From the NCBI RefSeq assembly GCF_000006565.2, contig NC_031480.1:5635170-5699169 (forward strand): a stretch of 64,000 nucleotides of DNA, given 5' to 3'. Position numbers and translations under genes: made by a program. Source of the DNA: Toxoplasma gondii ME49 (lineage: Eukaryota > Apicomplexa > Conoidasida > Eucoccidiorida > Sarcocystidae). Positions within the stretch are counted from its first letter, which is position 1. Every line of letters begins with the position of its first letter. Below are positions 1-64,000 of this stretch, piece by piece. The notes under the pieces are model-generated. The model did not search any database and was not told where the DNA came from. It saw only the letters and a program-made list of their open reading frames with translations.

Positions 1-1143
1 TTTGCAATGGAAACTAGATTTTACGGCTCTCACATCGGGAAACTTCCCGAATGTCTTCTTTAGGCTTCACTAGAAGCCACCACCTACTCAGGGACTAGAA
101 TCCCTGCAAGCTGATAACTTTTTCTGTGCGTCCTCTAGTCAAAAACCAGGAAGCTGTAAACTCAGCAACCGTAGGAACGGGAGTACGATGTCTGGTTTCT
201 CGTCTGCATGCATCCAGTCGGTTCTTCACCCAATATGGAAAAGCTACTCGGTACGTGAACCACTCTGTGTTGTAAACTCTGGATAAGACAGTAAGCAGAG
301 CAGAAACATAGTTTTTTAACGCTCAGTATGTATCCAAAAGAATCGAACTGTCGTTGGAAAGCTTTGTTGCCAATGCCCGTCTCGCCGGGACTCAAATGGG
401 GTCACTTCTAAATCATAATCTACCAAGAACTCCAGTTCTCTTTCGCTCACATGGATGGACAACCTTGATTTCCTCTGCTGACAGTCTGCTAAGAACTCCG
501 GTCCTCGTCCACTGACACACAGCCTCTGTTCTCTCTGCATAAGTCAGCATCATTCGAAACCACGCTCTACCATCGCCGGTGGGCCGTCGAACGTGATCAG
601 CAGTATCGTTAGCGGAACATGCACCTGCGTTGATACTAACTCCCCACATGTACTGTGCCAAGGAATATGGAAAGCAGTAACCGTGATATACCTACTGATA
701 GCTGGGTGAACTATAATCCGTTGCGTTGGCTGATACCGGTTCACAATTTTTTTGTGGATGGTCAGGCGCGCGGTACAGCCAGTTGACTCTCCTTTCTGTG
801 TGCATTCTACGTGGATGTGTCTCCGTTGGCAGCAGAACACTGGAGAACTTTTGATCGTTTTTCGGTCGAATATGTGGACGGTGTCTTCAAGAGTCTGAGA
901 GCAACCCAACCACTGCCCATTCGCGGATCCAAAAATTCTCGTGTCTCCAAACACGGGCGTCTCCCCCCCATACAGTTCGGCGATTAACACGAGGTACAAG
1001 CTTTCCCAAACACATTTGAGACCCTCCTGACACGACTGAGTGAGAATAGCGACTTTCCGAGTTCTCTCCCGTACCGGGGACAAAACAGTACATCGGATGT
1101 GTAGACACTTAAGGAACCACACATTGATGGAGCCACGGCGACC
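1..1143. other. Downstream flank of the tyrosyl-tRNA synthetase gene
   Basis: I see no supported gene here. It lies 3' of the minus-strand synthetase stop codon and probably includes its 3' UTR. The open frames are short, overlap each other on both strands and show no family resemblance. Confidence 0.4.
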
Positions 1144-4100
1144 CTATTTCGTCACTTTGTATGCTTTAATTTGCTGCAGCAGTTGTTTGGCATGCTCATT
1201 TTCCGTAAAGTGCTTGCGAATCGGCTCCAGTCTTCGATTAAGTTCCCGTGCGAGACTTTCCTTGAGGTCTCCCGGATGCAGATTTCCTTTGATATACGCA
1301 TTTCTGAATTCCTCCACGGTGGCGTAAGTCACATCGCCACCGTTTGCTTCCGACCGTTTGACTGCAAACTCTCCGAATGCAGGGAAAACCAGCTGCTCCA
1401 CGTAAGTTACACATGGGTTTCCGTCAATAACGCCAGCAGGGCAGAACGCTTTCTTGATCTTTCGATTCACCTCCTGAAAGCAAAACAGACAAGAATTCAC
1501 ATGGAACACAGAAGTTCTACCAGTTCAGACGTTTCAAAATCACACACCTTCAACGGAAACGAAGCAAACAACCTACAAAGACTCCTCCACAACATTCGAC
1601 CCGGCCGAAGCTCCGCGGCTCTGATGTTTTTCAATTGTGTTCCCCCTATCGACCCCCGCCACCCACAAGCATACCTTCATAAGCAAAGAATTTAGGCACA
1701 AATCCATCATATCCGTCACTTGTGCGCACAAACGATATGTATAGCACCTCCGCAAAGATCTCTAAGAGAGACACAGACATATTTTCTGTCTCCACATTTC
1801 CTCTCGTACACAAACAGGCTCTCCCTTTCATCTGAAGTAATGGCGACCTCACTCCCCTATTTGGCAGCACACTGGGAGTTCGCCTTTCTAGAGTTACTGT
1901 TTGTTTCGTTCCCCAATCGAACCCGACCTTGGTTTCTTCTACGCCTCACTTCCTCCCTGTTTTTCCATTCCTTACCGTCTCCGTGTCTTCCATGAAGATG
2001 GCCGAGTCTGGGTTGGATTTGCTCATTTTCTCCTGACCCTCGAGAAGGCCTGGAAGCATCTGGTGAGACAGAATGACCGGCTTCAGCTTCCTCTTGATTT
2101 CGTCGCAGTACTCGCGCGCGAGCATGTTCACTTTCCGTTGATCCATACCCAATTGGCAGATGTCAGCTCCGAGGTAGAAGATATCTGCGCACTGGAGAGC
2201 AAATAACAATGGCACTTGCGGCTCGATAAAACTCTAGGGAAAATTAACTGAGAAAGAGTCGCCTCCACGCACGCAGTAAAAGAACTTCTGTCAAGAAGGA
2301 ACATTACCCAAATTGCAAATGCTCTTCGCGAGCAGTACACATACACATAGATATATACATATGAATACGTATACGCAGATGCTAATACATGCACAGTTAT
2401 GTGCGTATCTGCATGTGGGTTTAGACGTTGCTGCAAATTCAGCCAGATTGACAGGTAGTAGGCCAATGAAACACTGAAATGATCTTTCTTTTTCGGGTCC
2501 CCTTCGCAAATGGAGGAACGTCTACAGATGTGCGTTATAGAGCATGCACTCTGATTTATTCTCTGTCTTTGCAGCTCCTCTTTGCAGGCAACAAATTCTA
2601 ACTCGCGCAGAATTAACGCCTTTCTAGAGAGAAGCACACCAACAGAACGCACCTGCATGCAAGGGTACATGATTTGAGCAGCAGGTTGTTCATCTCCTTC
2701 TTGGCGACCCATGATCTGAGAGCAGCGCTTGACCCTGCGAGAAGGAAAAAACACGCTGTCTTTTTTATTCCTCGACTTTATCGGGCCTTTCTCTCCTTTT
2801 TGACTTGCGGAGTTGCATCCGAAAGAAGAGACCCCAAACACTCGCGGACACAGCTCTGCGTGGTAGTCGCTGTGCACCTTACTTTAGGATGGCGAGTGTG
2901 GACTGTCGTGCTACAGTACATATGAATATCTACTTGTAGACACAAAGATGCATTTGTTTGAATGCAGATTCCAGCAACCTGTGTTGCATGTGAAGGCTCA
3001 CAACTTTTGTCTTCTTTGTCTTTGAATCGTGCCATTCTGCTTTTCTTTGCGCACCGTGTCCACCGCACGGTTCTCTCCCTGGGCTTTGACGTTGAGACTT
3101 TTTTCTCACCTGGTGATCGTGAAAGACCTTGCAATTTGCATGACTTGCACCCAGTACTGATCAGAGTTTCTGTTGATTTCTTCGCTTGCCCAGAGGAAGC
3201 GGACGTTTTGCATGTCCATGCCTGCAGCTTTCCACACCTCGATGAAGTATTCGCCAACCTTTTGGATCTGAAGAAGAACGAGAGCGTTGATTCCATATAT
3301 TGTCTACGTTTTTTTCGATTATCAAAGGGGTCACTACGAGCCTCGTGGTGAAGGCCAGGAGCTGCTATTTCACGTTGGGTTTCACAGTTCGATGAGAGAG
3401 AATGTTCAAATGCCACAAGTCTGTCAGGAAGCCAAGGTCACTCCCGCTTTCTAGGATCTTCACATTATCACAACTCTACCGCTGTCCCAGACCCTTTCTC
3501 CTCCCTTTTTCTTTCATTTTTCCATCCCTCTAGAGTCACAGGGAAATACCTGCCGCACATAGTCTCGCCTACAAGCGTTGGTTTTTCGCATACACACTGA
3601 ACGACGAGACGACCCCGCGCAGGATCTGTCTTTCTGCTACAGAATTCAGAACGCACTAGGGTGTGACAGGCCTGGACCGATGAAGAACTGTTTACCTTCT
3701 TGAGGTCCCCATTCATTTTATTGTTGAGCATTGCAAACCAATCAGCAACCCAAAAGACGAAAACGCAGCCGGCCTTGGTCAGCTTGTTTACATTCGTCAC
3801 TTTCAGCAGACCCTGAGCCACGTGCATGCGCCCGCTGGGCTCGAAGCCATCGTAGCAGAGCGGAAACGGCTTCTTCTCCAGCAGAGTCCTCAGTTCCTGG
3901 AAAACGGAGGGAAAGAACATGAAGAGAGGAAGGAGAGAGGAGAGAGTAGAGAATCGGAAAGCAGACAACGGGACGAACGCGCGGAAAGAAACAGAGGAAA
4001 GTGAAGGGAGGAGCAGGACCACGGAAAAGAAAAAGAGGGATGAGAATGAGAAACAAAAAGAGAGAAGAGAAAGAGGGAAGTTAAGAGAGGAGAGAACTGG

Positions 4101-5475
4101 AAGAACGAAAAGAGTGAAGCAGCGAGAACAAAACGTCTGCAACAGCAGCGTCTCTTCTGACCCCGTAATGCAAACCCAGATGAATACATATATATATATA
4201 TGTATATTTCTATGAAGATTTATATATTCATATCATTTTGGAAATATATTTGTTAAATGACAAACTAGGAGTTATGGAGCACTAAAGAAGAGCTTACATC
4301 AGGTTGGATGCACTCTTGAGCGATGGAGAGACAAAGTTGAACTCGTTCATCAAGCGGAAGAGAAGACGGACGCGGCTGCGGCCACTGTGCTCCGTTGACA
4401 ATCGAATCGTACAGAGTCGTCACACCTCCGGAAGTTTTCTTTTCCTTCTCGCCTCGCTTAGTCGCGGGTGTCGCATTCTGCATGCACAACCGCAGAGCCC
4501 CCGCGGAGAACACAGACACCACGACTCGCTGACAGCACAGTACGCAAGAAAGGAAAGCGGGGAAGCTCTTTCGCTCTCCACGAAGCGAGTTACAAAGTAT
4601 ATGTCCTCGCGTTCACGGTCTGCCGCCGGACTGAGACGGAGTGATGTTCGCCATCCCAGAAAATGCTAGCCAGCTGTTCTTCTCTCATGTGCACCCAGCA
4701 CAATTCCGCACATACACAGACACATACAGAACCAAACATCTATATATGTTTTTGTTTTGTGATGTTTGCGGGACATTCAGGAGGCGAAAACCCACAGTTG
4801 CGCTTGCGGTCTCTGTATCTGTCTACATCCACTAGTCTTTTCTATCTGACAAGATCGACGCAGATCTACCAATGAATATCTCTCTGGACTTCGCTGCCTG
4901 CGAAGGCCTGCAGGATATCTCTGCGCATCTCGGCAAGCAAATGCATTTCTGTGCATGCGCATCTGTAGGAAAGCTGGAGAGTGCCGAGGAGAAGTTCCCA
5001 GGGCAGAAATCTTCTGCGATTCTCGAGCTGCCATGAACGCCTCCCAGTCCTCTCACGAAACAGTTTACAGACCTATGTACGCGCTCACATTCTCGCTACA
5101 CAGAGAAAGTCGCACAAAATATACACATAGGCAGGCCGATGCATAGCTGGATAAAAGTATACGCATGCAGATATATATATATATATATATATATATGTAT
5201 AAATATACATGTATCTGAAACTCTCAGATGATTCTATGGATGTAGAAAGACATGTGCCTCTACGTGTGTGTCTTTTCGAACCGCTTCTTATGTGTGTTTG
5301 CCAGAGTGGACATGTTCGTCTGCTGTTCTTGAAAACGACAGTTTAAAAAGGCGCATACCGACGCCTCATTTGCAGGGGGGGACGAGGTACTCGCAGCGGT
5401 GGAAACAGAGGCGACGTGAGAGGTCAGAAGACTGTCATCCCACACAGACAAGCCACCCGTGAAAGGAGATGCCAT
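1144..5475 (-). CDS. TyrRS: Tyrosyl-tRNA synthetase, cytosolic archaeal/eukaryotic type
   Basis: Charges tRNA-Tyr with tyrosine for cytosolic translation. I join seven coding exons, in transcript order 5475-5359, 4477-4298, 3896-3696, 3267-3110, 2734-2653, 2191-1976 and 1473-1144. All junctions are GT-AG, the phases agree and the protein is 427 residues. The class I HIGH-type signature appears as YDGFEPSGRMHVAQG (residues about 114-128) and the second signature KMSKS is at about 301-305, followed by NPDSAIFMEDTE. CQLGMDQRKVN (about 258-268) is typical of the eukaryotic/archaeal tyrosine and tRNA-binding region. The C terminus stops after the catalytic core and anticodon-binding domain, so there is no EMAPII-like extension as in the human enzyme. 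The first 39 residues are Ser/Ala-rich and not conserved. The start ATG at 5475 follows a good acceptor (GCAG) within about 10 bp, so a 5' UTR intron is likely. Family assignment is firm; exon 1 is the least certain part. Confidence 0.93.
5171..5196. repeat. AT dinucleotide microsatellite
   Basis: Thirteen uninterrupted AT dinucleotides in the first intron of the tyrosyl-tRNA synthetase gene. Likely length-polymorphic; no function is implied. Confidence 0.9.
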
Positions 5476-6641
5476 GGTGTCTGCCTGCAAAAGACTTCGT
5501 TCTCTGTTCTTCCAGCAAGAAACCGCTTCCCTGAGACAAGGAAACGGCAGACAACGTAGAGGAGAGAGACGGAGAGAAGAGGATCGGCGAGAAGAACGCG
5601 AGTGAGGAGGCGTGGAGGAAGAGGCTGCCCCGGCAGAGTAGATGGCAGATGTCGAGGTCGAAGAAGTCGGCGAGAAGGGAGAGAATCTCTGAGGAAAGAG
5701 AACCGTTCCTGGAGTCGGTGAGGAAGAGGACGCCACAGTGGAAGCAGTTCGGAAGGGAAGAGGAAGAAGCGAGGAGAGATCCGACAACAGAAAACTCGGC
5801 GTTCTCAAACGCATTCCAGGAGAGAAAAAGGCGAGGAATGTTACCGCTCTACTGAAAGCCACTATATTAAACGCCGCATGCAGCGGAGGAGGACGGAGAA
5901 AAAAGAGTTTTAAGAGAATCGCGGGGACAGGCGAAAAAACTGTAGAGAAATCCCGACCGACGTAGCCGTGTCTGCGATTTAAAAAAAACCTCGACGCGAA
6001 GAAAGAAGAATGACAGGACTCGCTGTCTCTCTCGTCCTCTCCCTGTCTCCTTCCACAGGGCGATGCGTCTCCGGTGTCTTCGGGGATCTTACGAGCGGAA
6101 GGACTGGTCGAAGACTGGGACTTGAAGATGTTTTTGCATATTTGAGACCAAAGAGACACCCAACCTTTGGAAAACCTCGCTAGGCTTCTCTGAAGAGGAC
6201 AGAGGGAGAGGGGGCGTGTCTTTCCGCTTGTCTCTCGGCTTCCTTTTTTTACGTCTTTGCATGCGAAGGTGAAGATGCGCTTTGCCGGGCGACCCTCCTG
6301 GAAGCCTTTCGTCTGCTGATTTGCATGATTTTTTTTTCGAAAGGAAGGAATTTTTCAGGTTATTCGACATCGGTTATGTCCTAGGCGCAATATATGGATT
6401 ACTGTTATCCCTCGTATTAACAGCGAGAGAAAACTACTACTCAGATGCTGGTCTATCCCTCACCGACTTCTTCTGTGCATAAGCTGAATATTTCCTCGCG
6501 GACAGAAGCCGCCGTCCAGATTCAAGGCCACGTTTTTTTCTCCTCTGTCGCTTGCTTCTCCAGCGCCCGTTCAAACTCGAGTTTCCTGCCTTTGTTGTGA
6601 AACTCCGAATCAACGTCTGCTCTTCCAGGAAAGACACCACC
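5476..6641. other. Divergent promoter region between TyrRS and the LYR protein
   Basis: The two start codons point away from each other across about 1.17 kb, so the 5' UTRs and promoters of both genes should lie here. A likely 3' splice site (CTCTTCCAG) ends about 12 bp before the plus-strand ATG, suggesting a 5' UTR intron there too. A long minus-strand open frame crosses the region, but it is Ser/Pro/Arg-rich with no family resemblance and I do not call it coding. Confidence 0.4.
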
Positions 6642-8354
6642 ATGGCACAGCTCCTTCCTGCTGTTAGGTCGCACGCTTTCGTCGTTTTGTCTCGCCCTCT
6701 CTCGTCACACCGAAGAAACTTCGCTTCTGCTGCGATTTCGAGGAATGCCCTAGAACGCTCTGCTCCTCCTCCACCCTCTTCTGCTGTTTCTGCTCCTTCT
6801 TCTTCGTGTACAGCCGCGCCTTCAGGGGAGAGAGAGAGAGAATCGGATGCATGCTTCGCACAGAAAGACGGAGAGAAGACACTTCCTTGCCCCTCGCTTC
6901 GTCGACCGTATCGGGACTTCTTGCGTGCATGCGCCAAAACATTCGGGGAAGATTTCGAGGCGAGGTTCCACGTGACCAGACAGATGACCCAAATGCTCAG
7001 AGGAAACCCTTTCCGCCTGCCCACAGATCGGCTAATACGCGAGCTCAAAGACGCGTCCGACTTCGTCAGGTACACACCAGAAGAGAAAAGAGAAAAAGCG
7101 GGAGAGACAGAAGGAGAAGGAAGAGAAGAAGGTGAAGAGAGAGAGAGGAGACAGAGAGAAATGACGACATGAAGAGAGAGGAGAGAAATGTAGAGATTTC
7201 TCCACGAAGTAATGAGATAACGACAGGGAAAAAGACGTATCCGGGAACTGAGGCACCATGCGCCTCTTCGCAGAAGTGTGTCTTCTCGGTGTTGTCAGCG
7301 GGAAAATGTTTTCTGCAGGCGCTACATGAACCTATCTGGACTTATCCGAGTCCCCCACGATCAAAGTGGGGGACATGTAGACAGCGACAGAAGCCTGTAC
7401 ACATACATCTACATGCATGTGATTACATCTGTATATCTATATATATATCTGTCTATATATGTGTATACATCTCTGTATGTATACCTCTGTGTATGTGTAT
7501 TTCTATAGATACACATGCATTTTTTCTTTAAGTATACAAATACTTCCATCTGTGTTTTCTAAAGTGTCGACACAGAAGACCAGCTTTGTGACGAAAGGCG
7601 TGTGTCACGAAGTACAGACGCGGGGAAGATGAAAGTCCGAGTGCAGAAGACATCGCTCTTCCATCCACTGTTCAGTTGGAGGTATATCATGGCGAACGCA
7701 TATGGCCGTCGAGCGTTGCTGCTGCAGGCTCCTGAGTGTAACCGTACAAGCTGCAAGGAAGACTGTGTAACTTGAACCGAGGTTCATACACTGGAGACTC
7801 TGAGAGAGTCACAGGAGATGGACCTTGCCCAGGAGTGAATTATCGTTCAACGCGGAGACTCGTCTCGTGTGTCTTTTGCTGGAAAAGTCTCTGTGGTGGC
7901 CTTGCTGGACAGAATATGGTGGATGGGTTTGGGGACTGGATTGGCCACGATAGAAGAAACTTGCGGGTGCAAACCTCGTCAGCACCGTCGTCCTGAGAGC
8001 AACAGAGTCGCTCCAGCTGTATCCGTCGACCAGAGAAAACCAGAGTACTCTGGGATCGCTTTCGTCACATCGTTTCTGTGTTGTTCAACGGGTTCTGGAT
8101 CTGTGAATCGCTCGGCTTTTCTTCGTCTCTTCAGGTTTCACATCGTTCAGGCGCAACTGAATCCTGACACCGGAGCGTATCGCGCAACGCCGACGGACGA
8201 CCACATTCGGAAGGGAGACGTCATAGAACTCAGTGGCTACGACGCAGAACGCATGCAAAAACTTCCTTGGCTCTCCAGAAAGCCAGGCGACTCCCTCCCA
8301 CCAGAGCCCACGCGCGAGACATCCCCTCGGCAGAGCACCGAGGCGAAATTTTAG
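6642..8354 (+). CDS. MZM1: LYR-motif protein, LYRM7/MZM1-like complex III assembly factor
   Basis: Predicted mitochondrial matrix chaperone of the Rieske iron-sulphur subunit during cytochrome bc1 assembly. Two exons, 6642-7069 and 8135-8354, join through a GT-AG intron in phase 2 to give 215 residues. Residues 1-40 are rich in Arg, Ser and Ala with almost no acidic residues, like a mitochondrial presequence. A poorly conserved Pro/Ser stretch follows (41-60). The LYR-type helix starts with RRPYRDFLRACAKTFG (residues 87-102; PYR in place of LYR). The join across the intron gives LIRELKDASDFVRFHIVQA and then a tail ending DVIEL, which parallels the [20 protein letters not shown] region and tail of human LYRM7. 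I chose the ATG at 6642 over an in-frame one at 6552 because it has a strong ACCACCATGG context and begins the presequence. Another LYR family member is the main alternative. Confidence 0.75.
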
Positions 8355-10032
8355 AAAACTGGAGGAAACAGAGAACAAGAGGAGGAGACGTGGAGAGGAA
8401 CAGAGGGAGAGAGAGGGAAAGAACAAAGCGAGACACACTCACAGAGCAAACGGACGACAACAGGATTCAACAGGGTTGTCCAGAGAGCTCATTTCTCTGA
8501 GTCATCGTCTTTGCAGGCAGCGCTCTTCTCTCTGAAAGGTTTTTTCTCGCGAAAAACAACCAAAAACGTATTAATCTGGACAACACTGCTCTTGACATGA
8601 GCAGAAACTCTGTTTCCCCACTTGGTTTGCCTGCTGCGTGCTCTACTCTCCCTGTCCTCTCTCTCTGTTTTTGCGTGGAGTGTTCCCTAGACTGTTCTCT
8701 CTAGATTCTCCTTTGCTTGAACAGACCGAGCTGTCTGCATCCGTCTTGCTTTCTTAGAGAGGTCAGCAGTTTTGCGAGTCGCACGTTTTTCGCGTCCGGA
8801 TTTCTCTCAACAAGCAGCAGCTTCTTTTTCGCAGAAAGAAATCGAGTCTTGTGGAGAAGAAATCTTCTCCGCGCGCCCTCGCATACAGAGGAAAAAGCGT
8901 TCCCGTGCACATCCTTTCTCCTCTTCCGTTCTCTGAACATGCCGACACTGCCGCCTGAGACAAGCGCTGAGGCTTCGAGTCGTTGTTAGAGAATCAGAGA
9001 ACATGCGGACATAAAGCTACCTGAGACAGTAGTCCGGCACAAATTGTGCATTCGTGGATCTCTCGGATCACACTTAGACACGCGAAATCCTGGACAAACG
9101 TCGACTCTCATTCGGCGACTACAAAGGTAGCTTCACTAGTCTGATCGCCGTTGCCTCGTGACTTTTTGAGTTCCTGAGAATTGTGGGGTTTCCCTTTCTG
9201 ACTCAAGTAGAAAAAGATCGAGTTGCATTTGCAGTTATTCCGTTTTCAGAAGTAGAAAACGCGTAACCTTTCACTGCTCTCTCCAGTTTTGACTGTGCTT
9301 GCCACGAGTGTGGAGCGCTGACCGTACAGCAACAGAGGCTAGGCAGCAGAACTCAAGGCATTGTAAAAAGCTGTGTCGAACGTCTGGAGCATGAGCACCG
9401 CTGGCGCTGAAAATGATTCCTTTAATGTCGAGGATGTTTTCTGAGTTAAACTGAGCAGTTCTCTTCTCACGTCCTTCACTAGCGACAGAAAACTACGCAT
9501 GTGTCAGTGTGTAGAGGGGAGTCTCGTACGGAGAGAGCGCTGACCTTTGAGGCAGGCGACGACGTCGACTGAAACGAGTGTTTTACTTTATTTTCGGAAT
9601 CACACTCAGCAGTTCGGTGGCCGACTTTTCTTTCACTTTTTTCCAGTGTTCTCGAAAACCGGACAGGTGACAGCAACGCGTCTCGGAACCTGCGTTTCGG
9701 AGGCAGCTGCTGTTCCACGAATTCGACGAAACGCGTTTTTGGATGCACATTTCGATTTCTTTACAGCTTAACCGCGTTGTTCATCAACCGATTCATAAAA
9801 TAAAAGTCCATTCTCCGGCGCAGAAAACTCGGGCACGAAGGAGAAAACGGCGACAGTGTCTTCTCACAATCAAATGCTGAGAAGAAAGAAAATAAGCTTT
9901 CAGGAAAACTCAGGAAAAATCCTGTGAAACAATGCAGAAGAAATTCAAGTTGTTCATTCAAAACCCGTCTACCTCTTCAGGAGTCCTTCTACTCCTGCCT
10001 TTCCCCTCTATCTCCAATTCCTTACACCAAAC

Positions 10033-10091
10033 TATATATATATATATATATATGCATATGCGTATACTTGCATATATATATATATATATAT
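10033..10091. repeat. Paired AT microsatellites
   Basis: Two AT runs (10033-10053 and 10072-10091) separated by about 18 bp of mixed sequence, in non-coding DNA. Confidence 0.85.
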
Positions 10092-10570
10092 GGGAATACA
10101 CGAATCCATTTCCAAAGCCTACAATTCAGACTGATACAGTGGACAACAAAGTTCCACCGCCTCCTTCTTCACTTTCTGCTTTTAGCGGAACTTTCGGAAT
10201 TCTGAATGGCGAGGAGACGTCCTGCCTCTGCAGTGAAATGACATGGAAAACGGAACCCGACGACCCGTTTTTCGTTTCCTTTTTCGATTCGGAGAAAAAG
10301 ATACTTACAAGCAGAATGAAAGAAGGAAAAAAACTGACATCTTTGGTTCTGAGTCTCACAAGAAGAGAACCAGTTTTCAAACAAAGGCCAGACAGTTTCA
10401 ACTTGAAAAACATTTATATATATATATATCTTACGTTCAATGCACCAAACAAACAACATGAATCTCCAAGGAACATGACACGGTGCTTGCTTTTAAGATA
10501 TACCTGCGCAAGTCACAGATACATGTGAACTCACGGGAAAGGATATATGCACAACTGCGCCTACATTATG

Positions 10571-10592
10571 ATATATATATATATATATATAT
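10571..10592. repeat. AT dinucleotide microsatellite
   Basis: Eleven AT dinucleotides just downstream of the large minus-strand gene, followed by degenerate TGTATGTATA-type repeats. Confidence 0.85.
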
Positions 10593-10722
10593 GCATTGTA
10601 TGTATGTATATGTATGTATATTTATAGCTAGAGGCATCTACACAAATACGCAGGGTTACGCACGTGCATATATACTTTATATATACACAGCTTAACTGTC
10701 TGCAATTGAAAAAAAAACGCCT

Positions 10723-13700
10723 CTAGATCTTGACACGCAGGAGTGTCGTACCCGCTGGTGACTCTGCAAGACCACGAGTTGACAAGTTCATCAAACCCGT
10801 CAGGATTTCTTCCCAAAAGAGCTCTGTGTCTCGGCCGAGCGCGTCTTGTTCGCAAAAGCTCTCGTCTTCCTCCCTATCCCCTTCGCTGCCTCTCACTCGC
10901 CTCACAGCAGAAGGCGGATCGTGAGGATTTCGGAGAGGAGAGAATCTGCTTTTCCTCATCTCGCCTTGCGCTTCTGCCAGAGCCTGAGCTGCGGCGGAGA
11001 CTCGACGAAGTTGAGAGGGCGAAGCATGCACCAGAGTGTCCCGCACATCGTCTAGCGCTAGCTGCAAAGATCCAGCTAGCCAAGACACCTCGGCGTCTCT
11101 GCCTGCCACGCCGAGATCAGTCCCGGCGCGTGTGCATCCTTCTCGAGTTGCGGGAGACGAAGAAAGGAGAGAATTCAGCGAAGGAGAAGAAGAGGAAAGA
11201 GCGAGAGCGACGCAGCGAGAAAAGGCAGCCGTGACCTCTACAACGGAAAGAGAAGTTTCTTCGCCCTCATCCGCAAACACGTCAGACGAAGAGAGATGCG
11301 CTCGATGCTGGAGGTTGCCGGCTGAAGACGAAGACAAGCATAAACAGCAAAAAAAGGCAAAAGGTGGAAGATGGGGTCCTAAGACGAAGACGAACGTGAG
11401 GAGAGGAAGGAAAAACAGAACAAGACAGAGAAAAAAAGAGAAAATAGTAGATGGGGAATATCACGAGGATGACTCGCAGAGACGGGAAAGAAGCTAGACA
11501 TAGGAAAGAGAGATTACATGTTACAGGACTTGCGGGGTCGAAGGACATCCAGGGCCGATCGAAATCGGCGTTACTTCTTGAGCAGACGACTTCCGAACCA
11601 ATAATATTACAAACAAGCTGACACACACTTCTCTTTCTTCTTCTCTTTCTCTTTCTGCTTCTCTTCCTTTTCCTCTTTTTCTTCCTCTGTCTTCTTCTTC
11701 GTTTTCTTCTCTTCTTTGCGACTTGGTCCTTGTTTCAAGAGTCTCTGCGTGGGCGCTTACCGAGGAAGAGAAAGACATGCGCGCTTTCCTCGAGCAACTC
11801 TGAGGGCTGGAGAGGCTGGAGATTTCCGTTCAGATCTCGCCTCTAGAAACATCCCCAAGACAAACGCACATAATTCAGAAAGGGTCCTTTACACAGCTGT
11901 GATGCACAGAGGTGTTGCGGCAACTGCTGCGTCCACACGATGGGCAAGGAAGCACGAACGTCCTCACTCTCGAGTTCCTCTCGACAGAAGAGCACTCGCG
12001 GCAGTGCTGGGCTCTACAAAAAACGAGCGACTGAACAAGACGAGAAGGCGAGAAGAACCCGACACCAAGCAACTCCTTCACCTTTTGTGGGCGACGTGTG
12101 GCCGACAGACGGCGAGCCTCGCTCGAGTGTACAGACACCGCTAGCGAGGAAGGAAATCGGTGAAGCAAAGAAACGAAGAACGAGAGGTACAATAACGCAG
12201 AAGTGCGGGGAATCTGGAAGCGAACTCAATGGAAGAAACACACAACTCTATGGAAAACTTGCAGGTGAATAGTGGAAAGAAGAACGGAAGGGAAGGTGAC
12301 CCCTGACAAAGACAACACGCGGGGCGGAACTCTTCGAGAGGTCAGATGATGCAATGCATGCAGAGGGAGAGAAGTCGTACAGTCGCTGAAGGAAGCATTT
12401 GAAACGTTTGTATTTTGACACACCCGACCCAGGTGGATGAGGTACGATTTGATTAGACTTAGGTACAGCGTTTTGTGATTCTACCATGCTGGAGAGAGTG
12501 CGCAGCACCCTTTTTCTCAAGGAACCAGAACAGAGCCGTCTCCATGTCTTTCTGCAGCTCTCTTGCCTCAGAATGGATCGTACGCGTGCGAAGACGCCGT
12601 CACTACGCGACGTTCCCCACTCCGTTGCCACGAAAGAAAAAACAGGAAACTCACATGGCTGCTCTCGCCTTTGTGCTGCCTTTCCCAACTTTGCCTGTGG
12701 AGCCGAACTGCAAAGACACCACAGATGTCGCCGGCAGTGCAGAGAGACGAAACATCTGCGCATTTTTGGAGAACCCATTCCAAAGTCGCGGTCTTCTCTC
12801 CCGCTTGGACACATTTGCCGACGAGAGACAGAGAAACACTGCTTTACCCGGCGGCAAGCTCGCGCCGCAAGAGGCAGACAGACAGACCGCGAGGTAGACG
12901 TACACCCCAAGACGCCAGGGCGTCGAGAAGGGGATCTAGAGAGAGCGACCAGAGAGCGACACAAGAGGCAAGCGTCGTGGACTGGCCAGGAGAGAAGACG
13001 CACGCGCCCTCTGCAGAACTCGGGTCGCAAGAAGACGGCACTGCAATGTGAACTGCCACACAGAGAACCGAAAGGCGGCCAAGAAAAACGAAGGACTTCT
13101 CACCTTCGAAAAGAGTGAGGAGCGTAGACAGCCAAGACACCTGTTGCTCAAGGCTTAGCCGTCGCAGCGCATCCTGAGAACAAACGCAACGTCTCAGTTG
13201 CTTCCCACAATTCATGAAGAGGAAACGAAACCGAACTCTCAACACACAATTCATGCAACGCGAGCTCTCTCAGAGAACTCGTCGAGCGTTTCTTGAGCTC
13301 ACGACTCTCGAAGAAAGACACCCCGCGACGGGACTTTTTTGAAAGCGGAAGACAAACCACCAAAGCCCGATGGATGAGGAAAAGCTGAAAGAGCAGACAA
13401 AAAGAAACGCACTCGAGGAAACTCAAAGAATCCGTGTCTCCACTCTGTTCTTCCTGTGCTCTCTCGCAAATGCGACACTCCTGAATCTCACACTCTTGCC
13501 TTACCAACGTCACGAACATACAACACTTCTACATAGACCTATAATTATACACATGCGGATACATAAATCCATACGTGCATACATAAAAATAACTGAATAT
13601 CGGTCGCTTCATGTACAGGATAATATATATATATATATATATGATGCATATGGTTTAGGAGTCTCTTCATTGCTCTGTGTCTGTGCGTCTTGAGCTGTCT

Positions 13701-16700
13701 CGGCACCGACAGGCATTCGTGTAAGTCGGTGCGACTGTCTCGTGTTGCCTCTATGTACCCTCCGAGAAGACAGACGCTCGAAAAAGATGAGCTCAGTTTT
13801 CGTCATTTAAAGATATTTTCATTTCTCACATTCAGATCGACGACATCTCTCCGTGGAGATCCAAAAGGAGCTGGACGGCCCTCGAATAAACGGCGAATGC
13901 TGCGCATGCAACGAAAAGCTTCTTTTCCAAATGCCACGGCTGCAGCCTCTGCCTCGCTGCTCAGTTGGTCTCTTTCGTTCGGTTTTTGGGTTTCTTTTTC
14001 CCCCTTTTCTTCTTCTGCATGCAGTGCCGGCAAACTGTCTCGAATTGCCGCGGACGCTGTAGAGACAGAGCAGAGAATTGCACTGAGGCCGTTCTGGAGG
14101 AGCGCATGCAGTGCGTCTTCAGCGAAAACGTTTTTCTCTTCAAAAAAAGGGGCGGATAACGCGACGTTTTCACTCCTTTTTTCGGCATTAAAGGCATCGG
14201 AGTTCGCCTGCGTATCCTGACTACTCCGCAGAGCTTTTGCCTGCACGGGCGAGACGAGACCGAGAGAAAGGTTCTCAGAGAGACGACGGAGAAGTGAGGC
14301 TGTGGCGAGGAGCTGGACCGCGAGACAGGCTCCCATTTCTGTCCTCCAGGCCCGTGAGCGTCGAGCGAAAGAAGAAGACGAGAAAGCGAGACAATCGATC
14401 TGTTCTTGAGCTGACTGGGGAGACATCGAAGTCGCTGTGGCTCGAGGAGAGGCTTCGGAGGAGAACGACGAATCAGAGGAAAAAGCAGAGGCAACATCCG
14501 TATGGGTAGACAGACATTCGCCGCCAGGCGGAAGATCACGAGCGAGACTGTCGGGGACAGCTAGCTGGAAGAGAGCGGAAAAGCGGAGGGCCGCAGTTTG
14601 AGAATGGAGCACAAGCAGCAGGGAGGGAAAGGAGAGGCGGCCAAGCTGCTGAGAAATGGACGTCGCAAACAGAGACAGGAGACGAGGCACGACGAAAAGA
14701 GGGTCTCCAGATCCAAACGTTTGCTTATCAAACTCTGCCGCTGCCGCCGAGGAACACGTCGCAGCGCCGGAGTCGCCACGCTGTACGCTGTACGTACACC
14801 CGAGACCCTCCAACAGTTTGAAGGCGGTTCCAAGTTCGCCGCCCAGGCACCGCTGGAGAGACAGGACTGAAGACAGGCGAAGAGGAATTCTTTCTGTCGC
14901 AGAGGACGCGAGAGAAGACGGGGAGTTGTCTACGCAGGAGTCGCGAAGGTACGCGTAGTCCCCATCCTCAAGTGGCTCAGCGAAACCTGCAGAGGGCGGT
15001 GCATGCGCCCTTGCAGGCAAGTACAGACGGTGGCTCGCGAGCGAGGTGTACGACACGGACTCTGAGGCAGGCGGAGGAGCGCCGCTGAGCTCGGAGAGAA
15101 CCAGTGACGAGGGGACCAGGACAAGCGATGCGTCGAGACACTCCAGCAGACAAGCAAAGTGCGGCGGCGAGAAGAAAGGCTCTTCAGTCGTTCTCGACGG
15201 GAAAGTCGCGGCTTCCTGTTTCCGTCGCTCCTCCACAAAAATCCTGAAGAACGAGAGAAGAAGAGGCGACGACTGCAACCGAGCCAGCGACGAGAAGAGG
15301 CCGAGAGGTTTACACGGCTTCTCAGAGTCTCCCCCGTGGAGAGGCGCCAAGAGAGGAAGAGGCGAAACACAGGGAAACAAAGGAAGAGGAGACGAACAAC
15401 AGGAAGAAAAACCAAAAGGAGAAAAAACCGAAGAAAAAGAAGCATCCGAGTGCAGAAAGCCGTCGAGCCTTTCGAGAGGAGGGAAGGAACCGCCAAGAGA
15501 GGGAAGCAGCGCAGATCCTAGGAGAGCGAATAGCTGAGGAACGGTCGGCTTCGGGAGTCCCCCTTTGTTAGAAAAAATAGAAGAAATCGCGCTGTTAAGG
15601 AATTGACGAGTTGCAGGCTCCACAGCGTCCTGCTGCCAATACAGCGAAGCGTGAACTACAAGGCGCACGCGGTCCTCCAGCGGCAGACGGAGCAGCTGAA
15701 GAAAAAAGCAAAACTCGTGACATGGCATCCCATCGAAAAGACCAACCAGGAAAAGGAATGAAATACGCATCAAAAAATCTGCACATTTCTCGGCCTTTGT
15801 TACTCGATCTAGTCTCAGTCTCCTACCCTTTTTCCTCGATCTACAGAATCCAACAACTCTAGAACAAGAGTGTGAATGTCTTTGAGCAACCGTGGAAAAT
15901 GGACTTTCGAGAGTAGCCTTAAAAGCTCTGGCTATACACTCGGGAGGGAAGCCCGGAGGAAGCATGTGGGCATTGCCGCAGGCAACAGCTTCTTCGTTTT
16001 TTGAATGCGTTGTTTTTCTGGAGACAAGAACGAAACCTTCACAGAATTCACAATCGAGAAGCTTCTCCTTCAACGACAGTTGGAACTTGCAGGAAAACTT
16101 CAGCGACGCATGCACACTGGTCTTACCTCGGAAGCCAGCTTTGTTTGTCCAACAGCTGTTTCAAACAGTTGATGAGAAAGTGTGCCAACGACTCCAGCTG
16201 CTGCGAAGCTGCCGGCCTTGCAAGTTTCGAAACGCTCGTAGGACAAAACTCTGGCGAGGAAACTGGGTGTATGTACAGAGGCAGACTCCGTGGATAGCTG
16301 CTGAGAAAGCGACGAAGCCAGGGCGGAAGACACGTGAATCGCCTCCGCACATGCATCCAACAGACGAAAGAGAGCCTGGACAGTCGCGGGCGCGGGAGCC
16401 CCGGGTGTACGTCGATCCGAGAAGCCAGCGCGTGTGTGCTCGCCAGGAGAAGAGGGAGACGAATCGAAGTCGACAGCGGGATAGTGCAAATGGGGTTGAC
16501 CGATGCCGTGGACTTGGTCGATCGCTTGCATGATGACGACGTTCAGAGAGCTCGAAAGTCTGATGGAGAAGGGAGAGACGAACGGAGAGCAGAGGGCGCG
16601 GGAAAAGAGTAAGGTGGGCGGAGAAAGAGAGGAACGAAGAGAGGAGGTGTGGGCGCTCGAAGACGAAAAGAAGAGAAACGAGAGAGAAACAGGAAATCCA

Positions 16701-19397
16701 GACTGGAGAAGTGAGAGCAGAGAGATCAACGGAAACAAGAGAATTGCGGGAACAGATAAAGTGAGAGAAGGAAGAGGGAAAGAGGAAGCAAAAATGTGAG
16801 AGGAAACACAGACAGAAGAAGCGATGCACGAAAGACAGGCGAAGAAATAGACAGACAAGCAGGTGGTGCACACGACCTCGGCAGTGAAAAGTGTGTTTCG
16901 AAACCAAAGATCTTAGCGCCAGCATATATATATATATATTTAAGTATATATATATATATATATTTTAGTATATTGGAACAAATGGCACTCTGGGTATTCT
17001 AGGGTTCGATGTGAAGACTGGTCCCGCATTCAGTATTTCTTTTCCTGACCGAGGTGGAGAAAAGGAAAAACGGAAGGCCAACTAGCCGCCTCCGCCATAG
17101 AACTCACTTCGGACTCAAGAGCGCGAACGTCTCCGCCAGATTCGACAAAGCAGGCAAAGAAAGAAACTGAACGGAGAAACAGATTAGCCGAAGAAAACGA
17201 AGAATCCAGACAGCACACTGTAACAACACAAAAAAACTGAAACAAAAGGAATTGACAGCCTCTCTAGTTCGACAACAGCACCTTCTGTCGCAATAGTCTC
17301 TCTCCATGTGTGTATATACATATGTATGTATATATGTATATGCACCTATATGGATCTAAACGGATACATATGCACATGCATGTATCTAAGTATTTAGCTA
17401 TGTACATCAATCAATCTGTATACATGCATGTATACTTTCCTATGTGCTGCTACTGGCACTATTTCTAGGCTCAGTCTGTTTCACTTTATATCTGAGACAA
17501 AGAAGATGACCGCTTTTGACAGTCTTGTGTAGCTTGTCACAGATTCTTGACTTACTGGCAAATGCGGGAGCGCATCGTCACTTAGTTGTTTCCAGATTCC
17601 CGGTTGTGTCAGGGCTAAGAAGATGCTGTTGAGTTCGTCTGCACGGTCTCTAAGTTTTGCGATGGCCTCCTTGTTCTTTTCTTGCTCTCCGCTAGACGAG
17701 CGAAACTCTCTCTCAGCACCCGTCTTGTCTCCACTCTCCGAGGCAGCTGTCGCTCTGCCACAGCCGAAAGATGCTGGAGAAAGGGAGACTCCCGAGGCTC
17801 GGCAGGATGAAAAAGACCGCGACCGCGAGGCGTCTGCTCTACGCAATTCCCCCGCTCCTCTAGCTTGGTGCTCTGCGCTGAGGAAGGTCGTGCTGCTGGC
17901 CAGAGCTTGCACCGCTTCCAACTCTCTTCTCACGGCAGCGATGTGACGCGTCAGCGTAGCGATTAGCGCAAAGAGAGAGGCGCCGTCGAAGGAGAAAGCG
18001 ATTCGTTGAAGACGAGAGAGAAGTTGTCGCCAGTAGATGAGCGGGTAGCCTTGACGGAAACCATCCGAAGAAGACGATCTGAGAGAAGCTGCGTCGGCGA
18101 CACGGGCGGCACTCGGCGAACACCCCTCGGCAGGGGTGGCTCGACCACTGGGGTGTAGCGACACCTGGGGGTGTTGGAGCGCGAAGAGGAGCTGGTGGCT
18201 GTTGAGCACGGCGATGGGTTTCCACGTCTGAGAAGAGGGGAGGAAGACGGAGAGTTGTTTTCTCTCCAAGCCGCGAGGCTCTTCGAAGGTGTCGGGGAAT
18301 CCGAAACCGTCGCAGCGGGCAGAAGCCGTGGTGTCCACCTGGCTTCCCGTCACAGCTCGTCTGAGAGAGGAGTCTGGGGACTTCCACAAGTCCTCGTCGT
18401 CTTCGCGTCGCCACTGGTAGCGCCAGTCTTCCTTGCCTTTGGTGAAGAAGCGAGAAGGCGGAGGAGGACCAGGGAGAAACGGAAACTTCGAGGTGGAGGA
18501 GAAAGTCGCTCGCCTCGCGTTTTCAGTCTCGCTCGCGAACTCGGTGAGGTGGTCAAAGTACGTGACAGGCGGTGGCGGCATGTCTTTCAGAGCCAGCGCT
18601 CTGTCGGCAATCAGCGCGTCGACTGAATCTTCTTCTGAAGGCGACGTCCGGTCTCTCCCTGTCTCCCCGCCGGGCTCTGTGTGCCTCTCTTGCGTGCCGC
18701 AAGCTGTGCCTTCCTCGAGACTCGCTAGATGAGTCGACGTAGCCGTTCTTCCCTCCGCGGCCGCGCGGCTCCGGGGGCTCGACAGCTGCCGTCCGCGGCG
18801 CGTTTGTTCGAGGAGTTCTTCGCCTCCTTCCGCCTCTACGTGGCGACTCTCCGCTTGCGCTACAGCCGAGCGAGATACATCCTGCTCCCTCGAGCGTGGA
18901 GAGAAGTCGGGAAGGAGAACTTGACGGTCGAACTCGAAGGCGGTGGGTGTCTGGACACTCGTCGTCACGACGTGCCACGCGTCGCTTTGCGCCTTTCTCT
19001 CGGCTTCTCGAAGCCAAGCTGTGCGGTCAAAGTCGACGCGCTTGAAGCGCTCAATAAAACGGAACTCAGAGCTCTGGTCGTCCTCAGCTCTGCGACGCAG
19101 CCTCTGCTTGGCACCGGGCGACTGCTTCTCCCGGTTGGGAGAGCCAGCGCGGGCGCTCTGGGCGGAGCGAGAAGACCGTGGCTTCGTCGAGTAACAGCGG
19201 CGAGTGCAAGTGGAGGGGGAACGGGGAGAGGAGGAGGGCCAGCGACGCGAGAGAAAAGGAACACTGGCCGGCGGAACTTCTGACACTTCTGCAGGCGGCC
19301 GTCGCGGCCCACCGGCTGCGTACCGAACCAGGAAACTGACGGAGTTGGATTTTGGCCGGAACGCCAAAGGACGGGGGAAAAGTTGTGTGAAGGCCAT
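10723..19397 (-). CDS. Large helical protein with mitochondrial-type presequence, function unknown
   Basis: I do not recognise this protein. An eleven-exon model keeps phase at every GT-AG junction and gives 1749 residues: 19397-17556, 17166-17108, 16559-16127, 15925-15827, 15695-13830, 13173-13104, 12755-12655, 12551-12485, 12140-12082, 11815-11761 and 11321-10723. The N terminus (MAFTQLFPRPLAFRP, then Arg/Ser-rich) looks like a mitochondrial targeting peptide. Two large exons (614 and 622 codons) are Ser/Pro-rich with Leu-rich helical patches such as LLSRLQRIAFSFDGASLFAL. Several of the small exons (about 18-33 codons) each encode roughly one or two Leu-rich helices, for example LLRLLSKVHFPRLLKDIH and DALRRLSLEQQVSWLSTLL. 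This resembles the helical-repeat organellar RNA-binding proteins (RAP/heptatricopeptide types) abundant in apicomplexa, but I see no RAP domain, so that link is only inference. Exons 8-10 are the least certain. Confidence 0.7.
13623..13642. repeat. AT dinucleotide microsatellite
   Basis: About ten AT dinucleotides inside the intron between coding exons 5 and 6 of the large minus-strand gene. Confidence 0.85.
16924..16963. repeat. Interrupted AT microsatellite
   Basis: Two AT runs separated by TTAAG, inside the intron between coding exons 2 and 3 of the large minus-strand gene. Confidence 0.85.
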
Positions 19398-22300
19398 GGT
19401 GTACACGCAGTCACAAAGGAGTGACTGGAAGCGAAACTGGGGTCTTTGAACGACTGAAGACACGCCGGCGCGGCAGCAGACTGTGCAACAGAATTGAGGA
19501 GTTTTGCGACGAAGCTTGGTCGACAAGCAAAAGAGGGAGGAACGCGACTGTCATTGCAGAGAAAGTGGGTTGCTTCATGCCGGAAAAGAACGAACTTCTT
19601 CGTGCTCCGCCTCACTGCGTCCCTCGCTGTCTTCCTTGAGAGAGCTTTTGTCCACACCTACGCTAGGCCTGGAGACACCAGGAAAATGAGGGTCTTTCTC
19701 CAGTGTTGAAAGATACCACATAAGAGGAGAGACGAAGTACGATCAACTCACGACCGCTGAGAAACACAAACGCAATGTTTCCCTCGCTTCGGGGCTGGCA
19801 GTTAGTCTTGTGTCTCGGAATTCCTTTGGCGGTTGTAGAGGAGCGGAAGAAGTGGAAAACCCGTCTTCGGATCCACGGCGAGAGCCACAGATGCGTTAGT
19901 GGCAATCGAAATGCAGGGATTTTGTAGAATAACTCGGAAAAACTCGGGAGGAAACAAGGCGCGCCAGGGTTTTGCGTTTTGGATTTCCTCAATGCCCCGT
20001 TTTGAGTCAAACTCGACGGCAAGGGACCCGCTGAATGACTCGTTACCCTATAGAAGGCCCCATTTGAAGTCGGCTAGAATTGACACAGCTACTTTTGGCA
20101 AGCGAAAGGGAATGGCAGAAACTGTATGTGAACTATTCCCCGAAGAAAAGCGAAGACTGGAAGGTGTGCAGCCTTTCTCCCTCAAGCGCTTGCATGTCTA
20201 TCTGCAAGTTCGGAACTCTGCATGCATGTTTGTAGCGACGATGAACCGCACATGAAGCTGCTCCGCAAGTCACCCTAGAAGCCGGGGTTTCTTCCCTGAC
20301 CGAAGGAAGACTTCTCCTCTTCTTGCTTTCCCCGATTTGCTTTGCACTTATGCGTGGCAGTGAACCTTTGTCTTAACAGACGCCGTCTCTCTGTCGGACG
20401 AAGGCCGCCGCTGGTTTTTCTGTGACAGGGAGGCCACCTCTTCACTCGTTTCACGCGTTCGACGTCTAACCTTGTCGCAAGAATGATTGTTTCGCTTCTG
20501 AAAATCCCTCGCATTCAGAGCGAGTGTGGCAGCTTGTTAACTCGAGTTGGAAACTGGTCTCAATCTTTAAGACAAACGACGAAACTGTGCCGTAGTCGCA
20601 CCACATTCGGATTGCTGTGGAGTTAACAGATAGTTAAATTGCTCACTCGGAACAAAGAACTTTGCTTAGGTCTCCAATATCGCTGTCGGATCAAAGCTAT
20701 CTTGTTGTAATTGGTTTCAAGAACGTTCAGTGTAGACGCGGGTCTATTCCGCGCACACGCTATGTCCTATTTTAGGCTTCCCACTATTTCCACTGTGAGG
20801 CAGGGAGCGAGGAATCACGTGAAACCCTAGACGTTTGGGAGACGGTAAAAGTCGACGTGTGTTTAACTGCGTTTATCGAGATGGACCTTTTGCATGGTGC
20901 CTTGCGTTATTATCGACAATGGAAATCGGGACTCTGTCCGCTCTTCAAAATTTTAGGTTCTACTCTTCGGTCTCACAACTTACGACAAAACGGAGTGTGA
21001 CAAAGAGGAGAGGATGCTGGTTCCTTCAGGCGCGAAAACACCTGCGAGAATCTCCTCTTACTTGACAGACAATATCGCATGCACGAAAAAAAGATCGAAT
21101 GTAAAAACGAAAAAAGACAACTTGAAAACGCCGATTGAAGGCAGCAGGTAGAAGAGATCCAGTAATGTACTCGGCTACCAGAGACACCAACAAATACCCT
21201 GGTAGTCGTGCTCCCAAGAAAGGAGCCAACATTTTTTCTCCGTCGCTAACACGATTTAGAATGGCTCCTGCGGTTTTGTGGCGGGCTGCCAAGTGATATT
21301 GTCGTGGGTATTTTGATGTATTTTCCTTGTAAAAATGTAGTAGATCTGAATGCAGACCGTTTCGGGGGGGCAGTGTCTCCTAAAAGGCGAGACTATTACG
21401 ACCTTTCCAGTGCAAGAACTGAAGCTACGCTCTCGGTGTCTGCCCGAACTCTGTCTGTTTTCGCCAAAGAGGCACGTTGTCATGCCCCATTTCACGCCGT
21501 GCTCGACGTCTCAGGTCAGTGCCACTGCCTGGAGAACAAAGTCGGACCGAATAGATGTGATGGAAAAACACTGTTTTTTCCATGTGCGTACAAAACGCTC
21601 TCCTAGCCACGGAAGGAGATTCAGGTGAGTTTGAAAAGCGTTTTACTTTGTGATGCTTGCGTTTGTGAGACTTCAACCCTGTTTGTGGCAACTCTCTGCA
21701 ACGACCACAAAGTTTGTCACAATGTCATTTTAAGGCATAGATTCCGTCGTTGAATAGTTTGGAGTTCTGTCGAGACCTTTTGCGACAGAAGGATCCAGCA
21801 AGACTAGCATTCGCCTTTTGCAGTGTTTGTTCATTTTCACCGTGACCTAGAGTCACCGGAATAACCCACTTTTGACTGTTCATCTCCAGCAACAATCGTG
21901 CGCTGAATGATAGCCCGCAGCATTCCCAAGAACACTATGCCAGAGGACAGCTGCGACAGACCAAAACGATTGTTTGGACATTCGCGGGCAGGAAAGTGCT
22001 AACGGCCACGATGACCTTGGAAAGCGCGTTGGCGCACATTTCTGGCGTAGATGAATTACAGGTGAGGGGACGTAGTGAAATTTCTATTTCATCAGTAAGG
22101 AGAGATGTCCCCTTTGCCACTGCACAATTGAGATCGTTTTGGATTGAGTCACGAAAATGTCGTTCAAGGGTGAGACTCAGGCCAAAAAGGATAGGTGCAG
22201 AAACGACCGCGGCAGGGAAGCAGGAAATGCATGAGAGCCGATCCCTGCCTTTCTACACACCCCACCCTGTACCTCGTGATATGTCCAAAATGACAGTGCT

Positions 22301-22433
22301 GGCAACCACTCGGGGTTTGCCTGCTCTCTAATCATTCAATGTTATTCCAGGTTTTCTGCCTTTTCAACCGTCAGCTTTGACGTCTCCCAACTTTGCAGGT
22401 GCAGCTCACTGCTTTCCCTCTTCCCCATCCAAA
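19398..22433. other. Divergent intergenic region, about 3 kb
   Basis: It lies between the start of the large minus-strand gene and the start of the small secreted protein. A probable acceptor (ACTTTGCAG, ending about 36 bp before the 22434 ATG) suggests a 5' UTR intron for the latter. I see no other gene in it. Confidence 0.4.
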
Positions 22434-22787
22434 ATGGCTCGCATGAACTTGGGCGCCGCATGCCTGGCAGCTCTTCTTGTGGCGGTGTGCGTGCTGGCCG
22501 TTTCGCCTGCGGCGGTTGGAGCTGAAGAAACCCATACCATCTACAACCCAGTTGACATGTTCCTCAGCATGTTCCAGACAAACACTGCCCGCGAGAACGC
22601 CGACGTTTCGCCTTCCAGAGTCTTCCTCCCAATGCTCTTCCCTCCTCCAGTTCCCCCTCAGCCTCAGAACGTGTACCACAAGCACGTCCACCACCTGCCC
22701 AAGAAGCCACACCACAAGCCCCACGGCCACCCCGAGTCTCACCCTCAGTACCCCCCCTTCCACCCCCCTCAGCCAAGGTATTTCTAA
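22434..22787 (+). CDS. Small secreted His/Pro-rich protein
   Basis: A 117-residue single-exon product I cannot assign to a known family. Residues 1-30 form a clear signal peptide: positive start (MARMN), a hydrophobic core (LAALLVAVCVLAVS) and a small-residue cleavage region ending AVGA. The mature part has a Met/Phe-rich stretch (NPVDMFLSMFQ, 38-48), then ENADVSPSRVFLP (54-66), a proline run (69-77) and a His/Lys/Pro tail from about residue 81 (HKHVHHLPKKPHHKPHGHP). Thirteen histidines among 117 residues suggest metal or pH-dependent binding, which is inference only. The ATG has the ideal coccidian context CAAAATGG. It shares a motif with the secreted protein at 25455-26021. The secretory route (dense granule, microneme or oocyst wall) cannot be told from sequence. 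Confidence 0.75.
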   Translation: MARMNLGAACLAALLVAVCVLAVSPAAVGAEETHTIYNPVDMFLSMFQTNTARENADVSPSRVFLPMLFPPPVPPQPQNVYHKHVHHLPKKPHHKPHGHPESHPQYPPFHPPQPRYF

Positions 22788-25454
22788 AGGGAGCCATTAT
22801 GATTAAAGCACATCCAGGTCGTTTCCATGCTCATCGCCACGAGTGATGTGCGTGTACGTGAGCGTGTTGTCTCGTGCGTGTGGCCCGAAGCCATACTGCA
22901 ACTTTTTTCTGAATAAACCGGTACTACTCCAGTAGAAAGGATCCTGCAAACCGCAGGTGTTCCACACCGCGTTCGTTTCTTGAACGAGAAACGCTGACAG
23001 TCCTACGGGGTGCAACACCCTATTGCTGTGGTCATAGCATCTGAAAGCTTCACGTTGAAAGAAGTCAAGATCCAGGACTGGCAGCTGGTGGGTGAGACAC
23101 TCAGTTCCTGAATTTTTTGTCTTCCTTGCTACTTAGAGAAGAAATTAAGCCAATCAAGACATCACTGGAGAGCAACTGCTTTCGAAAGCAGCGAGGTCGC
23201 TGTGCGTACGATCGAGAGGACACAGTAGCCAGTAGCCTCTGTCGGAGCATTAAAACACATACAGGCTTTTTGGACTTCAGGCAGGCTCGAGCTGTAGTTA
23301 TCGTCTTCGTTCATGAATAGTAGAAGCGTCGAGACCTCGAAAAACTAGACCTATCCAAGTTGTTGGGAGGGTAGCCTAAACAAAACGATCCTCATATTCT
23401 CAACCCTGCGACTGGTTGTTGGGCTCCTTAGTAGAGGCCTTTTTGACTGGATCCTAGAAATTAATTCTCATAGAGACTAACAAGAACTGAACTAAGCCTG
23501 CAGACAGCCGTCATACCTGCTGTAAACACGACATGCCCTCCCAGCACTAATTTCGCCACGATCAGCGCTACGCGTAGCACTTATGCACCACTCCCTGCTT
23601 TGAAACCAGTTCGGACTACCACATTGGACTGACTGTTAGGACGTTGATAGAGCTAAGACGTGTGTCTGTTGCCTGCCGGTACGGACGCCTTGAATTCGGC
23701 ATTTCTGTGAAGACGCAACACTGACAAATCACACCACATCGATCGTAGTGGACATCCTTTCCAAAGCGGCCCGTTTCGGGTCAGCTCATGCAGAGCATTT
23801 CACCGGTTGATACTTACTATGCATCTTGTAGCACAACCCCGAGTATTCCACAGTGTACGACTATGCGGCAAATGTAATCCTGTCCAACGCGCTTTATCTA
23901 TCTTGACTTTGGCCGTGTATTTAACTTACCATGCTCCTGCGATGAAAGAACGCCCATTTCTGGTGGGATCTTGGAAACTGTCCACCGGCTGTTTACTTAG
24001 TAACGGCTGTATGACGCCGCGCATCTCCGAAGGGGAACAAAAGTGCGAAAGTGCCTGGTGGTCAAAAGCCTTGGAGTCAGTACGACAACGTATTGTGAAG
24101 ACTGAGCGAGCAATTACGCGACCATCGAAAAACATTGTTGCGCAGCTGATGCTCATAATTTTGCCAGAGGAATTTTGGAGACCATTACATATGCGCATGT
24201 GCATAGTCTATGCATTTGACTGTGCTTAGGAAATACATTCATTGCGCCCGTATGTGTTTCCCTCAGCACAAGGAAAATAATGATTTCTGTGATTCAGAAG
24301 TTCAGCCTTTCCCCTACTGCTTGATGCCATTTGAACGAATGTCTAGTACACACTAGGCGATCGGGATCCGCCAGGTGGCGAATCAGCACAGAAAGCTTCC
24401 TACCCGAGAGTGTTTTCACTTGTCTGGTACAGATATGTAGACGTATTCTTCCGCACGTGTGCATCCTTACGATGATTTCTTTCAACGGAAATAATATGCA
24501 TGCACAAATGCATATCTGTGGCAGTCACTTCACAATCTTCATTAGAACATGGAGACGCAAACTTTGTATAATCTGCCTTACTGATTAGGATATGTTGTGG
24601 ACACACTGCGTCAGTCCGAGTGGCTAATAAAGTGTGTTTCATGGTTTTGTTTTGAAATGTGTTTAGATGTAAGAGGTCCTCAAACGAGAGTGACCTATTT
24701 AAGGGTGCAGACGTGAGGCGTCTCTACGGATGGGTTCTACCTGAGGGGAAAATCTGGAAAGATCGTCATGTTTGATGCGGACTGGATCGTGATTAGCAGA
24801 AGCTGAGTGCCATAGGGAAGTGTATTTCAAAGAAAAGGGATGTTACTCGAAAAGTTAGCGTCCAACATATATAACCGAGTATCAACTCAGCTGCATGTGC
24901 ACCATCAAGAGAAAAAAGGTCTGCTTGTGCTCATGGAAGAAGCGACTTCATTGAGTACACAGTTTCGGAAAAGCTTAAGTGTACCTAGGGACACGAAGGC
25001 AGTGCAGGCCTTGTCGACAGCCGTTGAGAGTCGTCAGGGTTTGATACGTTGTATAAAGCTTCAGTTTACAAAAAGTAGTAAGATTCATTTTCTGCCTCGG
25101 TGACCGTACAGGAGCAATCTAGGGGACTTTTTGACAGTGCGTTCGGATCAAGTCATTTGTGTATTTCAGTTGTGCGTGTGTCGTGGGAGTTTGCAATGTA
25201 CGTCATCGCTGCACTCCCGGTTGTGAGCGAGAGCGCGTCATGCCACCACTCCACGTTCAAAGAGGGAGAAACCGAAATTCAAATTCTTGAGGTGCGGTCT
25301 TCACAAACACTCAAGAACATTCGTACCTGCTGCACAGCAAGCGCGGAACAGTCACGCGACACTCAAGTTGCTTCGTTCACTCAGATCTTTTCCGGTAAAT
25401 GCAGAGCACCCGTGACCCTCCCCGCATTCCATGACAAAAAAAGAACGATGCGCT
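22788..25454. other. Convergent intergenic region, about 2.7 kb
   Basis: The 3' flanks of two small secreted-protein genes. No open frame here shows family resemblance, good codon bias or convincing splice structure. Confidence 0.4.
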
Positions 25455-26021
25455 CTATTCCTCCCGGGACACGGAGTGAGAGTGAGAGTACGAGTGCGAC
25501 GTGGAGTAGCTCTCGTCGCATGGTCTGCCACCGCACTCATAGATGTGGTCGTGGAACTCGTAGCGAGGGCCGTACTTGGCAGCGGGGGATGCTCCAGTGA
25601 AGGGGAACAGGAAGGGGAAGGGGATTGGGAAGGGGAAGACCCGCTGGGGAGACGTCTCGGACATAGCGTTTTCGTTGGTGTTACTCTCCGCTGCGCGGTT
25701 TTGGAACTGGCTCGTGCCCCAGAGAGCCTCGAACGGGTTCAAGAAAGTCTTGGCGTTTCTGTTGGCCTCGACGAACAGATTCTGCACTGCACTGGGGTCC
25801 ATAACAGAGCCAAGGGCACGCTCCATCATCTTGACGCCTTCATTCTGCGTCGCGGCATTAAAGAAGGTCTGAGCCATGCGATCCATCATCGTGCTGACAT
25901 CGCTTTGCCGAGTCAGCGCCTCCAGGAAGTTCGGGTAATCCGTGGTGTCTGCTGTAGCGACCTGGCAAGCTGCGCTGGCGAGCGCCACAACGAAGAGGAG
26001 ACCGCAGAATCCGCGTGCCAT
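25455..26021 (-). CDS. Secreted protein, unknown, possible paralogue of the 22434 product
   Basis: A 188-residue single-exon product that I do not recognise. Residues 1-24 are a signal peptide (MARGFCGLLFVVALASAACQ, then VATA). The middle is helical and Met/Asn-rich (VSTMMDRMAQTFFNAATQNE, 42-61; NLFVEANRNAKTFLNPFEAL, 81-100). It is followed by NTNENAMSETSPQRVF (114-129), an aromatic/proline run (PFPIPFPFLFPF, 130-141) and a C-terminal section with two cysteines (YECGGRPCDE) ending in Ser/His repeats (SHSYSHSHS). The ENA...SP.RVF.P arrangement also occurs in the 22434 product, and both begin MAR plus a signal peptide, so I suspect an old duplication. The start at 26021 has an ACATGG context. 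Nothing in the sequence fixes its final location. Confidence 0.75.
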   Translation of the reverse strand: MARGFCGLLFVVALASAACQVATADTTDYPNFLEALTRQSDVSTMMDRMAQTFFNAATQNEGVKMMERALGSVMDPSAVQNLFVEANRNAKTFLNPFEALWGTSQFQNRAAESNTNENAMSETSPQRVFPFPIPFPFLFPFTGASPAAKYGPRYEFHDHIYECGGRPCDESYSTSHSYSHSHSVSREE

Positions 26022-28181
26022 GTTGAAAAGTCAGAGAGATTCAAGTCACCTGTGATAGAGATATATATACAACCGGCGTGATGCAGTGCAACGCGCGAAC
26101 CTGGAATAAGCAAGAAGTGATAGACCCGTCAGCACAGTTTCGTCTCGGAAGATACAGGCACTGACAAGCTCTTGTCACGCCACAGAAGAGAAGTTGATTC
26201 CCTTCCCCTGTCCCTCTGTCTCTCTCAGCATCCTTTCTTTGGCAGCAAGGCACCTATCCCTATCCGCATTTTTGGCTCGCAACATACCCCAGACGTGGCA
26301 GCGCAGCGCAAGTCTGCCACCTAGCCAACTTTGTGACGGTGCGCTCCCTCGTCCCTTCCACGCTTGCTTCGACAGCAAGACTGAATTTGGCGATTTCGAT
26401 ACACCTTCGAAGAAGAATGTAGAGGAAAGCTTTGTCTTTCATTCCGAAGTGCAACGCTTTCAGCGTGTCTGGCTGCGAGCCGGACATCTGACAACCTCAA
26501 AAGATACAAGGGAACCACCAAGAGGGTTCAGATAAAAGTTTGTCTTACGTACGGGGGACCCCTGGTGGGTCTCCCAAGCAAAGAATTTCCATACGCACAA
26601 AATAGATCCAGAGGAAAAGTAGCCTGACACTGTCTAGGTGATTGTCCGCCTCATGTGCAAGTGGGCTAGTCTGATCAAGCACGCGAAACTACGTTTTCTC
26701 GACCCCTAGGATACAGCATGTTGTGTGTTAAACCCACTTCGATCTACTACAAACAGCAGGTCACAGACGCAACGCTGGTGATGCGGATGACCTTAGAGCA
26801 CACGAAAACCATGCGATAAACCTCGAATATATTTGCTTATCATACCGTATATTTATCTTCGAGCCGGCTGAGCGTATTCAGACTCTGCTGAATATCAGCA
26901 TGGGACGCCTTCGATATTCTCGCGGAATTTTTTCTTGATGATACGCGGGGCTTCTTTTGCAGCGCAGAGCTTCAAGAGGGCGCAAAACACCAGCCCAGTA
27001 AAGTGTGACACGCCCAATTTCGTTGTTTGAAACACGTAAACGTGCGAAGTCCCAACAGGGAATTCCGGAAATCTCTGTCGAATCAATTCTGTCAGACTGC
27101 CATGCTTCGTGTGAACATGTCCTTTGACACTGCATCAAAGTAGCCGAACAATCACTCAAAAAAAGAACAGTCTATAACGCTCTATTCGCTGCACCGCCGT
27201 GCAAAAGGCAAGCTTTGGGTTGACTGTTGTTTCGGTTCTAAGCCTGTTTGCAAACTCCCAGTACGATGATACTGATCATACTAGCAGAGTTGTAGTTGTC
27301 CCTCGCTATCTGTGTGGAAAAATCCACGTCAAATTGTATCTCCAAATTGTACAACGGTCGTAAGATACGCCGGGAATAACAGCTCAGATAATAGTGAACA
27401 AGATTCAGTTAGGAGCGATAGTTTCCTCTCTCTGCTTAGCCCACTGCGTACTTAAAATCCGGCCAAAAGAGAGTTCCCTAATGGTGATCCAAAATAGGAG
27501 ACCGCGTCAGTTCTGGGGGGAATGGCTTTGCCGCCCATTGTGGTCAATCAGGATGTGAAGTGTTCTCCAGACAACTAATAACTCTTGCGGCGCCCCCGAA
27601 TAGCCTTCTAAAAGTAGAAAGACACTTCCACTACCCATTAGCGTTCGTGGGTAGCTCTCGTAAAGGGAGGCCCATTATCTAGAAATCGCTGCTAGTCACA
27701 CAATACCTCCAGCGCTATAAAAAGCTTCAAGAGTCACATCTTCTGTCGTTCCTATTGGTCGGATGAGTGGAATCCTGGCGGTGTAGTCTGTCTCAGTTTC
27801 ATAGAGAACCGCCAACGCTTGCCATGAGCTGTACTCTCAGAGGCAGTTTTCGTCGCCATACATTCCCACTCTGCAAGCTCGATTGACAGTCTTTAAAAGC
27901 GGTGCCCCCCGGCGAAAGCGTTCTACCGGACGGATAATGTCTCCCTTGGATTCGTACGAGAAAGACACGCGTCCCCGCGGCAAGCTATACGCGCAAATGT
28001 ATACAGATAATCTACTTCTGGACAAATGTATCCCCAACAGCAAAAGTATGCGTTTCTGTCGGTGAAAAGTCTCCTGACCATCTACATAAGTGCTTTTCAC
28101 GCGTCAACTGGCGCATACCTAACAAAGACGAAACAGTTGTCTTTTGTTCGCAGGTTTCTTCTCTTCACAAAAGCCCGTCAG
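26022..28181. other. Intergenic region, about 2.2 kb
   Basis: Upstream of the 25455-26021 secreted protein and downstream of ESS2. A TATATATA stretch lies about 40 bp upstream of the secreted-protein ATG, which may be core promoter or chance. No gene seen. Confidence 0.4.
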
Positions 28182-31100
28182 TTAGCACCGCAGACCCGTC
28201 TTGACTGCCTTGGAGATCTGCTTCACCCCTGTCTCGAGGCTGCGCTGGACACGGTGAACTCGAACTAGAATGCGTTGTGCTGCAAATGCTGCGTGGCCGC
28301 GTCGCATCGTTGCGATGAGATCTCGAAGAGGCAACCGAAGAACCCCCGCCTGAAAACATCCACAAGCAGTTGAAGCGCAGAAGGAAAATTCAAAGAGCTA
28401 CTCATACGCCTCACGCACTGAAAGGACTCTCGCTCGAATACGAAATCCAATGGGGTACGACTGTCACACCCAGAGGAAACCATCCGCAACAACCGTTCGA
28501 ATTCTCGATATGCTCAGACAGCTAAGTTTCCACGAACTCCTGTATGACCCAACTGGCTGCGGAGAAAGGCGAAAGGTCGCAGAAGGTCACACGCGCCCAA
28601 CATGCGAAGCCGCTGGGCAGCCCAATCTCACAGTCCCAGGCCGGACACAGGAGTTGCGTTCGTGACTTGCACAAACGCAGTTTCAAGTCACCGAGGCATT
28701 TCCACGAGATTTCTCCTTCCAAAACAACCGCGTTTCACACATTTTCAGACACAAGTGTCCCTGATTGAACGGAGTCGTCTATCGATAAATGGAGGGACAG
28801 GAAAACGAGCTCGCACACGTTCCCCCTTGGCTGTATGCGCAGATACGGCCGCCGGCAGACATGATCCAGACTTCCTTGCTGATTTTCCACACCATCCGAA
28901 ACGCCTCCACTTACTGATGCTTCCGCCAGCAGTTCTGTGGCGAGAATCTGATCCTCCATGCGTGCGGTTGCGGCGTATCTCCGGAGTCTGTGCAAGTCGG
29001 CAGATTTTTTGAATGCCCTTGCTCACTGTACTGGCACTGGAGCTTCGCCGTCCTGAGCCCAGGCCTATGGCCGACCCGAAGCTGCTTCCACTTCGACCTG
29101 TTCGACGCAGCACAACAGCTGCTGCACGAGCAGCTGCCAGGCGGCACTGAGGAGATCCTGGAACAGTACCCAGCAGTTCTTGATGCTTCAGCTGTTTCTG
29201 TCGGAAACGCGCAGACGCCTGGTCCTGGAGCTTCGTTAGCACCTTCTCCCTCGGCAATGGATCCGGCATTTTGAACGTCGCAAGGTTCACCGAGTTCGCC
29301 AGCTGTCCAGACACCCCAGCGTAGGAGTTCACAGGGCACGGCTCGAAGATCGACGATTTTAGGAAAGGGGTTGACGGGCTTGCGACATCAATGAGAGAAG
29401 GACACAGGATTTGTCCTGAGACACACGTGAGATATGAAAAAGAAACAGACGAGCATTTCAGAATGGTAGCAATGCAGCAATCGATTCATGAACCCCTAAC
29501 GTGTAGGACAGCTCCTACGCGACAGCCCCTTCGCGCCTGTTTCCGTGCAGACTGTTTCTCTGAAGACTCAGCCGTCTTCTCGCCTAATTTCGCGAGCCAA
29601 GAAAACCAAAATAGCCGCAATTTGCTTCGATCCCTTTTCGCCTTCTCAGCGACTTCTCGCAGGCTTACCCCAGGTCACTGTTGGCAGCTCGGGTTTCCGG
29701 GTGACGTCTCCTGGACCCTCAGCTGGTTCCGCATGGGCGGTCGAGCAGACACGGACTGGAACGGCGCCAACAACGGGAGACGCCTTCAACATTTTCTCTT
29801 TTTCCTGTTCTCTTCGCTCCGCAGTAAACGCAGTTTCAGCTGCGACGGCCTCCAGCATCTTCCTTTGCTCTTCCGTCGCCGCGAGTTGCTGCTTCTTTTC
29901 CACTTGGAGAGAATAGAGAGTGTGCTGGCGTTGCCTCTCTGCAGTCGAGTACCTCGTATTCGCATTGCTGATCTCTCCACTTCTCCGGTTTAGCCTGGAA
30001 CGCAAGAGCCAAGAGGAAACACAAAATTCTCTGCGTTTCTTTCTACGCCGGTATTAAAATAGCCAACACAGTGCACTGAGAAGGAACCAAAATGGGCCCA
30101 TGTTCTTCCAAGACACTGCGACGCTTCCCCGTCGTTGGGAATCTCGACACACAGAGACCCCTGTGTATCTCTAGCACGCATGTAATAGTTGCATGAAGAC
30201 GATAGATGAGAATCTTCTCTAACACCAGTGCTGATGTTTCTTTCACATAACCTAGAAGCATCACGACTGTTGGAGTCGGCGCGGCATCCCCTGGTGGAAG
30301 CCCCCGCGGGAGTGTCATGAGCGAACTGAGTAAGAACCGCGTCTCTCTTTTGACTTCCGGACTTACTCGTATGGCTGTCGATGAGCTTCGAGAGTGTCAA
30401 AATTTTTGTAGAACAAATTGTTTCTTGACGAGAGGAATCCCACGGCCAATTGGTCGGTTCGTTCGCCAGCAACGGTTCTTCTCTGGATTTCTACCATTCG
30501 CGCGTTGTGTTCCTCCTGAGTAATGTCGATCCACTTTTGACTCTTCTCTTTTTCGAGTTTCTCGAGCTTCACGAGGTTCAGAAAGCTCTTGTTGTCGTCG
30601 CTGGTGTATCTGCTGAGGAACGTGTCGAGACGGAGCTCAGTTCGCACGCGGTGGAGCTTCCCATCCGGGCCGACAGGCACAATGATATCGTTTCCTGTCC
30701 CCGCGCCCGACCTCCCCCCTCCTGGAGCCTGAGAGGTCCTCGAAAACGCTGGACTCTCCCCGAAGAGACTTCCACGCATTGTTCCCGCCTCAGCAGCGCA
30801 CGGCCCTGGACTCGCTTCGATGTTGTCAGTCTCTTTCCTTCTGTCCTTCCTCCTGCCGCAAGTGTCTGCCTCTACGTCGGAGTCACTCTCGCTCCGTTGT
30901 CGCCTCAGTGATCTCTCTACACCTTGCGCCGAGAAAAAACTCGGGGCGTCTTCTCTCTCTCCATCCACCGCGTCGCTGTCCCTTGCGTAGCTCGACTGAG
31001 ACGCAACACGCTTTCGACTGCCTTCCTTAAAGACTGAACAAGGGTCTCCTTCGGCCGAAGCTGTCTCCTCCCGCGCAGAGGAGCACCCGTCAGACGAAGG

Positions 31101-32650
31101 TTTCTCTCCCTCTCTTGGAGGCCGCGGGGGCGAAGAGTGTGCGGTTGGACAGTCTGAGGCTGCTGCGCCTGAACCGGACGGTCGTGGAGTCGCCAAATAA
31201 GTCGAGGGAGAAGATCCCCAGCACTTTCCAAAAGTCCCTTGACGATTGACGACGCTTGCCGGAGTGAGAGCGCGAATGCGACGAACCAAGTGAACTACCC
31301 TCTGCACGTCGTTCTGTTGTTCTGCCTGAGAAAAGAGGACATAGAGCGCCGAGAGGAACTGGGAACCAGACTGAATGAGCAGCAGCGGCGTGACCTGCGG
31401 TTTTTGTCTGTGTTTGCAAATGTGCGAACCAAAATCGAGTTCACGAGAAACCGGGCATGCAACGCGTACACGCGGTGAGAAAACGTCCCTTCTGTCGATG
31501 CAAAATTAGAATTCAAGAAGCTTCCAGATGCACCTGAGGGAAGCGCGGAAGTCGGAACTATTAAGTATCTCCACCGGCTCTCTACTTCAAAGAGACACCA
31601 CCGACTACAACACCAGACAGCGCTTCAGTCAGAGGGATCGGGAATCTTCCCATAAAAAGACTAGAGAGAATCCTGCATTCGGAGAAGTGTGAGCTGAGGC
31701 GTAGCATCAGCATGAAAAGAACACAATAGACTGCCACAGGGATGCGGTCTGCCAAACACAGCTGGCTTCGTAACTGCTGCAGCCAGTGCGCAACCGCGAC
31801 GCACATAAATGGAGCGTACATACATCGGAAGCAAACTCTCAGAATGCGGTGGTCGGCCAGCCCCTGCCATCAAATCACGTACAAAAGTGTTTCTGTTCAG
31901 GACAAAAGCTGGGCGTTTGTGCTTCGAGCGTGCAACGCACGCTCAAGCGTGTCTGTCCGCTTTCTCCGCACCCGCCCGTCTCCCTGTGGCAAGCAAGTGT
32001 ATGCAAGCAGTGCTGTGCCTCCTTCCTCAGGAAAGAAGGAAAGAGTCCCGTTTCTCTCTACAAGCATAGTTGTGTACTGCGTTCATGCGCCCATTACAAC
32101 AAACATTTATGTACAACCGCTGAAGGGTTTGTGTTTTAATAACGGGTTGCTTTTCCTTCTCCTGGAATCGTCCACGAACAGGACGGTCGCAAGTTTCCGA
32201 CCTCCAGGAGTCTCTGCCTACCTCCAGAAGTTGGTGGATAAGTTTGAGCAGGGGCAAATCCGGGTAGTAATCCCGCGTAATGATGTGAGAGAGAGCCTGT
32301 GTGTAGCTCTGTTGATTCAGGGGAATAGCTGAAGAGTCTGGCAGCCGGAACGGATTCTTGGCCCTCAAGAGAGAAAGTTGACTTGCGTGAAGCTTCAAGC
32401 CTGCAAACTCATCGGAAGCCGAGGAACTCTCGACTCTCCCACCCTCAGCTCTCGCGAGGTCCCTCGCTGATGAAGCCGTTTTCACAGACAGCATTTCGGT
32501 GTTCTGTTGAGAGACGGAAGACGACGGGAAAACCACCTCTTTCTGGTCAGCCAAAGACGCTGACAGCGACGGATCTGGTAGTTGGGGAGTCGGCTTCACG
32601 GGCTCCCCGTCTTCAAGCGTGCTTCTTCGGGGAACTGAAAGGTCTGCCAT
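28182..32650 (-). CDS. ESS2: ESS2/DGCR14 family spliceosome-associated nuclear protein
   Basis: ESS2 proteins are nuclear and associate with the spliceosome C complex. Five exons, 32650-32222, 31325-30367, 29994-29669, 29415-29027 and 28349-28182, join in phase to 756 residues. Family landmarks appear in the right order: YTQALSHIITRDYYPDLPLL in exon 1 (compare the usual Y.EA...II.RDFFPDL); LRLDTFLSRYTSDDNKSF in exon 2 (compare FL.KYTSEDN.SF); NANTRY in exon 3; TWGQI across the exon 3/4 junction leading to STPFL; and FKMPDPLPREKVLTKL in exon 4 (compare FKIPEPP.RE). A long Ser/Arg/Glu-rich region in exon 2 is probably disordered and makes the protein longer than the human one (about 480 residues). 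The start has no upstream in-frame rival with better context. Exons 1-4 are well supported. The last exon (55 residues ending GLRC) rests only on splice signals and phase. Confidence 0.85.
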
Positions 32651-35600
32651 GACTGGGAAGCTCTCAGATAGAAAACAAACAATCTCTCGGCAAGTGAAAA
32701 GTGAAAAGGAAACCGGCAACTGTGCACGGTCTGGTCGTGGCGCCGGAATGAAGAAGTGCAGCCTTCTCTCACGAGTCGACGCTCAGACAAAAGGTAGCGC
32801 TGAGTCTTTCCAAAGAGAACGCGGATACGCGGAAGGAATGTACGCGCACAGATCCGATACGCCGGTGTCGGTGGCCTAGGTCTGCAGAACTGCAGTCAAC
32901 CGCCCAATAATGTACGGTCACTTGAAGGCCCTCAAAAAAACGGGGGAACTATAAATGGGCGAAGGAAGTAGGATTCCAACCCCGTTTGGGTGGCGGGGGA
33001 AAATCGAACGCGAGCTAGCGTTGCTAGGGATTTTTACGGTACAGGAGCCGATACTGGAGGACATGTACAGATCTTCCAGGCGAATGAAGTTCTCAGGTGA
33101 ATGACTCACGAAAAAAAAACAGAGAATCCCCTAAATCTGCCAAAAACGAAAAGTTCCCGAAAACACAGACCCGCCGACGAGACTGGAAAACTACGCCGTG
33201 ACTCCGTTAACCAAACAGTTTTCCTCCATTTCTGGGAGAAACTGCTGAGAAAAGCGGCTGCTCACAGCCAGGAGGGGTTACAGGGAAAAGAAAGAAGATA
33301 GAATTGTAGAACGTGCAAGAACGGTTCTAAGAACTACAGTTCTTGACGTCCTCTTGGGGTCTCGAACGCATGCATCGCCGTTAAATTTTCTGTCCAACCT
33401 ACAGAACACAGCTTTCGGCGGGTCCACATCGCGGATTGTTTTCCCTTAGCCATAGCGGAACTGTTTATGTTTCCAGCATTGTTGTATGGCAAGTTAAGTC
33501 TTCTTTATCACACTAGCAGCTGTAGCTGCTGGTGGAAATGTGAACACGCTGGACGGTGAGTCGCACAAACTTTGCATGCGCCTGTCTCGCTGCTTGAACG
33601 GATCTTTGCGGAAGGCGAATTAGAGGTTCCTCCCTCGTCGAGGAAGTCCCCCAAGTTCTTGCTTTGCATTTTCGTGTAGCAACAACGGAACAGGCTGGAC
33701 TGGAGTCGGTGGAAGTTAAAGTTTGGCCATTCTGCGAAAATCTTGTCCGTTAAGACTGCGGTGCGGTGAGTCAGAGGAGCGCTTCCAACTCGTGAAAAAA
33801 AAGGTGTCTTGCCATCTTCGAGTTTCGATCCATCTTAGACGGTTGCAGTGCGTCTTATCTGTGTGTTGTTTTTGTATTAGGAACCAGGCGCCTCTAAATA
33901 ACGCAGTGCTTCGTAGAGCATAATTAGTTCTGTGGCGTAACCATCCCGTAGCCACGGCCAAAACTGATTCACCACCTTCATCCTCTGGAACCCTGTCCAG
34001 GCGGTGCGCGGACATTCTTATCACTCATCTGCTGTGTATACAGGTCATGCTCCGTCACAACGCTGGCAACCTTTAAATGTGGGTGCGTGCACCCTTCCGG
34101 TATTCGGTCTTTGCTACTGCCAGAACAGCTCGATGAAGCAAACGTCAGGAGCCTGGCGTCACCAGTCCACACAGGTTCAGAGATTTCTCCTCGACGTGAC
34201 GTAAAATGACTTTTTCTCACTGTCTCGAAGTCTTTGACGTCATCCGCGTACAGTAGGATGTGTCGCCAGTTTCCATCTGCCTGTGCAGCATCGGGACGGT
34301 GCGTCTCTGGGGGCACAGAGAGATTTTGAAGTAAGCTTTCTGGGTGGCCGAGATAGAGCACATAAGGTGTTTCGGATCTTGAACTGAGTAGGAGCCGACA
34401 GGACACGTGCCGCACTCTACGTGTTATTTAGTGGCATCTCCAGTCCATCGAAATACAGATAGACACACACCATCGCCTTTGCCCTGGACAACAGCACACA
34501 CTTAACGCAGGAATAAAGAAAGCTTTTTCCGTATCTCAACGCAAGAAAGCTGTGAGAAGTCTTAGTCAACACACACGCGCTATCCTTTGCACTCTCACTG
34601 CACACGTTTTCAATCGTGTGGGACGGAGGGCAGGAGAAGCTTTGGCAAGTGCCAGGATCGTGACTGCAGTTTGCTACAGTCTTCCGTACAAGGCCAGCTA
34701 AATAAGTCGGTGCACGTGGCATGGTAAGAGGGCGGTTACAACCAGCGGAGAGCATACACTGGAAGTGCTTACCACGGAAGAGCATTTGTGAAGGCGGATG
34801 TTACTTTTCTTACCAAAGTAGTACAGATATACCTTGATTGTGGGACATCAAGATACATGTCTGGCCAGTGTTCGCGAAATTCAGGCACCTGCTATCACTG
34901 TTGTAGCCATGAACACCAACGCTGGCTTGCTGCACTTCTTCCCCGCGGACCGTGTGCTGAGTGGCTCAGTCGTTTCTGTGAATCACCAATAGCAGCGTGG
35001 GAGAGCCGCTTTCGAATAACCAAAAAGCTATACAAACAAATTAATCATTGTTCAGCTTCAGCTTGAAAATAGTATTGAGGTACGCGCTACCTGAGTACAA
35101 CACAAGGCATATCTTTTTGGGTAGGTACTCGTGCTTCGATGCGAAAAAGGGAGACCTTGTCAGGAGACTGGAAGCCACGAGCGTCAGATCTCCAGGGTTG
35201 CTACTTCTTGTCGGGGCTGGAGGTTTTCTTCTGTCACCGTCTCAGTGAATTAACGAGTGTCTCTCGACAATATATCGCTAGGCAGGACCGTGAAATGTGG
35301 AGCTGTATACTAAAAACGCCTAGCCGCACCTACACTACCACTGAGCAGGAAAGCGTGGAAATTGTAACACCATTCCATCTTGTACGAATTAAATCACTTT
35401 GTCGCTGTGACAAGACCTATAGTGACCACAGCTCTGTCGACTTCGGCGTCGCAGTTTAGGGTGCTATTACCGTAGACTCCCTGATTGGGACAACTCTGCA
35501 CATTTGTTTCTTAATGTGGAGCAACATCGCCTGCTGTTTCTTGATTCCTTCCGGCACAACTTCGCCGTCACTTTCTGTACCCACAAATCCACCAAAGTCC

Positions 35601-36275
35601 GCCGAAAAAGGGGAAAGGCAGCCATGTGCTCAAGTGCACGGGTTTGACATCTTGGAAGGGGAGAAACTCCTGCTCCGATGCTCCTCATTCGACTTGAATA
35701 CGCGCACGGGCTGGATAGCTGATTTCGCTGTCTCTGACTTCTTACAGTGTGTATGCCGCCGTCTCGAGTTTAACGTAACCAATAATTTTACAAATTGACA
35801 CGTTTTTCTCAGAGAACTTACCCACTCTCGCGTATAAATTGCCAGTAGACTGCAAAGCGCACGCGATTTATTCATCCTTGCGAAAAGGTACCCTCAACTG
35901 CCGCCCTCCCCTGCGTGCTTCTGGACAGTGGTGTGTAGGCTGCCGTCGGTATGCGTGCGGAGACGGCGAGACGGACGAGTGAGCTGCGCAGCCTGTCTCT
36001 CAATTTTCATACGATGTGCCTTGCTGTGTGTGAAGCTTTCTCGACCGTTGGGTGTATGTCGGCACACTCCCCTTGTTGCTGGTTTTGTGGCTTATCTTCG
36101 GACCTCCGAGACTCATCTGCGTACCGTGCATGTGCGATTGCCTTGTATCGGGCGCCGCATTTCTTGTCTCTGGGGAAGACACGCAAACCCGACGGTTGCG
36201 CGTACTTGCAAGATTGTCGCTCTCTGTGAAGTTTGTGAAGTTTTGGTATTTCCCTTCCGCATTAGAAAATCGAAA
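32651..36275. other. Divergent promoter region between ESS2 and ENR
   Basis: About 3.6 kb separating two start codons that point away from each other. Apart from two GAGACG sites near the ENR side I see no gene or structured element; open frames are short and overlapping. Confidence 0.4.
35960..35973 (+). promoter_or_regulatory. Two close GAGACG motifs upstream of ENR
   Basis: GAGACG occurs at 35960-35965 and again at 35968-35973, about 300 bp before the ENR ATG. The motif (A/T)GAGACG is an established element of T. gondii promoters and works in either orientation. Here the preceding base is G and C, so these are imperfect matches and the assignment is tentative. Confidence 0.3.
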
Positions 36276-39200
36276 ATGGTTGGTTTCAAACTCCTCACCC
36301 TCGGCGCCTTCGTGGCAGGTGAACTAACCCTGGTAGGACCGGCCGGGACGATGGCATTCACCGTCCCGAATGCAACAGGAGCGAAACCGCTGGTGACTTC
36401 TGTGAGTGTGAGACCTTCATGGTCATCTGCTCGTCAAAATGCCTTCAGTTCTTCCTCGTCTCGTTCCCAGTCTTCTGTCAGGCCGCACTCCGCGTTTGTG
36501 ACCAATAGACTTGAAACTGCAGGCGAGACAGGAACTCAACACAGAGCGGCCGACTCCGCTGCCGGTGTAGGTGCAGCCCAGTCGGCGTTTCCCATCGATT
36601 TGAGAGGCCAGACTGCTTTCGTTGCTGGTAAGAACATGTGCATGTGTGCCGCAAATCAGGTACGCGCAGATTTCCTCTTGGTAATTCAGTGGGCAGGTCA
36701 GCCTCAGGGGACGATAAGAGTGTTGTTGTCCTTCGGACCGTCTCTCCTTTTCCAGCGTTCCGTCCCAAAAAAAGTTGCAGTCATGTGTTGCAGTTTGGAG
36801 TGTGAAATGGCAATTTTCAATGTACCTAAGATGTATTTGGTGCTTTACGAGACCGTATTTTTTCGTACCAAGCAGGACAATCAGTGCAGCTTCCTCTTCT
36901 TGTATGGTGCCCTGAAGTTCAGAGGACGGCGCATGGTGCTGCAGTGCTCTCTGGTTGCGCCCTAGGAGGGCTCTTCTTCACTTCGCAGTACGCATGCGGC
37001 AGCAGAAAGTTCTTGGTGGGGAACCACCGGAGAGGAAGGGCAAAGTCTGTGAAGATACTGCAGAATTTTTTGCGATTCGGTGGAGGTTCACGGACAGCCA
37101 CTTCTCGGAATGTCACACCGACGTCGGAGTAGACATGAGTCTGCTGTGTGTCTGCCTTGTGTTTTCAGGCGTCGCAGATAGTCACGGATACGGCTGGGCG
37201 ATCGCAAAACACCTCGCGAGCGCTGGGGCGCGTGTGGCTCTAGGCACATGGCCGCCAGTTCTGGGACTCTTTCAGAAGTCTCTTCAGAGCGGAAGACTTG
37301 ACGAGGACCGAAAACTCCCTGATGGTTCCCTTATTGAATTTGCGGGCGTGTATCCCCTCGACGCTGCCTTCGATAAGCCGGAAGATGTGCCGCAAGACGT
37401 AAGTAGTGAGCACGTTTCGATACAAACGCATAAAACAGTTTCCAGTTCTCAGGAGGCTTCGTGTTTTGTTCCAGGGTGTTTCACCATTGTAGTCTTAGCG
37501 TGTCATGCTTCTAGATGTGCCAGTGTTTCTTGTTAAGAGCATGTTTCCCGCGATTCCGTGTGCCCGCGTGGGTGTCAAACGTGTGGTTCATGTGCGAATA
37601 CTTGGTCCGTTGAAACGGAAGACATGGGTGAATTTTGTGTAAAATCTGCGGGATAAAAGGATGCATTGCACCAGATTGTCGGGGAGACATTTCCCAAGGA
37701 CGACTCAGCCCAGCGACACACTGAAGTCCAAACATGCCTGTGGAATCCTTCGGTCTTAGCGCGGCAACCAGAGACGCATGCATGCGGGCGACAAGCACGA
37801 TTTCTCCTTCTTTGTTAATACCATTTGCTTGGACACGATAGTGCGCATTCCTCAGATAAAGGATAACAAACGATACGCGGGCGTGGATGGATACACGATA
37901 AAGGAGGTGGCGGTGAAGGTGAAGCAGGATCTGGGCAACATCGACATTCTCGTGCACTCTCTTGCTAACGGACCGGAGGCAAGTCTGCAAATATGTCTTC
38001 TTTATGTTCTTCTGATCGACTTTTTGTATGGGTTTACTGCTGGCACCTGGAACCACCCAACACCCTGCTTTCCACTCCCTCGTGGGTTGCCAGTTGCTCT
38101 GATGTGTGCTCCAGACGCGTTACTCTGTCAACAGAGTGTTACGGGAAGTGGTGTAGAAAAAAGAGGAGTGTCGTCTGCCGCTGCCTTGACACGCATAGGG
38201 CGGACTGGAAAATACCAATCTAATACGGCAGGCTGTAGTGTTGCATACAGCTGTTGGCACCGTAACACGCGGGCGGCGTACAGGTTGTGGTGTGACTGAT
38301 GACCACCCATAGGGAGAGAAATCTTATTTTGTGTTTTTCGGTGTCTCTTCGCTCTTACAGGTGACAAAGCCCCTTCTGGAGACGAGCAGAAAAGGCTATC
38401 TGGCTGCGTCAAGCAATAGCGCGTATTCCTTCGTCTCGCTCCTCCAGCACTTTGGACCGATCATGAACGAAGGCGGCAGTGCTGTTACTCTTTCTTACCT
38501 GGCTGCGGAACGTGTTGTTCCAGGCAAGTTTCACGACCCTCAGAAACCCCCTTGCCTTGAGGCTTTTTTCAAGATTTCAACGGGGAAAAACTGTGTGCTT
38601 TCCGGAGAAGCGGTGTAAGAGTTAAGAACCTGCGTGTAGAGTGGTGGCGACCAGGGAGACTCTGAACGCAGGGCAAGTAGGGATATCTTTGGGCTGAGGT
38701 TGACTCTCCTCCGTGTAATGTCAGACAAACGAAAGACCGTCTCGTGTTCCCGTCCACCGAAAATGGAGAAGGTGTGAGGGAACGTCTTGAACAAGACATG
38801 TCCCATTCCCAAGGGTGTCGTGTGTGTCTCAAAATCATGTGCAGTTGCCAGTGTCTGCTTGTCATCGGATTTGCTTCCCACAGGGTATGGAGGCGGTATG
38901 AGTAGTGCGAAGGCAGCGCTGGAGTCCGACACCCGCACCCTGGCCTGGGAGGCCGGCCAGAAGTACGGCGTTCGCGTCAATGCCATCAGTGCAGGTCCTT
39001 TGAAGAGCCGTGCTGCCAGTGCGATCGGCAAATCTGGCGAAAAAAGCTTCATCGATTACGCAATCGACTATTCCTATAACAACGCACCTCTAAGAAGAGT
39101 AAGTTGGCAGATGCGACTTCTGTTCGCCGAGACAGCAGCTGTACAGTTCTGAGCTAGTCTTTTGTTGAATTGCCATGTTCATGAGGTCGGGGAGTGTTGT

Positions 39201-39609
39201 GATTCTAACTGTTGCGGCGGCTCGTTTTTTTTGTGAAATGTGCAGGTGTTTTCGAATATGTCAAAAGGATATGTATGCTACGGCAATTTGGATTTCTGTT
39301 AGGTCTGTCCGTGTTACGATGCGGATTTTCTCGGTGGTTCCCATGTGACTTCCCAGGAAAACATCAGTACACGGTTCTTCTTGTTCCAGGAGTTCTCAAC
39401 TGCTGCTTTGGTTTGCGTTGGTGTGTTGATGAATTCAGGACTTGCACAGTGACGATGTCGGCGGAGCTGCGCTCTTCCTGCTGTCCCCCCTGGCTCGAGC
39501 CGTGAGCGGCGTGACTTTGTATGTAGACAACGGCTTGCATGCTATGGGACAGGCCGTTGATTCGAGATCCATGCCGCCTCTGCAGCGCGCTACTCAGGAG
39601 ATAAATTGA
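36276..39609 (+). CDS. ENR: Enoyl-acyl carrier protein reductase, apicoplast (FabI type)
   Basis: Last reductive step of apicoplast type II fatty acid synthesis: reduces enoyl-ACP with NADH; the triclosan target of the parasite. Six exons, 36276-36627, 37169-37398, 37856-37978, 38361-38523, 38884-39098 and 39439-39609, give exactly 417 residues. The N terminus ([20 protein letters not shown]) is a signal-peptide-like segment followed by a Ser/Arg-rich transit region, as expected for bipartite apicoplast targeting. The mature enzyme begins near [14 protein letters not shown]; the cofactor loop is [16 protein letters not shown] (118-133). Active-site residues Tyr281, Tyr291 and Lys299 fit the Y-(9)-Y-(7)-K spacing of plant and apicomplexan ENR ([19 protein letters not shown]). 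Introns 3 and 4 both start with GC (GAG|GCAAGT and CAG|GCAAGT) rather than GT. The start has a CGAAAATGG context. The exon joins reproduce the T. gondii protein as I recall it. Confidence 0.97.
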
Positions 39610-42600
39610 CAGCCTTACACACCATGTACAGAACTGAACCCTCCATAGAGGAGCGCTGATTTGTTGAATCAGTCAAGGCATTTGAGCAAAGTATTCTTCA
39701 GATGTGACACTGACTCGAGGTCATGTGACGAACCTGTTACCAAGTTTGCTGGAAGGTATGCCTGCAATTGGCACCCGCATTTTCTTCCCTTGAAGCCACT
39801 GATACTGTACCTCACGCTTGACTGCTTGGCGGATGTTGATATTTGCGCAGCGGGTAGAAAACAGCGATCTACCTCGGGAACGTTTGTACTGCTTATTTTC
39901 CGCTAGCTGTTTCGTTGTTGTGTCCGTACTTCCATGTCTTTTCTCTGTGGGCAATAAAGCTTCCTTCTTCCTACTTTTCGCGCCGTGTCACCTGACTTCT
40001 CGGCTGTCTTGGTAACGATAACAAACTACGTGTGTGAGCCTGAAGGTGATCTTAGCAGTCACGATCGTGAATGGCGCCCGTGTGCTCGGCTCTCGGCTGG
40101 CGGCGGTTGATACAGAGAGATCGACACATCTGGGGGACTGGATGAGAAAGGTGGGGGAAAGAGAAACGTTCATACCACTGAGGGGAGTCTTTCGTCTATT
40201 TCTAAGCTGCATAAGATCTACTCCCGCTGGGCACTCCGGGTGTGATGGAAAAAACAATTGCTTGCCTTGCTGTTGGAAATGCTCTGCATGAGAGACACTT
40301 CCGAGGCAAAGTAGAGCCCGCTTCTCTTAAGCGCCACGTGCAAGATGTCTCTCTTTCTTATATGTAGAGGAATAAAATCTATGCAAACGAAGGCTTAATC
40401 TTTAGTCCTTGGGGTCCTGCGGCACTGTAGCGTCTCACGGAAACACTAGTGCTGCGTGATGAGGCAGTGATGCCTTGTCTCAAACTGTGTTTCCCTTCCT
40501 TCGTTTTTCTCGATGAAAAAGCATAACGTGAAATCCTATATTTTGCTGGTGTTGTAGACAGAGAGCAGCAGCATATTATTCTCCTGTGAGACAAGCAGTA
40601 CCATCTCGTGACCGTGACTCAGGGGCACTCGTCAGCGAACAAAAACAAACAAACCACAGCTACTACGACGTGACAGCGTAGGTCTTGCCATCGATGTTTT
40701 GGCACAGACCCCAAATGTGAACTCTCCTATTCACGAACACGTCAGGACGGATTTCTCCTTTTTCATCTGGGGCGTTCTGATGTCGAAATGTTCATTCGCA
40801 GCAAGAGGTTGATTGTCTTTGTGACTGGCCCGAGGGAAGCGGATCTTTGTCTTAAGGACCGATAGGTGCTCGTGACTTTTGATATGGAGCAGCGTCATCA
40901 CCTGGGATTCAGTACCTGCTTACCGATGTCATGTTCTGTCAGCAACGAATACAGTTTCATGGTCTAGGGAAATATCGCGACGACCTGTTTGACGGCAACG
41001 TGACTTTATCACGTACTGTCTGCTCTCACGCCATCATAGAAATCAAAAACACATTCGCTGCTTTCTGGCGCACGACGTCCAGAGAAACTGTTTTCTGTCG
41101 TCAGTGTAGTATTTTGCAATCAGAATCTAGACGTCAAAAGACGCATGGAAACACCTTGAGCGAACCTATCTCAACTTCCTCAGTAAGTTTGTTACACGGT
41201 TTAAGGGGGGTTCGTTTAGGAGTCATGCGAAAGGTTACATGGCAACACGTTGGTGAACAAACTTTTATCGGCGTAGAATCCGTGAGGCGCGAAACCGTTC
41301 GGCGTGCTTGCCTTTTACAGAAAAGCGACGTGACAGTGAGTGAGGTTTTTCTTTCATGCTTCAGTTGTCCATTTTCTTTGTCACCTCGAAAATTATAGCG
41401 GTGATCTGTTGCATTGAGATCGGTCAAAACTATGTTGGTGCCTATCCGATGATACACTAGGCCTTGAAGAACACATGTTGCGTGTTTACTTGGGCTTTAT
41501 TTATGGTCGTACAGTCTGGAACCTTGATGTCGCCAATTAAACCCACTCGGAGTTTCCTTGCCAGTGGCTCCGCTCCTTTTCGCGAACTAAAAACATCTAC
41601 TCTCCGAACGCGCACCAATCCAAAAGAATCTGAACATGTTTCATGAGAGTGAATGGAACTTTATTCGCTCATGTTCGCATCGTAACAAGTCCTATGGAAC
41701 GATGAGGGAATGAACAGCAAATCAGGCAAGGCCTTCGAACTGATCAATCTAGGGCAGGAGTGGGACAAAGCTCTGGTTCCCCACCAGCGCACGAATTTTC
41801 GCAACCCCGAGACACAGCACAGAGGCATAAACAGTGCCTTGTCGTTGGCTAACCATAGAGAAATTCACGGACTGTTTTGTCGTCCTTGTTTTAAGTCTCA
41901 GAATCGGCCGATGCCCCAAGCATGATATGCTCGCTGGGACCGTGCTTCCAGAAACCAGTAAAGAGTGCGCATCGCACGGGCTGTCATACATTGGAGACGA
42001 ACCATATTTTTCCCCTAACTGTGTCCTTCAAAAGAGCCTTTGAGGTACAAGCGTCCTCTCTAAGTTGTATAATCAGAAAACGGTGGGATGCTGCGGAGTA
42101 ATGTTTCACCAATTTTCGCGGTTCTCTCCCCACCGGCCGTTCTGCCTGTGCGCACATTGGCGCACATGCGAGGCGAGAATTTTCTTAAAACAACAGTGTC
42201 AGTTGTGCTCGGAAAAAGCATATCGGCTTCTCATACCCACAGAAGGTTTATGGTTTCGGATACACTGGCAGCGCCGTGTGTCCAGTAACGAGCAACAGTT
42301 AACCGGATGGTCTACCAGTCGCACGCTTTGGGATGGACAAACCTTTCAGTGTCTTTGTGTGCACTGAAAATACTTTACCGTGTATATTACAACAGTCCTT
42401 GTGGCGATGCTCTGAAAACTTCTAGCTGATTCATAGTGCGTGAACCCTCACAACAGGATTCCAAGCAAATTGCAGTATGTGTGTTTTTAGTCGACGGGAG
42501 GCGCAGGATAGCCGGTTACGATGAGTGGCTTTTTGTCGACTTCTGGTGCACGATGATTGACTGACCAAGCGTTTGCTTGTCCTTCTCGACGAAAGAGCAG

Positions 42601-42766
42601 CATAAATAAAACAGCTGTGTATACGTGAAAGTCAGTTTATCTTGTCCCTCCATGCAATTGATTCCTACGCATGTAACGGTAGGACGCCCTTGCCATATGC
42701 CGAGACACTCCGAAAAAATTCTTGGTTCTGTCTCTTCAGAGAGCGGATAAATCAATTACAACCACG
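39610..42766. other. Intergenic region between ENR and the LRR gene
   Basis: About 3.2 kb, with the ENR 3' UTR at its left and the LRR promoter at its right. A probable acceptor (TCTCTTCAG) ends about 28 bp before the 42767 ATG, suggesting a 5' UTR intron. Nothing else recognised. Confidence 0.4.
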
Positions 42767-43744
42767 ATGGCAAAGACAAAAAGAGAGAAGAAGAAGCAAG
42801 ATCCTGTGGCAGCAGATCAGGTGCTGCTTAGTGGAGAAATACTGAATTCCAGTATTTCGGAAGTCGCCAGAACAGTGGACGGCAGCGGGTATGCCTTTGT
42901 ACGTCTGAATTGTTCCGGGAAAAATATTACGAAGATTCCAGAAGAGATTTCAACTTACGTGCATCTGCGCTACATTGACGTATCTGATAACCATCTAGAT
43001 GATATCCTCCCCCTCACAAAGTTACCTTATGTTCTCTCTCTCAATGCTGCGCGTAACAACATAATCGATATCTCTTGCTTGGCCGATGAGACGTGTTTGC
43101 CGTCCTGCGCTGTGCTAAATTTATCAAATAACTCGATTTCCACGCTCTGTACGATTGCTTTGCCACACTTGGCCAAGCTTACTCTTGATGGGAACCCCTT
43201 TGTCTCGTTCGAAGGTGTCGACAGACTACCTGAGTCTCTGACACATTTAAGCATGAGGGACACGCATCTAAGCACTCTTGCACATTTGCCGTCGCTCCTT
43301 AATCTTGCCTATCTTTCTCTCGCGTACTGCCGTATCGAGTCTCTCACTGACGTTAGCATGCTGGGTGCGCTAAAAGTTCTTGACATTAGTGGGATTCGCC
43401 TTCCCGACTTCGGATCTCTAAAGGTGCTTCTCCTGCTGCCATCTCTTCAAGAGCTCACTGTTTCCTCCATTGATCCGGGAATGTCTGACGAAGATTTCAG
43501 ACAAGAGATCCTGGTGATACTCCGGAGACTGCACAAGCTGAACGGAGTTGACGTTACTCCCGAAGAAAAGAAACGGGCCAAGGCGGTCAAGCTCCACAGA
43601 AAGAGGGAACAAGAGAAGGCCGAGGAGCAAAAGCGAATACACGAAGAGGAAGAAGCAGGCCACGAACCCGAAAAAGAGCCTGCCGATGAAGACAGCCACG
43701 CCGGGGCAGATGTTGCTGATGATAAACAGGAGCAAGACGCTTGA
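42767..43744 (+). CDS. Leucine-rich-repeat protein, LRRC23-like, possible flagellar component
   Basis: A 325-residue single-exon protein. It starts with a Lys-rich segment (MAKTKREKKKQDP), then about seven LRRs of the SDS22-like kind from about residue 45 to 240, visible as NCSGKNITKIPEEI, LRYIDVSDNHLDDI, VLNLSNNSIS and LAYLSLAYCRIESL. After the repeats comes the cap-like segment DEDFRQEILVILRRLHKLNG, followed by a charged helix with TPEEKKRAKAVKLHRKREQE and an acidic Glu/Asp-rich tail. The order of LRRs, a '.DYR.EVL..LR.L..LD' cap and an 'EER..A' helix is that of LRRC23 and related axonemal LRR proteins, so a role in the flagella of male gametes is plausible but inferred. No signal peptide or membrane segment. 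The ATG at 42767 (ACCACGATGG) is preferred to one 45 bp upstream that lies before a probable acceptor. Confidence 0.85.
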   Translation: MAKTKREKKKQDPVAADQVLLSGEILNSSISEVARTVDGSGYAFVRLNCSGKNITKIPEEISTYVHLRYIDVSDNHLDDILPLTKLPYVLSLNAARNNIIDISCLADETCLPSCAVLNLSNNSISTLCTIALPHLAKLTLDGNPFVSFEGVDRLPESLTHLSMRDTHLSTLAHLPSLLNLAYLSLAYCRIESLTDVSMLGALKVLDISGIRLPDFGSLKVLLLLPSLQELTVSSIDPGMSDEDFRQEILVILRRLHKLNGVDVTPEEKKRAKAVKLHRKREQEKAEEQKRIHEEEEAGHEPEKEPADEDSHAGADVADDKQEQDA

Positions 43745-45777
43745 AAGTTATCTTTGGTGGACTTCTGTGGTTATTGTCAGTTCTCGTCTGTATAATCTGT
43801 GTCCCTCTAATCTGCTGTTGTGTAAGGATTCTTCGCCTGCAAACGCGAAACAAGATGTACTCGAGTCGTTTTCTCAAATCTGGTAAGACTGAAGTGTGTG
43901 CAGCTCCCCTCAGTGAAAGGAAAAGACTAGTGCTGCCTGTCCGATATCCCGTCAGAAACCAGGCACCTCGTCGCTTCTGCCCCTCTATTCCTGTACCGAT
44001 TACTCTTTCCTATGAGCAGCTGTGGCCTAATAAGGCGAAGGTGCTCTTTGATGTTGTGTTTCGTCATTTGAGTCTCCTCTTCTCCGTTCCACGGTGTTTC
44101 GAGTACCTGCACTACGACGCATGTTTTCTGTTCGCAACAAAAAAATAGTTGTCTGTTGGAGTGTAATCCTAAGTCCTTCCCGGTGCTCCATACATCATTC
44201 ACGAACACTCAACGAGAGGCGCTTGTACGTTCACAGACGGCTTGTGAGGTGTCCGCCTCTGGTGACTGCTCTGCAAGATTAGGGCACCCGGTGAGAAACA
44301 CGAGCAAATAATGGAGTGCACGAAAATCGGGTTAACTGCGACGAGCGGTTTTGTTATGCACGAATATGAGAAAACTCATGTTGAGACTGCAACCAAATAT
44401 CCTTGGTCACCACGACAGAAACTAATCATGGTATGTGGACTCGTTGATGCTACACTCTACCGAAGCTACGGCTCTCTTTCTTCCCGGTGCAACAGCGTGT
44501 GACACTAGACAAAACTAAAAAAAACGTACGTGTGTCAAATTCCATTGTTAATAGCCAGGCGCGCTCAGCCCGCAGCTCCAAGCGAACAGAACACCTTAAT
44601 GGCACGAGCCTGAACTGCTCTCTAGAATTGAGCAAATCGAGTTTTGGAGTCTCAGCGGCCTACGACAGAAATCAGGAAATCCTCGGTTTGTAGAGCCTCT
44701 GTGTCCTCGTTTAATGATCAGCACACTCGCGGATGTGAACTGTCGTATCCATGTTTACTTCGGATGGCTAATCCGCTTTATTTGGAGGTTTCTGTTCCAG
44801 TGAACGGTACCGAGATTGCGATCGCCAGGCCGGGCAGTGGCTTTGCCGGGGGAATGCATGCGCGGCACGCACATGTTTTGCTTCTAGAAAAAATCGCCTA
44901 ATAAATCGAGAGGTTGTGAGGTGGCCGGTGGAAACTGGAACGTTTACTCGAACCATGAATAGTGTCGAACACTGGGATTTTGTCGAGAATGCACACAGAC
45001 TGAAGAGGATCGCTCTTCCTGTCTCAGGTGACTTCAGGTCCTGTGCTGTGATTTTCCACGGGTCTCTGTTGTCCCGCACAGCGTCACCAGCGAAGGAGGG
45101 CGCATTCTTAACAGAATGCATCTGTATTCCGGAAGCATATTATTTCCTTCCGTCACCAAAAGCTCTTTTCCAGCACCCATGCGAGCTGCATACTTGTCCC
45201 GAAAGAGTTTCGCAGCAGTTCGGAATCAGAGGAATTCCTGTTCCGAAGAGTCTCGATACAATAATTCCTTTGAGTGTGAGGCATTGCCAGGTATTTTGGC
45301 GAGGAACCCCGACACAGTTTCCTTGTGGAGAATTTGTTGACTTGGGAAACCCCCATTTGTTTCACGTCTAGGTTGTGAAAGGCCTCCCCGTCTTTGTGCG
45401 TGTTCGAGTGAACCGCTCTGTGCCCGGGCTTTTCCATCGACGCTACCGTATTCGGTGGAACCTCATCGAAGTTTCTTCAAGGTTGGCACCCAAAGTCTTT
45501 GCACTACACATGTTTCCTCCACACTTTCTGTCTTCATGACAATGTCGTATATGCGGTGAGGTTCTGCGAATGATCGGCACCGAGTGGACACCCTAGAGTC
45601 GTGCACAAGCCTCATCCGTGTACCTACCGAGCGACCGCGCATCCTGTCGATCTATTCCTCCTGACATCGTCCCTGTATTCAAGTTTTCGAGCTCTTCGTG
45701 ATTTCTGGAACGCCCTCTGTTCCGTCTCGCAGCCTTCAAAGAGCACCAACCGTCTGTTTCCGCTCTACCGTGGATGC
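43745..45777. other. Intergenic region between the LRR and bL12 genes
   Basis: About 2 kb. An open frame beginning just before the LRR stop has a hydrophobic start, but it has no other support. No gene called. Confidence 0.4.
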
Positions 45778-48700
45778 ATGATGGCAAACGTGGTGGCGAA
45801 AGGATTCGGTGTCTCACCGTACTGGAATAGTGTCCGAATCCATCGGAGCTTCCCGTCAAATCTGGCAACTGGGCGTTCCGGACAACGCGGATTCCATTGT
45901 GTCGAGTCGTCTCTTCTCAACGTGTAAGGTTTCACTGTACTCTCTGGTTTCTTGGAGATTCTTTTTTTCTGTATTCTGCAGTCCACTTCAGTCTTTTACG
46001 GTAGCCACTGTGTCTGTCCGGTGACACTAGCAATCGCAATCTGTGCGGTCATGTCCACACCCAACTCACTCCGTCCACTATTACTGTCTGTTGGTATCAT
46101 CCTAAACAAAAAGACTCTTTCACCGTCGTGTGCTTCTTCTGTACGTGTGTCCTGTGCAGTCGGCGAGAGGCCGTTTCTCCCGCCTTTCGGACAAGCAGCT
46201 CGCTCTCGACAGTGTCGGCTAGTTGTTTTTCGTCTAGTTCCCTCTACTCCGTGTCGCACAGTTCTTCCCCACGTTCACTCTCCGGTACTCCGCTTCCGGA
46301 ATTATCGACCTGTATCAACGGAGGCATGTTGGCAGTTCAAGGATTTGGAGCCTGGGCTAAGTCTGCACAGTCAGCATGCGTGCCATACCATCAAAATGGT
46401 TGGCATCAGATCTCTTCTCAAGCTGCCTTTGGAACGGCGCCCGCTGCGTCTTTCGATATTTTCCAGAAACTGAAAGATCCCCCGGAGGCCGGCGAAGACG
46501 CTGGTGCAACAGCCAAAAAAAGAAAGCCGTCGGACCGAGTAGGCGGTGACTTCTGGGCCGCTCATTCACACATCAGTTGGCAGGGAAAAAAGTTTTACAG
46601 AAAGGGGAGAGATTGCTTCTCGTGTCTGGGGTCTGCAAGTACAAGCCTCATTATGACGTGGCACTGGTGACTCTGCAACGCACCGGTTGCAGACAGAACG
46701 AAAAAGTTGACACCGCAATTGATGACCCAACATCTTCAGAGACAAGTTTCTTAGTTGTGAATCTGTACCGTGGTATTGATTCCTGTAGGCAGAGACCTTT
46801 CACAAGCGGCTACAGCTCGCTCGATCTTGTTCACGTTGTTGCGTGGATGTGGATCCAGTTGGAACACGGTCACGGATTCTCGTCTGTGTGTGTGTTCACC
46901 AAGTCATGTTCCTTTTTGCTGATGAAAGAAAGGCCTGAGAGAGTTGAATGGCGGCTTACGCAGCTGAGCCGTGTCTTCGTTGAAGGTTGACCCTCTAGTT
47001 CTTCGTGAAATTGCACACGGTATTTTGGTAAATAGCTTGTTCCTGCGCGACAGCGAGCATGGATAGAAAGAGGTGGAGCCGAATCGATGAGGTGTGACTT
47101 GAATTTGTCACTGGTCCAGTCAAATAAATTGTAGAAGAGCGTGCGTGTAAGTGTGTGTGCTTTGCAGGTGATTAGATTGGTCGATGAGGTTATGAACTTA
47201 ACCCTAATTGAAGCAGCTGACCTTTGCGACCTTTGTCAAGAAAAGCTGGCTGAGCGATCTGGAGGTCAGTGTTAACGGCCCTGATAAACCGCGGTAGCCT
47301 GTTTCTGGTGCCGCAAACCCCCTGGCTTCGACCGACAGACGGTTCGAAACTAGCTGCATATTCATCCATGCGATACTGTGAAGTCTTAACACTGTTTCGC
47401 TCATCAGCACAGAACAGTCAGCGACAACGAGTGTTCCCGTTCAGTACCAACAAGAGAAAGACCTCCGAGTGTTTGAAATGCGGATGGTCGGGCTGTACAC
47501 AGATATCCGGAGCGGGAAAATCTGAGAGCGACCCTTGTTTTCATTCTTTCGGTTTTTCGCCTTCACTATGAAGATCTGAGAGTAATGTCGTAACCTTTCT
47601 TTGGGGGTGTTTGTTATCTGGGTTGTCAGGCCCCACCTTCAATGCAGCAGCGGCAGCAGGACGGACGCCTTTTCCTCATCCAGTGGGCATGTTTGCCGGT
47701 ATGGCTATGCCTGGCATGATGGGGTAAGGATGGCACGCAGTGAGCATTTGTCATTCGTTTAGTGTGTTGTCGAGCTGTGTCGAAGCTCGTTGCAGTGCCC
47801 AAGTGTGGTACGCGAAACAGAAACGACCGCAAAAATGCGTGTAATGAACATACCGAGGTACCATGTTGCCAAAGTTGAAGTCTGTGGGTTATTTGCAGGA
47901 TTGAAAAGGTGTGAGCATCTTCGTTCATGGCCCTTGCTTTGTTCAAGTCCATAGCACGATAAGAGGTCCTGGTGCTATGTGCAGCATCTCCTTTTTCATC
48001 TGCATTGTGATACCCTCCATGTCGACAAGCCCGTGGAGCTTTTGGATCGTGACCACGTCAGCGTGATGCATTATTTCAGGCGCGGACGTGGGTAAAACGA
48101 TGCTGATGGGTCAGCCGGTGTTTTTCTTTGTGGGTCTTTTCAGTGGCATGACAGCTCCTGTTGGAATGATGCCTCCAATGGCAGCGGCCCCAGCAGCTAC
48201 TGCCGGTCCAACCAGTGCTGCTCCTCCAGAAGCGGCGGCGGCTTCTGAGAAAAGTAATAGCAACAACAAAAAGTGCATTTGTGTTTTTATGCCGTGTAAC
48301 AGGTGCCGGCAGTCAAAACGCTGCAGAAGTACAGCAGAGAACCAGTATTACCTTTTAGGTGACTACGTCAGGGCACACAGCATTTCTGTTGCTTGTTTTC
48401 TTTTGTCAATTTCAGATCTGCATTGGTTTGTGAGATGGCCGTGATGCGTGTGCCTGGTCATACCTCCGAAAGCCGGTGTCAACGTGTGTGCGTGACCGAA
48501 CAGAACCAGAGAAGAAAGAGGACACTAAAGCGGCTTTCTCTATCAAACTTCTCGGGTTCGATGCCCCAAAGAAGGTCGCAGTGGTCAAGGAGGTGCGCGC
48601 TATCACAGCTCTTGGTTTGAAGGAGAGCAAGGACCTTGTCGAACAGGCTCCAAAAATTATCAAGAAGGGTAAGTGTGAATGTCCCTCATTTTCTGATACT

Positions 48701-48919
48701 ACACCAACAGTGAATCGTGTGCTGGAGGACAAGTTAGTGTACTGAGCGAGTTTAGTTTCTTTGTACCCCGAGAAGTGCCTCCTTTCAGTCTAACTACAGA
48801 GAGAATAGTCAAAACTGTGTTTCGATATCGTGCATTTATGTGCAGCTGTGCCCGCCGCAGAGGCAGAGGCACTCAAGGCAAAGCTGGAAGCTGCAGGTGC
48901 TCAGGTGGCTTTGGAATGA
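45778..48919 (+). CDS. MRPL12: Ribosomal protein bL12, mitochondrial type
   Basis: Stalk protein of the large ribosomal subunit that recruits translational GTPases. Seven exons, 45778-45923, 46160-46538, 47168-47264, 47630-47723, 48144-48253, 48504-48668 and 48846-48919, are all GT-AG and in phase, giving 354 residues. The first 70 or so residues are Arg/Ser-rich with an amphipathic start ([20 protein letters not shown]), like a mitochondrial leader. The N-terminal dimerisation domain is [21 protein letters not shown] hinge rich in Met, Pro and Ala follows ([13 protein letters not shown], then [17 protein letters not shown]). The C-terminal domain is unmistakable: [40 protein letters not shown], then [19 protein letters not shown]. 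The length is more than double that of bacterial L12 because of the leader, an extra segment in exon 2 and the long hinge. An apicoplast location is possible, but I see no clear signal peptide. Confidence 0.9.
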
Positions 48920-49486
48920 GCTAGAAACGACTTTCCGCAGCTGGGTGGTGTCGGAAACAGCGTGATTTGATGGCTGATGAGGCCAAGTTAGGATCGGGCG
49001 TGGACCGTCAAGAAGTGTCTGACCCATACAAATTGTTTTCTTTTGTGCGTGGTTCTCGACGGTTGTTTCTCATGTGAAGGGACGTTTGTGCGTGGTGTTT
49101 CTCACGGACAGTGAATGATCCAGCTCTTTCGCTGTCAGCTGCCAAAGTGTGCACAGAGCTTGAGCTCCGCTGTAGAATCTACAACTCGAGGGTAACGCCT
49201 CCATTCGCGTCACGATTCCACGTCCTCAACACGCTGTCTCCGTAACATGCTTGCCAAAACAGGCGGAAACTGCGGCACGGTGTCCGGGTTCTCTGTGCCT
49301 CAGCAGGAGCTTCCTACAGTGAGAGAGAGACACGAAAATTCCAGTGTTGTCTTCGTGTCTCAAACTCTGGACCTGTCAGGATCGAGTCACTCACCATAGA
49401 ATCGAGCGTAGGCGAATATTTTCGGTGGCACCTGATTAGTGTTTAAATAACGTGCCGTACGAGTGTCTCAGTGTTGAAACGCCTAG
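48920..49486. other. Spacer between bL12 and the SRS array
   Basis: It contains the bL12 3' flank. No gene seen. Sequence similarity to the repeated SRS units begins only at about 49487, so this stretch is single-copy within the window. Confidence 0.5.
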
Positions 49487-49603
49487 CCAGATGGCTTTGC
49501 TGGCACTGACATTAGACACTGAAGACCCAACCGCAAGATGACGCAGATTACAGGGTAACACTGCGGCGGGAATACCGAAGTAGGTACCAGTGATTACATG
49601 CAA

Positions 49604-51316
49604 TCAATAGACGAGAAAAAATCCCGCACAGACTACAAGGCCGGCAACAGAGCTCAGGAACCCAGACAAGCTCCCAGGTCCTGAACTGGTGCTATCGGTG
49701 CCGGGTACATGGATGCGCACTTTGCAGTTCTGCTTTCCAGAGGAACATTGGAGACAGAGATTCTTCGTCTCAGCTGGGCGTGCGTTCAGGTTCATGGTAT
49801 ACATTGTGTACTTGTCATGTGAACTGTCTTCCGTGAGCGAGGCATCTACCAGAGACGTCAGGCTAGCCTGTGCACTGCAGGAGCCATCGGAGTCGTCAAA
49901 GACTTTCGGAGACCCCGACGAGAACGGAGGGTGCACAACTGTTCCGAGATTGCACTTGAATTTCACGGTATCGGTGGGGGACAGTGTGACTTTCTTCTCG
50001 GTGCCCACCGTGCACTCCTGCACGTCCTCTTCCTCATCATCATCAGTCTCTGTAGATTTAACGCTTATCAGTACTGTGCATGGGTCGGCGGAATCCGAAG
50101 CGCCTTTACATTTATAATACATCCGAGTGTCTTTTCTGCTCACGGTAGGAATGACCAGTCTGTATATATTTGCTTTTTTGTTTCTCTCGTCCCAGTACGC
50201 CCCTGGGAACGTTTTTTCAAGTTCTGCAGTCTCTTTGCAGTCTGCCGACTTACAGAATTGTGGCTTCTCTTCATTTTGCTGTGGCTCCACGGTAGTGCGG
50301 TTGTCACCACATTTAAATACAGCTTCGGTTTCAGACTGGCTAATTTTGATGTAGACGGCATTGTTGGTTGCTGAGCATATTTTAGTGGAATCGTCGGTCG
50401 TCGCCAGGGGCTCTGGTTCGGCCTCGATTGTGACTTTACAAGTCTTTCCAGTCTTGTTGGTGATTTGCTCCACTATCTCTGTTACCCGCGACCTAATTTT
50501 CTCTACAACTGTTTCGATTGCCTGCTTTATCGGTTCTAACTTTTCCCGAATTTTCTCGACAAGTTGGGTGATTGCCTGCTGTATCTCTTCCTGATATTTT
50601 TTGAGTTCCTCGAAGACTTTCTGGAGGAACTCCTTTACGCCTTGTACTTCCAGAAGCTGTTCGACGGCATTTTTGATCTGATCCTTTATGCGTTGTATCG
50701 CCTCTCTGATTTTAGCGATGACTGTGGCCAGCGCCGCCTTTACCTTCGTGACAAATTCTTTGATTTGGTTGAGGACTTCCTTGATTTTGTCCTTCTGCTC
50801 TTTGTCTAGGGCATCAAGTTGTATAATGATCCATACCAGGACAATCTCGACGACGATCAGGCCCGCTGATTTGCACCGATAATAAAGAGTTTCCTTTTTC
50901 TCGCGGTGGAGCGGAAGTGTAAGCCTGTAAATAGGCTCCTCCTCAGAAACCTTGTCCCACTTGGCACCTGGCACAGCGGTTTTCAGGGTGGTCGGTTTCT
51001 TCCAGTTTTCATCCACGTAAATCTTGGGTTCGGGAATTTGCAAAGGAGCAAGGGTTGTGTTCTCGCCACACCGAAAAAGAGCCTCTGTTTTCTCCTGGGT
51101 AAGATTGATGTTAACACCTGCCCAGGATGAACACACTTGATTCTCCGGAACCGTGACGGTCTCCGGAGCCGTCCCTCGCAAAGCGCCAGCGATATCTCCT
51201 ATCCTACCTCCGCCCCCATCATTGCCTGAGGCAGCACTCGATACAATCGCAGAGGCCAAGCCCAGGCAAAACACGAAAAAGACAGAAATCGATTTCAGTG
51301 TTCTCTGCCCCTTCAT
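49604..51316 (-). CDS. SRS surface antigen 1, three SRS domains with a helical insert
   Basis: GPI-anchored surface protein of the SAG1-related family, whose members mediate attachment and interact with host immunity. Single exon, 570 residues, starting at 51316 in a CAAAATGA context; a longer frame to 51379 lacks a signal-peptide start. Residues 1-23 are the signal peptide (SISVFFVFCLGLASA). Domain 1 (about 60-298) has Cys62, Cys83, Cys148 and Cys293 and the hallmark LYYRCKS. Domain 2 (about 312-420) has six cysteines (314, 336, 355, 360, 403, 413) and domain 3 (about 434-538) again has six. The C-terminal 30 residues are a Ser/Gly spacer and hydrophobic tail (SVAGLVVCAGFFLVY), a GPI signal. 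Between Cys148 and Cys293 lies an insert: a hydrophobic stretch (GLIVVEIVLVWIIIQL, 152-167), then about 120 residues of amphipathic Lys/Glu/Ile-rich helix with a single proline. I do not know this insert from other SRS proteins. Confidence 0.93.
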   Translation of the reverse strand: MKGQRTLKSISVFFVFCLGLASAIVSSAASGNDGGGGRIGDIAGALRGTAPETVTVPENQVCSSWAGVNINLTQEKTEALFRCGENTTLAPLQIPEPKIYVDENWKKPTTLKTAVPGAKWDKVSEEEPIYRLTLPLHREKKETLYYRCKSAGLIVVEIVLVWIIIQLDALDKEQKDKIKEVLNQIKEFVTKVKAALATVIAKIREAIQRIKDQIKNAVEQLLEVQGVKEFLQKVFEELKKYQEEIQQAITQLVEKIREKLEPIKQAIETVVEKIRSRVTEIVEQITNKTGKTCKVTIEAEPEPLATTDDSTKICSATNNAVYIKISQSETEAVFKCGDNRTTVEPQQNEEKPQFCKSADCKETAELEKTFPGAYWDERNKKANIYRLVIPTVSRKDTRMYYKCKGASDSADPCTVLISVKSTETDDDEEEDVQECTVGTEKKVTLSPTDTVKFKCNLGTVVHPPFSSGSPKVFDDSDGSCSAQASLTSLVDASLTEDSSHDKYTMYTMNLNARPAETKNLCLQCSSGKQNCKVRIHVPGTDSTSSGPGSLSGFLSSVAGLVVCAGFFLVY

Positions 51317-51424
51317 TTTGCCGACGGAGTAGCTACTGCGGTGCCTGTATGTGTTTGGCGTCGGCACCGCAACAATCAATGTACAAGGTGTACCGCGAAA
51401 AGCGTTAATCCCCTAAATTGTAGT

Positions 51425-51430
51425 GAGACG
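51425..51430 (+). promoter_or_regulatory. GAGACG motif upstream of SRS copy 1
   Basis: TGAGACG (51424-51430) lies 109 bp upstream of the SRS start codon at 51316, on the opposite strand to the gene. It matches the (A/T)GAGACG element known from T. gondii promoters, which works in both orientations. GAGACG is kept at the same distance in SRS copy 3 but is absent from the corresponding region of copy 2. Confidence 0.4.
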
Positions 51431-51451
51431 GAGGAGTTTTCAACACCATTA

Positions 51452-51872
51452 TGCACGGGTCAGATAATTTGATTCACGCCTCACCAGTGCCACCGAAATC
51501 GGTATATTCTGCTTCTGAAGCTGAGACCCTCTGCCCCTCGGCGCTACCACCGCGTCCTGGTGGCCGGCGCGTCCCNNNNNNNNNNNNNNNNNNNNGGCAA
51601 ACATGTGGAAGACTTTACTAGGATCGTTTAGGTAAGTTGACTAGATGCAAGGCTTCCCCATCGTCGTCTGTAAAGGGTAGATTTATGCATGCCCATTTAA
51701 TTCGAATAAATTCCTAGTCAAGCCAATGGAATGAATTACAGTGATTTCGGTTAGTCTAGATATTCAGGATGCTGATTCGCTGATCACCTACCTCGGTGGA
51801 GCACCCACCGGTCTCGAGGGAGCTCCTGAACACTTCCGACTTCAGGATGGGGCTGTTGTGCACAAGTACTAG
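51452..51872 (+). pseudogene. Small spliced reading frame, copy in unit 1, frame-shifted and gapped
   Basis: Homologous to the intact two-exon frame at 62704-63127. The first exon begins MHGSDNLIHASPVPPKSVYS and is interrupted by the 20-N gap (51576-51595). The conserved MWKTLLGSF segment starts at 51603. Where the other copies end this exon TTTAAG|GTAAGT, this copy reads TTTAG|GTAAGT, one base fewer, so the join to the second exon (51768-51872, DADSLITYLGGAPTGLEGAP and on to HKY-stop) is out of frame. It is therefore probably broken here, although the second exon itself is intact. Function unknown. Confidence 0.5.
51576..51595. other. Assembly gap of 20 N
   Basis: Twenty N. In the other units the flanking sequences are separated by 22 bp of GC-rich DNA, so the gap is probably only a couple of bases longer than drawn and hides nothing large. 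Confidence 0.9.
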
Positions 51873-53989
51873 AGTGGACTTGCAGGAATGAGGTGAGTTG
51901 AAGCATCGGCTCACATCGCTCTACGCCTTGTGCAACGAGTAAAAACCGAAGAGTGCGTTATTCCACTTAATTTTTTTAGACACACTGCTGTCCAAGAACG
52001 TGCGGACCCCTTTATTGTCGGGTGGCCGTCATAGGGGCAGCACGCCATGCAGAGGCCACAGATGTGTTTTAGGCCTAAATGAGATTTTTTATGTTTCGCG
52101 GCAACTCTGCGCGGTAACAAGCTCGTCGTCACACGGAACCACTTAGCTAAATCAGGTAACGTTGACAGAATGGAAGTAACAGCCTTGTGCAACGTTCCTT
52201 AGAGCTGTCGTAGATCCACCACTGCAAACCGTCGAGAGTGTCAATCAAGGGGACACAAGTTCCACTGCCGTAGGACGACAGATTTGTGTGGGTCATTTCG
52301 GTGATAATGGTGGCGCAGGTAACAGGACCGCATATAGAAAGTACCATGCATTGTTAAGCGGTTTCACCAGCAGCACATCTTCGTAATAAAACACGCTCTT
52401 AGTCGTTCTATTTGCCGATTGCAAGCAGCAACGCAATGAGGTCATCAGCAATGACACGGAACTGACGATGACAGGGCGTAATACATGCAGGAATTGAGGA
52501 AGCAAGTTACATTGTTTGAATCCGAGGACACTGTCCAAACAGAAAGAAAACAACTATCGACGCAGACTGCTTCCCAGTCTGATCCAAACATTTGTTGATA
52601 CTAACACGTCGCCGCTGCCTCTACAGTCGTACTCAAGACCAATCAATCTCAAATGCGAAGCCAACGGAGAACACACTGCCATTCACAAATAGAAGAGGAC
52701 CTCAGAGCTGAAGGCTCATGCAAAAATACTGATGTTTCATCGCAGCCCTGAAAGGCTCAGTTCAGCTAGCACTTCGTTCTGCAAAATGCAGATCGTCGCC
52801 ACATTCTTTTGTTTTCTGCTTTCCTCGCGGCCAACGCAAGGGTGTCAGCCAAGCAAGACACGACGATTCAAAGGGCGCGAGCATAATCTCTTGACACATT
52901 ACCATTCACCAGAAGGGGAAAGAAACCGTTAGCCATTTGTACGACACAGGGAGGGGAGGAGGAGAGTCACGAGAGACGACACTTTTCAAGAAGAAAGACA
53001 CACCACATGCAAACAACCCACAGTGAGTCTCATGACCTGCACGAAGAGGAAGCCGATAGAGTCGAAACAGTAACGATCGACGTGCGATAAATTTTCACAA
53101 CTACACGTAACCTGAGACTACCAAGGGTAACCCCTAAGCTCTTGCTTGATACACTGTCGGGCTCGGGAAGGGAATCCGAAGCTTCGATCCGAGAAGAACA
53201 TGCCTACCATCCAGCTGACGGGCTTTTAGGAAAAATTATATACTTCAGGATGTCCAAAACACCAGAACAGATGTTGATATAAGACACTATCACCAACCCA
53301 GCCACTGACTCCGGTCATGAACTGTTGACAAATTAACAATCGGGTAGCCACTGGTTCACAATCAACTTCCTTGTTTCGACAGTTCACCGTCACATGTAAT
53401 ACATGGGCTGGTTTACACTAGTTATTAGCGTTGAAGCGTTCGCGTGCAACAATCAGAAGCTGCCTGATAATTCGAGAGGTTGTGAGGCGGGACGGAAAAG
53501 CTCAAATCTGTACTCGACAACATGGAGAGTGCAGAATCCTGCGTTTCCTCAAGTCCGTAAACAGACTGAAGGAGGCGATTTTGTAGTCTGCAGTGGCGTC
53601 GGCCCGCGTTATGTTCTATGGGTATAGGGTGTCCTGTCCGATACTGCCCGCATGCCAAGTAGGGAGAACACTTGAAGGAATGCGTGTGGACAAGGTGCAA
53701 ATCTACGAGTAACGTCGTATCTCCTCGTCCACGGTTGCCAGAAACTATCTGATTCTTGAGAGCCGTCAAACACACACGGGGTCTCGGGCCCGGTGCCTGC
53801 CATCCGTGGTGACTAGGCGGTAGCATGGCAGCTCGAGAACAAAGACATGGAAATGAGGTCCTATTGACGCAAACACTTTGACCATTGGGTCGACTCACAT
53901 AGAATGGAACCGCCTCCAGACGGCCATTTTTGGTCGCGCCTCCGTAACGTTTGGGCCCGGTCCCTTACAGGCGTTCCAATGGTTGAGTC
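51873..53989. repeat. Intergenic part of array unit 1
   Basis: Non-coding as far as I can tell. It consists of the rest of the small-frame block (to about 52340), a divergent middle (about 52340-52930), a highly conserved block (52930-53620) and the start of the SRS 3' flank block (53620-53989). The 93-residue minus-strand open frame at 51911-52192 is also kept in the other units, but the DNA around it is equally similar, so conservation is not evidence of coding. Confidence 0.6.
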
Positions 53990-54109
53990 TAGCCAGATGG
54001 CTTTGTTGGCGCTAACATTAGACACTGAGGGCCCAACCGCAAGATGACGCAGATTACAGGGTAACACTGCGGAGGGAATACCGAAGTAGGTACCAGTGAT
54101 TACATGCAA

Positions 54110-55837
54110 TCAATAGACGAGAAAAAATCCCGCACAGACTACAAGGCCGACAACAGAGCTCAGGAACCCAGACAAGCTCCCAGGTCCTGAACTGGTGCTA
54201 TCGGTGCCGGGTACATGGATGCGCATTTTGCAGTTCTGCTTTCCAGAGGAACATTGGAGACAGAGATTCTTCGTCTCAGCTGGGCGTGCGTTCAGGTTCA
54301 TGGTATACATTGTGTACTTGCCATGTGAACTGTCTTCCGTGAGCGAGGCATCTACCAGAGACGTCAGGCTAGCCTGTGCACTGCAGGAGCCATCGGAGTC
54401 GTCAAAGACTTTCGGAGACCCCGACGAGAACGGAGGGTGCACAACTGTTCCGAGATTGCACTTGAATTTCACGGTATCGGTGGGGGACAGTGTGACTTTC
54501 TTCTCGGTGCCCACCGTGCACTCCTGCACGTCCTCTTCCTCATCATCATCAGTCTCTGTAGATTTCACGTTTATCAGTACTGTGCATGGGTCGGCGGAAT
54601 CCGAAGTGCCTTTACATTTATAATACATCCGAGTGTCTTTTCTGCTCACGGTAGGAATGACCAGTCTGTATATATTCGCTTTTTTGTTTCTCTCGTCCCA
54701 GTACGCCCCTGGGAACGTTGTTTCAAGTTCTGCAGTATCGTTGCAGTCTATCGATTCACAGAATTTTGGTTTATCTGTGTTCTGCGATGGCTCAAGAGTA
54801 GTGAGGCCGTCGCCACACTTGAATACGGCCTCGCGTTCCCCTTTGCCAAGTTTGATGTACACTGGATGCTTGGCATCTGAGCATGTTTTTTCGTTACCGG
54901 GATCTCCAGCCAGAGGTTCTTCCTTTGCTACGATTTTCACCTTACACGTGACTCCTGTAGCGTCGGCTACGTTCTTCAATAACTCTGTTATCAGTTCCCA
55001 TCTTTCGGCTAGTTTTTGGCTGATCAGGTTCTTTACGTAGTCGACCAAACCCTTAATTGCTTCAACAATTGCTTTGAGGTGTTTATCTATTTCCGGAATG
55101 TGTTGTTTAATGTAGTTGTAGAGATCCTCGATTGCCTGCACCACTTCTTCCCTTTCCAGAAGGTCATGGACAGTTTGGTTGGCGAGTTGGAGGAGCGCCT
55201 TTATGGCTTTTATAATTTTTACCTTTCTTTCAATGATTCCGGCAATGACCAACGTTATCACTCGCACTAAATCGTAATACCGACTGAGGGTTTCCAAGAT
55301 TTTCTTTCTCGCTTCTTCGCTCGCCTCGTGATATTGTTTGATGAACCATATCAAGCTGATCTCCGCCACAATCAAGGCCTCCGATTTACATCGATAATAG
55401 AGTGTTTCCGCTTTCTTGCGGTGAGGCGGAAGTGTAAGCTTGTAGGCGCCCTTCGTTTCGTCAATCGCTGCCCACTCGGCACCTGGCACCGCGTCTTTTA
55501 GGAGAGTTGCTGACCTGCAGTCCTCTTCCAGGTAAACCTTCTCATCAGGATTTTGTAGAGGAGCCAGTACCGTCTTCGGACCACATTGAAAACGAGCCTC
55601 TGTTTGGTCCTGGGTAAGATTGATGCTAATGCCTGCCCAGGATGAGCATACGTTGATTTCCGGCCCGTCGACGGCCTCTCTACCAGATTGCCTCCCCCGC
55701 AGTGCACCAGCCAGGTCTCCTAGCTCACTGCCGCCTGAATCATTAACTGAGGCAACAATCGATGAAGGCGCAGAGGCCAAGCCCAGGCAAAACACAAAGA
55801 AGACAGAAATTGTCTTCAGTGGTCGTTGTCTCTTCAT
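54110..55837 (-). CDS. SRS surface antigen 2, divergent helical insert
   Basis: Same architecture as copy 1: signal peptide, domain 1 with insert, domains 2 and 3, GPI signal; 575 residues, start at 55837 (CAAAATGA context). Domain 1 has Cys64, Cys85, an extra Cys107 (EEDCRS), Cys150 and Cys298. The insert (about 151-297) begins with the hydrophobic EALIVAEISLIWFIKQY and then differs from copies 1 and 3 at most positions while keeping its helical character (KVKIIKAIKALLQLANQ, HLKAIVEAIKGLVDYVK). The first half of domain 2 (TCSDAKHPVYIKLGKGERE) matches copy 3, whereas the second half (TTFPGAYWDERNKKANIYR) matches copy 1. Domain 3 and the GPI region are nearly identical to copy 1. The upstream region lacks the GAGACG element of the other copies, so regulation may differ. 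Likely surface-exposed; ligand unknown. Confidence 0.93.
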   Translation of the reverse strand: MKRQRPLKTISVFFVFCLGLASAPSSIVASVNDSGGSELGDLAGALRGRQSGREAVDGPEINVCSSWAGISINLTQDQTEARFQCGPKTVLAPLQNPDEKVYLEEDCRSATLLKDAVPGAEWAAIDETKGAYKLTLPPHRKKAETLYYRCKSEALIVAEISLIWFIKQYHEASEEARKKILETLSRYYDLVRVITLVIAGIIERKVKIIKAIKALLQLANQTVHDLLEREEVVQAIEDLYNYIKQHIPEIDKHLKAIVEAIKGLVDYVKNLISQKLAERWELITELLKNVADATGVTCKVKIVAKEEPLAGDPGNEKTCSDAKHPVYIKLGKGEREAVFKCGDGLTTLEPSQNTDKPKFCESIDCNDTAELETTFPGAYWDERNKKANIYRLVIPTVSRKDTRMYYKCKGTSDSADPCTVLINVKSTETDDDEEEDVQECTVGTEKKVTLSPTDTVKFKCNLGTVVHPPFSSGSPKVFDDSDGSCSAQASLTSLVDASLTEDSSHGKYTMYTMNLNARPAETKNLCLQCSSGKQNCKMRIHVPGTDSTSSGPGSLSGFLSSVVGLVVCAGFFLVY

Positions 55838-58230
55838 TTTGGCGACAGAGTAGCTACCGCGAGGCCTCTTTTAGGTTTGGCGTCGCCACCACAGTAAATG
55901 GGCAGACTGTTTCATTAAAACAGTTAATTTTTGATTTTGGCAGGACAATTCGCTTCCAGCGAGTTCCAACCGTACGCGCGTGTGACAAGGAAACAGCGAC
56001 AGTCTTAGTTACAAGGTTTCGCTTTCATTCACGCCTCACTGGAACACTGGGGACACCGACCCTCTGCCCCGGGGCGCTATCAGGAACTGGGTGAGCTGCG
56101 CGTCGACGCAGCACGCGGCAGACAAAGCCGGAAACTTGTCCGTGATGGCACCAGAATCACTTCCTCATGTGTGGAACTACATCATTTGCGTCAGCGAAAA
56201 GCAAATTATACATTGCCGCTGTGGAATGACATTTCAATAAATATACCGGGATGAGCTCCAATGATCATTAAAATCAGAATCAATCCACCAGTTTAAATTT
56301 CAGCGCTCCCTCTCAGCCTTCATGCTTCCGGGCGCCGATCGCTGGTTGACGCCTTGGTGGAGCACCGATTTCGAACTGCTGGATACTTCTGCCTCGAGAA
56401 TGGGGCTGGCGCACAATTTCTAGGGTAAACTTCCGGGACTAAAATGAGATAGAGCGGTTTTTCATGTCGTTCCAAGTTTGTTGCATCGGTCAAACGCTGA
56501 ACGCTCAATATTCACTTGACTTCTTTAGATGTAGTACTACCAAGGTGTGTGCGGTGCACCTTTGTTGTCCGACGGCAGTCATTGTGTTAGCCCGCCAGGC
56601 AAGAACCCCAGATGCGTGTATGCTGGGAGTCAATGACACTTCTTAAGCTTCCTGACCGAACAGAGTGGACTTCTTGACTATGTTTTTGCGAGTAAAAAGC
56701 AACTGCATGGAACTGCCTCCTCCAGCACGATGTGGAGCATCTGCTCGACAACTGTGACGAGTCACACGCTCGCCGTGAAAGCGAATCAACAAAGTACATC
56801 CTGGAATGTTGACAGAGTGAAAGAACCAACCTTGGGAAACACACCCGAAGGTGTCGTCGTTGAGTCCATCGGTGCAGACCGACGAGCGTCCCAACCATGA
56901 GGACACCAGATCCACGACATTTTGTAAACAGATTCCTGTAGCCCCTTTCTTCTGCCTTGATAGTGGCGAAGCTGAACATGAATGCACAAAGAAAGCACCA
57001 TGTGTTATTCGCTCGTTTCAGGAACAGCACCTTCTCAGAAGAAAACATAGTCCGAGGCATGCCCTTTTCCCGATCGCAAGCAACGCGGCAATGAAGCCAC
57101 TGCAATGACACCGGAGCTCCACGGCGATGTGCAACTATACATCAACTGAGACACCAGGAAACACGATTGAGCCTGAGGGACATGAACAAGCGAGAGGATA
57201 ACGATTATGAATACAGTCTGTCTTTCAATCTGCTTCGCATTTCGACTGATATTAGCACCCCGTTTCTTTTCGAACCGCACTCAAGACCGAGCAATTCCAC
57301 GTGCAAAGGTACCTGAGAAAAACTGGAGCACCCACACTCCCATAGACAAATCGCAGAGAAGACCAGAGATCGCCGCCCATTCGGCATAGAAACGTGTTCC
57401 CGTCCAGCAGTGAAGGCCGAATTAAGCTGTTCAATACCTACTGCGAGCTGCAGGTCGTCGCCTCATTCCTTTCATTCCTATCACGCTCGTGGCCAAAACA
57501 TGAGTGTCGGCCGAGTAGTAAGAGACGACAACGTAATTGACGCCAGAAAAAACTCCTTACACATTATCCATCACCAGACCAACAAGGAAACCGTTAGCTG
57601 TTAGTACGACACAGGGAGGGGAGGAGGCGAGTCACGAGACTCGACACCTTTCAAGAAGAAAGACACACCGCATGCATACAACTCACAGTGAGGCTCCGGA
57701 CCTGCACGAAGAGGAAGCCGATAGAGTCGAAGCAGTAACGATGGGCGTGCGATAATTTTTCACAACTACACGTAACCTGAGACTACCAAGGGTAACCCCC
57801 AAGGTCATGGTTGATACACTGTCGGGCTCGGGAAAGGAATCCGAAGCTTCGATCCGAGAAGAACATGCCTACCATCCAGCTGACGGGCTTTTAGGAAAAA
57901 ATATATACTTCAGGATGTCCAAAACACCAGAACAGATGTTGATATAAGACACTATCACCAACCCAGCCACTGACTCCGGTCATGAACTGTTGACAAATTA
58001 ACAATCGGGTAGCCACTGGTTCACAATCAACTTCCTTGTTTCGACAGTTCACCGTCACATGTAATACATGGGCTGGTTTACACTAGTCAATAGCGTTGAC
58101 GCGTTCGCGTGCAACAATCAGGAGAATCTGCCTGATAATTCGAGAAGTTGTGAGGCGGGAGGGGAAAACTCAAATCTGTACTCGACAACATGGAGAGTGC
58201 AGAATCCTGCGTTTTTCTCAGTCTGAAAAC
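55838..58230. repeat. Intergenic part of array unit 2, with degenerate small-frame relic
   Basis: It starts with the SRS copy 2 promoter. At about 56040-56420 lies a strongly diverged copy of the small-frame block: the stretch GGTGGAGCACC and the final stop are recognisable but the reading frame is lost. About 57450-58230 is the well-conserved block shared with the other units. No intact gene seen. Confidence 0.6.
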
Positions 58231-58250
58231 NNNNNNNNNNNNNNNNNNNN
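58231..58250. other. Assembly gap of 20 N that probably hides an SRS gene
   Basis: The left flank matches the unit at the point equivalent to 60285 and the right flank matches the point equivalent to 62785. In the intact unit these are separated by about 2.5 kb containing a whole SRS gene and its promoter. The 20 N are therefore a placeholder for a collapsed or missing stretch, not a measured gap. Confidence 0.85.
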
Positions 58251-58322
58251 TGCCCCTCGGCGCTACCACCGCGTCTTGGTGGCCGGCGCGTCCCGGCAGC
58301 GCGGGCTAGAGAGACCGGCAAC

Positions 58323-58593
58323 ATGTGGAAGACCTTACTAGGATCGTTTAAGGTAAGTTGACTAGATGCAAGGCTTCCCCATCGTCGTCTGTAAAGGGTA
58401 GATTTATGCATGCCCATTTAATTCGAATAAATTCCTAGGCAAGCCAATGGAATGAATTACAGTGATTTCGGTTAGTCTAGATATTCAGGATACTGATTCG
58501 CTGATCACCTACCTCGGTGGAGCACCCACCGGTCTCGAGGGAGCTCCTGAACACTTCCGACTTCAGGATGGGGCTGTTGTGCACAAGTACTAG
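58323..58593 (+). CDS. Small spliced reading frame, copy in unit 3, partly hidden by the gap
   Basis: The end of exon 1 (MWKTLLGSFK, 58323-58352, with open frame upstream as far as the gap) and exon 2 (58489-58593) join GT-AG in phase 0 to end DTDSLITYLGGAPTGLEGAP and on to VVHKY-stop. The sequence is the same as the copy at 62704-63127 over this stretch. The 5' part is lost in the assembly gap. I do not recognise the protein and coding status is unproven. Confidence 0.4.
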
Positions 58594-60856
58594 AGTGGAC
58601 TTGCAGGAATGAGGTGAGTTGAAGCATCGGCTCACATCGCTCTACGCCTTGTGCAACGAGTAAAAACCGAAGAGTGCGTTATTCCACTCAATTTTTTTAG
58701 ACACACTGCTGTCCAAGAACGTGCGGACCCCTTTATTGTCGGGTGGCCGTCATAGGGGCAGCACGCCATGCAGAGGCCACAGATGTGTTTTAGGCCTAAA
58801 TGAGATTTTTTATGTTTCGCGGCAACTCTGCGCGGTAACAAGCTCGTCGTCACACGGAACCACTTAGCTAAATCAGGTAACGTTGACATAATGGAAGTAA
58901 CAGCCTTGTGCAACGTTCCTTAGAGCTGTCGTAGATCCACCACTGCAAACCGTTGAGAGTGTCAATCAAGAGGACACAAGTTCCACTGCCGTAGACGACA
59001 GATTTGTGTGGGTCATTTCGGTGATAATGGTGGCGAAGGTAACAGGGCAGCAGAAACAAAGTATCACGCAGTATTCACCGGTTTCACCAACAGCCCCCCC
59101 TAAGAATAAAACATGCTCGTCATCGTTGTTTGTGCGGATTACAAGCTACAACGTAAAGAAGTCATTGGCAATGATACCAAACTGACAATGTCCGTGTGCT
59201 CTTTGTACCTGAATTGGGAAAGCAAAATACCATTTAAGTCTGAGGGCACTGTCGGAACATCAAGGAAAGGAATATCGGCACACGCTCTTTTTCAGTCTCA
59301 TCTACACTTCTGCTGATATTGGCGCATCATCGCTGAATCTCTAGTAGTACGCAAGACCAGTCACTCTCACATGAAAGACACCCGACAACACACTGCCATT
59401 CACGAATCGAAGACGACCCCAGAGCTGAAGGCACATCTAAAACCGAATCATGTTTCCTGCATGTATTGAAAGTAGAGCTCAGCTCACACATACTTCCACA
59501 AACTGCTGATCGTCGCCTCAATCCTTTCTTTCCTATCACGCTCGTGGCCAATACCTGAGTGTCAGCCGAGTAGTAAAAGACGACAACGTAATTGACGCCA
59601 GAAAAAACTCCTTACACATTATCCATCACCAGACCAACAAGGAAACCGTTAGCTGTTAGTACGACACAGGGAGGGGAGGAGGCGAGTCACGAGAGACGAC
59701 ACCTTTCAAGAAGAAAGACACACCGCATGCATACAACCCACAGTGAGGCTCCGGACCTGCACGAAGAGGAAGCCGATAGAGTCGAAGCAGTAACGATGGG
59801 CGTGCGATAATTTTTCACAACTACACGTAACCTGAGACTACCAAGGGTAACCCCCAAGGTCATGGTTGATACACTGTCGGGCTCGGGAAAGGAATCCGAA
59901 GCTTCGATCCGAGAAGAACATGCCTACCATCCAGCTGACGGGCTTTTAGGAAAAAATATATACTTCAGGATGTCCAAAACACCAGAACAGATGTTGATAT
60001 AAGACACTATCACCAACCCAGCCACTGACTCCGGTCATGAACTGTTGACAAATTAACAATCGGGTAGCCACTGGTTCACAATCAACTTCCTTGTTTCGAC
60101 AGTTCACCGTCACATGTAATACATGGGCTGGTTTACACTAGTCAATAGCGTTGACGCGTTCGCGTGCAACAATCAGGAGAATCTGCCTGATAATTCGAGA
60201 GGTTGTGAGGCGGGAGGGGAAAACTCAAATCTGTACTCGACAACATGGAGAGTGCAGAATCCTGCGTTTTCTCAAGTCTGAAAACAGAGTGAAGGAAGCG
60301 ATTTTGCAGTCTGCAGTGGCGTCGGCCCGCGTTGTCCTGCGGGGACAGGCTCCTGTCCCATACCGCTCGCATGCGAAGTAGGGCGAACACTTGAACGAAT
60401 GCATGTGTACGACGTGCAAATCTACGAGTACGTCACATGGTAGAGGCATGAACGTTCAACGTCGTGTCTCCTCGTCCACGGTTGCCAGAAGCTATCTGAT
60501 TCTTGAGAGCCGTCAAACACACACGGGGTCTCGGGCCCGGTGCCTGCCGTCCGTCGTGTCTAGGCGGTAGCATGGCAGCTCGAGAAGAAAGACATGGAAA
60601 TGCGGTCCTATTGACGCAAACACTTTGACCATTAGGTCGACTCACATAGAATGGAACCGCCTCCAGACGGCCATTTTTGGTCGCGCCTCCGTAACGTTTG
60701 AGTCCGGTCCCTTACAGGCGTTCCAATGGTTGAGTCTAGCCAGATGGCTTTGCTGGCGCTAACATTAGACACTGAGGGCCCAACCGCAAGATGACGCAGA
60801 TTACAGGGTAACACTGCGGCGGGAATACCGAAGTAGGTACCAGTGATTACATGCAA
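58594..60856. repeat. Intergenic part of array unit 3
   Basis: Rest of the small-frame block (to about 59065), a divergent middle (about 59065-59500), the conserved block (about 59500-60430) and the SRS 3' flank block (60430-60856). No gene called; recurring short open frames are explained by the duplication. Confidence 0.6.
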
Positions 60857-62569
60857 TCAATAGACGAGAAAAAATCCCGCACAGACTACAAGGCCGACAA
60901 CAGAGCTCAGGAACCCAGACAAGCTCCCAGGTCCTGAACTGGTGCTATCGGTGCTTGGTACATGGATGCGCATTTTGCAGTTCTGCTTTCCAGAGGAACA
61001 TTGGAGACAGAGATTCTTCGTCTCAGCTGGGCGTGCGTTCAGGTTCATGGTATACTTTGTGTACCTATCATGTGAACTGTCTTCCGTGAGCGAGGCATCT
61101 ACCAGAGAAGTCAGGCTAGCCGGTGCACTGCAGGAGCCATCGGAGTCGTCAAAGACTTTCGGAGTTGCTGTGGAGAATGATGGCTGCACAACTGTTCCGA
61201 GATTGCACTTGAATTTCACGGTATCGGTGGGGGACAGTGTGACTTTTTTCTCGGTGCCCACCGTGCACTCCTGCACGTCCTCTTCCTTATCATGGTCAGT
61301 CTCTGTAGATTTTACGCTTATCAGTACTGTGCATGGGTCGGCTGAACCCGAAGCGCCTTTACACTTATAATACATCCGTGTGTCTTTTCTCTCCTCAGTA
61401 GGAATGACCAGTCTGTATATATTTGCATGTTTGTTTCTATCATCCCAATACGGTTTTTGAAATGCTTGGGCAAGCTCTGTAGTCTCTTTGCAGTCTGCCG
61501 ATTTACAGAATTTTGGATGATGTGCGTCCTGCGTTGGCTCAAGAGTAGTGAGGCCGTCGCCACACTTGAATACGGCCTCGCGTTCCCCTGTGCCAAGTTT
61601 GATGTACACTGGATGCTTGGAATCTGAGCATGTTTTTTCGCTACCGGGATCTTCAGCCAGTGGCTCTGGTTCGGCAACGATTGTGACTTTACAGGTCTTT
61701 CCTGTCTTGTTCGTGATTTGCTCCACTATCTTTGTTACTTGCAGCTTAATTTTTTCCACAACTCTTGCGATTGCCTGCTTTATCGGTTCCAACTTTTCCT
61801 TAATTTTCGCAACAAGGTCCGCGATTGCCTGCTGTATCAGTTCCTGATTCTCTTTGATTGCCTCATACACTTTCTCGAGAAACTCTTGTACTTCTTTCAC
61901 TTTCAAAAGCTCTTGGACGGCCTTTTTGATCTGTTCCTTTATGTATTGTATTGCCTTTCTGATTTTATCGATGACTGCAGCCAATGCCTCCTTTACCTTC
62001 GTGACAAATGCTTTGATTTGCTCGAGGGCTTCCTTGATTTGTTCCTTCTGCTGTTCTTCTAGGGCATCAAGTTGTATAATGATCCATACCAGGACAATCT
62101 CGACGACGATCAGGCCCGCTGATTTGCACCGATAATAAAGAGTTTCCTTTTTCTCGCGGTGGAGCGGAAGTGTAAGCCTGTAAATACGCTCCTCTTCATT
62201 AACTTTGTCCCACTTGGCACCTGGCACAGCTGTTTGCAGGGCGGTCGGTTTCTTCCAGTTTTCATCCACGTAAATCTTCTGTTCGGGAATTTGCAAAGGA
62301 GCGAGGGTTGTGTTCTCGCCACACTGAAAAAGAGCCTCTGTTTTCTCCTGGGTAAGATTGATGTTAACACCTGCCCAGGTTGAGCACACTTGCTTCTCCG
62401 GAACCTCGACGGTCCCCGTAGGCGTCCCTCGCAAAGCGCCAGCGGTATCTCCTATCCTATCTCCGCCCCCATCATTACCTGAGGCAGCACCCGATGCAAT
62501 CGCAGAGGCCAAGCCCAGGCAAAACACGAAAAAGACAGAAATCGATTTCAGTGTTCTTTGCCCCTTCAT
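60857..62569 (-). CDS. SRS surface antigen 3, three SRS domains with a helical insert
   Basis: 570 residues, start at 62569 in the same context as copy 1; signal peptide, domain 1 with insert, domains 2 and 3 and GPI tail as in copy 1. The N-terminal region and insert are copy-1-like, with the same hydrophobic stretch after LYYRCKS. Many surface positions of the helices are replaced (for example KIRKAIQYIKEQIKKAVQ against KIREAIQRIKDQIKNAVE in copy 1) while the Ile/Leu/Val core is kept. Domain 2 starts copy-2-like (TCSDSKHPVYIKLGTGERE), returns to copy-1-like CKSADCKET and then has private changes (AQAFQKPYWDDRNKH). Domain 3 has its own VVQPSFSTATPKVF but is otherwise shared. A GAGACG motif lies 109 bp upstream, as in copy 1. 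Expected at the parasite surface. Confidence 0.93.
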   Translation of the reverse strand: MKGQRTLKSISVFFVFCLGLASAIASGAASGNDGGGDRIGDTAGALRGTPTGTVEVPEKQVCSTWAGVNINLTQEKTEALFQCGENTTLAPLQIPEQKIYVDENWKKPTALQTAVPGAKWDKVNEEERIYRLTLPLHREKKETLYYRCKSAGLIVVEIVLVWIIIQLDALEEQQKEQIKEALEQIKAFVTKVKEALAAVIDKIRKAIQYIKEQIKKAVQELLKVKEVQEFLEKVYEAIKENQELIQQAIADLVAKIKEKLEPIKQAIARVVEKIKLQVTKIVEQITNKTGKTCKVTIVAEPEPLAEDPGSEKTCSDSKHPVYIKLGTGEREAVFKCGDGLTTLEPTQDAHHPKFCKSADCKETTELAQAFQKPYWDDRNKHANIYRLVIPTEERKDTRMYYKCKGASGSADPCTVLISVKSTETDHDKEEDVQECTVGTEKKVTLSPTDTVKFKCNLGTVVQPSFSTATPKVFDDSDGSCSAPASLTSLVDASLTEDSSHDRYTKYTMNLNARPAETKNLCLQCSSGKQNCKMRIHVPSTDSTSSGPGSLSGFLSSVVGLVVCAGFFLVY

Positions 62570-62677
62570 TTTGCCGACGGAGTAGCTACTATGGTGCCTG
62601 TATGTGTTTGGCGTCGGCACCGCAACAATAAATGAACAAGGTGTACCATGAAACGCCTTAATCCGTTAAATTGTGGC

Positions 62678-62683
62678 GAGACG
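62678..62683 (+). promoter_or_regulatory. GAGACG motif upstream of SRS copy 3
   Basis: GAGACG 109 bp upstream of the SRS copy 3 start codon, at the same place as in copy 1. The preceding base is C, so the match to (A/T)GAGACG is imperfect. Confidence 0.35.
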
Positions 62684-62703
62684 GAGGATTTCTCAGCACC
62701 TTT

Positions 62704-63127
62704 ATGCACGGAGCAGATAATTTGATTCACGCCTCTCCAGTGCCACCGAAATCGGTATATTCTGCTTCTGAAGCTGAGACCCTCTGCCCCTCGGCGCTAC
62801 CACCGCGTCTTGGTGGCCGGCGCGTCCCGGCAGCGCGGGCTAGAGAGACCGGCAACATGTGGAAGACCTTACTAGGATCGTTTAAGGTAAGTTGACTAGA
62901 TGCAAGGCTTCCCCATCGTCGTCTGTAAAGGGTAGATTTATGCATGCCCATTTAATTCGAATAAATTCCTAGGCAAGCCAATGGAATGAATTACAGTGAT
63001 TTCGGTTAGTCTAGATATTCAGGATACTGATTCGCTGATCACCTACCTCGGTGGAGCACCCACCGGTCTCGAGGGAGCTCCTGAACACTTCCGACTTCAG
63101 GATGGGGCTGTTGTGCACAAGTACTAG
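62704..63127 (+). CDS. Small spliced reading frame repeated in the SRS array, unknown
   Basis: The clearest copy of a small two-exon frame that starts in the SRS promoter region and runs the other way. Exon 1 (62704-62886) starts MHGADNLIHASPVPPKSVYS and ends MWKTLLGSFK before GTAAGT. Exon 2 (63023-63127) follows ATATTCAG and reads DTDSLITYLGGAPTGLEGAP, then EHFRLQDGAVVHKY and a stop. The join is phase 0 and gives 95 residues; a shorter start at 62857 would give 44. Exon 2 has the look of a true protein C terminus, so this may be the duplicated tail of a larger gene. I do not recognise the family, and no signal peptide or membrane segment is seen. Coding status is uncertain. Confidence 0.45.
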
Positions 63128-64000
63128 AGTGGACTTGCAGGAATGAGGTGAGTTGAAGCATCGGCTCACATCGCTCTACGCCTTGTGCAACGAGTAAAAA
63201 CCGAAGAGTGCGTTATTCCACTTAATTTTTTTAGACACACTACTGTCCAAGAACGTGCGGACCCCTTTATTGTCGGGTGGCCGTCATAGGGGCAGCACGC
63301 CATGCAGAGGCCACAGATGTGTTTTAGGCCTAAATGAGATTTTTTATGTTTCGCGGCAACTCTGCGCGGTAACAAGCTCGTCGTCACACGGAACCACTTA
63401 GCTAAATCAGGTAACGTTGACATAATGGAAGTAACAGCCTTGTGCAACGTTCCTTAGAGCTGTCGTAGATCCACCACTGCAAACCGTCGAGAGTGTCAAT
63501 CAAGAGGACACAAGTTCCACTGCCGTAGACGACAGATTTGTGTGGGTCATTTCGGTGATAATGGTGGCGAAGGTAACAGGGCAGCAGAAACAAAGTATCA
63601 CGCAGTATTCACCGGTTTCACCAACAGCACCTCTTCGTAAGGAAACACGCTCTTATTCGTTCTATTTGCCGATTGCAAACACCAACGCAATGAGGTCATC
63701 AGCAATGACGCGGAACTGATGATGAAAGGACTCTCCTTTCCATTCTGATCCACACGTTTGTTGGCATTAACGCATCACCGCTGCCTCTCCTGTCGAATAC
63801 ATGGCCCGTCACTTTCCCATGCAAAGACACCGGACAACACACCGTCATTCACATACCGGAGAGGACCCCAGATGTGATGGCTCGCCCGAGAAATAATGAC
63901 GTCTTATGTCATCCCTGAAGGTTGCGTTGAACTCGCGCGTCGTTCTGCAAATGGCAGATCGTCGACGCATTCCTTTGTTTCCTGCCTTGCTCGTGGCCAA
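63128..64000. repeat. Start of the next intergenic part of the array
   Basis: It remains similar to 51873-52830 right up to the window end, so the array continues beyond this window. No gene called. Confidence 0.6.

What the first reader, a model, noticed from the sequence alone, without database searches (positions are those of the whole stretch)
49604..62569. SRS antigens with a long helical insert inside the first SRS domain
In all three copies the last two conserved cysteines of domain 1 (Cys148 and Cys293 in copy 1) are separated by 145 residues, while the matching pair in domain 2 (Cys403, Cys413) is ten apart. The extra sequence is a 16-residue hydrophobic stretch followed by about 120 residues of Lys/Glu/Ile/Leu-rich amphipathic helix with hydrophobic residues every 3-4 positions. 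It is flanked by intact SRS landmarks on both sides (LYYRCKS before, TCKV after), so it is an insertion into a loop and not a fusion at a domain end. The SRS fold is a beta sandwich. A long helical arm projecting from it would be a different kind of surface protein, possibly a coiled-coil stalk, an oligomerisation element or a lipid-binding helix. I know of no described SRS member with this layout, but I cannot search.
Basis: partly seen in the sequence, partly recalled or inferred. Interest (0 to 1): 0.9.

Follow-up and report, generated by a model that had tools for sequence, protein, structure and literature searches.

The report
Helical arm inside Toxoplasma surface antigen
In a surface protein family (SRS59) reported from the cat-gut stage of the toxoplasmosis parasite, one antigen domain is split by about 140 extra residues that are predicted to form a long helical arm, which would likely let the protein grip a partner, as a comparable insertion does in a malaria parasite protein.

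Summary
The window is from Toxoplasma gondii; the three minus-strand genes are SRS59B (copies 1, 3) and SRS59K (copy 2). Each has three SRS domains. In domain 1 the last two cysteines lie 145, 148 and 145 residues apart, against 9-33 in 55 loops from other SRS loci of this genome. The flank before the insert matches the Pfam SRS profile. AlphaFold2 closes the beta sandwich round the insert and predicts a hydrophobic helix plus two long helices, at low confidence (pLDDT 47-60 in B, 35-50 in K). Sequence supports a real coding arm: B and K arms are 23% identical yet keep the hydrophobic/polar pattern (94 of 118 columns; shuffle maximum 80), and among five B arms 4 of 36 inner-face columns vary against 47 of 74 outer ones. 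Six of ten T. gondii database models and H. hammondi SRS59K carry the whole insert; H. hammondi SRS59J and a Neospora relative have a 37-residue loop. [quoted passage not shown] My reading is a docking arm; function is untested. The genes are already named; my paper searches found no description of the arm.

The parts
49604..51316 (-). SRS59B copy 1, 570 aa, three SRS domains
   Evidence: open frame; closest to T. gondii SRS59B P0001
50441..50872 (-). insert of copy 1, residues 149-292
   Evidence: between Cys148 and Cys293
50813..50866 (-). hydrophobic helix, residues 151-168
   Evidence: AlphaFold2 secondary structure, pLDDT about 50; KD19 2.34
50657..50803 (-). long amphipathic helix 1, residues 172-220
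   Evidence: AlphaFold2, low confidence; period about 3.62
50459..50641 (-). long amphipathic helix 2, residues 226-286
   Evidence: AlphaFold2, low confidence; period about 3.63
54110..55837 (-). SRS59K (copy 2), 575 aa
   Evidence: open frame; 99% identical to SRS59K P0005
54947..55387 (-). insert of copy 2, residues 151-297
   Evidence: between Cys150 and Cys298; helices 153-169, 174-226, 230-271, 280-294, pLDDT 35-50
60857..62569 (-). SRS59B copy 3, 570 aa
   Evidence: open frame; 82% identical to copy 1
61694..62125 (-). insert of copy 3, residues 149-292
   Evidence: between Cys148 and Cys293; 74% identical to the copy 1 insert
58231..58250 (.). 20-N assembly gap where a further SRS59B unit probably lies (inferred)
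   Evidence: the right side equals the upstream region of copy 3 (300 of 300 bases) up to 216 bases before the start codon; the left side matches the region downstream of copy 3 at 98%

Best explanation
Three tandem Toxoplasma gondii SRS59 surface-antigen genes (two SRS59B, one SRS59K) have 145-148 residues from the last-but-one to the last cysteine of their first SRS domain, where 55 loops from other SRS loci of this genome have 9-33, and the extra stretch is predicted to fold as a helical hairpin that likely works as a docking arm for a partner protein. Shown by sequence: position of the insert, open frame in all three copies, SRS flanks, and in the B copies a conserved hydrophobic stripe and a variable outer face. 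Predicted at low confidence: a hydrophobic helix straight off the strand before the insert, then two long helices (the longer 61 residues, about 9 nm if straight); that they run antiparallel is inferred from the short turn between them. Inferred: because the last strand of domain 1 runs from the insert to domain 2, the arm would leave the pole of domain 1 away from domain 2, the membrane-distal end if the domains are strung head to tail as in known SRS proteins. [quoted passage not shown]
Against: Arm pLDDT is low (47-60 in B, 35-50 in K; pTM 0.51 for both), so helix packing and orientation are not established. Helical periodicity is weak in K (19 of 1000 shuffles reach it). No partner is known. 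The Pf41 insertion is predicted only about 40% helical and follows the last cysteine of D1 in that family, whereas here it lies before the last cysteine, so the match is of topology only. The B helices also show a charge layout seen in lipid-binding helices. The variable outer face fits antigenic display as well as docking. Two partial or odd database models lack part of the segment (P0004, P0009).
Confidence: 0.45

Rival explanations
1. Variable display spike: the hairpin is a self-packed helical scaffold, conserved inside and variable outside, that presents changing surfaces to cat antibodies or to enterocyte receptors, in the style of (not kin to) trypanosome VSG.
For: Outer face varies in 47 of 74 columns against 4 of 36 inside among 5 B rows. 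The B arm is the most variable of the six regions compared across 6 B sequences (mean identity 0.737, against 0.890 N-terminus, 0.915 D1, 1.0 hydrophobic part, 0.806 D1 end plus D2, 0.927 D3). Three distinct complete B arms exist in this genome (copies 1, 3 and contig C1956).
Against: dN/dS in the three B arm pairs is below 1 (0.29-0.80), so no positive selection is shown. The K arm (0.862) is not more variable than its neighbours, and its outer-face excess is weaker.
Confidence: 0.25
2. Lipid-binding arm: the amphipathic helices lie on a membrane, as in apolipoproteins, and help membrane contact or fusion.
For: In the B helices Lys/Arg flank the hydrophobic face (mean 100-107 degrees) and Asp/Glu sit opposite (141-151 degrees), permutation p 0.003 or less in 4 of 4 helices of copies 1 and 3. 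Weak Pfam matches to apolipoprotein families.
Against: Apolipoprotein 32 of 90 bits and ApoLp-III 28.9 of 36.3 fail their cut-offs in the copy 1 insert and score less in copy 3; neither is among the 22 families listed for the K insert. The charge layout has p below 0.05 in only 1 of 3 K helices. The hydrophobic face of the B helices is narrow (mean 32-41 degrees), which I read as closer to helix bundles.
Confidence: 0.15
3. Passive spacer: the helical hairpin only lifts or spaces the antigen above the coat.
For: Long predicted helices; sequence is free while pattern is kept.
Against: It projects from a loop of domain 1, not between domains or next to the C-terminal anchor end, so it would add no height to the chain (inference).
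Confidence: 0.09
4. The hydrophobic helix is a membrane span, so that part of the protein lies across a membrane.
For: KD19 of 2.34 in B exceeds a usual 1.6 threshold (threshold recalled).
Against: It carries a glutamate (E157) invariant in 8 of 8 rows. No window in the K insert exceeds 1.47. SRS domains lie on both sides.
Confidence: 0.03
5. Retained intron or gene-model artefact.
For: Of 10 T. gondii database models (P0001-P0009, P0013), one (P0004, VEG) leaves the frame and skips the end of D1 and the hydrophobic helix, and one (P0009, ARI, partial) runs from the first arm helix straight into D2.
Against: Six of the 10 keep the whole insert between both cysteines (P0001, P0002, P0003, P0005, P0006, P0008); P0007 begins and P0013 ends inside it. 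P0004 keeps the amphipathic arm. Frames are open in all three window copies, and pattern and face conservation are those of coding sequence.
Confidence: 0.03

Closest known systems
T. gondii SRS59B / SRS59K (database names; P0001-P0009, P0013)
   Same: These are the genes of the window. To copy 1 over its full length: P0001 100%, P0002 85%, P0003 81%, P0005 (SRS59K) 64%; P0005 is 99% identical to copy 2. Same insert.
   Different: Nothing in kind. Window alleles differ by a few residues from the database ones; the searches found no paper that describes the insert.
SRS59J of H. hammondi (P0011) and the Neospora caninum 490-aa SRS protein (P0012)
   Same: SRS proteins of the same group: 53% identity over 49% and 48% over 52% of copy 1.
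   Different: The same D1 loop is 37 residues Cys to Cys in both, without the helical arm.
Plasmodium falciparum Pf41 (6-Cys, inserted domain-like region)
   Same: Related beta-sandwich fold; [quoted passage not shown] starts with a helix off the strand; a long helix docks Pf12 by hydrophobic contacts (PMC4587554, PMC8930183).
   Different: Predicted about 40% helical, the rest disordered; insertion lies after the last cysteine; two domains; no sequence kinship seen.
Other T. gondii SRS proteins (SAG1, SporoSAG, BSR4, SAG3)
   Different: Short C5-C6 loops in the 55 loops measured in this genome; loops of the solved structures themselves were not measured.
Apolipoproteins / apolipophorin III; trypanosome VSG
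   Same: Long amphipathic helices; charge layout (B only); for VSG, helical core with variable surface (recalled).
   Different: Family cut-offs not met for the apolipoproteins; VSG not tested; no kinship claimed.

Membership tests
SRS (SAG, PF04092) superfamily | match to the SRS domain profile | tested here: met
   copies 2 and 3: 84 and 73.6 bits, cut-off 21; D1 fragments of copies 1 and 2: 24.6 and 30.8 bits. Against: PF04092 is not among the best 25 of 72 families listed for whole copy 1, and its D2-D3 fragment gave no PF04092 match at E up to 0.5
SRS (SAG, PF04092) superfamily | SRS beta-sandwich fold | tested here: met
   [not shown]
SRS (SAG, PF04092) superfamily | six cysteines per domain | tested here: inconclusive
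   D2 and D3 have six each; D1 has four (copies 1, 3) or five (copy 2)
SRS (SAG, PF04092) superfamily | signal peptide and GPI-type hydrophobic C terminus | tested here: inconclusive
   hydrophobic N and C ends (KD19 2.0-2.2); cleavage and anchor not tested
[quoted passage not shown]
   strands 142-150 and 293-299 flank the insert in the predicted model, 144-152 and 298-304 in K; Pf41 layout from PMC4587554 section 13
Pf41-type inserted arm | arm needed to bind a partner 6-Cys/SRS protein | not testable with these tools
   needs protein binding assays
Pf41-type inserted arm | sequence kinship with Pf41 | tested here: inconclusive
   [not shown]
Apolipoprotein (PF01442) / ApoLp-III (PF07464) | family score cut-off | tested here: not met
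   copy 1 insert 32 of 90 and 28.9 of 36.3 bits; copy 3 23.5 and 22; copy 2 not listed
Baculo_PEP_C (PF04513) | family score cut-off across the copies | tested here: not met
   insert alone: copy 1 40.8 (above the cut-off of 38), copy 3 30.8, copy 2 15.3; whole copy 1 35: read as shared helical composition
Trypanosome VSG-like spike | VSG fold or sequence | not tested
   analogy only, from recall

The most novel reading that the evidence does not exclude
A coccidian SRS antigen has been turned into a new kind of surface protein: a beta-sandwich antigen carrying a long helical spike with a fixed core and a changing outer face, used by cat-stage merozoites or pre-gametes for partner recognition, with SRS59B arms diversified and the SRS59K arm held constant as two halves of a system.
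Probability: 0.2. Interest if true: 0.82.

Novelty: new variant of a known kind. Interest (0 to 1): 0.6.

Why it matters
T. gondii has about 110 SRS antigens and the roles of the many expressed in the cat stage are unknown; it has been suggested in print that they may act in gamete recognition, as Plasmodium 6-Cys proteins do (PMC4340605 passages). An arm in the same loop as the Pf41 docking element, in an antigen reported from the cat stage, gives a concrete testable part for that idea. It also shows an SRS loop expanded into what is predicted to be a helical module, kept with a conserved inner face and, in SRS59B, a freely changing outer face.

Tried and rejected
Considered and rejected: end fusion of a separate domain (SRS sequence on both sides). 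Retained intron (see rivals). Kinship to apolipoprotein or baculovirus PEP families (scores follow helical composition and drop in copy 2). Insert spread to other genes: of 12 matches (copy 1 insert) and 5 (copy 2 insert) at E up to 10 in this genome, those with E below 0.01 (7 and 4) are all SRS59 copies or fragments. Insert built from recent short tandem repeats: Tandem Repeats Finder gave 0 rows on the copy 1 insert; two-copy repeats of 45 and 54 bases (76% and 74%) and one of 24 bases (79%) occur in the two B inserts, none in K. A protein search drawn from the K insert found 4 proteins at E up to 1 among 1730 candidates, all SRS59K. The search with the ten-row alignment A1 added only P0013 and a distant Besnoitia SRS protein (P0014, 26% over 44%, no arm seen by eye).

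Limits: the two full-length protein searches scored only the 7995 and 7996 candidates sharing most words; no Neospora, Besnoitia or Sarcocystis genome was searched; no RNA or proteomic reads. That I know of no description in print rests on search listings only; I opened six papers, in outline, one section or passages (PMC4587554, PMC8930183, PMC10781626, PMC11122372, PMC4340605, PMC9309271), and none whole. The main SRS family survey (PMC3509429) is not held, so I cannot say whether it mentions the arm. The H. hammondi records P0010 and P0011 carry the source label UNVERIFIED_CONTAM. Rows used for faces and invariants were 5 B (copies 1 and 3, P0002, P0003, P0008) and 3 K (copy 2, P0006, P0010); P0001 and P0005 were left out as near-duplicates, P0004, P0007, P0009 and P0013 as odd or partial, and contig C1956 was not added.
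Full report
What it is. The window lies at 5635170-5699169 of a 7.09 Mb contig in a 65.3 Mb, 1959-contig genome, and its proteins match Toxoplasma gondii records: copy 1 is a near-exact match to SRS59B P0001 (100% after rounding), copy 3 is 82% identical to copy 1, and copy 2 is 99% identical to SRS59K P0005. The strain is not determined. All three genes are uninterrupted frames on the minus strand.

Anatomy. Each protein has three SRS domains. In domain 1 the strand before the insert ends in LYYRCKS and the strand after it begins TCKV; between these cysteines are 144 residues (copies 1, 3) or 147 (copy 2). In 55 C5-C6 loops from 29 of 30 other SRS loci of this genome the spacing is 9-33 (57 pattern matches, two of them N-terminal cysteines left out; the loci hold the best-scoring of 150 scored matches and so favour compact domains). 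The insert begins with a hydrophobic stretch (KD19 2.34 in B; no window in the K insert exceeds 1.47) followed by about 120 residues of amphipathic sequence.

What the insert is predicted to be. AlphaFold2 gives helices 151-168, 172-220 and 226-286 for B, and 153-169, 174-226, 230-271 and 280-294 for K. Confidence is low (pLDDT 47-60 and 35-50), from alignments of 10 and 14 rows, so only the helical character and a turn near residue 220-226 are taken as likely; I saw no coordinates, so antiparallel packing is inferred. Sequence tests agree for B: hydrophobicity has a helical period (peak power 18.3 in copies 1 and 3, 0 of 1000 shuffles reach it); K is weaker (8.8; 19 of 1000 reach it). Within single B helices the period is 3.62-3.66, near eleven residues per three turns.

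Is it under selection as a folded arm? B (copy 1) and K arms are 23% identical but agree in hydrophobic/polar class in 94 of 118 columns (92-94 for the four B rows tried; shuffle mean about 62, maximum 80). Twenty-seven positions of residues 149-286 are invariant over 5 B and 3 K rows, 19 of them Ile, Leu or Val. On the B helices 4 of 36 inner-face columns vary against 47 of 74 outer columns (0 of 10000 permutations reach this); in 3 K rows, on the B frame, 4 of 36 against 21 of 74 (344 of 10000); in all 8 rows 25 of 36 against 69 of 74 (16 of 10000). Faces were set by the hydrophobic residues of copy 1, and such residues may be slow to change anywhere. Pairwise dN/dS of the arm is 0.29-0.80 within B (3 pairs) and 0.55-1.01 between B and K (3 pairs). 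This is what a folded coding helical element would show, and it argues against an intron. Of 10 T. gondii database models, six carry the whole insert; P0004 leaves the frame and skips the hydrophobic helix but keeps the rest; P0009, a partial model, lacks most of the arm; P0007 begins and P0013 ends inside it.

History. The array contains copies 1-3, more B-type pieces on short contigs C1956, C1059, C1113 and C1223, and beyond the window edge two decayed copies: one with an arm of a third type (27% identical to copy 1 over residues 126-239) and one of SRS59J type without the arm. H. hammondi SRS59K has the arm (84% identical over the region searched); H. hammondi SRS59J and the Neospora relative have a 37-residue loop. 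The simplest account is that the arm arose in this array in the Toxoplasma/Hammondia line before B and K parted; loss in Neospora is not excluded. Copies 1 and 2 are 98-100% identical in DNA from about codon 391 to the end but 47-53% in most of the arm, while copies 1 and 3 are alike in the first half: a mosaic that points to gene conversion.

How it may work. SRS59 is named among merozoite-expressed SRS proteins and a peptide antibody to 'SRS59B or K' exists, whose peptide is found in the C terminus of window copies 1 and 2 (PMC10781626, passages); SRS59K is listed as co-regulated by AP2XI-2 and AP2XII-1 (PMC11122372, passages). [quoted passage not shown] replacing them abolishes Pf12 binding, and the long helix of the insert packs by hydrophobic contacts on Pf12 domain 2 (PMC4587554 abstract and section 13; PMC8930183 passages). 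I therefore judge a docking arm most likely (0.45), a variable display spike next (0.25), then lipid binding (0.15), for which the Lys/Arg-flank, Asp/Glu-centre layout of the B helices is genuine support. That the arm leaves the far end of domain 1 is inferred from strand order and from the head-to-tail arrangement of known SRS proteins (PMC9309271 passages).

Novelty. The genes are known by name and the fold is known. The helical intradomain arm is a new variant of a known kind: my searches listed no description, with the caveats that the listed papers were not read through and that the main family survey is not held.

Noticed in passing
window 58231-58250: The 20-N gap sits where a further SRS59B unit should be: the right side equals the upstream region of copy 3 and the left side matches its downstream region at 98%, so about 2.5 kb with one more copy is probably missing from the assembly.
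   Followed up: partly
L048:1301-2627 (beyond the window): A decayed SRS59 copy with a third, divergent arm type; its domain 3 looks nearly identical to that of copy 3 (by eye).
   Followed up: partly
L048:4389-5836 (beyond the window): A decayed SRS59J-type copy without the arm; H. hammondi has an open SRS59J (P0011).
   Followed up: partly
window 51627-51926, 58348-58647, 62882-63181: A 300-base block 99% identical among three places; at the first and last it begins about 310 bases before an SRS59B start, so it may hold a shared promoter.
   Followed up: no
window 49604-51316 and 54110-55837: Copies 1 and 2 are almost identical over the last third and very different before it, a sharp mosaic suggesting gene conversion.
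   Followed up: yes
copy 2 residue 107 (window 55517-55519): SRS59K domain 1 has an odd, possibly unpaired cysteine where SRS59B has tryptophan.
   Followed up: no
window 35838-37536: Frames resembling exons of an apicoplast enoyl-ACP reductase (recognised from recall, not searched).
   Followed up: no
window 42683-43744: Frame of a leucine-rich-repeat-like protein with a Lys/Glu-rich tail (by eye).
   Followed up: no
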